Origin: an uncultured Desulfobacteraceae bacterium
GTDB taxonomy: Bacteria > Desulfobacterota > Desulfobacteria > Desulfobacterales > Desulfatirhabdiaceae
Length of the DNA stretch: 64,000 nucleotides
Direction of reading: 5' to 3'
NCBI GenBank assembly: GCA_903953895.1
Contig: CAJBLH010000246.1
Span: 1-64,000 of the forward strand
Under the pieces are notes generated by a model. The model saw only the letters and a program-made list of their open reading frames with translations, searched no databases and was not told the origin of the DNA. Every line of letters begins with the position of its first letter. Within the stretch, counting starts at the first letter, position 1. Of this stretch, positions 1 through 64,000 are shown one piece after another. The position numbers and the translations under genes were made by a program.

Positions 1-49
1 CGTGTTCATGTCATTTCTCATGCAATCGAATCATCATGGAAAATGACAT

Positions 50-97
50 GAAGCTGGAGCTTCGTGGTGTCGGTTCCCAAGCTGGAGCTTGGGAACC
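50..97. repeat. Two adjacent hairpins sharing the core AAGCTGGAGCTT
   Basis: Positions 50-63 form a 6-bp stem with a GG loop. Positions 72-83 pair perfectly with 86-97, a 12-bp stem that also has a two-base GG loop. Both centre on AAGCTGGAGCTT, so the second looks like an extended copy of the first. This resembles short palindromic intergenic repeats (REP-like). No T-run follows, so a classical rho-independent terminator is not supported. Confidence 0.6.
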
Positions 98-271
98 AGC
101 GGACTTGTGTTATTTTCACGCTAATCCACGATGAACCAAACATATTAAAGGTTCAAGGCGATGGTGCATTGGAATAAACGAATAAAGTTAACAATAATCA
201 TGGAAGGCCATTAATCAGATCATAACCGGATTCCCTTTGAGACCTGCCGAGATATGTTCTACCCAATAGGG

Positions 272-295
272 GGGGTGTCGGCCGGCCGACACCCC
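272..295. repeat. 24-bp perfect GC-rich palindrome
   Basis: Positions 272-283 (GGGGTGTCGGCC) are exactly complementary to 284-295 with no loop. A perfect 24-bp palindrome is too long for a typical restriction site. It could be a repetitive extragenic palindrome, a protein-binding site or a cruciform-forming sequence. It lies in an otherwise gene-free stretch. Confidence 0.7.
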
Positions 296-656
296 ATATC
301 TTATTGATATATAAAGTGATATATGCAACTCCCATTTCGTTTTCCATCCATTTTTCCGTTGAAAATACCGAGCCGGTTCCTTCCTGAAAATGCCAAGCCT
401 GCGGACCACCCATTCAGGGCTGGATTTTATCTCAAGATTCACCTTCTTGAGGTACTCATGGTTCGGGCCATGGTTGCCGTTAACAACCGTTTGGGGATTT
501 CACCGTAGTCTTTGCAAGCCTTATGGATACCGAGGGAAAAGGGCAGTCACGTGATTTCGCCGGCTTGGCGGGCTGATGGGATTCGGTGTGTTGATATCAA
601 ATGATATTTTCAATGATCTTGCGGGCTGATGCTTTGACAAGTTCTAAGCGGTATCG

Positions 657-3023
657 TCAAATTTTCTGCCTGATGGCCAAAATTGACTGATTACGCAAAG
701 TTTTCATATAGTTGAGCTGAGTTGGCGACAGTATCGCGCCTTTGGTTTTCTTGTCGGCATAAAAAAGTCCAAAGGGAGTATTTTTGATCATGATGGGGTA
801 AATGATGAATGCGGGAGCCAGAAAAGCCTTCCGATACCATTCGGGAATCAGGGATGCGATGGCGGAATCTGCGGCGTCTTCAACGATAATGTCCCTTCGC
901 TGTGAAATGGCCATGTTGAATAGATCCGTCGGACGATTGGTAATGCTGAAAGCAAAATTTTCCGTCATGGTACCGATATCTGCGCCGAAGGCATGACGGG
1001 CGCGCATCTTTGTCCGGCTCATCTCCATCATGCAGAAAATCACATGATTGAAGGCAAATCCCCGGTACATGGTTTCAAGAATCATGAACATCATGTCGTT
1101 GAGTGAATAGTCAGAAAGAAGTGCATTGGTGATCTCCTGAATGCCGTTAATGAGGATATCCAGGTGATCATCCCTGCTGCGGGCGCTAGCCAGATATTGC
1201 GCGTCGGCAGCGTTGCTTGCCGCCGATTTTGCGATTATTCCATCGCCGGCGGCTTTTTCATCCACCGGTTCGTCATCCATGGAGAGTCGTTGCATGAATT
1301 CGCTCTGGCGTATATTGATATCGAGGACGTCGGAATACTTCTCCATTTGGGCTTTAGCGGAACTCAGCATCTTCGACAACTGCGTTCCGGAAACGGGAAC
1401 GACTTTTTGAAAACGGTTTGCCAGAACTTTCATTGCAATTGTTCTGGCGTTTCCGCGAGTGTTCCGGATGATGTCGCAAAGTTCGTTGGAATAGCCGGCG
1501 AGGCTTTGCAGAACATCTTCATCTGAGTTGGGTTTTTCTATCTTTCCCTCCGGCAGACGGGTCAGGCTGCTGACGATCTTTGCCGGGAAATTCCAGTTCC
1601 TTAAAACGGCCATCCCAATATCCTCATAAGACATCCGCAGAACAGTCCATGCTGCATTTCGTTCGCTCTCTCCTTTCTGAGCGATCATGGATCTGATCGC
1701 ATTCGACTGGTCCGGCAAATAATAAATGACCAGATGCTTGCCCAGATTGTGAAGCATCGCGCAGATGAAAGACTCTTCGAGGTTATGAGCTCCCATCTTA
1801 CCGGCCAGGTCCCTGGCAACCAGCCCGCTCATGAAAGAGCTGATGGCGGCATCTTTCAATTCTTCCGACTGGCTCTTATTCTGCAGGTGATCAAAAAGCA
1901 TAAGGCTGGATGCGGCCAGGCACACCTGCTCAAATCCCAGTACCATCACCGCCCTCGTGATGGTGGTGATATTTCCGGAAAAACTTCCATAGAATGCCGA
2001 ATTGACAAGTTTAAGGAGCTTGTTGGTCAGGGAAAAGTCTTTCAGGATAATGCCGGCCAGTTGTGAAGGGGACGTGAGATTGGCTTCGGATGAAGAGGCT
2101 TTTTGATTGATTTCAAGAATGTGCTGAGAAAAAGCCGGGAAATCCTGCGAACGCTCCATCATCCGAAGAAGTGTTTCCACCGTGGTCTGGGATATCTTCG
2201 TGGGGAGCCATGCAGCGGTGGCGTCCGCGGGAAAACAGGCATCCAGATCCTTCTTCATATCATCGGCATCGGCATACCGATCCCCCGGTTTTTTTTCAAG
2301 CGCTTTCATGACAATCTTGTCGAGTGTTTCATCCACAGCTTTGTTCAGATGCGATGGCGGTTCGATCGCTGTCTGTGCAAATTCGGCGATGGATTCCGGA
2401 GATATGAAGGCGGGCTTGCCGGCAAGCAGTTCGTATAAGATCAGCCCAAGGGAAAAAATGTCGGACCGGGAACTGAGCGGTGCATTGGAAAAATGTTCCG
2501 GTGACAGGTGGCCATGCATTCCGGCCGCATCCTTTTGGGCGCCGATCATGACAGAAATTCCAAAATTCATGATCCGTGGCGCATCCTCTTTATCGACGAT
2601 AATCCGGGAAGGATTCAGGTCGAGATGTAAGACCCCTTGTCGATGCGCATACCCGACGCCTTCCAGAATCCGGGATATCAGTGACAGGGTGCGAGGTACT
2701 GGGAACGGACCCTCTTTCTGAAGCAATACTTGCAGTGAAATGCCGTCTATATGCTCAAATATGAAATATGGCGTTCCTTCATATTCCCCGATCTCGTGGA
2801 CGGTTACGATATTTGTATTCCGGAGTTTGCACGCGTTACGGGCCTCATGCATCAGTTGTAATTTAAGATCGCTGCGGTCGGCGATAGGCACGCCGAGTAA
2901 TTTAATGACAACCTTATGACCGAGTCGTTTATCTTCGGCAAGGAAAACGGCTCCCAGAGGTTCCTTTTCCAGTTCTTTGATTATGGTATAACGGCTGATC
3001 TTTATAACAGGCGCCATGTGCAT
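657..3023 (-). CDS. Ser/Thr protein kinase-like - HDOD - GAF signalling protein
   Basis: Start chosen at the ATG at 3023, six bases after AAAGGG, giving 788 residues. Residues ~11-265 form a eukaryotic-type protein kinase fold with the VAIK-type lysine (~K41), an HLDLNPSR catalytic loop (~133-140), an SPE motif and an SDIFSLGLILYELL helix. Residues ~285-480 are an HDOD domain (AMLHNLGKHL) and ~610-780 a GAF domain. The kinase part is degenerate: the glycine-rich loop is largely lost (EKEPLGAV), HRD is HLD, and the Mg-binding DFG is NFG (~153-155), so it may be a pseudokinase or weak kinase. HDOD proteins are non-enzymatic signalling modules in bacteria and GAF binds small ligands. The family call is firm; activity is doubtful. 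Confidence 0.85.
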   Translation of the reverse strand: MHMAPVIKISRYTIIKELEKEPLGAVFLAEDKRLGHKVVIKLLGVPIADRSDLKLQLMHEARNACKLRNTNIVTVHEIGEYEGTPYFIFEHIDGISLQVLLQKEGPFPVPRTLSLISRILEGVGYAHRQGVLHLDLNPSRIIVDKEDAPRIMNFGISVMIGAQKDAAGMHGHLSPEHFSNAPLSSRSDIFSLGLILYELLAGKPAFISPESIAEFAQTAIEPPSHLNKAVDETLDKIVMKALEKKPGDRYADADDMKKDLDACFPADATAAWLPTKISQTTVETLLRMMERSQDFPAFSQHILEINQKASSSEANLTSPSQLAGIILKDFSLTNKLLKLVNSAFYGSFSGNITTITRAVMVLGFEQVCLAASSLMLFDHLQNKSQSEELKDAAISSFMSGLVARDLAGKMGAHNLEESFICAMLHNLGKHLVIYYLPDQSNAIRSMIAQKGESERNAAWTVLRMSYEDIGMAVLRNWNFPAKIVSSLTRLPEGKIEKPNSDEDVLQSLAGYSNELCDIIRNTRGNARTIAMKVLANRFQKVVPVSGTQLSKMLSSAKAQMEKYSDVLDINIRQSEFMQRLSMDDEPVDEKAAGDGIIAKSAASNAADAQYLASARSRDDHLDILINGIQEITNALLSDYSLNDMMFMILETMYRGFAFNHVIFCMMEMSRTKMRARHAFGADIGTMTENFAFSITNRPTDLFNMAISQRRDIIVEDAADSAIASLIPEWYRKAFLAPAFIIYPIMIKNTPFGLFYADKKTKGAILSPTQLNYMKTLRNQSILAIRQKI

Positions 3024-3142
3024 CAATCACCCTTTACTTTTTCAGAAATTACCATAGAAGTAGGTTTACCATGGCAATGCAGTTCAAAGCCAAAAATGTT
3101 TAAATGATAGGGTGTTCTCCCCTTTTTTAAATCATGTGCAGG

Positions 3143-3763
3143 TCAGCGCTGCTTCATTTTTTTGAGCATTTCATCGATGGATTGTCCATTCGGGGCCATA
3201 GCCAGCGGGTTGACCGCCAGGAGATCTTCCCATGCCTGAATCGCGCCTTTGGGATCATTTAAATCATGCATCAGCACAATCCCCTTGTTGAACCGTGAAA
3301 TCTCATGTTTGGGATCGACGCCAATTGCCTTTTCAAAACACTGAACCGCTTTGTCATAGTTGCCAATTTTGCGATACATCACGCCCTGATCCGTCCATAC
3401 ATCGGCATTGCTGGGATTCAACGCCAGCGCCTTGGCATAGGCGGCAATGGCTTTCTCCGGCAGGTCGGCATCGAAGCACATATTTCCCAGTTGAATCCAC
3501 GCAGCCACGTCGCCCGGGTTCTGGGATGTTTTCAACTCCAGGCCGGCAATCTGATCAGACAGATCAGTTGACGATTTTTTCTCGACTTGCTGATGTGGGT
3601 CCGCAGTTGGAGCGTCCCCGGTTTTGTAGATCGTCAGCAACACTCCGGACAGGAGACCGGCCACATAGGCGATTGCAATGATCCCATAAGAAAAGCCATG
3701 CTTTTCAGGGCTTTTCAATGTGGATTTTATCAATTTTGTATTATCTTTTTCTATCTTCGCCAT
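3143..3763 (-). CDS. Membrane-anchored TPR protein
   Basis: This is a 206-residue protein with a GGAGG ribosome binding site just before the ATG. Residues ~24-46 form one hydrophobic segment following a short charged N-terminus, so it is probably a single-pass inner-membrane protein with its C-terminal part outside the cytoplasm. Residues ~80-190 hold about three tetratricopeptide repeats (signatures such as AAWIQLGNMCF, DVWTDQGVMYRKIGNYDKA and RFNKGIVLMHDLNDPKGA). TPRs mediate protein-protein contacts. It is transcribed in the same direction as and upstream of the kinase-HDOD gene (about 120 bp gap), so the two may be co-transcribed. The partner is unknown; similar proteins are annotated as cytochrome c biogenesis or generic TPR factors, and I would not choose between these. 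Confidence 0.75.
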   Translation of the reverse strand: MAKIEKDNTKLIKSTLKSPEKHGFSYGIIAIAYVAGLLSGVLLTIYKTGDAPTADPHQQVEKKSSTDLSDQIAGLELKTSQNPGDVAAWIQLGNMCFDADLPEKAIAAYAKALALNPSNADVWTDQGVMYRKIGNYDKAVQCFEKAIGVDPKHEISRFNKGIVLMHDLNDPKGAIQAWEDLLAVNPLAMAPNGQSIDEMLKKMKQR

Positions 3764-4026
3764 AAATGCCTCCGGGATTCAATTTCATTTTATTAATTCT
3801 TTCATAACTGACTTCATTCAGCAAATGGATTTTATCGCCTTTGGAAAATGACTGGTACCATCAGTTTTTTGGTTTTTATACCACAATCTGGTGCAAACTG
3901 CATCTAAGCATATCCAGTGCCGCCACAAAAGGATCAATGGTAAATGAGCTAAAATTTAAAATCCAGTTATTCATATTTCGATCGCGTGTTCACAACCGGC
4001 AGTCAATTAAGGCGATAGAGTTCCCA

Positions 4027-4055
4027 TTTACAAAATAAAAAATAGAAAGTATAAT
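4027..4055 (+). promoter_or_regulatory. Sigma-70-type promoter of hypA-hypB
   Basis: TTTACA at 4027-4032 and a perfect TATAAT at 4050-4055 are separated by 17 bp. A 6-bp inverted repeat (TAAGAG/CTCTTA, 4067-4084) lies just downstream, across the expected transcript start. It faces hypA 50 bp away. The rest of the 3764-4104 gap shows no gene. Confidence 0.7.
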
Positions 4056-4104
4056 AAAAAATTTTATAAGAGATAAAACTCTTAATTCAAAGGGATGCAT
4101 ATCC

Positions 4105-4479
4105 ATGCATGAAATGGGCATTGCCATGCAGGTGGTAGAAATTGCCGCCGCTTCCATTCCCGAACACCTGAAAGGCAGCCGGGTGCAGGGTGTTTATCTG
4201 AAGATCGGCAAGCTGTCTTCCGTCGTACCGGACAGTCTGCGGTTCTGTTTCGATATTGTCTCCAAAGACTCCGCAATTGCCGGAGCCACGCTTTATATCG
4301 AAGAAATTCCAGTTACGGCCCGATGCAAATCGTGCGACCATCACTGGACCATCGACGGACCGGCGTTTTCCTGCCCCAGGTGCGGCAGTGCAACGATCGT
4401 GCTGACCTCCGGTCAGGAACTGGATATCGCATCCATCGAGATTGAAGAAAAACCGATCGGTGATCAGGAAACGGTGTAA
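4105..4479 (+). CDS. hypA: Hydrogenase/urease nickel insertion protein HypA
   Basis: This 124-residue protein has the full HypA layout: N-terminal MHE, whose His2 and amino terminus bind nickel, and a zinc finger made of two CxxC motifs (RCKSC and SCPRC, ~residues 73-96). HypA hands nickel to HypB and then to the large subunit of NiFe hydrogenase during maturation in the cytoplasm. Start chosen because His2 must follow Met1; AAGGGA lies about ten bases upstream. hypB follows after 55 bp on the same strand, the usual pairing. No hydrogenase structural genes or hypCDEF are in the window, so the target enzyme is encoded elsewhere. Confidence 0.95.
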   Translation: MHEMGIAMQVVEIAAASIPEHLKGSRVQGVYLKIGKLSSVVPDSLRFCFDIVSKDSAIAGATLYIEEIPVTARCKSCDHHWTIDGPAFSCPRCGSATIVLTSGQELDIASIEIEEKPIGDQETV

Positions 4480-4534
4480 AAGTAGTTTCCGGCAAAGTAT
4501 GGCCGATCGAAATATTATTGAAAAGGGAATTTTT

Positions 4535-5200
4535 ATGGAAATAAAAGTCGTTCGAAAAGTTCTGGATGTCAACAACACCATTGCCGAGCAGAACCGGAAA
4601 CTCTTTGCAGATAAAAACGTGTTCGTGCTGAATGTCATGAGTTCTCCAGGCTCGGGAAAAACCACGATGCTCGGGAAAACCATCGGCCGGTTGATGCCGG
4701 AAATTCGCACTGCCGTGATTGTCGGGGATGTCAGTACGACCAACGACGCCGACCGCCTGGCCAAAACCGGGGCGCCGGTGGTTCAGGTAAACACCGATGC
4801 ATTTGGTGGAGACTGTCATCTGGCCGCCCATGTTATCGCCAAAGCTGCGGAAAATTTTGATCTGGCGGAGGTGGACCTGCTTATTGTGGAAAATGTGGGG
4901 AATCTGGTGTGTCCGGCGGAATTCGATATTGGAGAAGACGCCAAGATCGTGGTTCTCAGTGTCACCGAGGGAGAAGACAAGCCCCTGAAATACCCCTTGA
5001 TGTTTCGGGTGTGCGATGCCGCCGTTTTAAACAAAATTGACCTTCTGCCGCATTTAGACTATGATAAGAACGAAGCTGTCCGGAATATCGTTCAGATTCA
5101 TCCGGGCATTCCGGTATTTGAAATATCCGCCTGCACCGAGGCTGGCATGGAACCCTGGGTGATCTGGCTTAAAGAAAAGGTGAAAGAAAAACACGTCTGA
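4535..5200 (+). CDS. hypB: Hydrogenase nickel incorporation GTPase HypB
   Basis: I start the protein at the ATG at 4535 (AAGGGA eight bases upstream) rather than an upstream in-frame ATG at 4442 that would overlap hypA; this gives 221 residues. It is a SIMIBI-class GTPase with a P-loop (SSPGSGKTTML, ~residues 36-46), the metal-binding GGDCHL Cys-His pair at the dimer interface, a NVGNLVCP segment and the base-recognition NKIDLL. It hydrolyses GTP to drive nickel transfer to hydrogenase. There is no N-terminal His-rich nickel-storage stretch, unlike some HypB proteins. It is co-transcribed with hypA. Confidence 0.95.
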   Translation: MEIKVVRKVLDVNNTIAEQNRKLFADKNVFVLNVMSSPGSGKTTMLGKTIGRLMPEIRTAVIVGDVSTTNDADRLAKTGAPVVQVNTDAFGGDCHLAAHVIAKAAENFDLAEVDLLIVENVGNLVCPAEFDIGEDAKIVVLSVTEGEDKPLKYPLMFRVCDAAVLNKIDLLPHLDYDKNEAVRNIVQIHPGIPVFEISACTEAGMEPWVIWLKEKVKEKHV

Positions 5201-5215
5201 TGCAGGATGACAGGC

Positions 5216-5797
5216 ATGCGAATCATTGCAGGGGAGTTCAAGGGCCGTAGGCTGCATTGCCTCGAGGGAAAACAGACCCGGCCGACATCAGACCGTTTGA
5301 GAGAGACCATTTTCAATATACTGTCGTTCCGAACGCAGCATGCCGTTGTGCTTGATCTTTTTTCCGGAACCGGTGCAATGGCGATCGAGGCATTGAGCCG
5401 TGGAGCGGATTTCGCTCTTCTGGTCGATGACTCACCTCAGGCGATTTCTTTAATTACTCGCAACATCCGATCACTTGGCCTCGATAACAAAGCACGGGTC
5501 CGGAGATGGAATATCACCCATAACTTGAATTTGTTGAGGAATGTCCGGCCGCTGTTCAGTCTGGTTTTCATGGACCCGCCGTATAATAGGAATATGATCG
5601 ATCCCACTGTGCATCATCTATTGCAAAGCGCATCCCTGGCGGAGCAGGCCTGTATCATTATCGAGCATTCTGTTCTGGATGCCGTTTCTTTTGATCATCC
5701 GGAGCTGAATCTTTATGATCAGCGGACCTACGGAAAAACCATGCTATCGTTTCTGTCATATAACCCATCAGCGTGCGATTCCAATGATCCGCTATAG
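5216..5797 (+). CDS. rsmD: 16S rRNA (guanine(966)-N2)-methyltransferase RsmD
   Basis: Starting at the ATG at 5216 (AGGA eight bases upstream; an ATG at 5207 is possible but badly spaced) gives 193 residues beginning MRIIAGEFKGRRL, typical of RsmD. It has the Rossmann SAM site (LDLFSGTGAMAIEALSRGA, ~43-61) and the catalytic DPPYN motif of N2/N6 amino-methyltransferases. RsmD methylates G966 of 16S rRNA during 30S assembly. It begins 15 bp after hypB stops, so it is probably in the same transcript although functionally unrelated. Confidence 0.92.
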   Translation: MRIIAGEFKGRRLHCLEGKQTRPTSDRLRETIFNILSFRTQHAVVLDLFSGTGAMAIEALSRGADFALLVDDSPQAISLITRNIRSLGLDNKARVRRWNITHNLNLLRNVRPLFSLVFMDPPYNRNMIDPTVHHLLQSASLAEQACIIIEHSVLDAVSFDHPELNLYDQRTYGKTMLSFLSYNPSACDSNDPL

Positions 5798-5845
5798 TAT
5801 CAATTGGTTACTCCTGAATCCAACGACCATCCTCAAGCGAAAACC

Positions 5846-7369
5846 ATGAAACGAATCGAAGATGTCACTCTGCTGTATGAGATCAGCAAAACCCTGAATG
5901 AACATTTAGACCTGAAAAAATCCCTCTACAAGGTGCTGGATACTCTGTCCATCTCGATCAATATGATTCGTGGAACCGTTACCATTCTCAATCCCCTGAC
6001 CAATGAAATCACCATTGAAGTGGCCCACGGCATTTCCCGATCAGCGGTTGAGCGGGTCAAATACAAGCTGGGTGAAGGAATTACCGGCAGGGTGATTCAG
6101 ACGGGCCATGCCGTCGCCATTCCCAAAATAAGTGAAGAGCCGCATTTCTTGAATCGCACCGAAGCCCGGCGGGGAAAACTGAATCATGAGATATCCTTTA
6201 TCTGTGTTCCGATTAAAAAAGGCAATCAGGTCATTGGCGCGCTCAGTGTCGATCATCAGTACGATGAATCCTATTCGCTGAAAAACGGAGAAAAGCTGCT
6301 TTCCGTGATCGCAACCATGATAGCCCGGCATGTCATCAACCTGGAAATTATTCATCTGGAAAAAGAACAACTGCGGGAAGAAAACCGCAGGCTGCGAAGC
6401 GAGCTGGAGACCAAGTACAGTTTTACGAATATTATCGGCAACAGCAGCCGGATGCGGGAAGTGTTTCAGATGATTTCCCAGGTGTCCAAAAGCAATGCAA
6501 CTGTGCTGATTCGCGGAGAGAGCGGAACCGGCAAAGAGCTGGTGGCCAGTTCGGTTCATTACAACAGCCTGCGGGCAAAAAATCCGTTTGTGAAAGTCAA
6601 TTGCGCAGCACTTCCTGCAAACCTGATCGAAAGCGAGCTGTTCGGGCATGAAAAAGGATCTTTTACCGGTGCAATCAAGCAGAAACTGGGCAAGTTTGAA
6701 ATGGCCCACAAAGGCACCATATTTCTGGATGAAATCGGTGCAGTGGGGTTGGATGTTCAGGTGAGGCTGCTTCGTATCCTTCAGGAAAGGGAATTTGAAC
6801 GCGTCGGCGGCCACCAGACCATCAAGGTGGATGTACGGGTGATTACGGCCACCAACAAGAATCTGGAAATGGCCATTGAGGAGGAAACCTTTCGCGGCGA
6901 TCTGTACTATCGACTGAATGTTTTTCCCATCTATCTCCCTCCGCTCAGGGAACGCAAGACCGATATCCTGCTGCTAGCCAATTATTTTCTTGAAAAATAC
7001 ACCAAGGAAAATGCCAAGGATATTCGCCGATTTTCGACACCTGCCATCGATATGCTCATGAATTATCACTGGCCCGGCAATGTCCGTGAACTCGAGAACT
7101 GCATCGAACGGGCGGTTCTGCTTTGTGATGCCGGGGTCATTCACAGTTATCATCTGCCGCCGACGCTTCAGACTGGTTCCGAATCCGGAACGCTGCCTTC
7201 CCTGTCCCTGGAGGATGCGGTTGCCAATCTTGAAAAAGAGATGATCATCGATGCCCTCAAGAATACTCGGGGTAATGTTTCGCTGGCGGCGCAACTGGTC
7301 AAAACCACCATACGCAAATTCGCCTATAAATCTCAGCAATACAGTATTGACTATCGAAATTACCGGTAG
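5846..7369 (+). CDS. NifA-like sigma-54-dependent activator (GAF-AAA+-HTH)
   Basis: The protein has an N-terminal GAF domain (~20-165), a linker, and a sigma-54 interaction AAA+ domain (~190-430) with Walker A GESGTGKE, the GAFTGA-type loop as GSFTGA, Walker B TIFLDEIG and the arginine finger region. The C-terminus resembles a Fis-type helix-turn-helix ([17 protein letters not shown]), but the recognition helix departs from the usual NifA TxRQxxY pattern. Such proteins bind upstream sequences and remodel sigma-54 RNA polymerase in response to the GAF ligand. I prefer the ATG at 5846 (507 residues); a TTG at 5804 would add 14 residues; neither has a strong ribosome site. No sigma-54 promoter (TGGCAC-N5-TTGC) was spotted nearby, so its target genes are unknown. 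Confidence 0.88.
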
Positions 7370-7395
7370 GTGCCGTTCAGATAAGGAGAACATGC

Positions 7396-8748
7396 ATGAA
7401 TTCTGAGATGTTCAGAGAATATGACATTCGCGGGATCGCGGGAAAAGATATGACTGAGGACGATGTAGTGTCGATCGGCAAGGGAATCGGCACTTTTTTG
7501 AAACAAAACGACTGTTCCCGGATTACGGTTGGCAGAGATTGTCGGGTTACATCGGATAGTTACTGTAATAGAGTAATCGAAGGGTTGATATCCACCGGCT
7601 GCCGGGTGATCGATATCGGCATCTGTCCGACGCCGGTGCTGTATTTTTCCATTCAGCATCTAAGCCAGGAAGGCGGTGTCATGGTTACCGCCAGCCACAA
7701 TCCCGCCGAGTATAACGGTTTTAAAATGTGTCTGGGCTCCGGGTCCATTCATGGTGAAGATATTCAGCGAATTCGGCGGATCATCGAAGGCAAGGCGTTT
7801 GTGAAAGCAGACGGGGGTGTTCTTTCGTTTGTTGATGTGCTTCCAGCATATCAGGCATTCGTTCAGGAGAATATTTCCATCGATAAAAAACTTCGAATCG
7901 CCGTGGATGCCGGAAATGGTACGGCGGGTGTTGTGGCATTGCCCATCATGAAAACGATGAATCTTGAAGTACACGATATTTACTGCGAGATGGACGGCAC
8001 TTTCCCCAACCACGAGGCGGATCCGACGGTACTCAAGAACTTGAAAGACCTGATTGCACTGGTCAGGGAAAAAAAACTGGATGTGGGGATCGGATATGAT
8101 GGAGATGGAGACCGTATCGGGGTGGTGGATGAAAAAGGCGACATCGTCTATGGGGATAAACTGATGATTCTTTTTTCGCGGGAAATTCTTGCCAGAAAAC
8201 CCGGCGCCACATTTATTTCAGAAGTCAAATGCTCTCAGACCCTGTATGATGATATCGAAAAAAACGGGGGCCGGCCCATCATGTGGAAAACCGGTCATTC
8301 CCTGATCAAAACGAAAATGAAGGAAGAAGGCGCCGAGCTGGCCGGTGAGATGAGCGGCCATATGTTCTTTGCAGACCGTTATCTGGGGTATGATGACGCT
8401 ACATATGCATCCTGCCGGCTTCTGGAAATTTTATCCAGAACCGACAGACCCCTGTCCGAGCTCTTGTCGGATGTTCCCAAAACCTACACCACGCCGGAGA
8501 TTCGCGTGGAGTGTCCGGATGACCGAAAATTTGCCGTGGTGAACAAAATTACGGATTATTTTAAAGAACGCTACAATGTAATTGACATTGACGGTGTCCG
8601 GGTTCTATTTGGAGACGGGTGGGGTCTGGTTCGCGCCTCGAATACCCAACCGGCGCTGGTGCTTCGGTTCGAAGCGGCATCAGAGGCCAGGCTTCAAGAA
8701 ATTCAAACGCTGGTGGAGTCAGTTCTTGCCGATATTCAGACAAGCTGA
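7396..8748 (+). CDS. Phosphomannomutase/phosphoglucomutase
   Basis: This is a 450-residue alpha-D-phosphohexomutase that interconverts hexose 6-phosphate and hexose 1-phosphate for cell-surface polysaccharide precursors. The phosphoserine loop TASHNPAEYNG (~95-105), the metal-binding DGDGDR (~235-240), and the sugar-binding GEMSGH (~317-322) are all present, and the C-terminal phosphate-binding RASNTQPALVLR is intact. AGGAGA lies nine bases before the ATG. It starts 26 bp after the sigma-54 activator, so the two are likely co-transcribed. Substrate preference (mannose or glucose) cannot be read from the sequence; AlgC/ManB-type dual use is usual. Confidence 0.93.
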   Translation: MNSEMFREYDIRGIAGKDMTEDDVVSIGKGIGTFLKQNDCSRITVGRDCRVTSDSYCNRVIEGLISTGCRVIDIGICPTPVLYFSIQHLSQEGGVMVTASHNPAEYNGFKMCLGSGSIHGEDIQRIRRIIEGKAFVKADGGVLSFVDVLPAYQAFVQENISIDKKLRIAVDAGNGTAGVVALPIMKTMNLEVHDIYCEMDGTFPNHEADPTVLKNLKDLIALVREKKLDVGIGYDGDGDRIGVVDEKGDIVYGDKLMILFSREILARKPGATFISEVKCSQTLYDDIEKNGGRPIMWKTGHSLIKTKMKEEGAELAGEMSGHMFFADRYLGYDDATYASCRLLEILSRTDRPLSELLSDVPKTYTTPEIRVECPDDRKFAVVNKITDYFKERYNVIDIDGVRVLFGDGWGLVRASNTQPALVLRFEAASEARLQEIQTLVESVLADIQTS

Positions 8749-8865
8749 TGCAGATTGCAACTGTTTTTTGTGTGGTTTAGTTCAGAGTATTTTCGCGGCA
8801 AATATAAAGCTATAGATTTGACAGGAAGTTATTTTCTACCCCAATTCAAGAAGGAGATTAATTGA

Positions 8866-9936
8866 ATGAAACGATTTAAACAAGTTTTCACCCTGGCGGC
8901 TGTCGTGCTGATGATTCAAGCAGGGATGGCTTTTCCGCTAATGTCTGCGGAAAAGAAGGCGGATGCCAAACCGGCTGCTGCCAAGGCTAAACCCGGCGAC
9001 AAAGCTGCTGCTGATAAAAAAGCTGCAACTCCGGCAGATGAATCTTCAAAAAAAGTGGCGATTGTCAATGGAACGCCGATTGTGCAGGCAGACCTCGACC
9101 GGGGAATGGAGGGCGTTCTTCAGCGCAGGGCTAGATCCGGAGCACCCATGGATGAGGCCCAGTTGAAGACCATTCGAATGGATGTGCTGAACAATCTCAT
9201 TAATCGGGAGCTGCTGAACCAGGAAAGCAAAAAACAGAAAATTGGCGTCACCGACGATCAGGTGAATGACAAGCTTTCCAAAATCAAGCAGCGGTTCAAA
9301 GGTGATGACGAATTCAAGGAAATGCTCACCAAAATGAAAATGACCGAGGTGCAGATAAAGACTCAGCTCAAGGAAGATATTGCGATTCAGTCACTTATCG
9401 ACAAACAGGTGGTTGAAAAAATCACTGTGACCGAACAGGATGCGCAGGCTTACTACGACACCCATCCCGAGGCGTTTAAGCAGCCGGAACAGATCAAGGC
9501 CAGTCACATCCTGGTAAAGGTCGATGCCAAAGATGATCCGGCAAAAAAAGAGGAAGCACGTAAGAAAATTGAGTCGATTCAGGAAAAGCTGAAATCCGGT
9601 GCGGACTTCGCCACTTTGGCCAAGGAACAGTCAGACTGCCCCAGTAAAGAAAAAGGGGGGGATTTGGGATATTTTGGAAAAGGACAGATGGTCAAACCCT
9701 TCGAAGATGCCGCGCTGGCGCTGAAACCCGGTGAAACCAGCGGTATCGTTGAAACCCAGTTTGGATACCACATTATAAAATTGACGGAAATAAAACCCGA
9801 AGGTATTATGCCGTTTGCCGACGTCAAGGAACAATTGCTCCAGTATTTGAAACAGGAGAAAGTCAAAACAGAATTGGATTCATACCTTGCCAGCCTGGAG
9901 AAAACATCGAAAATAGAAAAATTAATAACACAATAG
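8866..9936 (+). CDS. Exported peptidyl-prolyl cis-trans isomerase (SurA/PrsA type)
   Basis: This 356-residue protein has a Sec signal peptide (hydrophobic ~8-22, cleavage near AFPLMSA), a low-complexity Lys/Ala/Asp linker (~29-65), an N-terminal SurA-like chaperone domain (~65-195) and a parvulin isomerase domain (~205-305: ASHILVK, GGDLGYFGKGQMVKPFE and FGYHIIKL). It should assist folding of outer-membrane or periplasmic proteins. The Ala/Lys-rich linker after the signal may interact with the envelope or be a simple spacer. AAGGAG precedes the start by nine bases. It is upstream of the cold-shock gene, which has its own promoter. Confidence 0.9.
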   Translation: MKRFKQVFTLAAVVLMIQAGMAFPLMSAEKKADAKPAAAKAKPGDKAAADKKAATPADESSKKVAIVNGTPIVQADLDRGMEGVLQRRARSGAPMDEAQLKTIRMDVLNNLINRELLNQESKKQKIGVTDDQVNDKLSKIKQRFKGDDEFKEMLTKMKMTEVQIKTQLKEDIAIQSLIDKQVVEKITVTEQDAQAYYDTHPEAFKQPEQIKASHILVKVDAKDDPAKKEEARKKIESIQEKLKSGADFATLAKEQSDCPSKEKGGDLGYFGKGQMVKPFEDAALALKPGETSGIVETQFGYHIIKLTEIKPEGIMPFADVKEQLLQYLKQEKVKTELDSYLASLEKTSKIEKLITQ

Positions 9937-9943
9937 TTTTTTC

Positions 9944-9972
9944 TTGACCGTCTCTAATTGCTTAAGTTATAC
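9944..9972 (+). promoter_or_regulatory. Sigma-70 promoter of the cold-shock gene
   Basis: TTGACC (9944-9949) and TTATAC (9967-9972) are separated by 17 bp. The expected transcript starts near 9979 and has a 5' leader of about 130 nt before the cold-shock start codon. Long leaders of this kind carry cold-responsive structure in known csp mRNAs; whether this one does is inference. Confidence 0.7.
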
Positions 9973-10107
9973 TTTCAAAATATTTTCCCGGCTTTTATTT
10001 CGGTTCAAAGGATCCCTTCAAACGGGTTCCTGTCCAAGAACACTGTTCTGCAACCCGATCTGAAATCCAGGGACCCGAATAAACATTTTTTTAAGGGAGG
10101 TCGTGTT

Positions 10108-10308
10108 TTGGCAAAAGGAATAGTGAAATGGTTCAGTGATAAGAAGGGGTTTGGATTCATTGAGCAGGAAGAGGGCGGAGACGTATTTGTCCATCACTCA
10201 GCCATCAAGATGGAGGGGTTTAAAACCTTAGCCGAGGGTGATCGGGTCACGTTTGATGTGGAAAAAGGAAGCCGGGGACCTGCTGCAAAGAACGTTGTTA
10301 AGATTTAG
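10108..10308 (+). CDS. Cold-shock domain protein (CspA family)
   Basis: I start at a TTG at 10108, seven bases after a strong AAGGGAGG, giving 66 residues, the standard length of the family. The RNP1 motif KGFGFIEQ and RNP2 motif VFVHHSAI are both present in a five-stranded OB fold. These proteins bind single-stranded RNA and DNA and melt mRNA structure at low temperature. A longer reading frame extends upstream, but it would be twice the family length. The gene forms a single unit with its own promoter and terminator. Confidence 0.95.
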
Positions 10309-10330
10309 TTCAATAAATTAACTGTAATAA

Positions 10331-10366
10331 AAGGGCATTTTCTTCTCACGAGAGGAAAATGCCCTT
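10331..10366 (+). terminator. Rho-independent terminator after the cold-shock gene
   Basis: Positions 10331-10342 pair perfectly with 10355-10366 (12-bp stem, 12-nt loop), followed by a T-rich tail. It begins 22 bp after the cold-shock stop codon. Confidence 0.9.
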
Positions 10367-10523
10367 TTTATTTGTGTGCCGATGTTTGTTGCATTGAAAT
10401 AACCCCAAAACAGAAAAGTGAATCAAAAACTGAAGCTGTTCAATTTTGCCGTTTTGTGATAGTAATATTCGGCTCCGAAATAATTTTCCCTTTCAGCACC
10501 ACATTCAGAATGGAAATAACGCT

Positions 10524-11153
10524 ATGTTTTCTTTGCAAAGATTACTTGGAAAAGATGAAAAATTTTTTGATTTTCTCGAAGACAGCGCCCAACAGGTGTG
10601 TAACAATGTCAATGCATTGATCCTGCTGATGAGGGATCCGGATTCGGCCAATGCGCTTGCCGATTTCAAGGAAGCCCGGCGAAAGGGAAAGCGCGTTACG
10701 GAAGATATCGACGAGCATCTGTGCAAAACATTTGTAACGCCGATAGAACGCGAAGATATCGAATCATTATCCGATGCATTATATAAGATTCCAAAAATGT
10801 TAGAGAAATTCAGTGAACGATTCATTCTGTTTTATGAGCCGCTGCAAGGCTGGGATTTCTCTCAGCAGATATCCATTCTCAGTCAGGCAACCGAAACACT
10901 TTTGCAGATGGTCAAATCGCTTCGTCAAAACCCCAAGCTGGATAAAATAAAAGATCAAAGAGATCGGCTGCATGAACTGGAAGGTGACGCAGACCGGTTG
11001 ATGCTTGATCTCTTGTGTTCGCTGTATAATCGCAAACATGAGATACTGGAGCTGATCATCATGCGTGATCTTTATGAATTGCTGGAAAAGGCCATCGACC
11101 GATGTCGGGATGCCGGTAAAGTGGCGTTCCATATCGTTTTGAAAAATTCATAA
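10524..11153 (+). CDS. DUF47 family protein (PhoU-like, phosphate transport accessory)
   Basis: The start is the ATG at 10524, which gives 209 residues beginning MFSLQRLLGKDEKFFDF, the usual DUF47 start. The protein is all-helical with PhoU-like repeats and acidic metal-binding motifs (such as EARRKGKRVTEDIDE and LHELEGDADRL). DUF47 genes are commonly found directly upstream of PiT-type transporters and are thought to regulate them. Here the PiT gene follows after 76 bp. The reading frame continues upstream to 10446, but that part lacks family similarity. Confidence 0.88.
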   Translation: MFSLQRLLGKDEKFFDFLEDSAQQVCNNVNALILLMRDPDSANALADFKEARRKGKRVTEDIDEHLCKTFVTPIEREDIESLSDALYKIPKMLEKFSERFILFYEPLQGWDFSQQISILSQATETLLQMVKSLRQNPKLDKIKDQRDRLHELEGDADRLMLDLLCSLYNRKHEILELIIMRDLYELLEKAIDRCRDAGKVAFHIVLKNS

Positions 11154-11229
11154 ATCACAGTCAACGGTCTGCAGCGGCAGGCATGATTATTATATCAATG
11201 AACCGCCCCTGCATCCTATAGAGGAGTTT

Positions 11230-12303
11230 ATGATCCTGGTCTTCTGTGTGGTTCTTTTGGCGCTGATATTTGAATATATCAATGGCTTTCACGATACGGC
11301 AAATTCCATTGCCACCGTCGTTTCAACCAAAGTATTGATGCCCCGTGAGGCAATTCTGCTGGCGGCTGTCAGCAATTTGCTGGGGGCGCTGTGGGGCACG
11401 GCTGTGGCTACCACCATCGGCAAGGGGCTTGTCGATACCCAGTTCGTAACACTTCAGACGATAATCTGCGCTTTGGCGGCAGCCATTGTCTGGGGGCTGC
11501 TTACCTGGTGGTTCGGGCTGCCATCCAGTTCCAGCCATGCATTGATCGGTGGATTGTGCGGTGCAACGCTGGCGTCTGCCCATGAAAACTGGTCTGTTAT
11601 CCGTTGGGCGACTTTCAACCCTGCAACCCAAACGACGGAAGGTCTCTGGCCGAAAGTGATCGTTCCCATGGTCATATCCCCGATCGTGGGAATGATTGTC
11701 GGCTTTTTGTTGATGGGCTTTTTACTGCTGATATTAAGAAGGCGGACACCGCGTCATGTAAATGTGCTTTTCAATAAATTGCAACTGGCCAGTGCATCCC
11801 TGATGGCGATCAGCCACGGAACAAACGATGCCCAGAAAACAATGGGGATCATCGCACTTTCTCTGTATACGGCAACTCAGGCAGGTATGTTTCGGGAACT
11901 GCCCGACTGGATGGGGTTTTTGATTGCCACGAAATTTGAAGTCCATACCTGGGTCAAAGTCTTGTGCGCCCTGACAATGGCTGCCGGCACCGCTGCCGGA
12001 GGCTGGCGGATCATTCGTACACTTGGGCATAAAATGGTCAAATTGCAGCCCATCCATGGATTTGCTGCGGAAACCGTCGCCGCTCTGGTGATTCAATTCG
12101 CTTCGCACTGGGGAATCCCGCTGTCTACAACCCACATCATTTCAACATCCATCATGGGTGTCGGAGCAACCAAACGATTCAGCGCCGTCAAATGGGGAAT
12201 TGTCGAACGGATGGTCTGGGCATGGGTGCTGACGCTGCCGATAACCGCATTGATGGGATACTGGTGTCTGAAATTCCTGCATTTCATCCAATTGGCGCCC
12301 TGA
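11230..12303 (+). CDS. pit: PiT family inorganic phosphate permease
   Basis: This 357-residue membrane protein has two PiT signatures, GFHDTANSIATVV (~residues 19-31) and SHGTNDAQKTMG (~195-206), with a cytoplasmic loop between the two halves and about ten membrane segments. It should import inorganic phosphate with H+ or Na+, probably as a metal-phosphate complex. GAGGAG lies just upstream of the ATG. The DUF47 gene before it is the usual partner. Length and motifs are ordinary for the family. Confidence 0.94.
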   Translation: MILVFCVVLLALIFEYINGFHDTANSIATVVSTKVLMPREAILLAAVSNLLGALWGTAVATTIGKGLVDTQFVTLQTIICALAAAIVWGLLTWWFGLPSSSSHALIGGLCGATLASAHENWSVIRWATFNPATQTTEGLWPKVIVPMVISPIVGMIVGFLLMGFLLLILRRRTPRHVNVLFNKLQLASASLMAISHGTNDAQKTMGIIALSLYTATQAGMFRELPDWMGFLIATKFEVHTWVKVLCALTMAAGTAAGGWRIIRTLGHKMVKLQPIHGFAAETVAALVIQFASHWGIPLSTTHIISTSIMGVGATKRFSAVKWGIVERMVWAWVLTLPITALMGYWCLKFLHFIQLAP

Positions 12304-12470
12304 AAAAAGCGTTGTTTGTTCCGTTCCTGGCGGCAATAAATATAACCCCATGTATATATCCATTCCGGATACCCTGTTTGAAAATAGTCACTCGTATTTC
12401 GAAAACTTTCTACCCCGCGCTCCCCACATGATCGCAGAAAACTATATCAAAACAGCGGAGGATTTCTCTG

Positions 12471-15400
12471 ATGAAAAACTGCATGACAGATACCCTGTCG
12501 CAGGAAGCCGTTGCACTGGCTGAATCCTGGCAAAAAAGGGCCAATGAACTTTTGACGCCGGAAGAACGTGTTATTCAGGAAATGATGATGCGTTTACTCA
12601 GCAATCCTATGGACAAGGTGATCCTGACCAAAATGATGGATCAGGGATTCCGGTCCGGCGCTTATGGCCGGGTGGCGGATCAGATCAACGATTTGATGCG
12701 GACGTACGGTATGCCCGAGTTTTTCAATGTTTCGGAAAAATTTCTCATGCGTCTCTTCCTCGGTTTGGGAAGACATGTTCCGGCCATCTCGGTTCCCCGA
12801 ATCATCGAAAAAATGCGTTCGAACAGCAGCCGCTCCATCATTTCCGGAGAAACCGAACCGCTGCATCGTCACCTTCAGATGCGAAGAGCCGAAGGCGTTC
12901 GAATGAATCTCAATCATCTTGGGGAAGCTGTTCTGGGTGAGGCGGAAGCGGCCGAGCGTCTCGACACATATCTGGCAGATCTCAGGAACCCGGAGATTGA
13001 GTATATTTCGGTTAAAATTTCGACGATTTATTCCCAGATCAATTCCCTGGCTTTTGAACATACCGTTGACATTCTTAAAGAACGTCTGGCCAGGCTTTAC
13101 CGCGCGGCTCAGCGTCATATTTTCACACGTCGGAACGGGGATCAGACACCAAAATTCGTGAATCTGGATATGGAAGAATACCGGGATCTGGATATCACAC
13201 GCGCCGCCTTCACACAAACGCTGGATGAACCGGAGTTCAAGATGCATTCAGCCGGAATCGTTCTTCAGGCGTATCTGCCGGATTCGTGTGATATCCAGAT
13301 CGCTTTGACCGAATGGGCCAAAAAACGGGTGGCATCCGGCGGGGCGCCCATCAAGATCCGGATTGTCAAAGGCGCCAACATGGAAATGGAACTGGTTGAA
13401 TCCAGCCTGCACAATTGGCCCCTGGCGCCTTATGACAACAAACTGGATGTGGATGCCAACTACAAGCGCATGGTGGACTACGGCATGATTCCAGAAAACA
13501 TCCACGCCGTTCACCTGGGAATCGCCTCGCACAATCTGTTCGAACTGGCCTATGCCGCCAATCTGGCGAAGCAGTATGAAACCAGCGATTACATGAGCTT
13601 TGAAATGCTTGAAGGCATGGCGGACCATGTGCGGCGCGCCATTCAAGAATCTACCGGAGACATGCTGCTGTATGCGCCGGTGGCCACACGAGATCAGTTC
13701 ATCAATGCCATTGCCTATCTGATTCGAAGGCTTGATGAGAATACTGCGGCAGAAAATTATCTCCGACACGCGTTCAACCTGAAAACCGATTCAAAGGCAT
13801 GGGAATTCCTGAAAGACCAGTTTCTGAAATCCTATCACCACCGTAACCAGGTGGCCAGAGCACCCCGGCGTTCCCAGAACCGCTTGACGGAAACGTTTTC
13901 AAAAAATGTCGGCACGTTTGATTCAAATGCGTTCACCAGCGAGGTGGATACAGACTGGGCATTGGCGCCCAACCGGATCTGGGCGAAAGCCATCCGGAAC
14001 AAGTGGAATCAGACCATCGGCAGTACCGGGCTGCCGATCGTTCCTGTGGTAGTTGGTGGCAGAGACATCCAGGAAGACAGGCATATGGGGGAATGTCTTG
14101 ATATTTCCCGCATCGGTGAAGATGCCGACACTCCTGTGATTGCCCGCTATGTGCTGGCAGATGACAGAGACGTCGATCTGGCGGTCTCGATTGCCAAGGC
14201 AGATTTGGACGGCTGGCGTCGGAAATCACCGGCAGAGCGGCATGAAATCCTGTCTCGTGTGGCTGCGGAGCTTCGCTTGGCCAGGGCCGATCTGATCGGT
14301 GCGGCCGCCGCCAATACCGGAAAGGTGTTTACGGAGGGGGATGTCGAGGTTTCCGAAGCCATTGATTTTGCAGAATATTATCCGTTTTCTGCCAAAGCGT
14401 TCACCGATATGCATCATGTGCGCTGTTCAGGCAAAGGCGTGGGACTGGTGATTTCGCCCTGGAATTTTCCCATCGCCATCCCCAGCGGCGGCATTCTGGC
14501 GGCCCTGTCTGCGGGAAATACCGTTATTTTCAAGCCGGCTTCAGCCGCTGTACGGGTGGCATGGGAGCTTTGCCAGTGTTTCTGGAAAGCCGGCGTATCC
14601 AAAAACGTTCTCCAGTTTCTTCCCTGTGCGGGCGCCACAATCGGCGCAAAATTGACACATCACCCGGATGTGGATTTTATCATTCTGACCGGCGGCACCG
14701 ATACCGGCATGCGGATTCTGAAAGAGCGGCCCGCCGTCTTTCTGGCTGCTGAAACCGGCGGTAAAAACGCTACCATCGTCACTGCCATGAGCGACCGGGA
14801 TCAGGCCATTAAAAACGTCGTTCAATCGGCATTCGGCCATTGCGGCCAGAAGTGTTCCGCCACCTCTTTGCTCATCCTTGAAAAAGAGGTTTATGATGAT
14901 CCGGTTTTCAAAAAACAACTCGTGGATACAGCCGGAAGTTTTTCGGTGGGCTCTGTCTGGAATTTTGAAAACCGGATGGGCCCATTGATTCTGCCGCCTT
15001 CCGGAGACCTGAAATCGGCCCTGACGCGTCTTGAACCCGGTGAATCCTGGGCGCTGAAACCCGAAAACATCGCTTCCAATCCACATCTGTGGACGCCAGG
15101 GATCAAATGGGGGGTTCAACCCGGAAGCTATACGCATCTGACGGAATTTTTCGGACCCTTTCTGGGGGTGATGTGTGCAAAGAATCTGGAGGACGCCATC
15201 GATCTGGTCAATCAGACCGGTTATGGCCTGACTTCCGGAATCGAGAGTCTCGATAAACGGGAGCAGGTGCTGTGGAAAAAGTGGATCAAGGCGGGAAACC
15301 TTTATATCAATCGGGGAACCACCGGGGCCATTGTTCTGCGACAGCCGTTTGGCGGCATGAGAAAATCCGCGCTCGGATCGGGAATCAAGGCGGGTGGGCC

Positions 15401-16085
15401 CAATTATGTCGGCCAGTTCATGAATTTTGAAGAAACCGGTCTGCCACCGATCGGTGCAATTCAGAAAGACTCGGAAATCCTGCGACTCTCCCAGAGATGG
15501 CGGATCAAACTCGACGGAAAGCTTTTCCCCGGCATCGAAGCCGATATCTTAAAAACCATCCGGGCCATTCAGAGTTATGCATACTGGGCGGAGCAGGAAT
15601 TCCGGGTGGAAAAGGATTATTTTCATCTGCGGGGGCAAGATAACATCATCCGCTATCTTCCGGTGGGCACGGTCGCCATCCGTATTCATGGCGATGATAC
15701 GCTTTTTGAAACCCTGGCCCGGATTGCGGCTGCCCGGATTGCAGAATGCTTTCCGCTCATCAGCGTTCCGACAGGGCTTGTCAACGACACCACGTCGTTT
15801 CTGAACACCAAGGAAGGACATGACTTTCTCAAGGATACCCCTGTGATTTCCCAGACAGACAGAGACCTGACAGGGATGCTTTCAAAAATCCAGCGGATTC
15901 GCTATGCCCATCCGGATCGGGCGCCGCTTGCCGTGCTGAATGCGGCGGCTGAAAAAGGGTTTTACATCTCCCGCATGCCGGTTCTGATGGAAGGCCGGAT
16001 CGAGCTGCTTCAGTATTTCCAGGAACAGAGTATCTGCGATAATTATCACCGGTATGGCAACCTCGGAGAGCGAGCGATTTGTTGA
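12471..16085 (+). CDS. putA: Bifunctional proline dehydrogenase / L-glutamate gamma-semialdehyde dehydrogenase
   Basis: The 1204-residue protein oxidises proline to glutamate in two steps. The N-terminal half is an FAD proline dehydrogenase barrel (~120-440) with the substrate-binding motif YLIRRLDENT. An NAD-dependent aldehyde dehydrogenase follows (~560-1010) with ISPWNFP, the nucleotide-binding AGNTVIFKPA, the ETGGKN glutamate and catalytic Cys ~795 in GQKCSA. The C-terminal ~190 residues are a domain seen in long PutA proteins. No N-terminal ribbon-helix-helix DNA-binding domain is present, so it is not a PutA self-repressor. GGAGG lies eight bases before the start. It may supply glutamate and electrons to the quinone pool during amino-acid catabolism. 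Confidence 0.95.
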   Translation: MKNCMTDTLSQEAVALAESWQKRANELLTPEERVIQEMMMRLLSNPMDKVILTKMMDQGFRSGAYGRVADQINDLMRTYGMPEFFNVSEKFLMRLFLGLGRHVPAISVPRIIEKMRSNSSRSIISGETEPLHRHLQMRRAEGVRMNLNHLGEAVLGEAEAAERLDTYLADLRNPEIEYISVKISTIYSQINSLAFEHTVDILKERLARLYRAAQRHIFTRRNGDQTPKFVNLDMEEYRDLDITRAAFTQTLDEPEFKMHSAGIVLQAYLPDSCDIQIALTEWAKKRVASGGAPIKIRIVKGANMEMELVESSLHNWPLAPYDNKLDVDANYKRMVDYGMIPENIHAVHLGIASHNLFELAYAANLAKQYETSDYMSFEMLEGMADHVRRAIQESTGDMLLYAPVATRDQFINAIAYLIRRLDENTAAENYLRHAFNLKTDSKAWEFLKDQFLKSYHHRNQVARAPRRSQNRLTETFSKNVGTFDSNAFTSEVDTDWALAPNRIWAKAIRNKWNQTIGSTGLPIVPVVVGGRDIQEDRHMGECLDISRIGEDADTPVIARYVLADDRDVDLAVSIAKADLDGWRRKSPAERHEILSRVAAELRLARADLIGAAAANTGKVFTEGDVEVSEAIDFAEYYPFSAKAFTDMHHVRCSGKGVGLVISPWNFPIAIPSGGILAALSAGNTVIFKPASAAVRVAWELCQCFWKAGVSKNVLQFLPCAGATIGAKLTHHPDVDFIILTGGTDTGMRILKERPAVFLAAETGGKNATIVTAMSDRDQAIKNVVQSAFGHCGQKCSATSLLILEKEVYDDPVFKKQLVDTAGSFSVGSVWNFENRMGPLILPPSGDLKSALTRLEPGESWALKPENIASNPHLWTPGIKWGVQPGSYTHLTEFFGPFLGVMCAKNLEDAIDLVNQTGYGLTSGIESLDKREQVLWKKWIKAGNLYINRGTTGAIVLRQPFGGMRKSALGSGIKAGGPNYVGQFMNFEETGLPPIGAIQKDSEILRLSQRWRIKLDGKLFPGIEADILKTIRAIQSYAYWAEQEFRVEKDYFHLRGQDNIIRYLPVGTVAIRIHGDDTLFETLARIAAARIAECFPLISVPTGLVNDTTSFLNTKEGHDFLKDTPVISQTDRDLTGMLSKIQRIRYAHPDRAPLAVLNAAAEKGFYISRMPVLMEGRIELLQYFQEQSICDNYHRYGNLGERAIC

Positions 16086-16228
16086 ATCTGAAAGAATCGA
16101 ACGAATTCCTGAATCTGATTCTGGAAAACATCAATTCCGCCATTCTCATCGCAGATGAAAACATGCATCGTATCTTTCAGATTTATCTTGACAAAAGTCA
16201 GCATGGCTGTAATGTAGCTTCATTATAG
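16082..16228 (+). pseudogene. Remnant of a PAS-domain regulator after putA
   Basis: From a TTG that overlaps the putA stop (TTGA), 48 residues remain open. They include FLNLILENINSAILIADE, which reads like the beginning of a PAS sensor domain, and then the frame runs into unrelated sequence and stops. PAS-containing kinases or sigma-54 activators often adjoin catabolic genes, so this may be what is left of a putA regulator after a deletion. It is too short to be a working protein. Confidence 0.4.
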
Positions 16229-16336
16229 TTAATTTGTGAATTCCGTTTATACTTTGATCGGTCATGAACTGTATTTCCCTTTAAGAGGAAAAAGTGCAAG
16301 CGTAACCGCTGGTTTCACAGGAACCTTGAGTGTGTA

Positions 16337-16462
16337 CGGCATCGGAGAAAGTCCGAGCCGGATACGGGCATTAATGTATAAATAATCAAAGGGTACAGGT
16401 GGCAGGTATCAGGGGGCGGCTTTTTTTCTGCTCCCCCCCGATACCTGCCCCACCTGTGCCCC
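16337..16462 (+). promoter_or_regulatory. Structured leader before the hydroxyacyl-CoA dehydrogenase gene
   Basis: Two hairpins precede the gene. The first (16337-16360) pairs CGGC-A-TCGGA with TCCGA-GCCG around a GAAAG loop and one bulge. The second is a long imperfect inverted repeat: 16391-16416 pairs with about 16434-16462 (roughly 24 of 26 positions) around a loop containing seven Ts. The second arm ends 22 bases before the ATG, close to the GGAGG site. No known riboswitch class could be assigned. Confidence 0.5.
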
Positions 16463-16484
16463 TTCTTTTACCCTGGAGGCCATT

Positions 16485-18524
16485 ATGTCACAGATTCAAA
16501 AAATCGGCGTCATCGGCGCCGGCAACATGGGCAGCGGTATCGCCCAGAAAATAGCACAGGAAGGTATCCCTGTGGTGATGATCGATACGAAGGAAGAATT
16601 TGTTCAAAGAGGACTTGCCACCATTCAGAGATTGCTTCAGGAAGGTGTGGAGCGCAAGCTGTTCAAGCCTGAAAAAGTAACGGAAATCCTGTCTCGGATC
16701 ACTGCAACAACAGATTTTTCCGCTGTGCGGGATGCCGATCTGGTGATTGAAGCTGTGTTTGAAGACAAGGCTGTCAAAACAGATCTGTTTAAAAAACTGG
16801 ATGCCATCTGCTCGGAAAAGACGATTTTAGCTACCAATACTTCCAGTTTTTATGTCCGCGAATTTGCCGAACAGATCAATCGGCCAGACCGGTTCGTGGG
16901 CCTCCACTATTTTTATCATCCAGCCAAAAACCGGCTGCTCGAAGTGATTCCGCATGCAGGAACCAGTCCTGAAACCATTGAGATATCCCTGCTGGCCGCC
17001 AAGCTTCACGGCAAAACGTCCATCCTGGTCAAAGATGCGCCGGGGTTTGCTGTCAACCGCTTTTTCGTGCCTTTTTTAAATGAAGCGGCCAGAATGCTCG
17101 AAGAAGGCATTGCCGACATCCCGACCATCGAGGAAGCCTGCAAGCAGGCTTTTAAAATCGGTATGGGGCCGTTTCAGCTCATGAATGTCACCGGCATTCC
17201 CATTGCCGTTCATGCTGCGACCACACTAGGTAAAGAACTGGGGCTGTTTTATGCGCCCTGCAACATGCTGAAGGCGCAAATGGAGAAAAAGGAAAACTGG
17301 AATCTGGATGGCCCTGTGGATGAAAGCCGGACTCAGACGGTGTCGGATCGGATGTACGGGGTCTGCCTGGGCGTATCCGCAGCCCTGGTGGATGAAGGCG
17401 TTGCCACCATCGAGGATACGGACCGCGGAGCCAAGATCGGACTCCGGTGGGCACTTGGCCCTTTTGAAATCATGAACCGGATCGGTATCGACAAGACGTA
17501 TGCCGTGGTTGAGGCCATCTGCAATAAATACCCGGATTTCAGGATGCCAGAACTTCTGGCAAAACAAAAACAACTGGGCAAACCCTTTGAATTCAACTTT
17601 GTGGATCTGGCGATCAAAGACGGTGTCGCCACCCTGACCATAAATCGCCCGGAAGCCATGAATGCGTTGAACGAGCAGGTCGTGGCCCAGTTGGGCAGCC
17701 GCTTTTCCGAAGCCGAAAGTTGTTCCGATGTGAAGGCCATCGTGATTCAGGGTGCGGGAAAAGCTTTTGTGGCTGGCGCCGATATCCGGTATTTCGTCAA
17801 CAAGATCAAGGCCGACAAGATTCCGGATATCGTCGCCTTTACCCGAAAAGGCCATGAGGTGTTTTTAAAAATCGAAAATTCCCCCAAACTCACCATCGCC
17901 CTCCTCGATGGACTGTCTTTGGGCGGCGGCAGTGAAATGGCGCTGGCCTGCCAGGCCATCGTGGCCACATCCGCCGGATCCATGGCTTTTCCGGAAACCG
18001 GCATTGGCATCTATCCTGGGCTGGGCGGCATGCTGCGGATGACCCGTCAGGTGGGGCCTGCGCTGGCCAAATATTATGTGTTCACCGGTGCGCCCATCAA
18101 TGCACAGGATGCCAAGGATTTGGGCATCATCCACAAGCTGGTGAATCCATCCGAAATTCAGGCTGCGATTCAGGCCCTTGTTTCCGAAGGCCGGCCAGAC
18201 AAATACCGTTCCCGGATGCTTCCCGACAAATTTAAATTGCTGGCGGATATGTTTTCAGCCGCTTGCGTCGATTCCTGGCTGGCCGGTAAAATTCCGGACG
18301 GTGTGGCTGCCGATGTCAGCGCCAAAACGCAGAAAACCATTGGATTCAAAGCCCCGCTGGCACTGAAGATCGCTGCGGAAATCATCGATCAGCAACAGGG
18401 AAAATCCATGACCGATGCAGTTGAAATCGAACTCGGTGCGCTATCAAAGATTTTTACCACAGCAGATGCGCTGGAAGGATTATCCACAGCCGGTCGTAAA
18501 CGTCCGGAATTCAAGGGCGTTTGA
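16485..18524 (+). CDS. 3-hydroxyacyl-CoA dehydrogenase / enoyl-CoA hydratase fusion
   Basis: The N-terminal part (~1-370) is an NAD-dependent 3-hydroxyacyl-CoA dehydrogenase with the dinucleotide site GAGNMGSGIAQ (~10-20) and the catalytic-His segment GLHYFYHPAKNRLLEV. The C-terminal part (~375-679) is a crotonase-fold enoyl-CoA hydratase with the oxyanion-hole AFVAGADI and both catalytic acidic motifs (GGGSEMAL and PETGIGIYPGLGG). Together they hydrate enoyl-CoA and oxidise the product in beta-oxidation. The domain order is the reverse of FadB/FadJ and matches archaeal-type crotonyl-CoA hydratase/3-hydroxybutyryl-CoA dehydrogenases. GGAGG precedes the ATG. It is followed after one base by a small CxxC protein gene. 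Confidence 0.93.
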   Translation: MSQIQKIGVIGAGNMGSGIAQKIAQEGIPVVMIDTKEEFVQRGLATIQRLLQEGVERKLFKPEKVTEILSRITATTDFSAVRDADLVIEAVFEDKAVKTDLFKKLDAICSEKTILATNTSSFYVREFAEQINRPDRFVGLHYFYHPAKNRLLEVIPHAGTSPETIEISLLAAKLHGKTSILVKDAPGFAVNRFFVPFLNEAARMLEEGIADIPTIEEACKQAFKIGMGPFQLMNVTGIPIAVHAATTLGKELGLFYAPCNMLKAQMEKKENWNLDGPVDESRTQTVSDRMYGVCLGVSAALVDEGVATIEDTDRGAKIGLRWALGPFEIMNRIGIDKTYAVVEAICNKYPDFRMPELLAKQKQLGKPFEFNFVDLAIKDGVATLTINRPEAMNALNEQVVAQLGSRFSEAESCSDVKAIVIQGAGKAFVAGADIRYFVNKIKADKIPDIVAFTRKGHEVFLKIENSPKLTIALLDGLSLGGGSEMALACQAIVATSAGSMAFPETGIGIYPGLGGMLRMTRQVGPALAKYYVFTGAPINAQDAKDLGIIHKLVNPSEIQAAIQALVSEGRPDKYRSRMLPDKFKLLADMFSAACVDSWLAGKIPDGVAADVSAKTQKTIGFKAPLALKIAAEIIDQQQGKSMTDAVEIELGALSKIFTTADALEGLSTAGRKRPEFKGV

Positions 18525-18525
18525 G

Positions 18526-18774
18526 TTGATTCGCATTCTTTCCGCTGTGCCGGTCAATCCGCTGATTCAGCAAGGCTGGGAGCGTCAGGTGACGCTGGAT
18601 GAACCCCGTCTTTCTGAAGTTGTCGAGATGTATCGGGAGATCGGATTCGATGTTCGCATCGCGCCGTTTGATCCTGACAGTGAATCCGGATGCATGGAGT
18701 GCATGCAGTCATCGGCTGAAAGGTACCAGACGATTTATACCCGGAGACGGAACTCGGATGTCTCCGATTCATAA
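18526..18774 (+). CDS. Small CxxC-containing protein
   Basis: Beginning at a TTG two bases past the hydroxyacyl-CoA dehydrogenase stop, this frame encodes 82 residues: an N-terminal strand and helix, a conserved-looking LDEPRLSEVVEMYREIG segment, a central GCMECMQ with a CxxC pair, and a Tyr/Arg-rich RYQTIYTRR end. The translation-coupled position and compact composition suggest a real gene. I do not recognise a characterised family. It sits between a beta-oxidation enzyme and iorA, so a link to acyl-CoA or 2-oxoacid metabolism, or to Fe-S or zinc binding, is possible but unproven. Confidence 0.6.
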   Translation: MIRILSAVPVNPLIQQGWERQVTLDEPRLSEVVEMYREIGFDVRIAPFDPDSESGCMECMQSSAERYQTIYTRRRNSDVSDS

Positions 18775-18911
18775 CAAACCCTAAACCCGCTGTCTGAAAT
18801 CGATACAGCTCCGGGATGATCCTCAGCCGCTGCGTACCGAAGCGGTGCGCAGCGGTTCCGGTGCTGTCTGTCCGCCAACAAGATTCCATTATTCATTGAA
18901 GGGACGAACTT

Positions 18912-20762
18912 ATGCATAAACTCCTGACCGACCAGCCCGGCGCAACCATGGTGCTGCTGGGAAACGAAGCCATTGCGCGGGGAGCGATCGAGGCCGGTGT
19001 CGCGGTTGCCACGACTTATCCCGGAACACCGTCATCGGAAATCTCCCTGAATTTTTTTCAGATATCCCAGGAATCGAGCCTGTATTTCGAATACAGCACC
19101 AATGAAAAAGTTTCTCTTGAAGTGGCTGCTGCAACGGCCAATGCCGGGGTTCGCAGCATGTGTGTGATGAAACACGTCGGCATGAATGTGGCGGCGGATG
19201 CCCTGATGACCCTGGCCTATGTCGGGGTCAAGGGCGGCCTGATCATTCTGACTGCCGATGATCCGTTTATGTTCTCCAGCCAGAATGAGCAGGACAACCG
19301 ATATTATGGAAAGCTCTCTGGGCTTCCAATTCTGGAGCCGTCTTCGGTTGAGGAAGCCAAGAACATGATCCCCTATGCATTCGAACTGTCTGAATCCCTG
19401 CAGGAGCCGGTGATTTTTCGAACCACGACCCGGATCAATCACTCGACCGCCCCGGTTACCCTCGGACCTATCCGGGAACGGGTCTGCAAAGGCGATTTTG
19501 CCAAAGACCCCTTCAATTATGTGACAGTACCGGCGGTTTCCCGAAAGCTGCATGTCAAGCTTCTGGCCAATCTGGAAAAAGCGGCAGAGCAAACTGAAAC
19601 ATCCCCCTACAATTTTGTTTCCGGAAGCGGCTCCTGGGGAATCATTTGTAATGGCGTCAGTTATGCCTATATCACGGACGCTGTCCGGGATCTGGGCATC
19701 CATGACAAAGTCAAAATCCTTCGCATCGGCTTTTCCCATCCCATGCCCCAAAAAATGATCAAAACGTTTCTGGGGTCCTGTGAAAAAGTACTCGTGGTCG
19801 AAGAAGGCGAGCCTTATATGGAAGAGGCGATCAAAGCATTCGCTCAGGAGGCCGGACTGACGCTTCCCATTAACGGCAAAGGCAAGGATCTCTTCTCCAG
19901 ACTCTATGAATTCAATCCGCGGTTGGTCCGCCAGGTTGTAGCCGGTTATTTCGGCGTTTCCTGTCAGGTCGAGCCGATCGTGGATTTATCGAATGTACCC
20001 GAAATCCCCCAACGTCCGCCCAATCTATGTGCCGGATGCTCTCACCGGGCGACGTTCTATGCGGTCAAGAAAGCCGCTGAGGGCCTGGCCACCATTTATC
20101 CCACAGATATCGGCTGCTATACGCTGGGGTTTCTGCCGCCGCTCGGCATGGGTGATTTTCTGATCTGCATGGGATCATCCGTTGGTACATCCTGTGGGTT
20201 CTCCAAAGTTACGGACAAGAAAGTGGTTTCCTTTATCGGTGATTCCACGTTTTTCCATTCCGGAATTCCCGGTCTGGTGAATGCGATCTTCAACAACCAC
20301 AATTTCACCTTTGTGATCCTGGACAACGGAATTACCGCCATGACCGGTCATCAGCCCAACCCCGGTGTGGATATGAGCCTGATGAAACTCCAAGGGTATG
20401 GCCGCATATCGATCGAGGCCGTCGTTCGTGCCCTCGGGGTTCCCCATATTTCCGTCATTCAGCCTTACAAGGTCAAGAAAAGCATCGAAGCCCTTCGCGA
20501 AGCATTCAGCTTCAAAGGGGTTTCCGTTGTCATCGCTCAGGAAATGTGTACCCTGTATGCCAAGGGGTTCAAGAAAACCAAATCCCGTGCTTATTATGTC
20601 AGCGATAAATGCCGCAATCACCGGGACTGTATCAGTCAATTGGCCTGCCCGGCCTTTTTCCTCGAAGAGGAAAAAGTAAAAATCAACCCTACCATGTGCG
20701 ATGGATGTGCCGTGTGCGCACAGATATGCCCGGAAAATGCCATTTTGCCTGTAAAATCCTGA
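18912..20762 (+). CDS. iorA: Indolepyruvate ferredoxin oxidoreductase, alpha subunit
   Basis: The 616-residue protein has the N-terminal pyrimidine-binding half (TTYPGTPSSEISLN), a middle oxidoreductase part and a thiamine-pyrophosphate site (CAGCSHRATFY, GDSTFFHSGIPGL, NHNFTFVILDNGITAMTGHQ). It ends in a ferredoxin-like 4Fe-4S motif (CDGCAVCAQICP, from ~596) preceded by a second, irregular Cys group. IorAB converts indole-, phenyl- and hydroxyphenylpyruvate to the arylacetyl-CoA with reduction of ferredoxin. AGGGAC lies shortly before the ATG. iorB follows, then paaK, an aromatic amino-acid breakdown cluster. Confidence 0.95.
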   Translation: MHKLLTDQPGATMVLLGNEAIARGAIEAGVAVATTYPGTPSSEISLNFFQISQESSLYFEYSTNEKVSLEVAAATANAGVRSMCVMKHVGMNVAADALMTLAYVGVKGGLIILTADDPFMFSSQNEQDNRYYGKLSGLPILEPSSVEEAKNMIPYAFELSESLQEPVIFRTTTRINHSTAPVTLGPIRERVCKGDFAKDPFNYVTVPAVSRKLHVKLLANLEKAAEQTETSPYNFVSGSGSWGIICNGVSYAYITDAVRDLGIHDKVKILRIGFSHPMPQKMIKTFLGSCEKVLVVEEGEPYMEEAIKAFAQEAGLTLPINGKGKDLFSRLYEFNPRLVRQVVAGYFGVSCQVEPIVDLSNVPEIPQRPPNLCAGCSHRATFYAVKKAAEGLATIYPTDIGCYTLGFLPPLGMGDFLICMGSSVGTSCGFSKVTDKKVVSFIGDSTFFHSGIPGLVNAIFNNHNFTFVILDNGITAMTGHQPNPGVDMSLMKLQGYGRISIEAVVRALGVPHISVIQPYKVKKSIEALREAFSFKGVSVVIAQEMCTLYAKGFKKTKSRAYYVSDKCRNHRDCISQLACPAFFLEEEKVKINPTMCDGCAVCAQICPENAILPVKS

Positions 20763-20764
20763 TT

Positions 20765-20811
20765 TGCCATACCGTTCACCGTTAGCGAATATCGGTAAAC
20801 GGTAAATGGCA
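20765..20811 (+). promoter_or_regulatory. Hairpin with T-run between iorA and iorB
   Basis: TGCCAT and ACCGTT pair with AACGGT and ATGGCA with a two-base bulge, and a run of five Ts follows. This is the shape of a weak intrinsic terminator inside the operon. It could reduce iorB transcription or stabilise the iorA mRNA 3' end; a role is not shown. Confidence 0.45.
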
Positions 20812-20853
20812 TTTTTACATAACCCTTTCGATTCATCTGTAAAGGAAAGCCAT

Positions 20854-21450
20854 ATGTCAGACATAACGCGATTGATTATCGTGGCGGTCGGAGGGCAGGG
20901 AAACCTGCTGGCATCCAGCGTGTTGGGAGAGGCAGCTCTTCTGGCCGGAATCCCCCTTCGCATGAGTGAAATTCACGGCATGGCCCAGCGGGGCGGCGTG
21001 GTGGAGTCGGCGCTGGTGTTTGGAAACGCCCAGAGTACCATCATATCGGACGGAGAGGCCGATGTGCTGCTGGGGTTTGAGCCTTCTGAAACTCTGCGCG
21101 CCCTGAATAAATGCAATGCCCGGACTGTCGTCATTACCAACCTGTCTCCGCTGCCACCTTTTACCGTGGCCATCGGCAAAGGTGTTTATCCGGATATCGG
21201 TGAGCTTCAGCAGATTATCCGCGAGAAAACCGCCCGTTTGATTGCCATGAATGCCGTGGATCTGGCCAAAACTGCAGGAAATGTCCTGTCGGTGAATATG
21301 GTTCTGCTCGGAGCGCTGATCCAGACCGGCATTCTGCCGGTAACCGCCGATCATGTAATAACGGCGATTCGCACAAAAACTAAAGCGGCTTTTGTCGATA
21401 TCAACACCCGTGCCTTTGATCTGGGTGTTGAAGCGGCCTTGCGGCAATAA
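20854..21450 (+). CDS. iorB: Indolepyruvate ferredoxin oxidoreductase, beta subunit
   Basis: Start at the ATG at 20854 (AAAGGAAA upstream) gives 198 residues beginning MSDITRLIIVAVGGQG. It is the gamma-type 2-oxoacid oxidoreductase fold with the GGQGNLLASSVLGEAA motif and SEIHGMAQRGGVV. It forms the catalytic pair with IorA in the cytoplasm. An 18-bp perfect terminator stem follows 25 bp after the stop, so the operon ends here and paaK is transcribed separately. Confidence 0.93.
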   Translation: MSDITRLIIVAVGGQGNLLASSVLGEAALLAGIPLRMSEIHGMAQRGGVVESALVFGNAQSTIISDGEADVLLGFEPSETLRALNKCNARTVVITNLSPLPPFTVAIGKGVYPDIGELQQIIREKTARLIAMNAVDLAKTAGNVLSVNMVLLGALIQTGILPVTADHVITAIRTKTKAAFVDINTRAFDLGVEAALRQ

Positions 21451-21474
21451 GGCGGTTTATTCCATCGCTAGCGT

Positions 21475-21523
21475 GAACAATAAAAAACCAGGGTGCCGAA
21501 ATCATCCTGGTTTTTTATTGTTC
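21475..21523. terminator. Strong terminator after iorB (18-bp perfect stem)
   Basis: Positions 21475-21492 are exactly complementary to 21506-21523, with a 13-nt loop. The stem starts with an A-rich run and ends with a T-rich run, so it could act in both directions. Confidence 0.9.
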
Positions 21524-21591
21524 AATGATATGAATATTGTTCATCGTTTAATAAATGTTTTTTTTATTGACATTCATGCGGTTAATTCATA

Positions 21592-21628
21592 TTGACAAAT
21601 TAGCTATAAAGTAATCATAATGTGATTA
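21592..21628 (+). promoter_or_regulatory. Probable paaK promoter with overlapping inverted repeat
   Basis: TTGACA (21592-21597) and CATAAT (21616-21621) are 18 bp apart. An inverted repeat TAATCA-N5-TGATTA (21612-21628) overlaps the -10 box, where a repressor would block RNA polymerase. The start codon of paaK is about 100 bp downstream. No dedicated regulator gene lies next to it. Confidence 0.5.
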
Positions 21629-21725
21629 TAATAGTTTAATCGTTGATCCCCGAAATCAGACAAACGCTGAAAAGCAAAATTACGATTTTTTTTATTATCA
21701 TCATCTTAATCTAAGGAGGAAGGAC

Positions 21726-23033
21726 ATGCCCTGGAATGATACATTTGAGTGTATGCCGGTTGCTGATCTTCAGAAATTTCAACTGGAAAAGTTGAAAGAA
21801 ACTGTGGCATGGGTTTATGCAAAAGTCCCTTTTTACCACCGTAAACTGGACGAATTGAAAATCAAGCCGGATGATATTCAGACTCTGGAAGACATCGCCA
21901 AACTGCCTTTTACGGTCAAAAACGATCTTCGAGACAATTATCCGTTCGGGCTCTGCGCCGTTCCTCTGAAAGAAGTGGTGCGTGTGCATGCGTCTTCCGG
22001 AACCACGGGAAAACCCATTACCGGCCCTTACACCGCAGATGATCTGGATCAATGGACCGAATGTATGACCCGGTGTTTATGGTCAGCCGGCGTCAGGCCC
22101 GATGATATCGCCCAGAATGCCTATGGACATGGGCTTTTTACCGGCGGTCTCGGGTTCCACCAGGCTGCGACACGCCTGGGCTGTACGGTTGTTCCCACCA
22201 GCTCGGGTTTGACCGAACGTCAGATCATGCTGATGAAGGATTTCGGAACCACAGCCCTGTTTTCGACACCGTCTTATGCACTCACCATTGCAGAAAGGGC
22301 TGAAGAATTGAAAGTCAGCCTCAGAGATCTACCGCTACGGATCGGTGTTTTCGGAGCTGAACCCTGGACGATCGCCATGCGTGATGAAATTGAACGCCGC
22401 ATGGGTATTCGCGCCATGGAAGCATACGGTCTGACCGAGCTCTGTGGTCCTGGGGTAGCCTTCGACTGCGAAGCCCAGGATGGCCTCCACATCAATGAAG
22501 ACCACTTTCTGGCGGAAATCGTGGATCCCGTCACCTTCGAACCGCTTCCACTTGGTGAAAAAGGGGAGTTGATTTTTACTTCCCTGCAGCGGCGGGCCAT
22601 GCCCATGCTTCGATATCGCACCAAGGATATTACCCGCTTTCGCCGGGAGACATGCTCCTGCGGCAGAACACTGCTTAAAATGGATAAGCTTTCCGGCAGA
22701 ACCGACGACATGCTGATCATCAGCGGCGTCAATGTTTTCCCGTCCCAGATCGAAGCGCTGCTGCTGGAAATTCCGGAGGTGGAACCCCAATATCGCTTGT
22801 TGGTCCGCAAAAAAGGGTATCTGGATCATCTGGTGGTCCAGGTTGAAGGGAAAAAAGAAATCTATGAAGCCGGTGGAGAGAAGCGGCTTGAAATCGAATC
22901 GAAAGTCGCTGGTCACATCAAGGGAATGATGGGGGTCGGCGTTGAGGTCAACATCGTTGAACCCAAATTTATCGCCCGCAGCGAAGGAAAAGCCCTTCGG
23001 GTGGTCGATGAACGGCCGAAACATCTGCGGTGA
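21726..23033 (+). CDS. paaK: Phenylacetate-CoA ligase
   Basis: This 435-residue adenylate-forming enzyme activates phenylacetate (and related arylacetates) with ATP and CoA. It has the P-loop-like ASSGTTGKPITG (~88-99), the YGLTELCGPG motif (~237-246), the hinge RTDDMLIISGVNVFPSQIE and the C-terminal lysine region, all at family-typical places. A strong AAGGAGGA precedes the ATG. It lies directly downstream of iorAB, which makes arylacetyl-CoA from aromatic 2-oxoacids; PaaK would re-activate free arylacetate or, running backwards, conserve energy as ATP. The same family also occurs in polyketide and indoleacetate pathways. Confidence 0.92.
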   Translation: MPWNDTFECMPVADLQKFQLEKLKETVAWVYAKVPFYHRKLDELKIKPDDIQTLEDIAKLPFTVKNDLRDNYPFGLCAVPLKEVVRVHASSGTTGKPITGPYTADDLDQWTECMTRCLWSAGVRPDDIAQNAYGHGLFTGGLGFHQAATRLGCTVVPTSSGLTERQIMLMKDFGTTALFSTPSYALTIAERAEELKVSLRDLPLRIGVFGAEPWTIAMRDEIERRMGIRAMEAYGLTELCGPGVAFDCEAQDGLHINEDHFLAEIVDPVTFEPLPLGEKGELIFTSLQRRAMPMLRYRTKDITRFRRETCSCGRTLLKMDKLSGRTDDMLIISGVNVFPSQIEALLLEIPEVEPQYRLLVRKKGYLDHLVVQVEGKKEIYEAGGEKRLEIESKVAGHIKGMMGVGVEVNIVEPKFIARSEGKALRVVDERPKHLR

Positions 23034-23059
23034 TGTCTGAGCCATCATCACATGGCTCT

Positions 23060-23089
23060 TTGCAGGGGCGGTTTACACCCCCCCTGCAA
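23060..23089. repeat. GC-rich hairpin after paaK
   Basis: TTGCAGGGG (23060-23068) pairs with CCCCTGCAA (23081-23089). There is no T-run, so it may be an mRNA-stabilising hairpin rather than an intrinsic terminator. The rest of the 225-bp gap is AG-rich and shows no gene. Confidence 0.5.
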
Positions 23090-23258
23090 CACATCGCTTG
23101 CCGGGAGATTGGGCAACTCAAAAAATATATTCACATGGATGTACAGGATGGACAGGATAAAGAAAAAGACAGAAAAGAAATCTTTATTAGTAAATCCAAG
23201 AGATTATTTCATGTGAGTTGCCCGACCACTGACCACTGACTATTTTTGCCGGATTCCT

Positions 23259-25121
23259 GTGAACGATCAACCATCAGACTCCCAACCGTCCATATCCTGT
23301 CTCAGTGCAGAACAGCGTTATCGCGCTTTTCTGGAATTTCTGCCGGACCCGGTCTTTGTCTTTAATCTGGACCATACCGTCTCCTATCTGAACCCTGCCT
23401 TTGAAAATGTATTCGGGTGGTCGCTGGCGGAACTAGAAGGCAAGATCGTTCCCTTTGTGCCGAAATCCGCCAGGGAGGAAACTCGGCTCGGCATCGAAAA
23501 GCTGTACAGCGAAAAAGTCATTCACGGGGTAGATACCCAGCGCCTGACCAAGGACGGAAGAATGCTCGATGTTGTGGTGGACGGCGCCATTTTTTACGAT
23601 GATCTGGGCAGACCCGCAGGGCAGGTTATCACGCTTCGCGATGTGACGCAGGAAAAACGGGTGGCGCGCATCAATCAGGCTCTTTTTCGGATCGCTAATT
23701 CGTTGTATCAGTTTCGCAGACTCGAAGATCGTCTGGAATTCATCATCAAAGAAGTCCAGGAACTGCTGGCGGTCAGGGGCGCCTCGGTCATTCTGCTGGA
23801 TGAGGAAAATCAGGAATTCTATTTTCCGGTAGCTAATTACGAGGATGCCGTTACCGGAAAACGCATGAAAGAAATTCGTTTTCCAACAGACAAGGGGGTT
23901 GCCGGGCATGTGTATCAGACCCGTCAGCCGTTGATCGTTCCCAACTATCCGCAAAGTCCTTATTATTTTCCGATTGTGGACCTGAAGTCCGGGTTTCAGA
24001 CACTCAATATGCTGGATGTCCCCATTCAGATTCCGGATCGGATGATCGGTGTACTGTGTGCAGTCAATAAAAAAGACGGTGCGTTCGATCAGACCGATAT
24101 CGAGATTTTAACCGCCATTGCCAGTGCAGTGGCTTTTCCCGTCGAAAACGCCCGGATTAATGCCGAGCTGAGGCTTTCCTACGAAGAAGTCCAGACCCTG
24201 AGCCGGGCTAAGGATCGCGTGATTCATCATCTCTCTCATGAGCTGAAAACACCGGTTTCCGTGCTGTCGGCCTCATTGGGTCTTCTTGAAAAGAAAATGT
24301 CCGGTGACCATGAAGATCCGGGAATCCGACGCATTCTGGAGCGGGCCCAGCGCAGCCTCATGCGGATACTGGATATGCAGTATCAGGTTCAGGATATTCT
24401 CCGGCAGCGGGACTATCGGGCGCACAATTTGCTTTCAGTGCTGTTGGACAACTGTTCGGACGTGCTTGAAACCCTTGTGGATGAAGCCTGCGAAGGAGGG
24501 GATGCAGCACATAAAATTCGAAACCGGATTGATGAATTGTTCGGGCCGGTGGAATCCGTTTCCGAAGAAATCCAGTTGAATGTTTTTACGGAAAATGTCA
24601 TTCAAGAGCTGGGACCTCTTTTTCTGCATCGTAAATGCCGGATCTACCGCCATATCGAATCCACGCCTCCTGTTTTTATCCCCAAAGACGTGCTATATAA
24701 AATTATCGAAGGCCTGCTTCGAAACGCCATCGAAAATACGCCGGACTCCGGAGTGATTGAGATCGGCATCCGCAGTCTGGCTTCCGGTTCCGAACTCGAG
24801 GTCAAGGATTTTGGTATCGGAATTACCGCTGAAAACCAGAAATTGATTTTTGAAAGTCACGTTTCGACTTCCGAGCCGCTTCAGTACGCCACCCGGAAAC
24901 CCTTTGATTTTCGGGCCGGCGGCAAAGGGTTTGATCTGCTGAGAATGAAGATATTTTCCGAACGCTATCATTTTTCAATCCGTATGCGCTCCAACCGATG
25001 TATTCATATTCCCGAAGACAAAGATGCGTGCCCCGGAGATATTGTTCTGTGTCGCCACTGCAACACCGTGGAGGACTGCAAGCATTCCGGCGGAACCACG
25101 GTGACGGTCAATTTTATATGA
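23259..25121 (+). CDS. PAS-GAF sensor histidine kinase with Cys-rich C-terminal end
   Basis: This 620-residue soluble kinase has a PAS domain (~20-130), a GAF domain (~150-305), a dimerisation domain with the phospho-accepting histidine in HHLSHELKTPVS (~327-338), and an ATPase domain (~465-620) with N box LLRNAIENT and G1 box VKDFGIGI. The G2 region is FRAGGKGFDLL. Before the last strand sits a Cys cluster: CPGDIVLCRHCNTVEDC, four cysteines within 17 residues, which could bind zinc or an Fe-S centre, or respond to redox. The start is a GTG without a clear ribosome site. It overlaps the next kinase gene by four bases; no response regulator is nearby. Confidence 0.88.
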   Translation: MNDQPSDSQPSISCLSAEQRYRAFLEFLPDPVFVFNLDHTVSYLNPAFENVFGWSLAELEGKIVPFVPKSAREETRLGIEKLYSEKVIHGVDTQRLTKDGRMLDVVVDGAIFYDDLGRPAGQVITLRDVTQEKRVARINQALFRIANSLYQFRRLEDRLEFIIKEVQELLAVRGASVILLDEENQEFYFPVANYEDAVTGKRMKEIRFPTDKGVAGHVYQTRQPLIVPNYPQSPYYFPIVDLKSGFQTLNMLDVPIQIPDRMIGVLCAVNKKDGAFDQTDIEILTAIASAVAFPVENARINAELRLSYEEVQTLSRAKDRVIHHLSHELKTPVSVLSASLGLLEKKMSGDHEDPGIRRILERAQRSLMRILDMQYQVQDILRQRDYRAHNLLSVLLDNCSDVLETLVDEACEGGDAAHKIRNRIDELFGPVESVSEEIQLNVFTENVIQELGPLFLHRKCRIYRHIESTPPVFIPKDVLYKIIEGLLRNAIENTPDSGVIEIGIRSLASGSELEVKDFGIGITAENQKLIFESHVSTSEPLQYATRKPFDFRAGGKGFDLLRMKIFSERYHFSIRMRSNRCIHIPEDKDACPGDIVLCRHCNTVEDCKHSGGTTVTVNFI

Positions 25122-25933
25122 AAAAAAAAGATGATAAGTTTTTTCGCGAAATCGAAATCGAATTTTTGATTCACGAACTGAAAGATCCGGTATCGATCAT
25201 TGAAACAGGCGCTCGCATGCTTCTAGAGCGACGGGATGCCTATGGGCCGCTTTCCGACCGACAGGAAAAAACGCTTAAACGGGTGCTGAGAAATGCTCAG
25301 AAAGCCCGCACCATGATGCACGGGCTGCTGGAAATCGGCCGATCGGAGGCAGGATGCTTTGTCAGTTCGAGTTTTCAACTGGCGCCGACGGTTCAGGATA
25401 TGCTGATAGAATCGGTGGAGTCGGTATGTCCCTCTGTTTTTGAACAGATCGGTTCACGCAACAGTTCGGAAGAGACCCTTGCGTTTTTATCCAGTCAGAA
25501 GATTCAATTGCATCTGGGTCCGGAAGTTTACCGGTTGGAATTGAATCAGGATGAGGTCAAATTCCGGCAGATCGCCGGCAACCTGATTAAAAATGCGCTG
25601 CACCATCGCAAGGAGCGTGTGGATATTCGACTGGGATTCCGGAAACAGAAGATATGGCTCGAGGTGTCCGATGACGGACCGGGAATCGGCGCCGAACACC
25701 ACGAAATGGTTTTTCGAAGATACACCCAGATTAAGGCCAGTGATGCACTGTCGCGCACCGGTCACGGACTTGGGCTGGCCGGTGCATTGATTCTGGCCCA
25801 ATCCATGGGCGGAACCATCGAAATCATCAGCCAGAAAGGCAAGGGGGCGACGTTTCGGCTGTCGCTGCCCTGTGAGCTGAATATCCACAATCTGGAACTT
25901 CCAGCATCCACCGCCCCTGATCTCGTTTCGTGA
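25118..25933 (+). CDS. Short soluble histidine kinase
   Basis: I take the ATG at 25118, which overlaps the previous stop as ATGA, so translation is probably coupled; length 271 residues. It has no sensor domain: it starts almost directly with the dimerisation domain (FLIHELKDPVSIIETG) and continues to a canonical ATPase domain (NLIKNALHH, SDDGPGIG, TGHGLGLAGA). The lack of input suggests it takes its signal by pairing with the PAS-GAF kinase encoded before it, perhaps as a hetero-oligomer. The cognate regulator must be elsewhere. Confidence 0.88.
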   Translation: MKKKDDKFFREIEIEFLIHELKDPVSIIETGARMLLERRDAYGPLSDRQEKTLKRVLRNAQKARTMMHGLLEIGRSEAGCFVSSSFQLAPTVQDMLIESVESVCPSVFEQIGSRNSSEETLAFLSSQKIQLHLGPEVYRLELNQDEVKFRQIAGNLIKNALHHRKERVDIRLGFRKQKIWLEVSDDGPGIGAEHHEMVFRRYTQIKASDALSRTGHGLGLAGALILAQSMGGTIEIISQKGKGATFRLSLPCELNIHNLELPASTAPDLVS

Positions 25934-25989
25934 ATCGTTCAGCAGGCATTGATCATCGTTTGGGCCGCCCCCCGCCGTAATTCATGATT

Positions 25990-28900
25990 TCATCGGATTT
26001 CCGCGTGATATTCCTGAAGCGACCTGATTTGCGGCGGCCCTTCCCGACGAGCGGCAATGCCTTTGGCTGCTGCTACCGCAGCCGCCGTCGTGGTGATATA
26101 GGGTGTTTTGTACTTGATGGCGGTTTTCCGGATATAACTGCTGTCTTCCGAGCTTTGTCTGCCGCTTGGCGTGTTGATTACCAGATTCACTTCGCCGTTT
26201 TTGACGGCATCCACGAGATCCGGCCGGCCGTATCCCAGCTTTTTCACTTCTTCGGAATCAATCCCGTTTCGTTTTAAAAACTCCTGGGTGCCGCGGGTGG
26301 CCAGTATCCGAAATCCCATATCGCGGAAGAGCCGGGCCGGCTCGAGCGCGGCACTTTTGTCCATATCCGAAATCGTAAAAAGCACGCCGCCCATCAGCGG
26401 CAGGGATGTCTGTGTGGCTTCCTGGGCTTTGTAAAATGCGCGGCCAAAATTCCGGGAAAGCCCAAGTACCTCGCCGGTGGATCGCATTTCGGGGCCCAGC
26501 AGCGGATCCACTTCCGGAAACATGTTGAATGGAAACACCGCTTCCTTGACACCGAAATGGGGAATCACGGCAGGTGACAGATGCAGATCGGAGAGTTTTT
26601 TTCCCAGAATGATTTCGGTGGCAATGCGCGCCATGGAGATATTACAGACTTTGGATACGATCGGCACGGTTCGGGATGCTCTGGGATTGGCTTCCAGCAC
26701 GTACACCGTGTTGGCGTAAATGGCATACTGAATATTCATCAACCCCACGACGCCCAGCTCTGAGGCGATTTTCCGGGTATATTCCCGGATGGTTTCTACA
26801 TGCTGAGGTGGAATGCAGATCGTGGGGATAACGCATGCCGAGTCTCCCGAGTGAATGCCGGCCAGCTCGATGTGTTCCATGACCGCGGGAACGAATGCAT
26901 CGCTGCCGTCTGCAATGGCGTCCGCCTCGGCTTCGATGGCGTTGTCTAGAAATTTGTCGATATAGATGGGCCGTTCCGGTGAGACCTCCACGGCGAATTT
27001 CATATAATGCCGCAGCATATCCTCGTCGTGTACAATTTCCATGGCACGTCCGCCCAGCACGTAAGAGGGTCGAACAATCAAGGGATATTGGATGGCTGCG
27101 GCAATGGAAAGCGCCTCCTCCGCGGTTCGGGCCAGTCCGGATTCGGGCTGGGGAATGGCCATTTTTCGCATGATCCGGCTGAAACGCTCCCGGTCTTCGG
27201 CCAGATCGATGGTTTCCGGCGTGGTTCCCAGGATTTTGACTCCGGCTGCCGCCAGTTCACCGGCAATGTTCAACGGTGTTTGTCCGCCGAACTGAACGAT
27301 CACGCCTTCGGGTTTCTCTTTTTCATAAATGCTGAGGACATCTTCCACCGTCAGGGGCTCGAAATAGAGTTTATCGGAGGTGTCGTAATCGGTGGATACG
27401 GTTTCCGGATTGCAGTTGACCATGATGGATTCATAGCCGGCATCCCGAATGGCGAACGCGGCATGAACGCAGCAGTAGTCAAATTCGATCCCCTGACCGA
27501 TGCGGTTTGGCCCGCCCCCCAGCACCATGATTTTTTTGCGGCTGCTTACCGGAACAGAGTCCGGCGCATTGTAGGTTGAAAAATAATACGCCGCATTTTC
27601 CACACCGCTTACCGGAACCGCTTCCCAGGCTTCGGTCATGCCGGCTGCTTTTCTCTGGGCGCGAAGCTTTTCTTCGGGAATCTCCAGAATCCTGGCCAGG
27701 TATTTGTCAGCAAACCCGTCTTTTTTTGCCTGGATCAGCAGTGCATCCGGCAGCGGTTTGCCTCGATACGTCAGGATTTCATTTTCAAGTGTAATCAGTT
27801 CCTTCATCTGCTCCAGGAACCAGGGTTTGATGTGCGTTTTTTCATAAAGAACCTGAATATCCGCGCCTTTCCGGATCGCCTCATAGAGAATGAACTGCCG
27901 TTCGCTGGACGGAGTACCCAGCAGGGTCATCAGGTTGTCCAGCGGCTGCTGGTGAAAATCCTTGGCAAACCCAAGTCCATATCGTCCGATTTCAAGAGAG
28001 CGGATGGCTTTTTGCAGGGCTTCCTTATAATTTTTCCCGATGCTCATCACCTCTCCTACAGCCCGCATCTGGGTGCCCAGCCGGTCTTCGACGCCGGCGA
28101 ATTTTTCAAACGCCCATCTGGCAAACTTGACCACCACATAGTCGCCGGACGGGGTATATTTTTCAAGAGTTCCGTCTCTCCAGTAAGGGATTTCATCCAG
28201 AGTAAGGCCGCCGGCCAGAAGCGATGACACCAGGGCGATCGGAAATCCGGTGGCCTTGGACGCCAGGGCTGAAGACCGGGATGTTCTGGGATTGATCTCG
28301 ATCACCACCACCCGACCGGTTTTCGGATCATGGGCGAATTGGACATTGGTGCCGCCGATGACCTCGATGGCCTCGACGATTCGGTACGAATAATCCTGAA
28401 GCCGTTTCTGCAGATCCGGCGAAATAGTCATCATGGGGGCCGTGCAGTAGCTGTCTCCGGTATGAACGCCCATGGCGTCCACATTCTCGATAAAACAAAC
28501 GGTGATCATCTGATTCTTGGCATCCCGAACCACTTCCAGCTCCAGCTCTTCCCAGCCCAGAACCGATTCTTCCACCAGAATCTGATGCACCCGGCTGGCG
28601 GCAAGGCCGCGGGCGGCGATGACCTGAAGCTCTTCGACATTGTACACCAGCCCCCCCCCGGTTCCACCCATGGTATAGGCCGGACGGATTACCACCGGGT
28701 AGCCCAGTTTTTCGGCTGCTTTTTCGGCATCCTCAACCGTGTTCACCGCCTGGCTCCGGGGCATTTCGATGCCGAGCCGATCCATGGTTTCCTTGAAAGC
28801 CGTTCGGTCCTCGCCCCGCTCAATGGCATCGATGTTGACGCCGATGACCTTGACCCCGTATTTGTCGAGAACGCCGCTGGAATACAGCTCGGAAGACAGA

Positions 28901-29190
28901 TTCAACGCTGTCTGGCCGCCAAGGTTCGGCAGCAGGGCATCGGGCCGTTCCTTGGCGATGATTTCGGTAAGAACGTTGACATTCAGCGGTTCGATATAGG
29001 TAACGTCCGCCATGCCGGGATCGGTCATGATGGTTGCCGGATTGGAATTCACCAGAACAATCTCGTATCCCATGGACCGCAGGGCCTTGCAGGCCTGGGT
29101 TCCGGAATAGTCGAATTCACAAGCCTGTCCGATGATAATGGGGCCTGAACCGATAATCAGCACTTTACGGATATCCTGACGTATGGGCAT
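25990..29190 (-). CDS. carB: Carbamoyl-phosphate synthase large subunit
   Basis: The 1066-residue protein has the duplicated ATP-grasp architecture of CarB: a first half (~1-400, GSGPIIIGQACEFDYSG), an oligomerisation domain, a second ATP-grasp half (~550-935, GGGPNRIGQGIEFDYCC) and a C-terminal methylglyoxal-synthase-like allosteric domain. It makes carbamoyl phosphate from bicarbonate, ammonia and two ATP for pyrimidine and arginine synthesis. GGAGG lies before the ATG. carA is not adjacent, so the small subunit gene must be elsewhere. It converges with the kinase pair, with only 56 bp between the stops and no clear terminator. Confidence 0.97.
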   Translation of the reverse strand: MPIRQDIRKVLIIGSGPIIIGQACEFDYSGTQACKALRSMGYEIVLVNSNPATIMTDPGMADVTYIEPLNVNVLTEIIAKERPDALLPNLGGQTALNLSSELYSSGVLDKYGVKVIGVNIDAIERGEDRTAFKETMDRLGIEMPRSQAVNTVEDAEKAAEKLGYPVVIRPAYTMGGTGGGLVYNVEELQVIAARGLAASRVHQILVEESVLGWEELELEVVRDAKNQMITVCFIENVDAMGVHTGDSYCTAPMMTISPDLQKRLQDYSYRIVEAIEVIGGTNVQFAHDPKTGRVVVIEINPRTSRSSALASKATGFPIALVSSLLAGGLTLDEIPYWRDGTLEKYTPSGDYVVVKFARWAFEKFAGVEDRLGTQMRAVGEVMSIGKNYKEALQKAIRSLEIGRYGLGFAKDFHQQPLDNLMTLLGTPSSERQFILYEAIRKGADIQVLYEKTHIKPWFLEQMKELITLENEILTYRGKPLPDALLIQAKKDGFADKYLARILEIPEEKLRAQRKAAGMTEAWEAVPVSGVENAAYYFSTYNAPDSVPVSSRKKIMVLGGGPNRIGQGIEFDYCCVHAAFAIRDAGYESIMVNCNPETVSTDYDTSDKLYFEPLTVEDVLSIYEKEKPEGVIVQFGGQTPLNIAGELAAAGVKILGTTPETIDLAEDRERFSRIMRKMAIPQPESGLARTAEEALSIAAAIQYPLIVRPSYVLGGRAMEIVHDEDMLRHYMKFAVEVSPERPIYIDKFLDNAIEAEADAIADGSDAFVPAVMEHIELAGIHSGDSACVIPTICIPPQHVETIREYTRKIASELGVVGLMNIQYAIYANTVYVLEANPRASRTVPIVSKVCNISMARIATEIILGKKLSDLHLSPAVIPHFGVKEAVFPFNMFPEVDPLLGPEMRSTGEVLGLSRNFGRAFYKAQEATQTSLPLMGGVLFTISDMDKSAALEPARLFRDMGFRILATRGTQEFLKRNGIDSEEVKKLGYGRPDLVDAVKNGEVNLVINTPSGRQSSEDSSYIRKTAIKYKTPYITTTAAAVAAAKGIAARREGPPQIRSLQEYHAEIR

Positions 29191-29669
29191 TTACATCCTC
29201 CAATTGGGGTTGTTTGATCGCAGATTCGGAAATGACGGTTAAAGGCAGGACAGTATTAAGCAGAACTGACCACCTATAGCCGGCCGACAAATGCCATGCG
29301 TGATGCCTGGGCAATCGTCCTTTCGTGCGAAATTGGTAGAAATATCGTATTAAGTTGAATTGTTTGTGGAATCGCGTGTGATTTATCCCGAATGCCCGAT
29401 TTAATCAAGAAAAAATCGTCGAGGCATGCCGATGATGCCGTAAGTGGTGCTTACGGCTGATATACCCGCGTCCGGATATTGTCTTGACTTCTTAAAAAGA
29501 CTTCCATAGTAAACCGCTGAGGCATTGTATGCTTTAAGAATAATGTATTGTAAAAAAGTCTGTTGTGACAGCGTTCGGAATCGGTTAAGAACCAATAAAC
29601 AGGGAAACATCATAAAGGTGTTTCACCCATCGAGTTGCAAAGCATATGAATGCAAATAGGGAGGTTATA
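29191..29669. other. Divergent intergenic region, no gene seen
   Basis: This 479-bp gap separates carB (leftward) from the ferredoxin-nitroreductase gene (rightward), so it should contain both promoters. A weak candidate for the rightward gene is TTGACT at 29484 with TAGTAA 17 bp later. The reading frames here are short and have no family similarity. Confidence 0.5.
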
Positions 29670-30482
29670 ATGAGTCTATTAAACATCGATCAAAAGAAAT
29701 GTAAACAGGATGGTCTTTGTGCTGCCGACTGTCCCATGGGGATTATCCGGTTCGCTGGAAAAGGAAGCTACCCGGAGATTTCGCCTGAAAGTGAGGCGTT
29801 GTGTATCCGCTGCGGTCACTGCGTAGCGGTTTGCCCCCATAGTGCCCTGGAACACACCGATGTGTCATGGTCGGCAATTGATAAGGAGCTTGTTATATCG
29901 CCGGCCCAAGCTGAACAATTCTTACGCTCGCGCCGCTCGGTTCGGCAATTCAAGGATAAACCTGTGGAACGGCCTGTCATGCAGCAGTTGATCGAGATCG
30001 CCCGTTATGCCCCCACTGGCAGCAACTCGCAACTGGTGGAGTGGGTGGTTCAAAACGATCCAAAGCGACTGCATGCCATTGCCGGTCAGGTAATCGACTG
30101 GATGCGGTCTCTACTGCAAACCCCTGGTTCGGCGGTAATGCCTTACCATCACCTGTTGGTGAAAGCCTGGGATGCTGGTATCGATACGGTTCTGCGCTCC
30201 GCCCCCTGTCTGGTGATAGCTATAGCTCCAGGCCCCGTGCCCTACCGTATGGTCGATCTGACCCTGGCGCTCAGCTATTTGGAATTGGCTGCACCCAAAT
30301 ATGGATTGGGGACTTGCTGGGCCGGTCTGCTGCAAGGCGCGATGCTTGCTGACCCATCACTGAAAGAGACTGTGGGCATTCCCATGGACTATCCTTTTCA
30401 TTTTCCGATGATGATCGGCTATGCCAAAGTGAATTATTACCGGCTGCCCGAACGTCAGGCGCCCAAAATCCACTGGCAATAA
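29670..30482 (+). CDS. Nitroreductase with N-terminal 2x[4Fe-4S] ferredoxin domain
   Basis: The start is the ATG at 29670, seven bases after GGGAGG; length 270 residues. Residues ~1-55 carry two ferredoxin motifs (CKQDGLCAADCP and CIRCGHCVAVCP). From ~85 there is an FMN-dependent nitroreductase fold (RSVRQFKDKPVER, ARYAPTGSNSQ, GLGTCWAGLL). Such fusions are common in anaerobes and pass electrons from the clusters to FMN to reduce an unknown substrate. The MFS exporter gene follows after about 50 bp in the same direction and may share its transcript. Confidence 0.9.
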   Translation: MSLLNIDQKKCKQDGLCAADCPMGIIRFAGKGSYPEISPESEALCIRCGHCVAVCPHSALEHTDVSWSAIDKELVISPAQAEQFLRSRRSVRQFKDKPVERPVMQQLIEIARYAPTGSNSQLVEWVVQNDPKRLHAIAGQVIDWMRSLLQTPGSAVMPYHHLLVKAWDAGIDTVLRSAPCLVIAIAPGPVPYRMVDLTLALSYLELAAPKYGLGTCWAGLLQGAMLADPSLKETVGIPMDYPFHFPMMIGYAKVNYYRLPERQAPKIHWQ

Positions 30483-30531
30483 CTAAATTACTCAGCGTAT
30501 TCGGTGGCTGTAGGTTGAAAAGGAAATGGTC

Positions 30532-31803
30532 ATGAAAATCCCCTCTGTCGCAGTGTCCGGTATCGTTCCTGTCAGGAATGATATAACCCACTTCAAGGTG
30601 CTGGGCGCCATCGGCTTTTCGCATCTGTTAAACGATATGATCCAGTCCCTGCTGCCGGCCATTTATCCGCTGCTGAAAAGCTCGTTTTCTCTCAGCTTCA
30701 CACAGATCGGACTGATTACCCTGACGTTTCAGATCACGGCATCCCTGTTGCAGCCGGTGGTAGGGCTTTATACCGATTACCACCCGAAACCCTATTCGTT
30801 GGCCATCGGCATGGGATGCACCCTGCTGGGGCTGATCATTCTATCCATTGCCCCGAATTATGGCATCCTGCTGGTTGCCGCCGCCATGGTGGGAACAGGG
30901 TCTTCCATTTTTCATCCGGAATCTTCCAGGGTGGCGCGCATGGCTTCCGGCGGCCGATATGGGTTGGCGCAGTCCATTTTCCAGGTGGGTGGTAATGCCG
31001 GCAGCGCCACAGGTCCGCTCTTGGCCGCCCTGATCGTCATCCCACACGGTCAGCACAGTATCGCCTGGTTTTCACTGGTTGCGCTGCTGGCCATGCTGGT
31101 GCTGCGGCAGGTCGGCGGGTGGTACAAACGCCGGCAGTCTGGGATGAAACGACCGGCAGATTCGTCAGCACTTTTTCAGAGGGTGCTTCCCGCCCGTACG
31201 GTGGCCATATCTTTGTTGATCCTGCTGGTACTGATTTTTTCGAAATTTTTTTATCTGGCAAGCCTGAACAGCTATTATATTTTCTTCCTGATCAATAAAT
31301 TTCATATTTCCGTTCAATCGGCCCAGATTTATCTTTTCGTGTTTCTATCGGCCGTGGCTCTGGGAACCATTCTCGGCGGGCATATCGGCGATCGCATCGG
31401 CAGAAAGCGCGTTATCTGGGTGTCGATTCTGGGCGTTTCCCCCTTTACGCTGATATTGCCTTACGCAAATCTGGCATGGACCGGGCCGTTGACGTTTGTC
31501 ATCGGCCTGATTCTGGCATCGGCATTTCCGGCAATTCTGGTTTTCGCTCAGGAGCTATTACCAGGCAAGGTCGGGATGGTAGCCGGCCTTTTTTTCGGCC
31601 TGGCTTTCGGTATGGCTGGTATCGGCGCTGGAATTATGGGAAAACTGGCAGATGTCAGGGGGATCGAATATGTTTACCAGGTTTGTGCATTCCTTCCGTT
31701 ATTCGGATTGCTGACGGTTTTTCTGCCGGACATCGGCAGGCCGTCCCGAAAGAAGCATCCGCTGATTCCAGTAGCACAGCCGGCCATGGAACTACCCGAA
31801 TGA
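30532..31803 (+). CDS. MFS transporter, fosmidomycin-resistance (Fsr) type
   Basis: Start at the ATG at 30532 (AAAAGG eight bases away) gives 423 residues. It has twelve predicted membrane helices in two halves, with the typical Fsr segments GFSHLLNDMIQSLLPAIYPLLK near the N-terminus (first 20 residues shown as GFSHLLNDMIQSLLPAIYP), IFHPESSRVAR, and the MFS loop GGHIGDRIGRKR between helices 8 and 9. It probably exports a hydrophilic compound with proton exchange; the natural substrate is not known. The stop overlaps the next start (ATGA), implying coupling to the binding-lipoprotein gene that follows. Confidence 0.87.
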   Translation: MKIPSVAVSGIVPVRNDITHFKVLGAIGFSHLLNDMIQSLLPAIYPLLKSSFSLSFTQIGLITLTFQITASLLQPVVGLYTDYHPKPYSLAIGMGCTLLGLIILSIAPNYGILLVAAAMVGTGSSIFHPESSRVARMASGGRYGLAQSIFQVGGNAGSATGPLLAALIVIPHGQHSIAWFSLVALLAMLVLRQVGGWYKRRQSGMKRPADSSALFQRVLPARTVAISLLILLVLIFSKFFYLASLNSYYIFFLINKFHISVQSAQIYLFVFLSAVALGTILGGHIGDRIGRKRVIWVSILGVSPFTLILPYANLAWTGPLTFVIGLILASAFPAILVFAQELLPGKVGMVAGLFFGLAFGMAGIGAGIMGKLADVRGIEYVYQVCAFLPLFGLLTVFLPDIGRPSRKKHPLIPVAQPAMELPE

Positions 31804-32719
31804 AGCACCTGCTGGTTCTTCTCGTCTTGTGTGTGGGGCTTTCAGCCTGTACCGGCGATGAGCCGCCTCAGAAAATCGATTTGAGTAAACGGGAAGCTGT
31901 CGAGGTCAGAGACCCGGATGATGCCATCACCTATGCATATCTGCCACAGTATTCCCATTCAGTTTCTTATCACCGGCACAACCTTCTGTGGAGTATCTGA
32001 AAAAAGAAACCGGTTTCAACATCAAGCAGATTTTTCCCGATACGTTTGACGAACACATGCGCATGGTGGGGCAGGGCAAGGTGGATATTTCCTTTACCAA
32101 TCCATACGTCTATGTCAAGACCGCATATCGCTACGGCGAAAAAGCGTTCGCCCAGGTCATCGAAGACTCCGGGCTGAAGAGTTTCCGGGGGCAGATCATC
32201 TGCAGGGCCGACAATTCGTCCATTCAAACCATTCAGGACTGTAAGGGAAAGCGCCTGATCGCCGTCGATTTAACGTCTGCCGGCGGGTATCTCTATCCCA
32301 TGGGGCTTTTTTCCGACCACGGTATTCGGCAGGAGGATTTCGCCGAAGTCGATTTTTCACACGGCCCTGGCGGAAAGCAGGAAAAGGTGATTCTGGCCGT
32401 TTATGTTGGCCAGTACGACATCGGCTTGGTCCGTGAGGGTGCTCTGAACGTGGTGGCGGACAGAATCGATATCCGCCAGATCCGGGTGGTCGCCCACAGC
32501 AAATACTACCCCGGATGGGTCTATTCCGCCAGAAAAGATATGGCGCCGGAAATTCTTCAGCGGATTCAGGCGGCCTTGTTCAAACTTTCCTTGGATGATC
32601 CCGATCACCGGAAAATTCTGCAAAAGGCGGATTTCATCCGTGTTGTGCCGTCCCATGATGCAGAATTTGAATCGATTCGGGAATTGATGACGGTGGTAGG
32701 CATCGATCTGGATAAATAA
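31800..32719 (+). pseudogene. PhnD-like binding lipoprotein, frameshifted
   Basis: The first part (from ATG 31800) has a lipoprotein signal with the lipobox LSAC and runs on to a stop at 32000. The family sequence resumes in another frame from about 31988 (EYLKKETGFNIKQIF, VDISFTNPYVYVKTA, CKGKRLIAVDL) to 32719. Adding one base near 31983-31990 restores a continuous phosphate/phosphonate-type binding protein, so one base has been lost or the sequence contains an error. It overlaps the MFS gene by four bases. The nearest relative in the window is the PhnD-like gene at 40993-41877. As it stands the protein is truncated after 66 residues. Confidence 0.75.
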
Positions 32720-32724
32720 CGGCG

Positions 32725-33967
32725 ATGAAACTGGGTATTCGGGGAAAAATCTATTGCGGCCTGATCTCCATTGTTCTGCTGACGGGGCTGATGATTGCCG
32801 TGCCGGTTCGCTTCATGGTGGAACGCGTGCTTTCTCAGGAATCCCTGAACAAAGGCATATCCATGGCACTGACCCTTGCGGCGCGAAGCCAGGATATCAT
32901 CCTGGAAATGGATTTTCTCTATCTGAAAGAAATGATGGACAAGGCCATCCAGTCCAGTAACGATATCTCCTACAGTTTCATTTTGAATCAGCAGGGGCAG
33001 GTTCTGTCCCATACCTTCAGCAACGGATTTCCGGTCGAACTCAAAACCGTTAATCCCATTCCAGACGGACAGCCGTCAAGTGTCCGGTTTATAGATACCG
33101 GCAAAGAGCTGATCTATGATATTGCAGCACCGGTTCTGATCTGCGAGATGCGGCTGGGAACCGTTCATATCGGGCTGTCGAAAACCCGGATCAATCACAC
33201 GATCAACGACCTGCTCTGGACCATAGCCGTATTGATCGGGTGCGCCGTACTGATCGCCTCGCTTACCGGCGCCGGGTTCGCCAATCAGATTATTCAGCGG
33301 GTTCAGAAGCTGCATCAGGCGTCGGAACAGGTGCTGAAGGGCAATCTGAACGTTTTTGCCGCGCCGCCGCTGAAAACCCGCCTGCTGGCACTTGATGGAC
33401 TGTCATGACACGGCGTGCCCGGCCTATGGCGAGGGTCGGCTGCGCTGCTGGAATGTCGAGGGGACGCTGTGTCCTTCATGTCGGGAAGAAAAATTCGCTT
33501 CAAAAAGTGGGAACTGCAAAACCTGCCGGGTTTATGGAACGGTGTCCGGGGATGAGATTCAGGCCCTGGCAGAGTCTTTTGACGCCATGACCCGATCTTT
33601 GAAACATACAATATCCCAACTGGAGGAATCCCGGAAAACCATCGCGGTGTCGGAGAAAAAATATTGCAGAATATTTGAAAGTTCCATGGATATGGTTTTT
33701 GTTACAGACAGCCGGGGGCATTTCATCGACATCAATCAGACTGGGAAAGCCTTGCTGGGGATCGAATCTGAAGCCGATGCTATAAACGACATTTCGTTGG
33801 CGGAAGTTTTTTCATCTCCTGATGCCTTTACGGAAATCCAGCAGGATATTATCCGGAACGGTTTTGTGAAGGACCGGGAATTTACCCTGGCTTTGGGAAT
33901 CCCTGCGTTGACTTTCATCGGGCCGATTGCTATGATAACAAGTTATGGAAGAAGGAAATATCGTTGA
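32725..33967 (+). pseudogene. Sensor protein with Cys-rich module in HAMP; frameshifted and cut short
   Basis: The frame opens with a membrane segment (~10-30), a periplasmic sensor domain, a second membrane segment (~160-185) and the first half of a HAMP domain, then stops at 33408. Removing one base in the AAAA run at 33373-33376 joins it to a second frame reading CWHLMDCHDTACPAYG, RCWNVEGTLCPSC and CKTCRVY, then the second HAMP half GDEIQALAESFDAM and part of a PAS domain. The Cys-rich part resembles the 'two-CW' module. The PAS ends abruptly and no kinase domain follows; the ribonuclease gene begins there. It pairs with the binding lipoprotein before it, like the intact 39-42 kb system. 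Confidence 0.75.
33908..33936 (+). promoter_or_regulatory. Sigma-70 promoter directly before the RNB exoribonuclease
   Basis: TTGACT (33908-33913) and TATGAT (33931-33936) are exactly 17 bp apart. Transcription should start at about 33943-33945, which is the ATG itself, so a leaderless mRNA is likely; there is also no ribosome binding site. The promoter lies inside the broken 3' end of the sensor gene. Confidence 0.65.
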
Positions 33968-35945
33968 ATTTATCGACCGCCAGAAAATCCTCTGTGCGGT
34001 GGTGCAGGAAGTCAAGAACCAGCGGCTCAAACTCCTGACGGAAAACGACCGTGAAGTCAACCTCTCGTCCAACCGACTTTCTCATAAAAGCCGGATGGTT
34101 CTGGATCTGTCTTTGGGCCGGATCAAAACGATCGATGCGCTTAAGGGAATTGCATTTCGCAGAAAACAGTTAACCCGGATGGTCAATATCCGCGAGCTGT
34201 GGGAAGTCCTCAATTCCGAACAGGAATGGATCGACCTGGCCACCATGACCGAGTTCTGTTTTTCCAATCACGCCACATGCGATCATGAATCCGCCATCGT
34301 CCGCGCATTTTTTCAAAACCGGCTGTATTTCAAATTCGATCAGAACCGATTTTTTCCGATTTCCGAAGAACAGGTCGAACGCAACGTCGCCCAAGAGCGA
34401 GAAGCCGCCTGCAAAGCCCAACGGATAGAAACCGGCGCGATTTGGCTCAAAGCACGGATTCAGCAGGAAGACCGGCGTCCGCCGCTACCCCCGCTCTCCG
34501 AAGAAGAATCCGCTTGTCTTGAAATCCTCAAATCCTTTTACCTGCTGGATAAGGAAAGTCCCCATTATGCCGAAGGCAGGGAAATTCTGGCCAAAGCCGG
34601 AATCGATGACAAAGAGCGACTTTTTTCGATTTTCGTTGATTACGGTGTTTTCGATCCCAACGAAAATATCCAACTTTATCGGCAGGAAATTACCCTGGAA
34701 TTCTCCCCGGAAGTATTGTTCCATGCCGAAAATATCGCTGGTTTCTTCACGCAGGGCTTGGAATCTTCTCAGCGCAAAGACCTGACTCATCTGCCCCTGA
34801 TGACCATAGACGGTCAATCCACCCTGGATTACGATGATGCGATCAGTTTCGAGGATTACGGCGATTCCTGCTGCCTTGGCGTTCATATCGTGGATGTGGG
34901 TCATTATGTCAAAAAAGGAGACCCCATCGATCAGGAAGCGCGACTGCGGGCAAGCTCCATCTATATGCCAGACCGAAAAATTCCCATGCTGCCGCCCCGT
35001 CTGGCCGAAGGGTATTGCAGCCTGAAAGCCGGGGAGCTTCGCCCGGCCGTCAGCATGCTGATACACCTCAACAACCACGCGGAAATCCTGGATTACGAAA
35101 TCGTCTCCAGCCTCATTCGGGTTCAGCGTCAGTTGACATATTATGATGTCAATATGGTTGCAGACAACAGCCCGGAAATCGCCGCCCTCTGCGACATTGC
35201 TTCCAGATTCCGCCAGAAACGGCTTTCCGATGGCGCCGTCCAGATTACACTGCCGGATGTCAATGTCTGGATCGCAGACAGCGGAGAGATCAACGTCAAC
35301 CGGATCAATCGCGAAAGCCCCGGTCGCATGATGGTAGCTGAAATCATGATCATGGCCAACTGGCTGATGGCCAGATTTTTGTCCGACCACGGTGTTCCGG
35401 CTGTCTTCAGGTCGCAGCCGGGCCCCAGAGAGCGCCTTTATAAAGGCTGCGATGGATCTCTTTTTCAGAATTACATGCAGCGCAGGCTCCTCAGCCGTTT
35501 TATGCTGCTCAATCTGGCCGAACGTCATTCAGGGCTGGGTCTGGATGCTTATGTTACCGCGACATCGCCCATCCGCAAGTATTACGATCTGGTTACCCAG
35601 CGCCAGATCCGTTCGGTTTTCGGACAGGAAACCCCATATTCGGCACAGGAAATCGACCGGATCATTCAGATGCTCCAAGAACCGATGCTGAAAGTTACAC
35701 GGATGCAATACCAGCGGAACCGGTACTGGATTCTAAAATACCTGGAATCCCGGATCGGCCAGAAGGAAGAAGCCATTGTCATCGGCAGAAGGCGCAACGC
35801 CTACCAGATTCTGATGACGGAGTACATGCTGGAATGCGATCTGGCTACAACCAGCAGAATCGAGTTGAAGCCTGAAAATATGATACAGGTCACCATTCAG
35901 CATGTGAATGCCCGAAAAGATGTCCTGTCGGTGTTCATGGCATGA
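33945..35945 (+). CDS. RNB-domain exoribonuclease (RNase II/R family)
   Basis: The 666-residue protein has an N-terminal region (MEEGNIVEFIDRQKIL), a middle helical part, and an RNB catalytic domain (~280-600) with the acidic metal-binding motif TIDGQSTLDYDDAIS (~288-302), HIVDVGHYV, and ASSIYMPDRKIPMLP, followed by an OB/S1-like end. It should degrade RNA 3' to 5'. It is shorter than RNase R and lacks a clear N-terminal cold-shock pair, matching a deltaproteobacterial subfamily. The start has no ribosome site; a promoter points directly at it. The next gene overlaps its stop by four bases. Confidence 0.9.
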   Translation: MEEGNIVEFIDRQKILCAVVQEVKNQRLKLLTENDREVNLSSNRLSHKSRMVLDLSLGRIKTIDALKGIAFRRKQLTRMVNIRELWEVLNSEQEWIDLATMTEFCFSNHATCDHESAIVRAFFQNRLYFKFDQNRFFPISEEQVERNVAQEREAACKAQRIETGAIWLKARIQQEDRRPPLPPLSEEESACLEILKSFYLLDKESPHYAEGREILAKAGIDDKERLFSIFVDYGVFDPNENIQLYRQEITLEFSPEVLFHAENIAGFFTQGLESSQRKDLTHLPLMTIDGQSTLDYDDAISFEDYGDSCCLGVHIVDVGHYVKKGDPIDQEARLRASSIYMPDRKIPMLPPRLAEGYCSLKAGELRPAVSMLIHLNNHAEILDYEIVSSLIRVQRQLTYYDVNMVADNSPEIAALCDIASRFRQKRLSDGAVQITLPDVNVWIADSGEINVNRINRESPGRMMVAEIMIMANWLMARFLSDHGVPAVFRSQPGPRERLYKGCDGSLFQNYMQRRLLSRFMLLNLAERHSGLGLDAYVTATSPIRKYYDLVTQRQIRSVFGQETPYSAQEIDRIIQMLQEPMLKVTRMQYQRNRYWILKYLESRIGQKEEAIVIGRRRNAYQILMTEYMLECDLATTSRIELKPENMIQVTIQHVNARKDVLSVFMA

Positions 35946-37024
35946 TGCATCGCGTTTTTTCTGTTATGAAGCAGCATATTTCCCCTGCGGCAGAACGACT
36001 GCCTGTCGATATCAACGCCATTGCCGAATTGATTGCCGCCACCCAGATGCCGAGCGGAGAAATCCCCTGGAGTCCGCACGATAAAACCGATCCCTGGGAT
36101 CATGTGGAGGCGGCAATGGGTCTGGCTATTGGCGGTTTTTTCCCAGAAGCCCGCCGGGCGTTTGCGTGGATGGCCCAGGCGCAACTGGAAAACGGCAGTT
36201 GGTACGCCGCTTACCGCAATGGAGAGCCGGCAGACAGAACCCAGGATTCCAACCAGTCTTCCTATATCGCTGTCGGTCTGTTTCATTATTATCTGGTCAC
36301 ACAGGATACGGCGTTTTTACGCAGCCTCTGGCCGGTGGTGCGGTACGCCATCGATTTTGCCGCCGATCTTCAAGCCCCTGGCGGAGAAATCTACTGGGCC
36401 CTCAGCCCGGAAGGCCGGGTGGACCCCATGGCGCTTTTAACCGGCTCCAGCTCCGTTTATATGAGTATCAAATGCGCGCTGGAGATTTCAAAGATTATAG
36501 GTGACCCTGTTCCTTCGTGGCAGCCGGTTCTGGAGCGGCTGGGGGAGGCCATCCGGAACAAACCCCATCATTTCAACATGACCAAGTCCCGCTATGCCAT
36601 GGACTGGTTTTATCCCGTACTCTCAGGTGCTGTCACCGGAGAGCAGGCGCAGCGACGGATCGACCGGTTCTGGAAAAAATTCATGGTGGAAGGGCAGGGC
36701 GTCCGTTGCGTATCGGATCATCCCTGGGTGACGATCGCCGAAACATCCGAGCTGTGTCTGGCCCTGTGCGCCATGGGCAACCACCGGCTGGCGGAAATCG
36801 TTTTCAACTGGATCTGCGACAAGCGCTATGAGGACGGCTCTTACTGGTGCGGCCATACCTTTCCGGATATGACGATCTGGCCGGAAGAAAAAATTACCTG
36901 GACCAATGCCGTCGTTTTGATGGCAGCCGATGCCCTCTATGGTCTGACACCTGCGGCAGGGCTGTTCAGCCATGGATTGTGGGGCCCGGAAGGGTTTATC
37001 GCAACGGCATCACTTCAAACATAA
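35942..37024 (+). CDS. Alpha/alpha-toroid protein (prenyltransferase/six-hairpin-like)
   Basis: The start overlaps the ribonuclease stop (ATGA); length 360 residues, cytoplasmic. It has repeated helical hairpins with conserved segments such as MPSGEIPWSPHDKTDPWDHV, AQAQLENGSWYAAYRNGE, DRTQDSNQSSYIAV and EDGSYWCGHTFPDMTIWPEE. This pattern of Trp/Asp/Gly-rich hairpins is that of the (alpha/alpha)6 barrel used by prenyltransferases and six-hairpin glycosidases. Proteins of this type in related bacteria are often labelled 'prenyltransferase', but no prenyl-diphosphate DDxxD motif is evident, and a carbohydrate-acting role is equally possible. Next comes an acyltransferase gene. Confidence 0.6.
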   Translation: MMHRVFSVMKQHISPAAERLPVDINAIAELIAATQMPSGEIPWSPHDKTDPWDHVEAAMGLAIGGFFPEARRAFAWMAQAQLENGSWYAAYRNGEPADRTQDSNQSSYIAVGLFHYYLVTQDTAFLRSLWPVVRYAIDFAADLQAPGGEIYWALSPEGRVDPMALLTGSSSVYMSIKCALEISKIIGDPVPSWQPVLERLGEAIRNKPHHFNMTKSRYAMDWFYPVLSGAVTGEQAQRRIDRFWKKFMVEGQGVRCVSDHPWVTIAETSELCLALCAMGNHRLAEIVFNWICDKRYEDGSYWCGHTFPDMTIWPEEKITWTNAVVLMAADALYGLTPAAGLFSHGLWGPEGFIATASLQT

Positions 37025-37091
37025 CCACGAAATACACGAAACACACGAAGTAAAAAATAGTTGCGTCTTCGCGTGCAAAACAACTGCCATT

Positions 37092-37811
37092 ATGCGTAAA
37101 GATCATCGTCCCTACAGCCTGAAAAAAGCTTATCTGAAGTTTCAGAATCTTTATGCAAATCATTTTCTGGCGCCCCATTTCGAACGGTTCGGCAGAGGGC
37201 ATGCTTTTATGAGACCCTGGTATGTCGAGGTGTTCGGGGGGCCGGTGGAGATAGGAGACTATGCCACGATTATCGCCACCCGGGACCAGGTCGTCCGCCT
37301 TTCAGTATGGTCGGTACAAGAGGGCAGGGGGGGAATCTGCATCGGTAGCTACGGCTTGATCTGTCCCGGAGTCCGGATCAGTTCAGGCAGTCGGATTACC
37401 ATCGGAGATAATTGCATGATGGCCGGCGGGGTCTATATTACGGATGCCGACTGGCATGGCATTTACGACCGGGCCGGTTTCGGGCGAACGCTGCCGGTCA
37501 GTATTTCCGACAATGTCTGGATCGGCGATCGGGCCATGATCGGCAAAGGGGTAAGTATCGGCGAAAACAGCATCATCGGTGCAGGATCGGTGGTGATGCA
37601 TTCCGTTCCGGCCAATGTAATCGCCGCTGGAAACCCGGCGCGGGTGATCCGGGAGCTGGACCCCGAGCAGGAAATGCGGACCCGCCGGGACTGGTTTTCC
37701 GCTCATACCCGCTTATCTGCTGAACTGGCGGCATGGGATCGGGCGATGTTAAAAGACAATACCCTGTTAAAATGGTTACGCTATCTTTTTTTCCCAAAAA
37801 AAGGGGATTAA
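37092..37811 (+). CDS. Left-handed beta-helix acyltransferase (hexapeptide family)
   Basis: I start at the ATG at 37092 (239 residues); the reading frame goes on upstream but only through a repeat-like ACACGAA stretch. Hexapeptide repeats run from ~55 to ~175 (IGDYATIIA, IGDNCMMAGGVYITD, WIGDRAMIGKGVSIGENSII, GAGSVV), then a helical end starting NPARVIRELDP. The catalytic-type His is in DADWHGIYDR. The family transfers acetyl or other acyl groups from CoA to sugars or other acceptors; here the substrate is unknown. A strong terminator follows 10 bp after the stop, ending the ribonuclease-toroid-acyltransferase unit. Confidence 0.8.
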   Translation: MRKDHRPYSLKKAYLKFQNLYANHFLAPHFERFGRGHAFMRPWYVEVFGGPVEIGDYATIIATRDQVVRLSVWSVQEGRGGICIGSYGLICPGVRISSGSRITIGDNCMMAGGVYITDADWHGIYDRAGFGRTLPVSISDNVWIGDRAMIGKGVSIGENSIIGAGSVVMHSVPANVIAAGNPARVIRELDPEQEMRTRRDWFSAHTRLSAELAAWDRAMLKDNTLLKWLRYLFFPKKGD

Positions 37812-37821
37812 GGAAAAAAAA

Positions 37822-37858
37822 GGCGGCGTCAATCAATATTACAGTGATTGACGCCGCC
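37822..37858 (+). terminator. Terminator after the acyltransferase gene
   Basis: Positions 37822-37835 pair perfectly with 37845-37858 (14-bp stem, GC-rich base, 9-nt loop), followed by CTTCTT. It separates the rightward unit from the leftward small exported gene. Confidence 0.85.
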
Positions 37859-37982
37859 CTTCTTAGACGGAACTTCAATTAGGTTGGAGTACGGAAACAA
37901 GTACCTTGATAGTGTCAGGCAATTTGTGGATTTCTTGTGATTCCAGTTTCTTGTGTTGGTTTCCCGACTCACCTATCGGTTA

Positions 37983-38315
37983 TCATTTACGATTCCCAGG
38001 GAAAGTTATCGTCACGCCATTAACCGACAGTGTACAGGCGCTGAGTTTATCCGTTCCATTCGGGCACTCGGAAGCAGTAATTTCCACTTCAGCACCTAAA
38101 ATAACAATTCCCTTGTTTGCCAAATACGTTAAAGGAATCCCATAGACGGTGGTTAGACCGTTTGCATCCAAAACTTTAATCGAATTTGAATCATATGTGA
38201 TTTCAGTGACTACACCGATCACAGATACATCGCAGCTTGCCCAAACACTCTGAATGGAAATGACGCTTAAAACAATAGCCAAAAGTACCAACATTTTTCG
38301 AATAGAAATCTTCAT
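37983..38315 (-). CDS. Small exported protein of unknown function
   Basis: This is a 110-residue protein with AAAGGAGG before its ATG. Residues ~1-26 form a clear Sec signal peptide (cleavage after VWA). The mature part is mostly beta (VSVIGVVTEITYDSNSIKVL, IVILGAEVEITA), suggesting a small OB-like or beta-barrel domain, with three cysteines that could form a disulfide. It resembles short periplasmic domains that bind metals or ligands, but I do not recognise it. It lies downstream of the regulator operon on the same strand. Confidence 0.7.
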   Translation of the reverse strand: MKISIRKMLVLLAIVLSVISIQSVWASCDVSVIGVVTEITYDSNSIKVLDANGLTTVYGIPLTYLANKGIVILGAEVEITASECPNGTDKLSACTLSVNGVTITFPGNRK

Positions 38316-38482
38316 GGTAATCCTCCTTTTTTAGGTTGTAACGATCGTTGAAATGATATGCGTGTTGATCTGATCTGGCTTGTTTATATCATAGCGAAAT
38401 AAGGGGAAACAATCCGCGAGACTACTCATTTACGAATAGGGGAAACTACCTATGAATGTGTACACGATATTCTTGAGATCAC

Positions 38483-39151
38483 TTATGAAGCAGAGGATGT
38501 GTAGCCCCTGCGGATGGCGTATTTTATCAGATTGGCGACACTCTTGATGTTCAGTTTTCGCATCATGTTGGCACGATGATTTTCTACAGTGCGAATGCTG
38601 ATGAACAGAAGGTCTGCTATCTCTTTATTTGAGATACCCTCTGCAATTAGCTTCAGGACTTCGCGTTCGCGTGTGGTCAGAGGTTCGATCTGCGGCGCCA
38701 ATTGACCGCTATGATGTACTTGAAATAGTTCACCGGTCAGTTCAGTCAACAGGAGAGGTGATATGTAACGACATTTGTTGCGAATTTTATTGATGGCGGC
38801 AAAGAGTTCCGTATCCGCATCCTCTTTCAGCAAATATCCTTCTGCACCGGCCGAAATGGCGGAATGCACGAATTCCTTGTCTTTGTGCATGCTTAAAATC
38901 AGCACCTTCACTTCCGGCAAGATCATCTTGATCTCCCGCGTTGCTTCAATCCCCCGCAGATTTGGCATGGATATATCAAGAATGATCATGTCAGGAGTCA
39001 CTTTATTCAGGAGTTCAAGAAGCTTGAGACCATCGCCGGCCTCTCCGACAACTTTGAACTCGTCGCCTTTTTCAAGAATATTTTTTATTCCCTGGCGAAA
39101 CATAACGTGATCATCGGCCAGCACAATGTGATAAAGGCTCACGTTTGACAT
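38483..39151 (-). CDS. NarL/FixJ-type response regulator
   Basis: The 222-residue protein has a receiver domain (~8-125) with phospho-acceptor Asp in MIILDISMPNLRG, the switch Ser/Thr and Lys, and a LuxR-type helix-turn-helix (~150-215: LTTREREVLKLIAEG, GISNKEIADLLFISIRTVEN). It overlaps the NarX-like kinase gene by 13 bases. The ATG at 39151 has GGAGA only two bases away; a GTG three codons later is better spaced. It is almost certainly the output of the kinase and PhnD-like binding protein upstream. Its targets are not known; no clear operator was found near the cluster. Confidence 0.92.
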   Translation of the reverse strand: MSNVSLYHIVLADDHVMFRQGIKNILEKGDEFKVVGEAGDGLKLLELLNKVTPDMIILDISMPNLRGIEATREIKMILPEVKVLILSMHKDKEFVHSAISAGAEGYLLKEDADTELFAAINKIRNKCRYISPLLLTELTGELFQVHHSGQLAPQIEPLTTREREVLKLIAEGISNKEIADLLFISIRTVENHRANMMRKLNIKSVANLIKYAIRRGYTSSAS

Positions 39152-40947
39152 TCTCCATGGTACAGGGGGGCTGTAAAGGTGATTCGGGTACCCGCCCCAT
39201 CCTGACTCCGAATATTGATGGACCCTCCCAGCATTCGGGTGCGCTCGTACAATGCAGCCAAGCCCATCCCACTTTTTCTGTCCGGATCGATATTGAAAGC
39301 CTCTTTTACATGAAAACCCCGCCCATTATCTTCCACTCGAAAGAAAGCACAACCATCCTCTTCTCTGATGTCAATCGATACCCGGGTTGCCTGCGCGTGT
39401 TTGCCTATGTTCGTCAGGCATTCCTGGATCATTCTGTATATCGTAATTTCTTCTTCTTCCGCAAACACATCTTCAATTCCCATCATAACAAGGGAACATT
39501 CGATTCTGGTATGTTTGGTAAAAGCTTCAACCAGCCATCGAATCGCAGCGGAAAGACCCAGATTTTCAAGGATGGAAGGACTTAAGTCATGAGAGAGCCG
39601 CCGGACATTCTCGATTACTTCATTGATGTATAGGAGACCTTCGTTACATTCGGTCTTTAGCCCTGTCTGATCGGCCTGTAATCCTTCCTGGATAGACCTC
39701 AATTTGAGTTTAAGCACCAGAAGGGATTGTCCCAATTCATCATGCAGTTCAATTGAAATCCGTTTTCGTTCCTTTTCCTGAGCTGTAAGCAATTGGGAAG
39801 ATAAAAAATGGAGCATTTTCTCCGATTCCCGAAGGGCATTCTCTGCTTCCTTCCGCTCGGTTACATCTCTGGCGATGCAAACAGCTCCTTCTACCTTTGC
39901 CTCCGTATTTTTCAGCACCGCTGATGAGAAAAGCATGGGAATTCTTTTCCCATTCCTGGTTATATATTCAATCTCTCGATTCACAGAAGTTGGCCCATCT
40001 ATCCGTTTCGATAAGTTTTCTCCGATAAAATCCATTTCTTCCTGTGGTAAAATCAGATCCAAATTTTTTCCGACAAGTTCATCTTCCCTGTATTCCAGGA
40101 GTTCACATGTCGCCTTATTAACGGTTCTGATTTTTGCATCTGTACCGATAACAATCAGTGTATCGTGCATACTTCTGATAATATTATCAAAATAATCTTT
40201 GGAAACGGTCGTTTTCCGCAAATCTTCCGTCATCTTGTTGAAAGCACTGGCAAGGGCGCCTATTTCATCTTTTCTATCAACCCTTATCTGTATGTTAAAA
40301 TAACCGTTGGCCACTTTCTTCGTTGCTTCCGTTATCTGTTTAATCGGCGAAGAAATAAATGTCGCTAATAAATAGGCAAAAAAGCCTCCACCAGCCGAAA
40401 ACAAGATGCCCAGGACGAATATTTGGCGATGTGCCTCCGAGATTTCCTTTTCAACGGCCAAATGGGAATATCCTAGCCGGACCGTTCCCAACCGGACATC
40501 CGAAACTTGAATGGGCATAAACATATCGCAATGCAATTCTTCATTCTTCGCCACATGTTTGTCGGTATAACCGGATTTGTTTGATTCCAGAGCAGCAACA
40601 CTCAAACTATCCTTATAAATTTGACCTACCTCAGAGAGATCGCTGTGCATAACCACTTTACCATTCGGGTCCAATACAATGACATAGCGAACATAATCTT
40701 GCCCCATCGATTGAATCACAAACCTGCGCAGAGTCGGCAGATCGTTACTCAGCAAGGGTTTTACCATGAACTTGGCCAGATCGGATGTTAAAGCATGCCC
40801 TCTTTTCCGGAGTTCATTGTCCAAATTTTCTTTTTCACGTATCGTTGCGGTGTATCCTGTCACCAGTACAAAAATGACCACATAACTTTCAATCAGCAAG
40901 GTCAGTTTCGCTCTGATGCCCAATTTTGGTATAGAAAAGAGGTTCAT
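39139..40947 (-). CDS. NarX-like membrane sensor histidine kinase
   Basis: The 602-residue protein has a membrane segment (~15-35), a periplasmic domain (~35-185), a second segment (~185-205), a HAMP domain (SPIKQITEATKKVANGYF to GALASAFNKM), a PAS domain (~265-375), and a HisKA_3 type kinase core (ERKRISIELHDELGQ) with an ATPase end (VEDNGRGF, GMGLAALYERTRML). This class phosphorylates NarL-type regulators, and one overlaps its 3' end. The periplasmic part could contact the PhnD-like binding protein encoded just upstream, as TorS does with TorT. The sensor pseudogene at 32.7 kb has the same general plan. Confidence 0.92.
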   Translation of the reverse strand: MNLFSIPKLGIRAKLTLLIESYVVIFVLVTGYTATIREKENLDNELRKRGHALTSDLAKFMVKPLLSNDLPTLRRFVIQSMGQDYVRYVIVLDPNGKVVMHSDLSEVGQIYKDSLSVAALESNKSGYTDKHVAKNEELHCDMFMPIQVSDVRLGTVRLGYSHLAVEKEISEAHRQIFVLGILFSAGGGFFAYLLATFISSPIKQITEATKKVANGYFNIQIRVDRKDEIGALASAFNKMTEDLRKTTVSKDYFDNIIRSMHDTLIVIGTDAKIRTVNKATCELLEYREDELVGKNLDLILPQEEMDFIGENLSKRIDGPTSVNREIEYITRNGKRIPMLFSSAVLKNTEAKVEGAVCIARDVTERKEAENALRESEKMLHFLSSQLLTAQEKERKRISIELHDELGQSLLVLKLKLRSIQEGLQADQTGLKTECNEGLLYINEVIENVRRLSHDLSPSILENLGLSAAIRWLVEAFTKHTRIECSLVMMGIEDVFAEEEEITIYRMIQECLTNIGKHAQATRVSIDIREEDGCAFFRVEDNGRGFHVKEAFNIDPDRKSGMGLAALYERTRMLGGSINIRSQDGAGTRITFTAPLYHGECQT

Positions 40948-40992
40948 CCGCAGCCGCTTTCGATTCCGTATTTGGCAAAAATAAGTCGAACG

Positions 40993-41877
40993 CTATTTAT
41001 CGCCGACAAGGATTCTTATGGTATCGTAATCTTTATCCTCCGACTTTTGAAACCCTCCGAACTCCGCCGGATAGAGTATCTGTGCATGCGCAGGATTATT
41101 TTTGTCGAGATCAAGCAACGCTTGATTCATCTTGATGACCAGGCTGCTATCCAGTTCCCTGCGGGCGGCAAATACTTTTGTCGGAACTGGCCGGGTTTTT
41201 CCAATAACGTTAAATTGTTTAATATTTATCCCAAGTTCTTTCTGTTTATCTGAATGTTCATCAAGAAAGTGGTCACAGACAACCCCGGCATCTACAGACT
41301 TGAGATAGACATTAAAGGCTATGTCTTCACAGCAGCCGCCATTGAAATAAGCCCTTAAATCTTTATCGATAAGAATGCCGTTATCCTTAAAAGCCTCTTT
41401 TGCAGCAATCCATTTTGTTGAAGAAAATTTGGGCCCAAACATGACGGTCTTGCCTCTTAAATCGTCCATCTTGTTTATACCGCTACCCTTCATGGTAACA
41501 ATCAAGCCATATTGGTAAGTTTCCCCATTCGTTGTCAGCGCCCTGATCAGCGCATCTCTATGATATAACCTGGCCAAACGAACGTATGTATGCGGGTCCT
41601 GAAAAGCAAAATCGATTTCTCCATTTTTAATGGCCCATTCAAATTCTTCAAAATCTTTAGGTAGTACTGTCACCAGATCCAAACCGGTCTGTTTTTTTAA
41701 ATACGCGATCAACAGATGAAATTTTTTAAAACTCAATTCCACGTCAGAGCATGGAAGAATACCCATTATAAAATGCTTTCTGGCGGCATCCGCATTGCTT
41801 TCACCAGCCAGTAAGCAGAATAAAACTGAAAACAAAATCATCCCTGTGATCAATCGTCTTAGCATAATCAACACCAT
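40993..41877 (-). CDS. PhnD-like periplasmic binding protein
   Basis: Start chosen at the ATG at 41877 (GAGAGG nearby), 294 residues, followed by a Sec signal peptide (LITGMILFSVLFCLLAGE). The mature part is a phosphate/phosphonate-type periplasmic binding domain: ILPCSDVELSFKKFHLL, YLKKQTGLDL, GEIDFAFQDPHTYVRLA and LRGKTVMFG. There is no ABC permease or ATPase gene nearby; it sits directly before a membrane kinase gene, so it is probably a sensory binding protein. The ligand may be an oxyanion or small organic compound; phosphonate is only the family name. Confidence 0.87.
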   Translation of the reverse strand: MVLIMLRRLITGMILFSVLFCLLAGESNADAARKHFIMGILPCSDVELSFKKFHLLIAYLKKQTGLDLVTVLPKDFEEFEWAIKNGEIDFAFQDPHTYVRLARLYHRDALIRALTTNGETYQYGLIVTMKGSGINKMDDLRGKTVMFGPKFSSTKWIAAKEAFKDNGILIDKDLRAYFNGGCCEDIAFNVYLKSVDAGVVCDHFLDEHSDKQKELGINIKQFNVIGKTRPVPTKVFAARRELDSSLVIKMNQALLDLDKNNPAHAQILYPAEFGGFQKSEDKDYDTIRILVGDK

Positions 41878-41952
41878 CAATCCTCTCTCGGTCTTGCCTT
41901 CATAAGCCTCTCTCGACAATGGCATCCGGTTTCTCAGTTATTTTCGGATCAA

Positions 41953-44900
41953 TTAGCGTAACCCTTCGCCATCGGGTTTGACCGGCTGCCGGGAAGCGCC
42001 GCTTACAGCCTCATCCAATACTTTTCTGACCATATCGGCCAGATCGCCTATGGCGACGGGTTTCATGAGAAAGCCTTTGATACCCATGGTTCTGGCACGC
42101 TGCTCATCGTTTTCAGTGCTGAACCCCGTACAGAGGATGATGGGAATCTCCGGCCTGATCGACAGCAGCTCGCCGGCCAGTTGATCTCCGGTCATGTTCG
42201 GCATGCCTCTGTCGCTGATCACCAGATCGAAACGATCGGGATCGGCTCTGAAAGCATTCAGTGCATCTATGCTGCTGGTACGGGCAGTGATCCGATACCC
42301 AAGCCTTTCGAGCGCCATTTGTTCCAAGTGGATGATCGGTTCTTCATCATCGACCAGCAGAATGCTTTCGCTGCCGCTCGGATGCTTGTCGATGGCAACG
42401 GGTTTTATGTCTCCGGTGTCATCGATAAGGGGCAGATACACATGAAAGGTGGTTCCTTTGCCGATTTCGCTGTAAACCCGGATATCCCCGCCATATTGCT
42501 TGATGATGCCGTGTACTACGGAAAGCCCCAGCCCCGTTCCCTTTCCCTGTTCCTTGGTGGTGAAGTAGGGTTCGAATATTCTATGGATCAGTGCCGGATC
42601 GATTCCGGTTCCGGTGTCGGATACGGTGATGCATCCATATCTGCCGGAAGGGATGGATTGAAAAGTCAACGCCTCTTTTTCATCAAAAGACATTGTGGTC
42701 GTCTCTTTCAGCTCGACAAGGATCGTTCCGCTGTTTTTCTCAACGGCATGATAGGCGTTGGTGATCAGGTTCATCATGATCTGATGAATCTGCGTCGGGT
42801 CTGCTAAGACCATGCCGCAATCCGCATTGATATGGCTGGTAATTTCGATCTTTCTGGGTATGGTGGCTTGTGCGAGTTTCAGCGCCTCTTTCAAAATGGG
42901 CTGAATCCGGATGGGCAGTTTTTGAGGGTTGGACTGGCGGCTGAAAGCCAGTATCTGTTTAACCAGATCGCCGCCACGCTTTGCAGATTTATGAATCTGT
43001 GCAATACCGGCACGCATGGGGCTATCGGGTGGAATGTCATCGAGCAGCATCTCCGACAGTCCGCTGATCGGAAACAGGATATTGTTCAGATCATGGGCGA
43101 TGCCGCCGGCAAGCGATCCGATGGCCTCCATTTTCTGGGCCTGCCGGAGCTGGGCTTCCAACCTGATTTTTCCTTCCTCAGCCAGTTTGCGTTCGGTGAT
43201 ATCCTGAATCATGGCCAGAAAATGATCCAGCCAGCCGTCACTCCGACGCACCGCGCGGACTGAGATTTCGGTAAAAATAACGGACCCATCCTTATGGATG
43301 AACCGTTTCTCGATCCGGTAGGCATCAATCTCCCCATTTACCACCCGGTCGAATTGGTACACATCCGCCGCCAAATCATCAGGGTGAGTCAATTCCTGCC
43401 ATGTCATTTCGAACAGTTCTTTGCGTGAATACCCCAACATGCTGCACAGGCAGTCATTGCATTCGACCCATCCTTTTTCCGGAGAGGTAATAGCCATACC
43501 GATCAACCCAAGATCGAAATAGCCGCGAAAACGGGCCTCATTCTCCCGTAACTTATCCACCATGCGTTTGTGCTCGGTCATGTCGGTGAAAAGAGCGTGA
43601 GAGCCGGCGAAAAGGCCGGTTGCATCCGTGATTGCAGTCGCGGACACCTGGGTCCAGACTTCCCGGCCGTCCTTGCAGCGGAATCGTCTTTCATAGGTAC
43701 CGCCGTGTCCCTGTTTACGTTTTTGCATTTTTGTCTGGTGATCGATCATATCCTCATCAAACATGAACGATGCAACAGGTTTGCCGATCATTTCTTCTGT
43801 CGGGTAACCCAGCATTTCTGTCATCCGCCGATTGACGAAAGTGGTCCGGTAATTCGCATCCATGGCCCAGATTCCCTCATTGGCCGTTTCAACGAAACGC
43901 TTGTATTTCTCCTGGCTTTCCCGTAGCGATTCCTCTGATTTTTTAAGCGCATTTCCGGCGTTTCGTATGCGAACAATGGACAGGCACAATATGGCGATGA
44001 TCGTCAATAAAAAAACGGTAACGATAACTCCCGGAATCAATAAGACGCGGTGCCGTTGAAAAAAAGAGATGGGCTGGTTGAACAGCATGCTGTTTTCCGG
44101 AAGGTTTTTCAGGGATATATTGAATCGGACAAGTTGTTGATAATCGAATACCGGGCGGGATCGGCTGTTTTCAACCGCGTATACGGCCGTATCCTGTCGG
44201 GATAAAATCCGCAATGCAATCTCTGCCGCCTGCCTGCCGTGTTCCCTGCCTTCAAGCAGCATCCCTCCGATGATGCCATGGCCCATGCGTGTTTCATGCA
44301 TGGCATAGACTGGCGCCGGGCTGGCGTTTGAAATCAGATGGGTACTTTCTTCACGGGTCAGCGTTCTGCCCGCTTTGTCTGTAACATAGGTCAGCAACAG
44401 AACCAGCGCATCTGCAGGCAGCGTACGCAATTGCATAACCAGTTCATCGACGGTACCCTCCGGCGTGTAATGAATCCGTATCTTGCCCTGAAATTGATCC
44501 GCCACGGACGCCATGTCTTTTTGAACCGCAATGCCGCTTGATGTATAGTCGTGAACAACCAGTACAGACCGGGTTCCAGGGTGGAGCGTCAATGCCAGCT
44601 CGAGGGTGCCAGCAATGTCTTGAACTTCCGCAACGCCGGCGATAAGTTCCTGTTCCCGGATCATTTCTGGGGAATAGCCATTGATGCCGGCAAAAACGAC
44701 GGGAACGCCGGGAAAGAGCTCCTGTCTGCACCCGATGGTCATATCCAGGGCCGGGTTATCCAGAACGAAAACGAGATTGAACCGCCTTTCCCGGTATTTG
44801 TTTTTCAGATACCGCTGGATGAACAGGAGATGATCCGGCCCGGGAAACCGTTTGGTGTCCAGATGCTCCATGGAGGGAACTATGAAAGGATACACCTTCT

Positions 44901-45069
44901 TGAATGAGGAGATGATTCCGGCAAGCTCATTATCCGACCAATCCTCGCCCTGGTGGTACGAATTCAGGATCAGAATATCCGGCGGGTGTTCAGCTTCCGT
45001 AATGCTCACGCTCAACAACATCCAGATCATGGCCAGAATCCCTATCAAGATGTTTTTCGGAATATCCAT
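41953..45069 (-). CDS. Hybrid histidine kinase with periplasmic binding domain
   Basis: I start at the ATG at 45069 (AGGA seven bases before), giving 1038 residues. The order is: membrane segment (~6-27), a periplasmic ABC-substrate-binding-like domain (~30-325), second membrane segment (~345-370), two PAS domains (~390-640), kinase core with SLAGGIAHDLNNILFP, ATPase (VSDTGTGIDP, GKGTGLGLSVV), and a C-terminal receiver with phospho-acceptor Asp in DLVISDRGMPNMTG. The internal receiver suggests a phosphorelay, although no HPt gene is near. It overlaps the acetyltransferase gene by 25 bases. Confidence 0.92.
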   Translation of the reverse strand: MDIPKNILIGILAMIWMLLSVSITEAEHPPDILILNSYHQGEDWSDNELAGIISSFKKVYPFIVPSMEHLDTKRFPGPDHLLFIQRYLKNKYRERRFNLVFVLDNPALDMTIGCRQELFPGVPVVFAGINGYSPEMIREQELIAGVAEVQDIAGTLELALTLHPGTRSVLVVHDYTSSGIAVQKDMASVADQFQGKIRIHYTPEGTVDELVMQLRTLPADALVLLLTYVTDKAGRTLTREESTHLISNASPAPVYAMHETRMGHGIIGGMLLEGREHGRQAAEIALRILSRQDTAVYAVENSRSRPVFDYQQLVRFNISLKNLPENSMLFNQPISFFQRHRVLLIPGVIVTVFLLTIIAILCLSIVRIRNAGNALKKSEESLRESQEKYKRFVETANEGIWAMDANYRTTFVNRRMTEMLGYPTEEMIGKPVASFMFDEDMIDHQTKMQKRKQGHGGTYERRFRCKDGREVWTQVSATAITDATGLFAGSHALFTDMTEHKRMVDKLRENEARFRGYFDLGLIGMAITSPEKGWVECNDCLCSMLGYSRKELFEMTWQELTHPDDLAADVYQFDRVVNGEIDAYRIEKRFIHKDGSVIFTEISVRAVRRSDGWLDHFLAMIQDITERKLAEEGKIRLEAQLRQAQKMEAIGSLAGGIAHDLNNILFPISGLSEMLLDDIPPDSPMRAGIAQIHKSAKRGGDLVKQILAFSRQSNPQKLPIRIQPILKEALKLAQATIPRKIEITSHINADCGMVLADPTQIHQIMMNLITNAYHAVEKNSGTILVELKETTTMSFDEKEALTFQSIPSGRYGCITVSDTGTGIDPALIHRIFEPYFTTKEQGKGTGLGLSVVHGIIKQYGGDIRVYSEIGKGTTFHVYLPLIDDTGDIKPVAIDKHPSGSESILLVDDEEPIIHLEQMALERLGYRITARTSSIDALNAFRADPDRFDLVISDRGMPNMTGDQLAGELLSIRPEIPIILCTGFSTENDEQRARTMGIKGFLMKPVAIGDLADMVRKVLDEAVSGASRQPVKPDGEGLR

Positions 45070-45353
45070 GCGCCATCCTGATTGTTGCAGAATCCCATCG
45101 TCTCCCAGAATCCAATGGCAGTAGGCCGGACACGATCGGCAACAACCACCTGAAAATGATGTTTGCAGTAGTTTACAAAATCTCTGCCATACCCATTGCC
45201 TTCCCATTCAGGGTATATGTTGATCGAACAGATGGTGATCGTATCGTTTTCAATTTTGCAACGGGCTTTTCCAATCCGTTCCTCGCCATTGGAAAAGTCT
45301 GCCCAGTCATACTCCGAATGCTGCTTGTCTCTTGGCACAAACTCAATTTTCAT
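45045..45353 (-). CDS. GNAT family N-acetyltransferase
   Basis: This is a 102-residue protein with the GNAT core: strand and acetyl-CoA site SINIYPEWEGNGYGRDFVNY (V-x-P-x-x-x-x-x-G-x-G) and the end TAIGFWETMGF. It is short, covering little beyond the catalytic fold, as in small protein- or amine-acetylating GNATs. It lies 20 bp downstream of the deacetylase gene and overlaps the hybrid kinase start, so all three are translated from one mRNA. The pairing resembles AcuA with AcuC, which add and remove an acetyl group on a lysine of acetyl-CoA synthetase. Confidence 0.82.
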   Translation of the reverse strand: MKIEFVPRDKQHSEYDWADFSNGEERIGKARCKIENDTITICSINIYPEWEGNGYGRDFVNYCKHHFQVVVADRVRPTAIGFWETMGFCNNQDGAWIFRKTS

Positions 45354-45373
45354 GTTTCCACACGCGCCCTTTT

Positions 45374-46135
45374 CTATCGAAAGCCTCCGCAGAACGACAG
45401 CACGTTCCTGCCGAGATCCGGCAGATAATAGCCTCCCTCGAGAATGGCGAACCTGCGACCGTTAGCCGCCCGTTCGGCGAATTTCTTCATGAGGGCGCCG
45501 ATCACATAAAAGTCGAAAGTCGATAATTTCCTGCCCACATCCTTTTCGTATGAATCGAAACCCGCACACACCCCGACAATGTCAACAGATGAAATGTCCT
45601 TGATCGCATCGTCGATTTCTTCGATATACAATTTGCCGTTTTCCGCATAGGGATTAAGGATTCTGCACGCTTTCCAGTCGGAAAGTACGGCCTTGGCGCC
45701 ATCCCCGGTGTGGGCGTCGAAATCCAGGATAAAAGCCGATTGGATCAGTTTTCTTTGCTTTAATTTCAGCAGCGCTACTGCCATGTTGCAGAAAACACAG
45801 TATCCCCAGGCGGACTCGCGGTAGGCGTGGTGCCCGGGGGGCCTCAAACAGGCAAAGGCCGGGTTTCCGCCCATGCCGATATCAGCGGCCAGAATCGCGG
45901 CTCCGGCAGCCAGCATGGCCATGTGGTATTTTTTGATGTCTGATTTTACCGAATCCATATATGCAGGCGTATGTGCAAGTCGTACATCGGCTTCACCGGC
46001 CGTTTCGGGACGCACGATCTCAAAGCCGGGTTCGTTGCAGGCAAGGTTCATGATGGATTCCATCCGGCCGGCTGCGGCAGCCCCGTCATCGGCATAGTCT
46101 GATTCATAAAATTTTTCGTGAAAGACAATTTTCAT
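45374..46135 (-). CDS. Histone-deacetylase superfamily amidohydrolase (AcuC/APAH-like)
   Basis: The 253-residue protein has AGGA before its ATG. It has the active-site RPPGHHAY (His-His charge relay), the zinc ligands in DFDAHTGDG and AGFDSYE, and EGGYY with the transition-state tyrosine. The second His of the usual DxDxHHGxG is Thr, while the ligand residues are kept. It is shorter than typical HDACs (about 300-350). Substrates of this superfamily include acetyl-lysine and acetyl-polyamines. It is the first gene of a minus-strand cluster with a GNAT acetyltransferase next, so the two may write and erase one modification. Confidence 0.85.
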   Translation of the reverse strand: MKIVFHEKFYESDYADDGAAAAGRMESIMNLACNEPGFEIVRPETAGEADVRLAHTPAYMDSVKSDIKKYHMAMLAAGAAILAADIGMGGNPAFACLRPPGHHAYRESAWGYCVFCNMAVALLKLKQRKLIQSAFILDFDAHTGDGAKAVLSDWKACRILNPYAENGKLYIEEIDDAIKDISSVDIVGVCAGFDSYEKDVGRKLSTFDFYVIGALMKKFAERAANGRRFAILEGGYYLPDLGRNVLSFCGGFR

Positions 46136-46171
46136 GGCGATCCTGTAACATGACGCTGCAAGCAGCCCACC

Positions 46172-46276
46172 TATAGACTTTCAGAAAAATAATTTCGCGT
46201 CGTTATCGGTCGGAGATATACGACAGTATAATCTCCTCCCTGCTGCCTTGCGAAATGAATTTTCTGAAAGTCTATA
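46172..46276. mobile_element. MITE-like element, copy 1 (105 bp)
   Basis: It begins TATAGACTTTCAGAAAA and ends TTTTCTGAAAGTCTATA, imperfect inverted repeats that extend for about 27 bp into ATTTCGC. TA dinucleotides at both ends fit a TA target-site duplication as in IS630/Tc1-mariner elements. It encodes no protein. It differs from copy 2 at only three of 105 positions. It lies between the deacetylase gene and the next minus-strand kinase. Confidence 0.8.
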
Positions 46277-46381
46277 TCCAACAAACAGTCGATGGATATC
46301 CTTGATGAGGCAATGACTTCCGCTGCTTCTTTTTTGAAAATACCATTGGTACAAGGTGTGTACAAGCAGAAAGACCATCTC

Positions 46382-48844
46382 CTAAATCCCATCATCCGCA
46401 TTTGCCAGTACGCGGTCGATCGTTTCATGCAGCCCCTTGAGCTGATAAGGTTTTCCCAGGAAGGCATCGGGACGTTCGGAATGCTCCTCCGCCATCACCA
46501 GAGCCTCGTCGTAGCCGCTCGACAGAATGACCGGAATTTTCGGTGATATCTTGCGAAGCGCAGCCAGCGTTGCCCAACCGTCCATCCGTGGCATCGTCAA
46601 ATCGGAAAGAACACAGCGAATCTCATGCTGATGTTGCTGAAACACCGCCACCGCCTCAACGCCGTCCTTTGCTTCAAGCACGGAAAATCCCAGGTGAATC
46701 AGCATTGTCTTGATCATGTGGCGCACCAGCGGGTCATCTTCGACCACCAGCACCGTGCCGGTTTCTTCCATTTCGGGAACCGATTCGGTTTTTTTCAAAG
46801 AAACGGGAGCGGCTTCGGCTGAGACAGGCAGAAAAACCCGGAAGATACTTCCCCGACCCGGGTGACTCTCGACCGTAATCCCCCCGCCTTGCGCACCGAC
46901 CAGCCCCAGCACGACCGACAGCCCCAGGCCCCGTCCGGTGAATTTCGTGGTGAAAAACGGATCGAATACCTTCTCGATTTCCCCGCTTTCAATGCCGCAT
47001 CCCGTATCCGCCACTTCCAGACAGGCATAGACGCTTTCTTTCGGCTGCCAGTCCACGGGGAAGCGATTTGTGTTGGGGATATTCTCCAGAGCAACCGTTT
47101 TGACCCTCAGGTCGATGGTTCCCGGATTTTCACCGGCAGCTTCGAAGGCATTGGCGACCAGATTGGCCAGGATTTTCTGGATTTGGCCGACATTTGTACG
47201 GATGAACGGGCCAGTGGCAGGCAGATCGGCATGAAACAAGATTTGTTTGGGAAGTGACGCCTGAAGCAGAGGAAGACTCTGGCGACAAATATCCGACAGA
47301 TCCAGCGGTTCCTGCTTTCCCGGTGTTTGCCCCAGATAGGTCAGCATCAGGCTGCTGATCTGCGCCACCTTGTCGGCTGCTTTCATGGCTTCGGCCATGG
47401 ACCTGAATGTATCCGAATCTTGAGACATATCGTCCATGGCCATTTCAAGATTTCCCATAATTACATAGAGCTGGTTGTTGAAATGGTGTGCGATAGCCCC
47501 TGCCATCCGCCCCAGACTCTCGGCCTTTTTCAACTGCTGGAGCTTCAACTCCAGATCGAGGCGGGTCTGTTCAGCCTGCTTGCGTTCGGAAATATCCCGT
47601 GCGGCGGCAAATACACCGATCACCTGACCATTTGTATTTCGATAAACCGAGGCATTGTAGAGTACAGGGATTTCACTGCCATCTCGGCATCTGATATTCA
47701 ATTCGTAATTATGGATATGGCCTTCCTGAAATACATGCCGATATCCGGCTCTGGCACGCTCCGGGTCAGTGAAATAGTTCGCAAAATCTGTTCCGATAAG
47801 CTCTTCACGACGGCAGCCGGTGGCTACCTCTGCCGCCAAATTGACATCGGTGATCTTTCCGTCGGAACCGATGGTTACCAGCGGATCCGGGCTGGCTTCG
47901 ATCAGGCTGCGATTGTAGTGGTTCGCTGACAGGAGTGTTTGCTCTGTCTGTTTGCGGTCAGTAATGTCCTGAATTTGAAAGATGAAGTAAGATGGTTCAT
48001 TGTTAGAGTCACGAACCAAAAAACAATTCTGTTGGATACAGATTAATCGGCCCTGTGCACGCCGACAGCGCTTCTGTATCTGGCAAGTGGCGATTGTTCC
48101 TGCCAGCAGTTGACGCTGATTGTCGATATCCGATGCAAGATCGCCCGGGTCGGAAATATCTTGAATGGTTTTGGAAAGTAATTCATCTTCAGTATAACCA
48201 AGTATGTTGCAGAGGGCCGTATTGACTTTCAGGATGCGACCATTGATTCCTACCAACGCATTTCCTATGGGCGACAGATCGAAGGCGCATCGAATCTGCG
48301 CCTGGCTCTCGGCCAGTTGAGCGGTTCGCCGCTGAATGCGTAATTCCAGCTCGGCATTCAGCCGTTCCAACGTCTGTTCGGCATGGTTACGCTCGGCGAT
48401 TTCCTTCAGAAGTCGTTCGTTTTGCCGTTCTATATTCACTTGCAGACGGCTGATGGTCAGATGTGTTTTGACTCTTGCCAGCACTTCTTCCGCATGAAAC
48501 GGCTTGCTGATGTAATCGACCGCACCGATTTCAAAGCCTTTTTTCTTCGAATGGACATCCTCTAATGCACTGATGAAAATGATGGGAACGGACCTTGTGT
48601 CGTCATTCGATTTCAGCACCCGACACACCTCAAAACCATCCATCCCCGGCATCATGATATCCAGCAGGATAATATCCGGCAGCTTTGCATTGACACTGCG
48701 CAGCGCCAATTCGCCATCACCGGCGGAACGAACATTGTAGCCAGCCCTGCTGAGTATCTCGTTCAGCAATTGAAGGTTGGCCAACGTGTCTTCGACAACA
48801 AGGACTTCACAGCCGGCGATCGAATCGGATTCACAGGTATTCAT
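46382..48844 (-). CDS. Hybrid histidine kinase (REC-PAS-PAS-HK-REC)
   Basis: The start is the ATG at 48844, sharing one base with the previous stop (TGATG); length 820 residues, soluble. An N-terminal receiver (~10-130, phospho-Asp in PDIILLDIMMPGMDG), a coiled coil (~135-175), two PAS domains (~180-400), a kinase core with AGAIAHHFNNQ, an ATPase (VADTGCGIE, GRGLGLSVVLGL) and a C-terminal receiver (VLSDLTMPRMD). It is a multistep relay component. The one-base overlap with the fragment of another kinase tail suggests it was once coupled to a larger gene upstream. Confidence 0.92.
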   Translation of the reverse strand: MNTCESDSIAGCEVLVVEDTLANLQLLNEILSRAGYNVRSAGDGELALRSVNAKLPDIILLDIMMPGMDGFEVCRVLKSNDDTRSVPIIFISALEDVHSKKKGFEIGAVDYISKPFHAEEVLARVKTHLTISRLQVNIERQNERLLKEIAERNHAEQTLERLNAELELRIQRRTAQLAESQAQIRCAFDLSPIGNALVGINGRILKVNTALCNILGYTEDELLSKTIQDISDPGDLASDIDNQRQLLAGTIATCQIQKRCRRAQGRLICIQQNCFLVRDSNNEPSYFIFQIQDITDRKQTEQTLLSANHYNRSLIEASPDPLVTIGSDGKITDVNLAAEVATGCRREELIGTDFANYFTDPERARAGYRHVFQEGHIHNYELNIRCRDGSEIPVLYNASVYRNTNGQVIGVFAAARDISERKQAEQTRLDLELKLQQLKKAESLGRMAGAIAHHFNNQLYVIMGNLEMAMDDMSQDSDTFRSMAEAMKAADKVAQISSLMLTYLGQTPGKQEPLDLSDICRQSLPLLQASLPKQILFHADLPATGPFIRTNVGQIQKILANLVANAFEAAGENPGTIDLRVKTVALENIPNTNRFPVDWQPKESVYACLEVADTGCGIESGEIEKVFDPFFTTKFTGRGLGLSVVLGLVGAQGGGITVESHPGRGSIFRVFLPVSAEAAPVSLKKTESVPEMEETGTVLVVEDDPLVRHMIKTMLIHLGFSVLEAKDGVEAVAVFQQHQHEIRCVLSDLTMPRMDGWATLAALRKISPKIPVILSSGYDEALVMAEEHSERPDAFLGKPYQLKGLHETIDRVLANADDGI

Positions 48845-49173
48845 CAAGCCTCCTTTATCGTAACCTGATCCAGAATAGTCAACAGCTCGCGGTACTGGAA
48901 TTGTACCACCATATGGTGCAGGAGTTCGGCATGTTTTTCGTCAATCTCCCTGATCCGGTTCACCACTTCAAGGCAAATAGCGCGATCCAGAAGTTCGACG
49001 GCACTGCGAAGTTTTCGAATCAAGTCATTCGGAAGACACTGCAAATCCGATGCCAGCAATGCAACCGTTTCTCCCGCATCTGCGGCGCTGGCTTGATCAT
49101 GCCGGAATCTAACACCGATATGCCGGGATAGCGCGTCGAAAATATCGTTTTCCTGAAAATTTACAGTGACTAT
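48844..49173 (-). pseudogene. C-terminal tail of a hybrid histidine kinase
   Basis: From a stop just above 49173 to the stop at 48844, one frame is open and reads like the end of a hybrid sensor kinase: DIFDALSRHIGV, LPNDLIRKLRSAVELLD, VNRIREIDEKHAEL, QFQYRELLTILDQ. This helical tail is commonly found after the last receiver domain in such proteins. The upstream kinase domains are absent. A TTG at 49059 could start a 71-residue product, but a truncated gene is more likely. Its stop overlaps the next kinase start. Confidence 0.65.
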
Positions 49174-49361
49174 TCATGATTTATCATTCCTGATTCCTCC
49201 TCGGGGAGACGAAATGTTATAAACGGAACAATATCTTCATTTGAATATACACGACTAAATGAAAAAGCCGACAATAATGATCTTGATCTTGAGCGTCTTC
49301 ATGATATGATAACCATCGAAATAGTCAACCAGAATGACACTTCTGACCATCAGGGTAACAC

Positions 49362-49379
49362 TATAGACATTCATAAAAA
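49362..49379. mobile_element. MITE-like terminal remnant
   Basis: TATAGACATTCATAAAAA matches the left terminal repeat of copy 2 with one difference; the rest of the element is missing. It lies between the kinase-tail and pyrR fragments, a broken region. Confidence 0.5.
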
Positions 49380-49397
49380 GGATAACGAGCCCTTTCC

Positions 49398-49562
49398 ATG
49401 AAATCCCGTATCATCATCGACTCACCCGGCATCGACCGGATACTCACCCGCATGACACATGAAATTCTCGAAGTACACAAGGGCACGGAAAAACTGACGC
49501 TTATGGGGATACAAACCCGTGGTGTAAACATTTTTGTATTCCCAAATGCAACTTTTTCGTGA
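49398..49562 (+). pseudogene. pyrR: Truncated pyrR (pyrimidine regulator/uracil phosphoribosyltransferase)
   Basis: 54 residues remain. The N-terminal part matches the start of PyrR (IDRILTRMTHEILEVHKG, LTLMGIQTRGV), then similarity is lost after about residue 43 and a stop follows. Intact PyrR is about 180 residues with a PRPP-binding loop, which is missing here. Debris of a kinase gene and of the MITE lies next to it, suggesting a rearrangement. The superoxide dismutase gene starts 40 bp further on. Confidence 0.7.
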
Positions 49563-49602
49563 TCAATGTATTTTCATGGTAATAACAGAAAAGGAGAATG
49601 CG

Positions 49603-50298
49603 ATGGATCGAAGAAATTTTCTCAAACTGTCATTCGGTTTGGGTGTCTTGTCTATACTCGACATACCCGGCAGTTTGTCAGTTCTGCATGCAGCGGATAC
49701 CGGATGGTCATCGAATACCCAAGCTTTGCCATATGCCAAAGACGCTCTCGAACCCTATATGTCTGCACGCACTTTCGAATTCCATTATGGCAAACACTAC
49801 CAGACATACATCGACAATACCCGAAAACTGATTTCCGGAACGGAATTCGCCACCTTGCCACTAAAAGATATCATCCTGAAATCCTATGGGAAAACGGCTC
49901 ATACAGCTATTTTCAACAATGCCGCCCAATCTTTCAATCACGAGTTCTTTTGGAGCAGTATGCGGCCCGGTGGAGGAGGCAAACCCCAGGGCCGGATTGG
50001 ACATGCAATCGAGAAATCATTCGGCAGCTATGCTCAGTTTGAAAAGGAATTTATCGAAGCCGCCATGACCCAGTTCGGAAGCGGATGGGCCTGGCTGGTT
50101 CAAGATAAATCAAACCTGAAAGTAGTCAAAACAGCCAATGCCGACACCCCATTGACACAAGGGTGGAAGCCACTTTTCACGCTGGATGTTTGGGAACATG
50201 CCTATTACATCGACCATCAGAACCGCCGAGGCGACTATATCCGGTCCTTTCTGGACCGTCTGGTCAACTGGGATTTCGCCGAAAGCAATCTTGTGTGA
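49603..50298 (+). CDS. Exported Fe/Mn-type superoxide dismutase
   Basis: Start at ATG 49603 (AAAGGAGA upstream), 231 residues. The N-terminus MDRRNFLKLSFGLGVL has a twin-arginine motif and a hydrophobic stretch, so the protein is likely exported folded and metal-loaded through Tat. The four metal ligands are seen: His in EFHYGKHYQ, His in FNHEFFW, and Asp and His in DVWEHAYYID. The Gln in NNAAQSFNH and the GSGWAWLV segment favour iron over manganese. It would protect the periplasm from superoxide during oxygen exposure. It may share a transcript with the Cache protein gene 69 bp downstream. Confidence 0.92.
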   Translation: MDRRNFLKLSFGLGVLSILDIPGSLSVLHAADTGWSSNTQALPYAKDALEPYMSARTFEFHYGKHYQTYIDNTRKLISGTEFATLPLKDIILKSYGKTAHTAIFNNAAQSFNHEFFWSSMRPGGGGKPQGRIGHAIEKSFGSYAQFEKEFIEAAMTQFGSGWAWLVQDKSNLKVVKTANADTPLTQGWKPLFTLDVWEHAYYIDHQNRRGDYIRSFLDRLVNWDFAESNLV

Positions 50299-50367
50299 GT
50301 CATGACCGTTTATTGAATACTTCTGCCTCCTTTGGAGAGGGGAGAAAGTAAAAAAGGAAGGCACATC

Positions 50368-51576
50368 ATGCAGAAATTAATATCCGTTATGCTGTTTCTA
50401 TGTTTTGTATCGGTATCACCGACCGCAGCCGCTTCCGATGATCCGCCGGTACTGACGGAAGTCCAACAGAAAATACGCGCGGAATTCAGTAGAATTGACG
50501 CCGCCATGCAGGATGCAGCCGGAAAACTCGGTGCATCGGGCCTGACCGGAGACGCTGCCCGCGCATCGCTTGCGGAATTGTGCGGAAAATTCGCCTTTGC
50601 CATCGACTGTACCGCTGTTGACACCAAGGGGAAGATGGTCACGATAGAACCTTCTTCCTACAGTCAATTCGAGGGAACAGACATCAGCGCACAGAAACAG
50701 GTTAAATCGGTCATAAAAAAGCATAAACCGGTGATGAGTTCCGTTTTTAAAGCCATCGAGGGCTTTCCCGCCGTTGATGTGGAATATCCGATTTTTAGCC
50801 CCCAGGGGAAATATATCGGTTCCGTCAGCCTGTTTTTTAAACCCGAAACACTTTTCGCACAGCTCCTGCCCCCGTTGCTGAAAGGGTTCCCGGTGGACAT
50901 ATGGGCAATGGAGAAAGGCGGCCGAATTATCTACGATGTCGATGTTTCCGAAATTGGTCAGAATCTCTTTACCGCGCCGGCTTACCAGCCCTTTACCGAG
51001 TTGCTGAAAATAGGACGTCGCATTGCAGCCAAGCCGGAAGGCCGCGGCAGCTATCAATACAAAATCCACGGCGAGAATATTGTGGGCGAAAAGAATGCCT
51101 ACTGGAAAAGTGTAGCGCTTTATGGAACCGAGTGGCGCATTGTGGGCGTGCATGTCCGCAAAGAGGCGTCGGGCAAAAAATCGAATCAGGATTCTGTTTC
51201 GGCCAATCCGGAAGAGATGCTTGCGGCCCTGGCAACTGATGGCAAACTGATCCGCGCCCTGTCGCATGAAGACAAAAAAAAGACGATGAAACATTTCAAG
51301 GCCTTTTATCATGCAACGCCAGGGATATACGCCATCGAATGGATTGATAAAAACGGCGTCAACCGTTTCGGCTATCCGACCGGAAGCAGTCTTGTCGATT
51401 ACGATTACCATCAACTGAGAGAAACAGGGGATCAGGAGATTTTGGATCTGTTAACCAGCCGGAAGAAGGGGAAAATGGAATTGCCTCTGACGGAAGGGGG
51501 AATCGGTGTTTTCAATTTCGTGCCGGTGCTGGATGGTGAAAATTACCTTGGATTGATCTATATCATCAGGGAATAA
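50368..51576 (+). CDS. Secreted tandem Cache-domain protein
   Basis: Start at ATG 50368 (AAGGAAGG upstream), 402 residues. A Sec signal peptide (~1-22, VSVSPTAAA) is followed by a helix, a Cache-type sensor domain (~60-165: VDTKGKMVTIEP, FSPQGKYIGSVSLFF), a second similar domain (~175-270, AMEKGGRIIYDVDVSEIGQN), and a C-terminal domain (~285-402, IEWIDKNGVNRFGYPTGSS). There is no membrane segment after the signal and no output domain. It is probably a free periplasmic ligand-binding or scavenging protein, perhaps working with the receptor or permease encoded nearby. Confidence 0.75.
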   Translation: MQKLISVMLFLCFVSVSPTAAASDDPPVLTEVQQKIRAEFSRIDAAMQDAAGKLGASGLTGDAARASLAELCGKFAFAIDCTAVDTKGKMVTIEPSSYSQFEGTDISAQKQVKSVIKKHKPVMSSVFKAIEGFPAVDVEYPIFSPQGKYIGSVSLFFKPETLFAQLLPPLLKGFPVDIWAMEKGGRIIYDVDVSEIGQNLFTAPAYQPFTELLKIGRRIAAKPEGRGSYQYKIHGENIVGEKNAYWKSVALYGTEWRIVGVHVRKEASGKKSNQDSVSANPEEMLAALATDGKLIRALSHEDKKKTMKHFKAFYHATPGIYAIEWIDKNGVNRFGYPTGSSLVDYDYHQLRETGDQEILDLLTSRKKGKMELPLTEGGIGVFNFVPVLDGENYLGLIYIIRE

Positions 51577-51612
51577 TGGGTGAACTCTGCATAATTGAGG
51601 AAGAATCCTTCA

Positions 51613-51627
51613 CCCCCCAGCGGGGGG
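51613..51627. repeat. Short GC hairpin (C6/G6) upstream of the permease fusion
   Basis: CCCCCC (51613-51618) pairs with GGGGGG (51622-51627) around AGC, embedded in a GGAGATCAGGAGAGGG context that looks like a common intergenic repeat. The remaining bases of the 131-bp gap carry no gene. Confidence 0.4.
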
Positions 51628-51707
51628 AGATCAGGAGAGGGTTTTCGACAAATTCTCAGGATTGACGAATTACACTGCAACTTCCAGACTCGTAGAGGGT
51701 ATCAGCG

Positions 51708-53801
51708 ATGGATGAAATAAAGAATGACGCGCCTCAGTTAAAAGCGGATATCGGCCTCATCAGCGCATTGTCCATTGTGGTAGGCATGGTCCTTGGCGCA
51801 GGGGCATTCATGAAACCGGCGGCGGTCATGGCCGCATCGAGCGATTCCACATGGGCGTTCGCCGCATGGGTTGTCGGCGCCATCTTCAGCATGGCCGGCG
51901 GTCTGACACTGTGCGAGTTGGGCGTCCTGTTTCCGCGCACGGGCGGCGTCTATGTCTTTCTCGAAGAAACATACGGCGCCAGGATAGCCTATCTGTATGG
52001 ATGGATGTTGACCTTCATTTATGGGCCCGCCACAATTGGCGCCCTGTCCGGCTATTTCAGTTCCGTCTTCTGCCTGCTCTTCGGTGTTCCAGAACACTAT
52101 GTCGCTGTTATTGGGCTGGCGGCGATCTCTTTTGTGGTTTTCGTGAACAGCGTCGGTGTCAAGCAGGCAGGATACCTGCAGGTCGTGGCCACATTTTGTA
52201 AGCTGATTCCTCTTCTCCTGCTGGTCGTTTTCGGCCTGTGGAAAGGCAGCGGCCATGTTTTGAACATCGCCACCCACACCACTGCGGTCACTTCATTTTC
52301 ACTGGCCGTCATTGCCACACTTTTTGCCTATGACGGCTGGGCGCAAGTGGCATCCGTCGCCGGTGAAATGAAAAACCCCGGCAAGATTCTTCCCCAGGCC
52401 ATCATCGGGGGGCTTGTTTTTCTGTCCGCCGTTTACATTCTGATCAACATTGCCATCATCAAGGTGCTTTCTCCGGCCCAGATGGTTTCTCTGGGACATG
52501 ATGCATCCTCGATCGCCGCACAGAAACTTTTCGGGCTCTATGGCGGCAATCTGGTTTCGGTCGGCATCATGATCTCGATCATCGGCGGCCTGAATGGTTA
52601 CATCATGACCCTGTCGCGCATTGTATTCACCATGGCCGAGCGCAATCAACTGCCTGTCTCCGGGGTCTGGAAAAAGATTGAGACAGACAGCAATACCCCC
52701 GTCAATGCGGCCCTGCTCCTGGCGGTTCTGGCGTTTATCTATCTGCAGGTTCTGGATGCCGACCGTCTGTCGGACATCGCCATGTTTGCCATCTGGATAT
52801 TTTATCTGCTCAGTTTCATCGCTGTTTTTATCGCTCGTAAACAAATGCCTCAGGCACTGCGCAGTTATAAAGTGCCCTTGTATCCGTTGACGCCGTTGAT
52901 TGCAGTCGGCGGCGCCCTCTACATCATATACGGCATGTGCATAAGCCACCCTTTATACGCCGTTGTTTCCGTAGGGCTCACACTGGCTGGAATTCCGGTA
53001 TTGTATTTGATAACGCACAGGCTGCCAAGGTTCCACGGATTTGCCTTCAGCAAAAAATACGTTGTTCTGTCGGCGGCTTTCTTTGCCTGCGGCGCACTCC
53101 TTCTCTTCCCGCAGATAAAAGATACCCGGCCGGTGCTGCGGGTGGCTGTTGAAACATCCAATCCGCCCATCGCCTTCGAGGATGAAACCGGCAAACCGGC
53201 CGGGCTTGACATCGATATCATCGAGGCGGTCGCCCATGAGATGGGATATCGGGTTTCTTTTCGCGCGACAGCTTTCAGCTTTCTCTTTTCGGCATTGGAA
53301 AACGATCTGGCCGATGTCGCCATCAGCGAATTGACGATTACGGAGGAACGAAAACGAATTGTCGATTTCACGAAAAGCTATCATCAAGGTACCCTGGCGC
53401 TGCTGGTCCGCACGGACAGCACGGCCGGAAATCTGGATGATCTGAGAGGAAAAGCGATCGGAGTCAAGAGTCGTTCCACCGGAGATTTTTATATGGAGAA
53501 ACACCCAGGATACACCCTCCGAAGGCTCAGCATTTTTCCGGATCTGGTGCAACTCTTCAATGAAGGCGTGATCGATGGCATTGTCTTCGATAAGCCGGTC
53601 ATTGAACAGTGGCTATCCCGGAATACTGTTTCCGGTCGTATGATCGATCTCGAAGGTGCGGAATCATATGGCGTCGCCTATCAGAAAACGAATCCCGATC
53701 TGGGTCGGAAACTTAACAAGGCCATCGATTCGATGGCGCAAAGCGGGAAGCTGGACGCTATTGTAAAAAAATGGCTGGTAGCCCCTTCAGATGGAAGATG
53801 A
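51708..53801 (+). CDS. Amino-acid permease (APC) fused to a periplasmic solute-binding domain
   Basis: The 697-residue product has an APC-superfamily permease (~1-440) with about twelve membrane helices (GMVLGAGAFMKPAAVMAA in helix 1, SFSLAVIATLFAYDGWAQV in helix 6), an extra helix (~450-468), then a family-3 solute-binding domain (~475-697: LRVAVETSNPPIAFEDE, AGLDIDIIEAVAHEMGY, DVAISELTITEERKRIVDF, LRGKAIGVKSRSTGDFY). Thirteen helices place the binding domain in the periplasm. APC carriers normally act without a binding protein, so this is unusual. There is no frame break at the junction. Ligand prediction (an amino acid) is inference. Confidence 0.88.
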   Translation: MDEIKNDAPQLKADIGLISALSIVVGMVLGAGAFMKPAAVMAASSDSTWAFAAWVVGAIFSMAGGLTLCELGVLFPRTGGVYVFLEETYGARIAYLYGWMLTFIYGPATIGALSGYFSSVFCLLFGVPEHYVAVIGLAAISFVVFVNSVGVKQAGYLQVVATFCKLIPLLLLVVFGLWKGSGHVLNIATHTTAVTSFSLAVIATLFAYDGWAQVASVAGEMKNPGKILPQAIIGGLVFLSAVYILINIAIIKVLSPAQMVSLGHDASSIAAQKLFGLYGGNLVSVGIMISIIGGLNGYIMTLSRIVFTMAERNQLPVSGVWKKIETDSNTPVNAALLLAVLAFIYLQVLDADRLSDIAMFAIWIFYLLSFIAVFIARKQMPQALRSYKVPLYPLTPLIAVGGALYIIYGMCISHPLYAVVSVGLTLAGIPVLYLITHRLPRFHGFAFSKKYVVLSAAFFACGALLLFPQIKDTRPVLRVAVETSNPPIAFEDETGKPAGLDIDIIEAVAHEMGYRVSFRATAFSFLFSALENDLADVAISELTITEERKRIVDFTKSYHQGTLALLVRTDSTAGNLDDLRGKAIGVKSRSTGDFYMEKHPGYTLRRLSIFPDLVQLFNEGVIDGIVFDKPVIEQWLSRNTVSGRMIDLEGAESYGVAYQKTNPDLGRKLNKAIDSMAQSGKLDAIVKKWLVAPSDGR

Positions 53802-53858
53802 ATATAACCGGAATGACCAACCGGACCGACCTGCTCGAATGTCATGGATATCATCTGT

Positions 53859-53963
53859 TATAGACATTCAGAAAAATAATTTCGCGGCGTTATCGGTCGG
53901 AGATATACTACAGTATAATCTCCTCCCTGCTGCCTTGCGAAATGAATTTTCTGAAAGTCTATA
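53859..53963. mobile_element. MITE-like element, copy 2 (105 bp)
   Basis: It has the same orientation and length as copy 1, with three base differences. Terminal repeats are TATAGACATTCAGAAAA and TTTTCTGAAAGTCTATA. It lies between the converging permease-fusion and chemoreceptor genes and may act as their shared 3' end. Confidence 0.8.
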
Positions 53964-53992
53964 GATCGTCGGTTAAAGGTGACGGATGCGGC

Positions 53993-55888
53993 TTAGAACT
54001 CCTTGAAATCATTCTCATCCATGGGGATGATATCGTCGGGATGAACTTGTCTGGCCCTGTTGCGTGTCGGGATTCTTCCCTTTACAGGTCTTTTTGATAC
54101 GGCCAGCGCGTTTCGGGGCAATTGCCTTGTTTGTGCAGCGTTTTTCGGGCGTCTGGCAGTATGAAAATTGTCGGTTGGTACTACGGTATTTCCTCTGACC
54201 ATCGCAGACAGTTCATTGACGAATGACTTCATCTCTTCTGCCTGCGCATTCAATTCTTCAGATGCAGCAGCCGATTCCTCGGCGGTTGCCGCATTCTGCT
54301 GGGTGACCTTATCCATTTCAATTACCGCGATGTTCACCTGTTCGATCCCTTGAGACTGCTCAGAAGATGCAATCGCGATTTCACCTACCAACTCGCCGAC
54401 TTTGCGGGTGCTGCCGGCCACTTCCCTGAAGGCGTCATTGGTTGTTTTTACCAGCGTGGTTCCATCCGTGATCTTTTTTACAGTTCCTTCAATCAAAACC
54501 GCCGTATTTTTGGCTGCATCCGCGGCGCGCATGGCCAGATTCCGTACCTCGTCGGCCACAACCGCAAATCCGGCGCCGGCTTCCCCGGCTCTGGCGGCCT
54601 CCACAGCGGCATTTAATGCCAGAAGATTGGTCTGAAAAGCAATCTCATCGATGGTCTTGATGATTCTTGAGGTTTCTTCACTGGCTTTCGAGATTTCCTG
54701 CATGGAGGTAGTCAGTTGGCTCATGGATGCATCGGCCTTATTCACCACTTCCCTGGCCTCTTTCATGAGGGCGTTTGCCTGGGAGGCGTTTTCGGCGTTC
54801 TGCTTGGTCATGGAGGATATTTCCTCCAGCGACGCCGATGTCTCTTCTACGGATGCCGCCTGCTGAGAAGAGCCTTCAGCCAGAGTCTGACTGGCCAATG
54901 AAAGTTGGCCCGACGCATCCGAAACCTGTTCGTGTGAGGCAGTGAGTCCGTGAATCGTCCGACTCAGGGTTTTGACAAGCTTGCGAACTTGAAAAAAGCT
55001 GATGACAACCATGACAAACCCTATGATCACAGTTACCATAAGGGTTGGCAGAATAGTGCTTTCCAACGTTTGCTCTATCAGATTGCGTTCTTTTCCGACA
55101 AAGAACATGCCGACAATCTTTCCGTCCATATCTTTCATGGGCCAGTAACAGGCATCATAATTTTTTCCCATGACGCTGTTGATATTCAGAAAAAAATCCC
55201 CTTTCTTAAGAACCGTTTCGATTACCTGGGGGTTATCCATTTTGGTGCCGACAGCCCGTTTTCCATCTTTTAAAATAGTGGTTGCAATACGCAGATCGCC
55301 TTGAAATATCGTACACTCCATGCCGTATTTACTTTTGATTTCATCAACAAAGGCTTCTGATGAAAGATCGAATCCCGCGGTCACGGTGCCGATCACCAGA
55401 TTTCCCTTTCGGATGGGACTCCCCGCCCGCAGGGAAAATTTGACCACTGTTCCTTCTTCGATATTTGTCGATGCTTGACCGGAAAGGGATTTTTTGACAT
55501 TGATCTGCGATAGAACACTGTCTCCGGTTTTATCCGAGTGTCCCCTTCCCAGTACGTTGCCGTCCTTGTCTGCAATGGTGAGAACCGAAACCTGGCGGGT
55601 CTTTACATACCCCTTGCTCATACCCTGAACAGCAGCCTTGTCTGCCAGCTCCACCGCCGAAACCAGATGCTGGTTTTCCGATAGAATAGCGGCGGTAATA
55701 ACGGCCTTATCCTTTAGATCGTTTACATGTCTTTGAACCAGCTCCATCATTTTTTGGGTCTCTAACCGACCCTGCATATTCAGGCCGCGATTCAGCATGA
55801 AATAGCTCGTTCCATAAACAACGCCTCCAACCAGTACGGCTGTAATGACAATCAAACTAATGATTTTTCCGAATAATGAAAATCTCAT
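53993..55888 (-). CDS. Methyl-accepting chemotaxis protein with Cache-type sensor
   Basis: The 631-residue receptor has AGGAGA before its ATG, a membrane segment (~10-32), a periplasmic Cache3-Cache2-like ligand domain (~35-275), a second segment (~280-305), a long coiled coil without an obvious canonical HAMP, and the signalling hairpin with the tip [21 protein letters not shown] (~400-420; first 20 residues [20 protein letters not shown]). Methylation helices flank it. The last residues, DENDFKEF, end in an acidic/aromatic tail that may tether adaptor enzymes. It lies back-to-back with the lactate operon, so lactate or another organic acid is a candidate signal. Confidence 0.92.
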
Positions 55889-55921
55889 GTGCTATCTCCT
55901 GCGCGATGTTGATTGAATCAC

Positions 55922-56026
55922 TATAGACTTTCAAAAAATTCATTTCGCAAGGCAGCAGGGAGGAGATTACACTGTAGTATATCTCCGACCGATAACGCCG
56001 CGAAATTATTTTTTTGATGATAACAT
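55922..56026. mobile_element. MITE-like element, copy 3 (inverted, one end degraded)
   Basis: It begins with TATAGACTTTCAAAAAATT and carries the internal sequence of copies 1 and 2 in reverse orientation. The last ~12 bases no longer match the terminal repeat. It starts 33 bp upstream of the chemoreceptor ATG, where it may affect that gene's promoter. Confidence 0.75.
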
Positions 56027-56140
56027 GAACTGAATAACTTTCCAATTATCAAAATAAAATCTTTGATTCTTGGTGGGTGAAGTTAAAACCAAGCCCACGG
56101 TGAACGATTACATCTGGTCAGGCGTCATGAATATTTCTTA

Positions 56141-56200
56141 TATAGACTATCAGAAAATTCATTGTCATACTGTAATATGGTATGTCCATAAGCCATAATT
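56141..56200. mobile_element. MITE-like remnant upstream of lctP
   Basis: TATAGACTATCAGAAAATT matches the terminal repeat of copy 3, followed by a shortened, diverged interior (CATACTGTAATATGG). It is an internally deleted copy. It lies about 150 bp upstream of the lctP promoter. Confidence 0.5.
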
Positions 56201-56292
56201 CTGAAAAAATAATATTATCTGGTCTTTATCTATAAATATTATTCAATAAATACTGGCATGTAAAATTAATTTGGTAAAGTAAATAAATGGTA

Positions 56293-56343
56293 TTGACAAA
56301 TCTTAAAATTATTTTTATAAGCATATCAAAAATGGTAATACCA
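56293..56343 (+). promoter_or_regulatory. lctP promoter with GntR-type operator
   Basis: TTGACA (56293-56298) and TATAAG (56316-56321) are 17 bp apart. Starting at about +6, TGGTAATACCA (56333-56343) matches the TGGTnnnACCA consensus of the FadR/LldR/PdhR branch of GntR regulators. A repressor bound there would cover the transcript start. The gntR gene at 60994 is the natural candidate. The 5' leader to the lctP ATG is about 155 nt and starts with a few short open frames. Confidence 0.75.
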
Positions 56344-56482
56344 ATTTATAACAAACCGGGTACCTTAACAGGAGGGCGACATGGTGTGGGCAATGGTTGT
56401 CAAATCGGCGGAAATATCCAATGGGTGCGATGTGTTGAATCAAAGGCGACACCCAAAAACAAATCAATATGGGGAGGTTTAA

Positions 56483-58186
56483 ATGTTCACTTGGACGCAA
56501 GTTTATACACCGGTCTTTGGAAACGTGCTTCTGTCAGCATTGGTCGCATCGATACCCGTCATTCTACTGCTGGGGCTTCTTGGTTTTGCGCACTTGAAAG
56601 CGCATTGGTGTGCGATTGCAGGGCTTCTGTCTTCGCTTGCCATTGCCGTCTTCGTTTACGGAATGCCTGGAAAACTCGCCCTGGCCTCTGCCGGCTATGG
56701 GGCGGCCTACGGTCTTTTACCGATCGGGTGGATCATTCTGGGCGCAATCTTCGTGTATGACATCACCGTGAAAACAGGTGATTTCGAGGTGGTCAAACAT
56801 TCAATTTCCGGCATTTCGGATGACCGCCGTATCCAGCTCCTGCTGATCGGTTTCAGCTTCGGTGCTTTCATCGAGGGGGCTGCCGGTTTTGGTACGCCGG
56901 TGGCGATTTCCGGTGCCATGCTGATCGGCCTGGGGTTTCGCCCCTTAAAGGCTGCGATCCTGGCGCTTATCGGAAACACGGCGCCGGTGGCCTACGGCGC
57001 GCTGGGGATTCCGATCATCACACTTGCCAAGGTCACGGGGCTGGATGAAATGGCCCTCAGTCAGATGGTCGGAAGGCAGTTGCCGATATTCTCACTCATC
57101 GTTCCTTTCTGGCTGATCTGGGCCATGGCCGGCCGCAAGAAGATGATGGAAGTCTGGCCTGCCTGCCTGACATGCGGACTCAGCTTTGCCATCACGCAGT
57201 ACGTTGTCAGCAACTTCATCGGGCCATCTCTGGTGGATATCCTGGGTTCTGTGATTTCGATGGGTTCAACACTGGTTCTGCTGAAATTCTGGAAGCCCAA
57301 AACGAGCTGGCACTTCGATCATGAAACAAAGGAAGGGCGCCAGGCCGATGCCGATGCACGGCCGGATCAAACTGTCGGTCAGGTCGCCAGAGCCTGGATG
57401 CCGTGGGCCATGCTGTGCGTCTTTGTGTTCGCGTGGGGGTACCCGGCGTTCAAGACTTTTTTGAATGGCGGCGCCAAGGGAAGCGAAAATTTCCTGATGG
57501 GTGTATCCAGCGTCAGTTTCCCGATCCCATATCTCGATAAGGCTGTTATAAAGGTAGCCCCGGTTGTCGCCAAACAGACGGCCGAAGGGGCGGTTTATGT
57601 TTTCAACTGGCTGTCTGCCACCGGAACGAGTCTCATATTGGTGGGTGTCATCAGCGCTCTGCTTCTGGGGCTTTCGTTAGGCGAACTCGTCAATGTCTTT
57701 CTCGGTACGTTGAAACGCATCCGGATATCGCTTCTGACAATCACCGCCATGCTGGGGCTTGGCTTTACGACGCGTTACTCGGGCCTCGATGCAACCATGG
57801 GTCTGGCGTTTGCATCAACCGGATTTCTCTTTCCATTTTTTTCCCCCCTTCTGGGCTGGCTGGGTGTAGCGCTTACCGGCAGTGACACCTCATCGAACGT
57901 TCTCTTCGGGGGGCTTCAAAAAATCAGCGCCGAAGCGCTGGGTATCAATCCGATCCTTTCCTGCGCCGCCAACAGCAGCGGCGGGGTGATGGGCAAGATG
58001 ATCGATGCGCAAAGTATTGTTGTCGCAGGTGTGGCAACCGGCCAGCAGGGCCATGAAGGAGAGATTCTGCGGGGTGTTTTCTGGCACAGTATCGCACTGG
58101 CCTCACTGGTCGGTGTGGTGGTTTTCCTGCAGGCCTATGTATTCCCCTGGATGATTCCTGCAGTCGTGTCGGCAGTCGTCAAATGA
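56483..58186 (+). CDS. lctP: L-lactate permease
   Basis: The 567-residue membrane protein has GGGGAGG before its ATG and about thirteen to fourteen hydrophobic helices, with LctP-family segments such as [20 protein letters not shown] (~125-144), [18 protein letters not shown] and [14 protein letters not shown]. It imports lactate (or glycolate) with protons. It is first in a rightward operon: glcD starts 53 bp after its stop, then glcF and gntR. Sulfate reducers use lactate as a main electron donor, so this may be a primary carbon-uptake unit. Length and motifs are regular. Confidence 0.95.
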
Positions 58187-58200
58187 TATGTGATATGAAC

Positions 58201-58223
58201 AATGAATTTTCTGAAAGTCTATA
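58201..58223. mobile_element. MITE-like terminal remnant between lctP and glcD
   Basis: AATGAATTTTCTGAAAGTCTATA equals the right end of copies 1 and 2 (23 bases, shown here as ending in GAAAGTCTATA). The ribosome site of glcD (AAAGG) starts only two to three bases after it, so the remnant sits in the operon's leader spacing. Confidence 0.65.
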
Positions 58224-58239
58224 GAAAGGCGAAGAATTC

Positions 58240-59613
58240 ATGAACCCATCTTTCATCAAAGAATTGCAGGCCATTGTCGGCCAACAATATACTCTGTCCG
58301 ACCGGGAGTCGCTGGCAGTTTACGGTTATGACGCCACCCCGGAGCTGGAGAGCCGTCCGGGGGTCGTCCTGATGCCCGGATCATCCGATGAAATCGCCCG
58401 CATCATGCGCCTGTGTCATGGGGCCGGCATCAGCGTCACACCCCGTGGATCGGGCACAAATCTGTCAGGCGGCTCGATTGCTGGCAGTGAAGGTGTTGTG
58501 GTTCAGACCAGCCGGTTGAACCGGATCATCGAAGTGGACGAAGAAAACCTGACCGCCACAGTCGAACCGGGGGTGATCACCAGCGCCCTGCACCGCGAGG
58601 TGGAGGCAAGAGGCCTCTTCTATCCGCCTGATCCGGGCAGCATGAACATCTCCACTATGGGGGGCAATGTGGCCGAGAATTCGGGCGGTTTACGCGGACT
58701 GAAATATGGCGTCACAGCCAATTATGTCATGGGGCTGGAGACGATTCTTGCCGACGGAAGCCTGCTGCATACCGGGGGTAAGGTGGTGAAAGATGTCGCC
58801 GGATACTGCCTCAATCCCCTTCTGGTATCCTCAGAAGGCACCCTTGGATTTTTTACCGGCATCACCGTCAAGCTGATTCCCAAACCTCAGGTCAAGACCA
58901 CGATGCTGGCGCATTTTCCGGAGATGCGTCAGGCGGCCCTGACGGTTTCGGCCATCATTGCGGCCAAAGTGATCCCCGCCACCCTGGAATTCCTCGACAA
59001 GGTCACCATCAAATGCGTTGAAGACTATGCTCATGTCGGGCTGCCGCTGGATGTGGATGCTGTCCTGCTGATCGAGGTGGACGGCCACCCGGTTGTGGTG
59101 GCGGAAGAGGCCGCCGCTGTGGAGGCGATCTGCAGAAAACATGGATGTTCTTTCTTTCAGACAGCCAAAAACGCCGATGAAGCGCTCAATCTGGCCACTG
59201 CCCGGCGCACAGCACTTTCGGCTCTGGCGCGGTTGAAGCCGACCACCATTTTAGAGGACGCCACCGTACCGCGGAGCTGCATTGCCGCCATGCTGAAGGT
59301 CATTCAGGATTCCGCCAAAAAACACAATGTCACGATCGGTACATTCGGTCATGCTGGCGACGGCAATCTGCATCCCACCTGCCTTACCGACGAGCGGGAC
59401 AAAGATGAAATCGCCCGGGCCCACAAGGCTTTCGATGAGATATTCGATGCCGCCATATCCATGGGTGGCACCATCACCGGAGAGCATGGCGTGGGGATGG
59501 CCAAGAAGAAATACCTGCCAAGACTCGTTGGCGAATCGGGTATCCGGGTTATGCGGGGGATCAAGCAGGCATTCGATCCCAAAGGGATACTGAATCCGGG
59601 GAAAATTTTTTAA
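58240..59613 (+). CDS. glcD: FAD-dependent glycolate/D-lactate dehydrogenase subunit (GlcD)
   Basis: The 457-residue flavoprotein has the PCMH-type FAD domain (PRGSGTNLSGGSIAG, ~71-85; GGNVAENSGGLRGLKYG) and a C-terminal substrate domain with FGHAGDGNLHP and ITGEHGVGMAKKKYL. It oxidises a 2-hydroxy acid (glycolate or D-lactate) and passes electrons to the Fe-S subunit encoded next. Here the lactate permease context argues for lactate. A MITE end lies just before its ribosome site. It should act with GlcF in a membrane-associated complex. Confidence 0.92.
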   Translation: MNPSFIKELQAIVGQQYTLSDRESLAVYGYDATPELESRPGVVLMPGSSDEIARIMRLCHGAGISVTPRGSGTNLSGGSIAGSEGVVVQTSRLNRIIEVDEENLTATVEPGVITSALHREVEARGLFYPPDPGSMNISTMGGNVAENSGGLRGLKYGVTANYVMGLETILADGSLLHTGGKVVKDVAGYCLNPLLVSSEGTLGFFTGITVKLIPKPQVKTTMLAHFPEMRQAALTVSAIIAAKVIPATLEFLDKVTIKCVEDYAHVGLPLDVDAVLLIEVDGHPVVVAEEAAAVEAICRKHGCSFFQTAKNADEALNLATARRTALSALARLKPTTILEDATVPRSCIAAMLKVIQDSAKKHNVTIGTFGHAGDGNLHPTCLTDERDKDEIARAHKAFDEIFDAAISMGGTITGEHGVGMAKKKYLPRLVGESGIRVMRGIKQAFDPKGILNPGKIF

Positions 59614-59629
59614 GTTGATATCAAGAATG

Positions 59630-59658
59630 CGTTGACCGTCAAAGGTCAACGGTCAACG
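59630..59658 (+). repeat. Alternative hairpins between glcD and glcF
   Basis: GTTGACC (59631-59637) can pair with either of two direct copies of GGTCAAC (59644-59650 or 59651-59657), giving two mutually exclusive stems. It lies 8-19 bases before the glcF ribosome site, so it may influence expression of glcF relative to glcD. Confidence 0.45.
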
Positions 59659-59676
59659 TTTAATCCGAGGATTACC

Positions 59677-60915
59677 ATGGACTACGTCAAACTGATAAAC
59701 TGTATGCGCTGTGGAATGTGCCTTCCCGCCTGCCCCACGTATAAGGAGACATTTCTTGAAACCGCCTCTCCCCGCGGCAGAGTCGCGCTGGTGCGAAAAC
59801 TTCAGGAAGGCGAGCTGGATCAGTCGGCGCGCCTCCTGGAATATCTGTCGCTTTGCATCGACTGTCAGGCCTGCGCCTCGTCCTGTCCCTGCGGCGTCAA
59901 TGCCGGCGAGCTGGTGGCCGAGTTCACCTGCGAGCGCAAAGCAGAAGACAGGCTCAGCTTTATGGAAGATCTTGTTCTACGCAAATTGCTGCCCCACCCG
60001 GACCGGCTGGAAGCAGCCATTGTGCCGATGCGCCTGTATCAGCGTATCGGGCTGCAAAAGCTGGTCAGAACCCTTGGCATCCTCAAGATGTTTCCCAAGC
60101 CGCTGGATCGGATGGAAGGGCTGCTGACCGATCTGCCCGAAAGACCGCTGCGACAGGTGATACAGGCAGATATGCCGGCCAGGGGCGCTGTGCGCGGAAC
60201 GATCGGGTTTTTTCTGGGATGTGTCATGAGTTTGATTTTCAGCGATGCCAGTCGTGCCACGATCAAGCTGCTGACCTTGCTTGGCTACCGGGTGATCACC
60301 CCGAAAAACCAGGTCTGCTGTGGTGCGCCCAACATGCTGTCAGGCGATCTGGCCGGCTTGAAAGATGCAGCCCGCAAAAATGTGAACATTTTCGGGGGCT
60401 TCGATCTGGATTTTATCGTCACCGACTGCGGCGGATGCGGGGCCGAGCTGAAAAAATACAGCCACCATCTCAATGAACCATCGGTTGCCTCATTCAGCAA
60501 CAAGGTGCGGGATATTTCACAGGTTCTGACGATGCATGCCGATGAACTGAAAGCGATCCTTACCCCGCTGCCACTGAAAGTCACTTACCATGACCCCTGC
60601 CATATCGCGCATTGTCAGGGGATTCGCAAGCAGCCGCGTGAGCTGCTTAATCTTGTGCCTGGCCTGAAATATACAGAACTGGAAAACGCCGATGCCTGCT
60701 GCGGCGGTGGCGGCACCTACAATATCGAAAAGCCGCAGATGGCGGATCTGATCCTGCGGCGAAAACTCGATACCATCCGGGCCACCGGGGCGGAAGTATT
60801 GGTGACCGGCAATCCCGGATGTCTGCTGCAGCTTAAAAAAGGTCTGATGGACCATTTGCCGCAGGTCAAGATCATGCATCTAACCGAACTGCTGGCAAAG
60901 AGCATCGGTGTTTGA
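59677..60915 (+). CDS. glcF: Glycolate/lactate oxidase iron-sulfur subunit (GlcF)
   Basis: Start at ATG 59677 with GAGG seven bases upstream; 412 residues. Two 4Fe-4S ferredoxin motifs (CMRCGMCLPACP, CIDCQACASSCP) are followed by two CCG-type cysteine-rich domains (VCCGAPNM, DCGGCGAEL; HDPCHIAHCQG, ADACCGGGGTYN) of the heterodisulfide-reductase-like kind. It carries electrons from GlcD to the membrane electron carriers. It directly follows glcD in the operon. Confidence 0.93.
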   Translation: MDYVKLINCMRCGMCLPACPTYKETFLETASPRGRVALVRKLQEGELDQSARLLEYLSLCIDCQACASSCPCGVNAGELVAEFTCERKAEDRLSFMEDLVLRKLLPHPDRLEAAIVPMRLYQRIGLQKLVRTLGILKMFPKPLDRMEGLLTDLPERPLRQVIQADMPARGAVRGTIGFFLGCVMSLIFSDASRATIKLLTLLGYRVITPKNQVCCGAPNMLSGDLAGLKDAARKNVNIFGGFDLDFIVTDCGGCGAELKKYSHHLNEPSVASFSNKVRDISQVLTMHADELKAILTPLPLKVTYHDPCHIAHCQGIRKQPRELLNLVPGLKYTELENADACCGGGGTYNIEKPQMADLILRRKLDTIRATGAEVLVTGNPGCLLQLKKGLMDHLPQVKIMHLTELLAKSIGV

Positions 60916-60927
60916 CCATCGTTTCGG

Positions 60928-60954
60928 TTGCGGAGCCGTCAAAAACATTATAAT
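60928..60954 (+). promoter_or_regulatory. Possible internal promoter before gntR
   Basis: A perfect TATAAT (60949-60954) is preceded by a poor -35 (TTGCGG at 60928, 15 bp away). It would give gntR a separate transcript from lctP-glcDF. Confidence 0.4.
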
Positions 60955-60993
60955 AGAAGGGGAAAACCGTTAACCTTTTTTTGACTGGTGCCC

Positions 60994-61719
60994 ATGAAAT
61001 TTCAACCGATCAAACCCAAGAAAGTATCCACCCAGATTGCAGATCAGATCCGCGCCTCGATTCTGAGCGGGGATTTTTCACCCGGCGACAAGCTGCCCCC
61101 GGAGCGGGAACTGGCGGAAATGTTTGGCGTATCGCGTCCGTCGGTGCGTGAGGCCCTGAACGCGCTGGCATCCTCAGGGCTGGTCAACTCGACTCAGGGA
61201 GGCGGCACGGTTGTGATGTCGCTGGTGGAAACATCCTCTGCCAATTCGCTGAGCGGGCTGATCCGCATGCAGCAGGACAGAGCGCTCGATGTCATTGAAG
61301 TTCGCAAATGCATGGAGTCCTGGACCGCCTTTTATGCCGCCCAACGGGCCCTGCCCGAGGATATCCGCCGCATGGAGACGATCGTTGCCGGCATGGAGAG
61401 CAATCTGGAAGGCTTTCTGCCATCCGAGGACCTGGACGCCAATTTCCATATCCTGATCGCCCGCGCTACGCATAACATTGTCTGGCTTCATCTGATGCAG
61501 AATCTGTTTGATGCCATGAAGGAATTCCAGCAATCGGTCTGGCGGGCGGTTTATATGACCGGCGACGATCACCACCTGCTCTACCAGCATCATCGCACCA
61601 TTTTCGAAGCCATCAAGGCCCGTGCTGCAGACACCGCCCGCGAAGCGATGATGGCGCATCTCACCTTTGCCGAACAGCGCAGCACGGTTTTTATTAAACA
61701 GAGTCTATCTCAGGCATAG
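60994..61719 (+). CDS. GntR/FadR-family regulator of the lactate module
   Basis: Starting at ATG 60994 (a GTG two codons earlier is also possible; neither has a ribosome site) gives 241 residues. The N-terminal winged helix-turn-helix (LPPERELAEMFGVSRPSVRE, ~27-46) is followed by an FCD ligand domain with its metal-binding helices (ANFHILIARATHN, LYQHHRTIFEAIKA). The FadR/LldR subgroup binds TGGTnnnACCA-type operators, one of which overlaps the lctP promoter. It therefore probably represses the operon until lactate, or a related acid, binds. It is the last gene of the module. Confidence 0.88.
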   Translation: MKFQPIKPKKVSTQIADQIRASILSGDFSPGDKLPPERELAEMFGVSRPSVREALNALASSGLVNSTQGGGTVVMSLVETSSANSLSGLIRMQQDRALDVIEVRKCMESWTAFYAAQRALPEDIRRMETIVAGMESNLEGFLPSEDLDANFHILIARATHNIVWLHLMQNLFDAMKEFQQSVWRAVYMTGDDHHLLYQHHRTIFEAIKARAADTAREAMMAHLTFAEQRSTVFIKQSLSQA

Positions 61720-61726
61720 CCGGTTC

Positions 61727-61777
61727 TATAGTTTTCCCGACAAAAATTTGGGGTGCGTTATCGGTTGGGGAAAGATA
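61727..61777. mobile_element. Degraded MITE-like remnant at the end of the lactate module
   Basis: TATAG followed by AAAATTT and GCGTTATCGGTTGGGG-AAGATA corresponds loosely to the first half of copies 1 and 2 (GCGTTATCGGTCGGAGATATA). Terminal repeats are lost. It lies between the converging gntR and glycosyltransferase genes. Confidence 0.35.
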
Positions 61778-61790
61778 AGAACTCGCTATA

Positions 61791-63812
61791 TCAGGTTCGC
61801 GAGATGAAATTGCGGACGTAGGTCGTCCCCCCTCCGAGCATCCTCAGTAACGTCAGAATGCCGACAAGTGACAAGAAAAGGTTGAACAGCCTGAATCTCC
61901 CCACCATGGAAAGGTGGTATGACCATCCCGCTAAGGCAGTATTGGTCGCCACCCAGAGTGCCAGAAACAGAATACGGAAGTATCTGGCACTCGCCTGATG
62001 TCGAGCCTTCCTGTTTTCGCCGTCTTCATCTTTTTTCCTCCCCTTGGTCCCCCAGCTCAGATCATGGAAGTTGCAGAAGGCGTAGGTCCTGAGTTGAACC
62101 TCCATCATGGGATGAAGCAGAAAGAAGGGGAGAGCGACCCTCGCAAAACCGGCAAATGCGTTTTTCGAATGCATTGACGCCAGCAGGAGCCCGGAAAAAA
62201 ACTCTGTGGCCACGATCGCGGCGAAGAGAAGCGAGTTTCCGAGAACGCCGCCATTACGGAAAAGCAGAAGAATGGCAAAAGCGAAGAGCGCGACCTGAAC
62301 CGTCCCGGTCATGCAGAAAAGACTCTTTATTACGGACCGGAACCGCTCAAGGGAAAAAAAGACGATCTGCATCAAGGAGAGCGCAGCCAATGCCTCGGCG
62401 AGAAAGCCGGCAAGTGCGCAAAGTTCCGCTGGAAATCCGCCGCACACCTTGCAGGTTTCCGATAGAACGAGCGCGAACACGATTGAAAGGGCCGGCAGGG
62501 TATATTCCAGAACACAGGTGATCAAAAGGATCGGCGCCCTGAAGAGCAGCAGCGCTCTGTCCCCGAGCCTTTTCTGGCTGTCGATCAGAGACCGGATATT
62601 TGCAAGGAACCAGAGATTGCAGGCGAACTCGCTGTTGTTCCAGCGCCTTCTCTGCTGAAGCAGTTCCCCGAGCGACTCGCAGGGGTCGGTGACCGAAATT
62701 GCCGAGGGGACATACACCAGCTTCCACAGGTTCTGCGGTCTCGAAATGATTTCAAAGCCCAGGATACGGTCTTCGGCCAGAAACATCGTGGATTGGAACG
62801 CATCGAGCCGCCCCAGCCCCCGGAAATAGTTCGAGGCGGGAACCTTGGCCGGATGCGCGCAGGGGAGGCGATCGGGTGCCTCTTGACCGGGTGTCTCCCC
62901 CAGCACCGCCCGCAGCCGCAGAAAGCTGAACTGGCCGGGAACCACCGACAGATACCCGGTCAGCACCTCGGCCGGCCAGCCCAACAGGCGCTGGCACAGC
63001 ACATCCCCGAACTGCCATGCGCGCAGCAGAGCAAAGGGCGCTCTCGTCCGGCTGATCAGAATCATGCTCGCCGCGGCTCCGGCGCGGGGATTCCCCTCGA
63101 AAAATCTGTACAGGTTGAATACGGCGTCCTGCCGGGGAGTGGTCCCTGCGTCGATCTGGACGCAGTAGTCAGGTCTGATCTTCCCGCAGATCACGGCGAA
63201 GAACCACCAGTGGGAGTCCAGCTTTCCCCGGTTCTCCCGTTTCAGGCCCAGCAACACCTCAAGACCCGTCCCGGCATCTTCAAGCGAAAAACCAACGCCG
63301 GGATCGCCCCCCGCTTCGAGAGAGTCGCGCAGGTTGTCCACCCACACCCGGTTTATGCCTTCCCCCTCGGACAGCGAATTCAACTGCGCCTCAATATCCT
63401 TCAGCCGCAAGACCCTGCGGCGCATGACCATAGCGTCGATCTCAAAGTCGGCTCTGTCCGTAAGGAACCCGAGATGAGAAAACAGGCGCCTGGCTGACCC
63501 GGACAGCCGGTCGACCCCATCGACGATGATGCATACCGAAAATTCGGAATCCCGGAATCCCTCTGCATTACGGCGCAGGCAGACGAGATTCCTGAAGAGC
63601 GCGTAGAGCGACACGATGACGGCCGGAGCCGGCTCATTGTAAACTGTCATGCAGCAGAGGATTTTTCGGGTTCCGGCATCTTCTTCCAAAAGATGAACCC
63701 CGTCGAACTTTGGAGGTGTGCGGAACCTGCCGTTCATCGGGCTCGCGCCCCCCATCTGCGTATAACGCTGCCTGCGGGGACGGGAAAAGGGGGGGGGCGA
63801 GCCGTTAGACAT
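61791..63812 (-). CDS. Chitin-synthase-like family 2 glycosyltransferase
   Basis: Start at ATG 63812 (GAAGGGG upstream), 673 residues. It shows motifs of the chitin-synthase branch: CMTVYNE (~54-60), DAGT (~221-224), AEDRIL (~346-351) and QQRRRW (~386-391), then about six to seven C-terminal membrane helices (~420-660). It would polymerise a UDP-sugar, perhaps GlcNAc, across the membrane. This branch is mainly fungal and animal; bacterial members are less common, and nodulation-type NodC lacks some of these motifs. The gene is more GC-rich than its left neighbours, suggesting transfer. It overlaps the gene upstream by eight bases. Confidence 0.8.
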   Translation of the reverse strand: MSNGSPPPFSRPRRQRYTQMGGASPMNGRFRTPPKFDGVHLLEEDAGTRKILCCMTVYNEPAPAVIVSLYALFRNLVCLRRNAEGFRDSEFSVCIIVDGVDRLSGSARRLFSHLGFLTDRADFEIDAMVMRRRVLRLKDIEAQLNSLSEGEGINRVWVDNLRDSLEAGGDPGVGFSLEDAGTGLEVLLGLKRENRGKLDSHWWFFAVICGKIRPDYCVQIDAGTTPRQDAVFNLYRFFEGNPRAGAAASMILISRTRAPFALLRAWQFGDVLCQRLLGWPAEVLTGYLSVVPGQFSFLRLRAVLGETPGQEAPDRLPCAHPAKVPASNYFRGLGRLDAFQSTMFLAEDRILGFEIISRPQNLWKLVYVPSAISVTDPCESLGELLQQRRRWNNSEFACNLWFLANIRSLIDSQKRLGDRALLLFRAPILLITCVLEYTLPALSIVFALVLSETCKVCGGFPAELCALAGFLAEALAALSLMQIVFFSLERFRSVIKSLFCMTGTVQVALFAFAILLLFRNGGVLGNSLLFAAIVATEFFSGLLLASMHSKNAFAGFARVALPFFLLHPMMEVQLRTYAFCNFHDLSWGTKGRKKDEDGENRKARHQASARYFRILFLALWVATNTALAGWSYHLSMVGRFRLFNLFLSLVGILTLLRMLGGGTTYVRNFISRT

Positions 63813-64000
63813 GGATGACCCCTTCGGGTGCCACGTCCCGGGGGGCCGTAACCCCGTGGTAGTGGCAGATCCCGTTGATCTCAAGGTTCTTGAAGCTGCA
63901 ATCATTTATCGCATGCTCCTTCACAACCTTCAACACCCGCAGGAACAGAGCCGTGTCCATCAGGTGACACCGGGTCAGGCAATTTCTCTGAACGCACTTT
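63805..64000 (-). CDS. 3' end of a Cys-rich protein gene (runs off the window)
   Basis: On the minus strand one frame is open from the window edge to TAA at 63805, giving 64 residues that include KCVQRNCLTRCHL, LRVLKVVKEHA and INGICHYHGV. The Cys spacing (CxxxxCxxxC) suggests a metal-binding or cytochrome/Fe-S type C-terminus. The coding frame overlaps the glycosyltransferase start by eight bases, so the two are probably co-transcribed and may work together. The family cannot be judged from this fragment. Confidence 0.55.
   Translation of the reverse strand, partial: KCVQRNCLTRCHLMDTALFLRVLKVVKEHAINDCSFKNLEINGICHYHGVTAPRDVAPEGVIHV

Follow-up and report, generated by a model that had tools for sequence, protein, structure and literature searches.

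The question raised by this locus is what a type of amino acid carrier that usually works alone does with a solute-binding domain in its own chain. Within the window (the whole stretch of DNA analysed, 64,000 nucleotides from an uncultured Desulfobacteraceae bacterium), one uninterrupted open frame on the plus strand spans positions 51708 to 53801 and encodes a 697 aa protein composed of a LAT-type APC carrier, a thirteenth helix and a family-3 solute-binding domain. An earlier note, made from the sequence, had described this frame as a 12-helix APC carrier with one extra helix and a complete family-3 domain, which is confirmed by the frame itself, the Pfam matches and the hydropathy profile. 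The carrier module (51708 to 53029, plus strand; residues about 1 to 441, 12 helices) matches AA_permease_2 at residues 15 to 411 (E 5.7e-53). Helix 13 (53061 to 53117, plus strand; residues about 452 to 470) was recognized by hydropathy. The amino-acid-binding domain (SBP_bac_3; 53136 to 53777, plus strand) was matched by Pfam at residues 477 to 690 (E 2.2e-34), covering Pfam positions 1 to 130 of 132, so that the two-lobed domain is complete.

Architecture and predicted structure

The hydrophobic segment at residues 452 to 470, C-terminal to the carrier module, is preceded by a loop (residues 437 to 451) with four lysine and arginine residues in total and no acidic residue. From this positive loop and the segment following it, 13 helices with a C-terminal domain in the periplasm are the natural reading, as the earlier note had argued from the helix count. 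A periplasmic binding domain, reached via a cytoplasmic loop and helix 13, fits both hydropathy and loop charge, the helix being modelled at low confidence. The match to TIGR01096, a curated model of binding proteins, starts at residue 454, corresponding to profile position 4. Helix 13 thus probably derives from the signal peptide of the binding domain, retained as an uncleaved anchor.

In the profile search, only APC-type amino acid transporter families matched the membrane part of the fusion, and neither DctM nor TctA nor GltS was among them. An ABC permease domain was likewise not matched in the protein, which has an APC permease instead. The external domain is an SBP_bac_3 domain and not an SLC3-type (amylase-like) domain. 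No signalling domain was found on the cytoplasmic side of the fusion, whose chain terminates with the binding domain.

Structure prediction, suggested as a check by the earlier note, recovered a LAT-like carrier and the fold of an amino-acid-binding protein. The AlphaFold2 model of the fusion was obtained from a 52-row alignment, from which plasmid-record rows were excluded and replaced by locus rows, and has a mean pLDDT of 80.7. A preceding six-row alignment had given an unusable model (pLDDT 37), and two larger alignments were discarded, since stand-alone binding proteins had aligned onto the carrier. The modelled carrier reached target TM-scores of up to 0.86 to 0.88 against BasC and other LAT structures (0.86 for BasC, at 41% identity), and many of its top structural matches come from LATs solved in complex with 4F2hc or rBAT. 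For the modelled binding domain, the target TM-score was 0.90 with AncQR, an ancestral Gln/Arg-binding protein. VIA-align scored the modelled fusion against LAT structures with Z values of 34 to 52; its match list covers the carrier only and is therefore uninformative on the binding domain. The helix and linker at residues 437 to 471 were poorly modelled (pLDDT mostly below 50), so the model gives no mutual arrangement of carrier and binding domain.

The carrier and the binding domain

Judged by its sequence, the carrier is a member of the LAT (SteT/BasC) type exchanger family with the key transport residues intact. Its best match in the PDB is BasC (6f2g, E 5.9e-98), and it is 43% identical to the SteT orthologue of Bacillus velezensis. 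The gene of the latter has a ring-cleaving dioxygenase gene on one side and a DUF47/phosphate-transporter pair on the other, surroundings which we take to be those of steT (ykbA) in B. subtilis, and residue 295 of its product is a lysine, as in SteT. In a tree of 49 carriers, the six fusion carriers group beside this orthologue (support 100/99). Of the 38 stand-alone carriers sampled from the phylum, 37 fall elsewhere, and the last (L004) is weakly placed on a very long branch.

K165, F206 and Y243 of the fusion align with K154, F199 and Y236 of BasC, and the helix-5 lysine (K165) and the helix-7 tyrosine (Y243) are invariant in all six fusions. The phenylalanine (F206, BasC F199) is the outer gate, while the lysine and the tyrosine are residues of the LAT transport cycle. 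Functional roles have been described for all three residues in BasC (PMC6472337, PMC8399266). At the position of the specificity lysine reported for SteT, K295 (PMC8399266), the fusion has Tyr298, as does BasC. Because this lysine is replaced, serine as the proposed substrate is deduced from the context described below and not from the pocket. The carrier should be transport-competent and selective for small neutral amino acids.

Among solved structures, the binding domain is closest to AncQR and to the domains of GlnPQ (6h30, 4kqp), and the best of these relatives bind glutamine or arginine. Another PDB match, 3h7m, is titled 'Sensor protein'. R548 is present in all six fusions and in 28 of 28 stand-alone relatives, D628 in all six fusions and in 24 of the 28; from what is known of HisJ and GlnBP, we take R548 to be at the position of the alpha-carboxylate and D628 at that of the alpha-ammonium group of the amino acid. 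All fusions carry E541 and R589, whereas the 28 stand-alone relatives have mostly Ser, Gly or Ala at the former position and Gly, Ala or Ser at the latter. As the usual small pocket residues are replaced by these two, the domain might bind another ligand or close ligand-free. A specialised, perhaps small, ligand is plausible, although its identity is not readable from the sequence.

Distribution and genomic context

Full-length relatives free of stop codons were found in two further genomes of the window's genus (G001, 88% identity; G006, 85%), in L013, from an uncultured member of the Desulfobacteraceae (88%), and in two genomes of Smithella type (G555, contig L014, 70%; G123, contig L015, 69 to 70%), with each genome and its contig counted once. 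A further member of the window's genus, G002, has the last 50 residues of the fusion at a contig edge, matching its C-terminus. The fusion or its end is thus present in seven genomes from two distant families of one phylum. Only two of 395 genomes drawn from the phylum encode it, and the architecture is rare and patchy. Looser searches of the phylum, in which the best candidates per genome were scored, gave no further fusion of a carrier with a binding protein: the carriers retrieved stood alone, in frames of at most about 550 aa, and the binding proteins were encoded separately. Beyond the phylum, 85,000 species genomes were sampled by a single pattern scan, sensitive to close relatives only. 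The viral contigs searched contained no relative of the fusion, and the plasmids searched held stand-alone carriers only, with no record at 80% coverage. A large set of described members with known function, which the earlier note had named as an argument against its reading, did not emerge: in the open literature searched as full text (5.39 million papers), nothing was found that describes an APC carrier with a fused solute-binding domain. Annotated but unstudied members of the architecture may exist elsewhere.

Pairwise dN/dS values amounted to about 0.06 to 0.12 for the carrier, 0.14 to 0.29 for the binding domain and 0.06 to 0.44 for the short joint, with dS near saturation in comparisons between the two families. 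By these ratios, all parts of the fusion are under purifying selection. The two Smithella copies (L014:4995-7094 and L015:291-2387) share 98% identity over the carrier but only 76% over the binding domain, a divergence that hints at a changing ligand preference or at relaxed constraint in the latter.

In every relative, the gene adjacent to the fusion encodes a one-piece L-serine dehydratase (L-serine ammonia-lyase), which matches TIGR00720 at 435 and 453 bits (cut-off 345). In both Smithella genomes, the ATG of the dehydratase gene overlaps the TGA stop of the fusion in a four-base ATGA. The dehydratase gene follows the fusion on the same strand in G006 and is convergent to it in G001, G002 and L013. 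The adjacency holds despite these differing orientations and despite differing further neighbours. The window's genome also encodes the dehydratase, but on another contig (C95) and not adjacent to the fusion. Among 51 Smithellaceae, the fusion and the dehydratase each occur in two genomes, which are the same pair. Within the window's family (eight genomes), both are present in G000, G001, G002 (fusion partial) and G006, and neither in G003, G004, G005 and G007. Across 108 genomes, the dehydratase was found in six of six with the fusion versus three of 102 without it (Fisher p 4e-8, kinship ignored); kinship makes the true figure for co-occurrence less extreme, the two families being separate cases. 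These patterns indicate that the fusion is inherited together with the L-serine dehydratase and usually beside it. In G040 (L146:82-2853), which belongs to the same order and lacks the fusion, the dehydratase gene is followed by one whose product is a permease of the kin of aromatic and serine/threonine transporters, so that the fusion may stand in for a dedicated substrate permease.

The neighbours in the window are of a different kind. The fusion gene is flanked by genes for a secreted Cache-type sensor protein (50332 to 51576, plus strand) and a methyl-accepting chemotaxis protein (53993 to 55888, minus strand). The earlier note had named both flanking proteins correctly, but a conserved neighbourhood of these genes with the fusion was not seen in the relatives. 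As they are absent beside the fusion there, both were rejected as partners and judged to lie outside the system. The product of 50332 to 51576 combines a sensor domain of the HK/GC/chemotaxis type with a Cache-like region and has no signalling domain of its own. A lactate-use cluster (56483 to 61719) is located beside the chemoreceptor gene and comprises an L-lactate permease, a FAD-linked oxidase, an iron-sulfur protein and a GntR/FCD regulator. On the other side, at 49534 to 50298, an iron/manganese superoxide dismutase is encoded, the N-terminus of which (DRRNFLKLSFGLGVL) resembles a twin-arginine export signal. The region from 38483 to 48847 is dense in response regulators and sensor kinases, two of the latter being hybrid PAS kinases, and within this group a histone-deacetylase-like protein is encoded at 45374 to 46135 (all read by eye from the translations).

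Proposed function and relation to known transporters

The fusion is probably a LAT carrier of the serine type (small neutral L-amino acids) with a tethered binding protein, feeding serine catabolism. The retained signal helix would hold the binding domain in the periplasm above the carrier, where the domain would catch scarce serine (or alanine, cysteine, threonine) and either raise the serine concentration at the outward-facing carrier or pass serine to it. Splitting of the imported serine into pyruvate and ammonia by the dehydratase would sustain the inward gradient. LATs are obligatory exchangers (PMC6472337), and net use of serine would therefore need a counter-substrate. If this property extends to the present carrier, alanine formed from that pyruvate would be a plausible one; alternatively, the binding domain might bias the carrier towards import.

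The earlier note had left two functions side by side, a high-affinity scavenging carrier and a transceptor, of which the former is favoured here by the intact LAT transport residues and the tie to serine dehydratase. A transceptor or self-regulated carrier is rather improbable; in it the domain, instead of delivering substrate, would detect amino acid outside the cell and either gate the LAT carrier or use it to transmit a signal. Family-3 binding domains act as sensor domains elsewhere (PDB match 3h7m), the domain evolves faster than the carrier, as seen in the Smithella copies, and the unusual E541 and R589 could indicate a different ligand. The chemoreceptor and the secreted Cache protein beside the window copy would suit such a role too, but sensory flanks are confined to the window, and the conserved partner is a catabolic enzyme rather than a regulator. 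Moreover, the protein stops after the binding domain and thus offers no signalling domain on the cytoplasmic side, while its carrier has kept the residues for transport.

It is unlikely that the helix and outer domain serve mainly to stabilise or target the carrier, as SLC3 heavy subunits do, with ligand binding being secondary; animal LATs do pair with a heavy subunit (PMC6472337), and the carrier here is a LAT. R548 and D628 are nevertheless invariant in the fusions, a constraint that would not be needed if the domain were purely structural. The heavy subunits of animal LATs cross the membrane once and carry a large domain on the outside, and the same in-to-out topology is predicted for helix 13 with its domain, but the bacterial LATs BasC and SteT function without a binding protein or partner.

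A chance or degenerate fusion, i.e. read-through of two neighbouring genes without joint function, is very improbable. The resemblance of helix 13 to a retained signal sequence is what an in-frame joining of a carrier gene with a binding-protein gene would leave behind; however, the frame is uninterrupted across 30% divergence and two families, dN/dS stays below 0.45 even in the joint, the fusion or its end recurs in seven genomes, and the dehydratase is linked to it. An assembly error joining two genes near 53110, a possibility raised in the earlier note, is practically excluded by the identical junction in independent assemblies of different organisms, three of which lie on named public contigs.

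The favoured reading, a serine-type carrier with a tethered binding protein, can be compared with several transporters already described. SteT (serine/threonine exchanger, Bacillus) and BasC (alanine-serine-cysteine exchanger) are carriers of the same type with the lysine and tyrosine of the LAT cycle, but stop after helix 12 and lack the binding domain. Heteromeric amino acid transporters (LAT with 4F2hc or rBAT) likewise add a single helix and a large domain on the outside to a LAT, in the same predicted orientation; their SLC3 protein is held by a disulfide, whereas the external part of the fusion belongs to the carrier's own chain and is a periplasmic binding protein. ABC importers of the GlnPQ type, whose binding domains are among the closest solved relatives and are also fused to a membrane protein, have an ATP-driven ABC permease, in contrast to the fusion, which has no ABC domain. 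TRAP and TTT transporters combine secondary transport with an extracytoplasmic binding protein, the role predicted for the domain in the fusion, but their membrane parts are unrelated to APC carriers and their binding proteins belong to other families.

Until TAXI-GltS was added in 2025 (PMC12344293), use of a soluble binding protein was known for only two classes of secondary transporter, TRAP and TTT; according to that study, TRAP transporters are elevator-type, and TTT and GltS are likely so. TAXI-GltS, including its rare single-chain fusions in Lachnospiraceae (PMC12344293), resembles the fusion in being a rare case of a usually solitary secondary carrier joined to a binding protein. Its translational coupling was taken as evidence of partnership, while the fusion is coupled to a catabolic gene instead. 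Both of its parts are unrelated to those of the fusion: a GltS carrier (proposed elevator) with N-terminal TAXI there, a carrier of LeuT fold followed by a family-3 domain at the C-terminus here. Since the carrier has the APC (LeuT-type) fold, it is a member of none of TRAP, TTT and TAXI-GltS, although it would operate as they do if the proposed function is right, and on its predicted features the fusion is a candidate for a new kind of binding-protein-using carrier.

The same study asks why other carriers have no binding proteins, considers that the elevator mechanism is possibly needed, and notes that further classes would permit a test (PMC12344293). A LeuT-fold carrier with a binding domain can serve as such a test, and the fusion would provide it as a single-chain candidate on a different kind of carrier, with a predicted substrate. 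It would also represent a bacterial parallel to animal LATs paired with an external subunit. If the proposed function is true, the coupling of a carrier to a binding protein would need no elevator mechanism.
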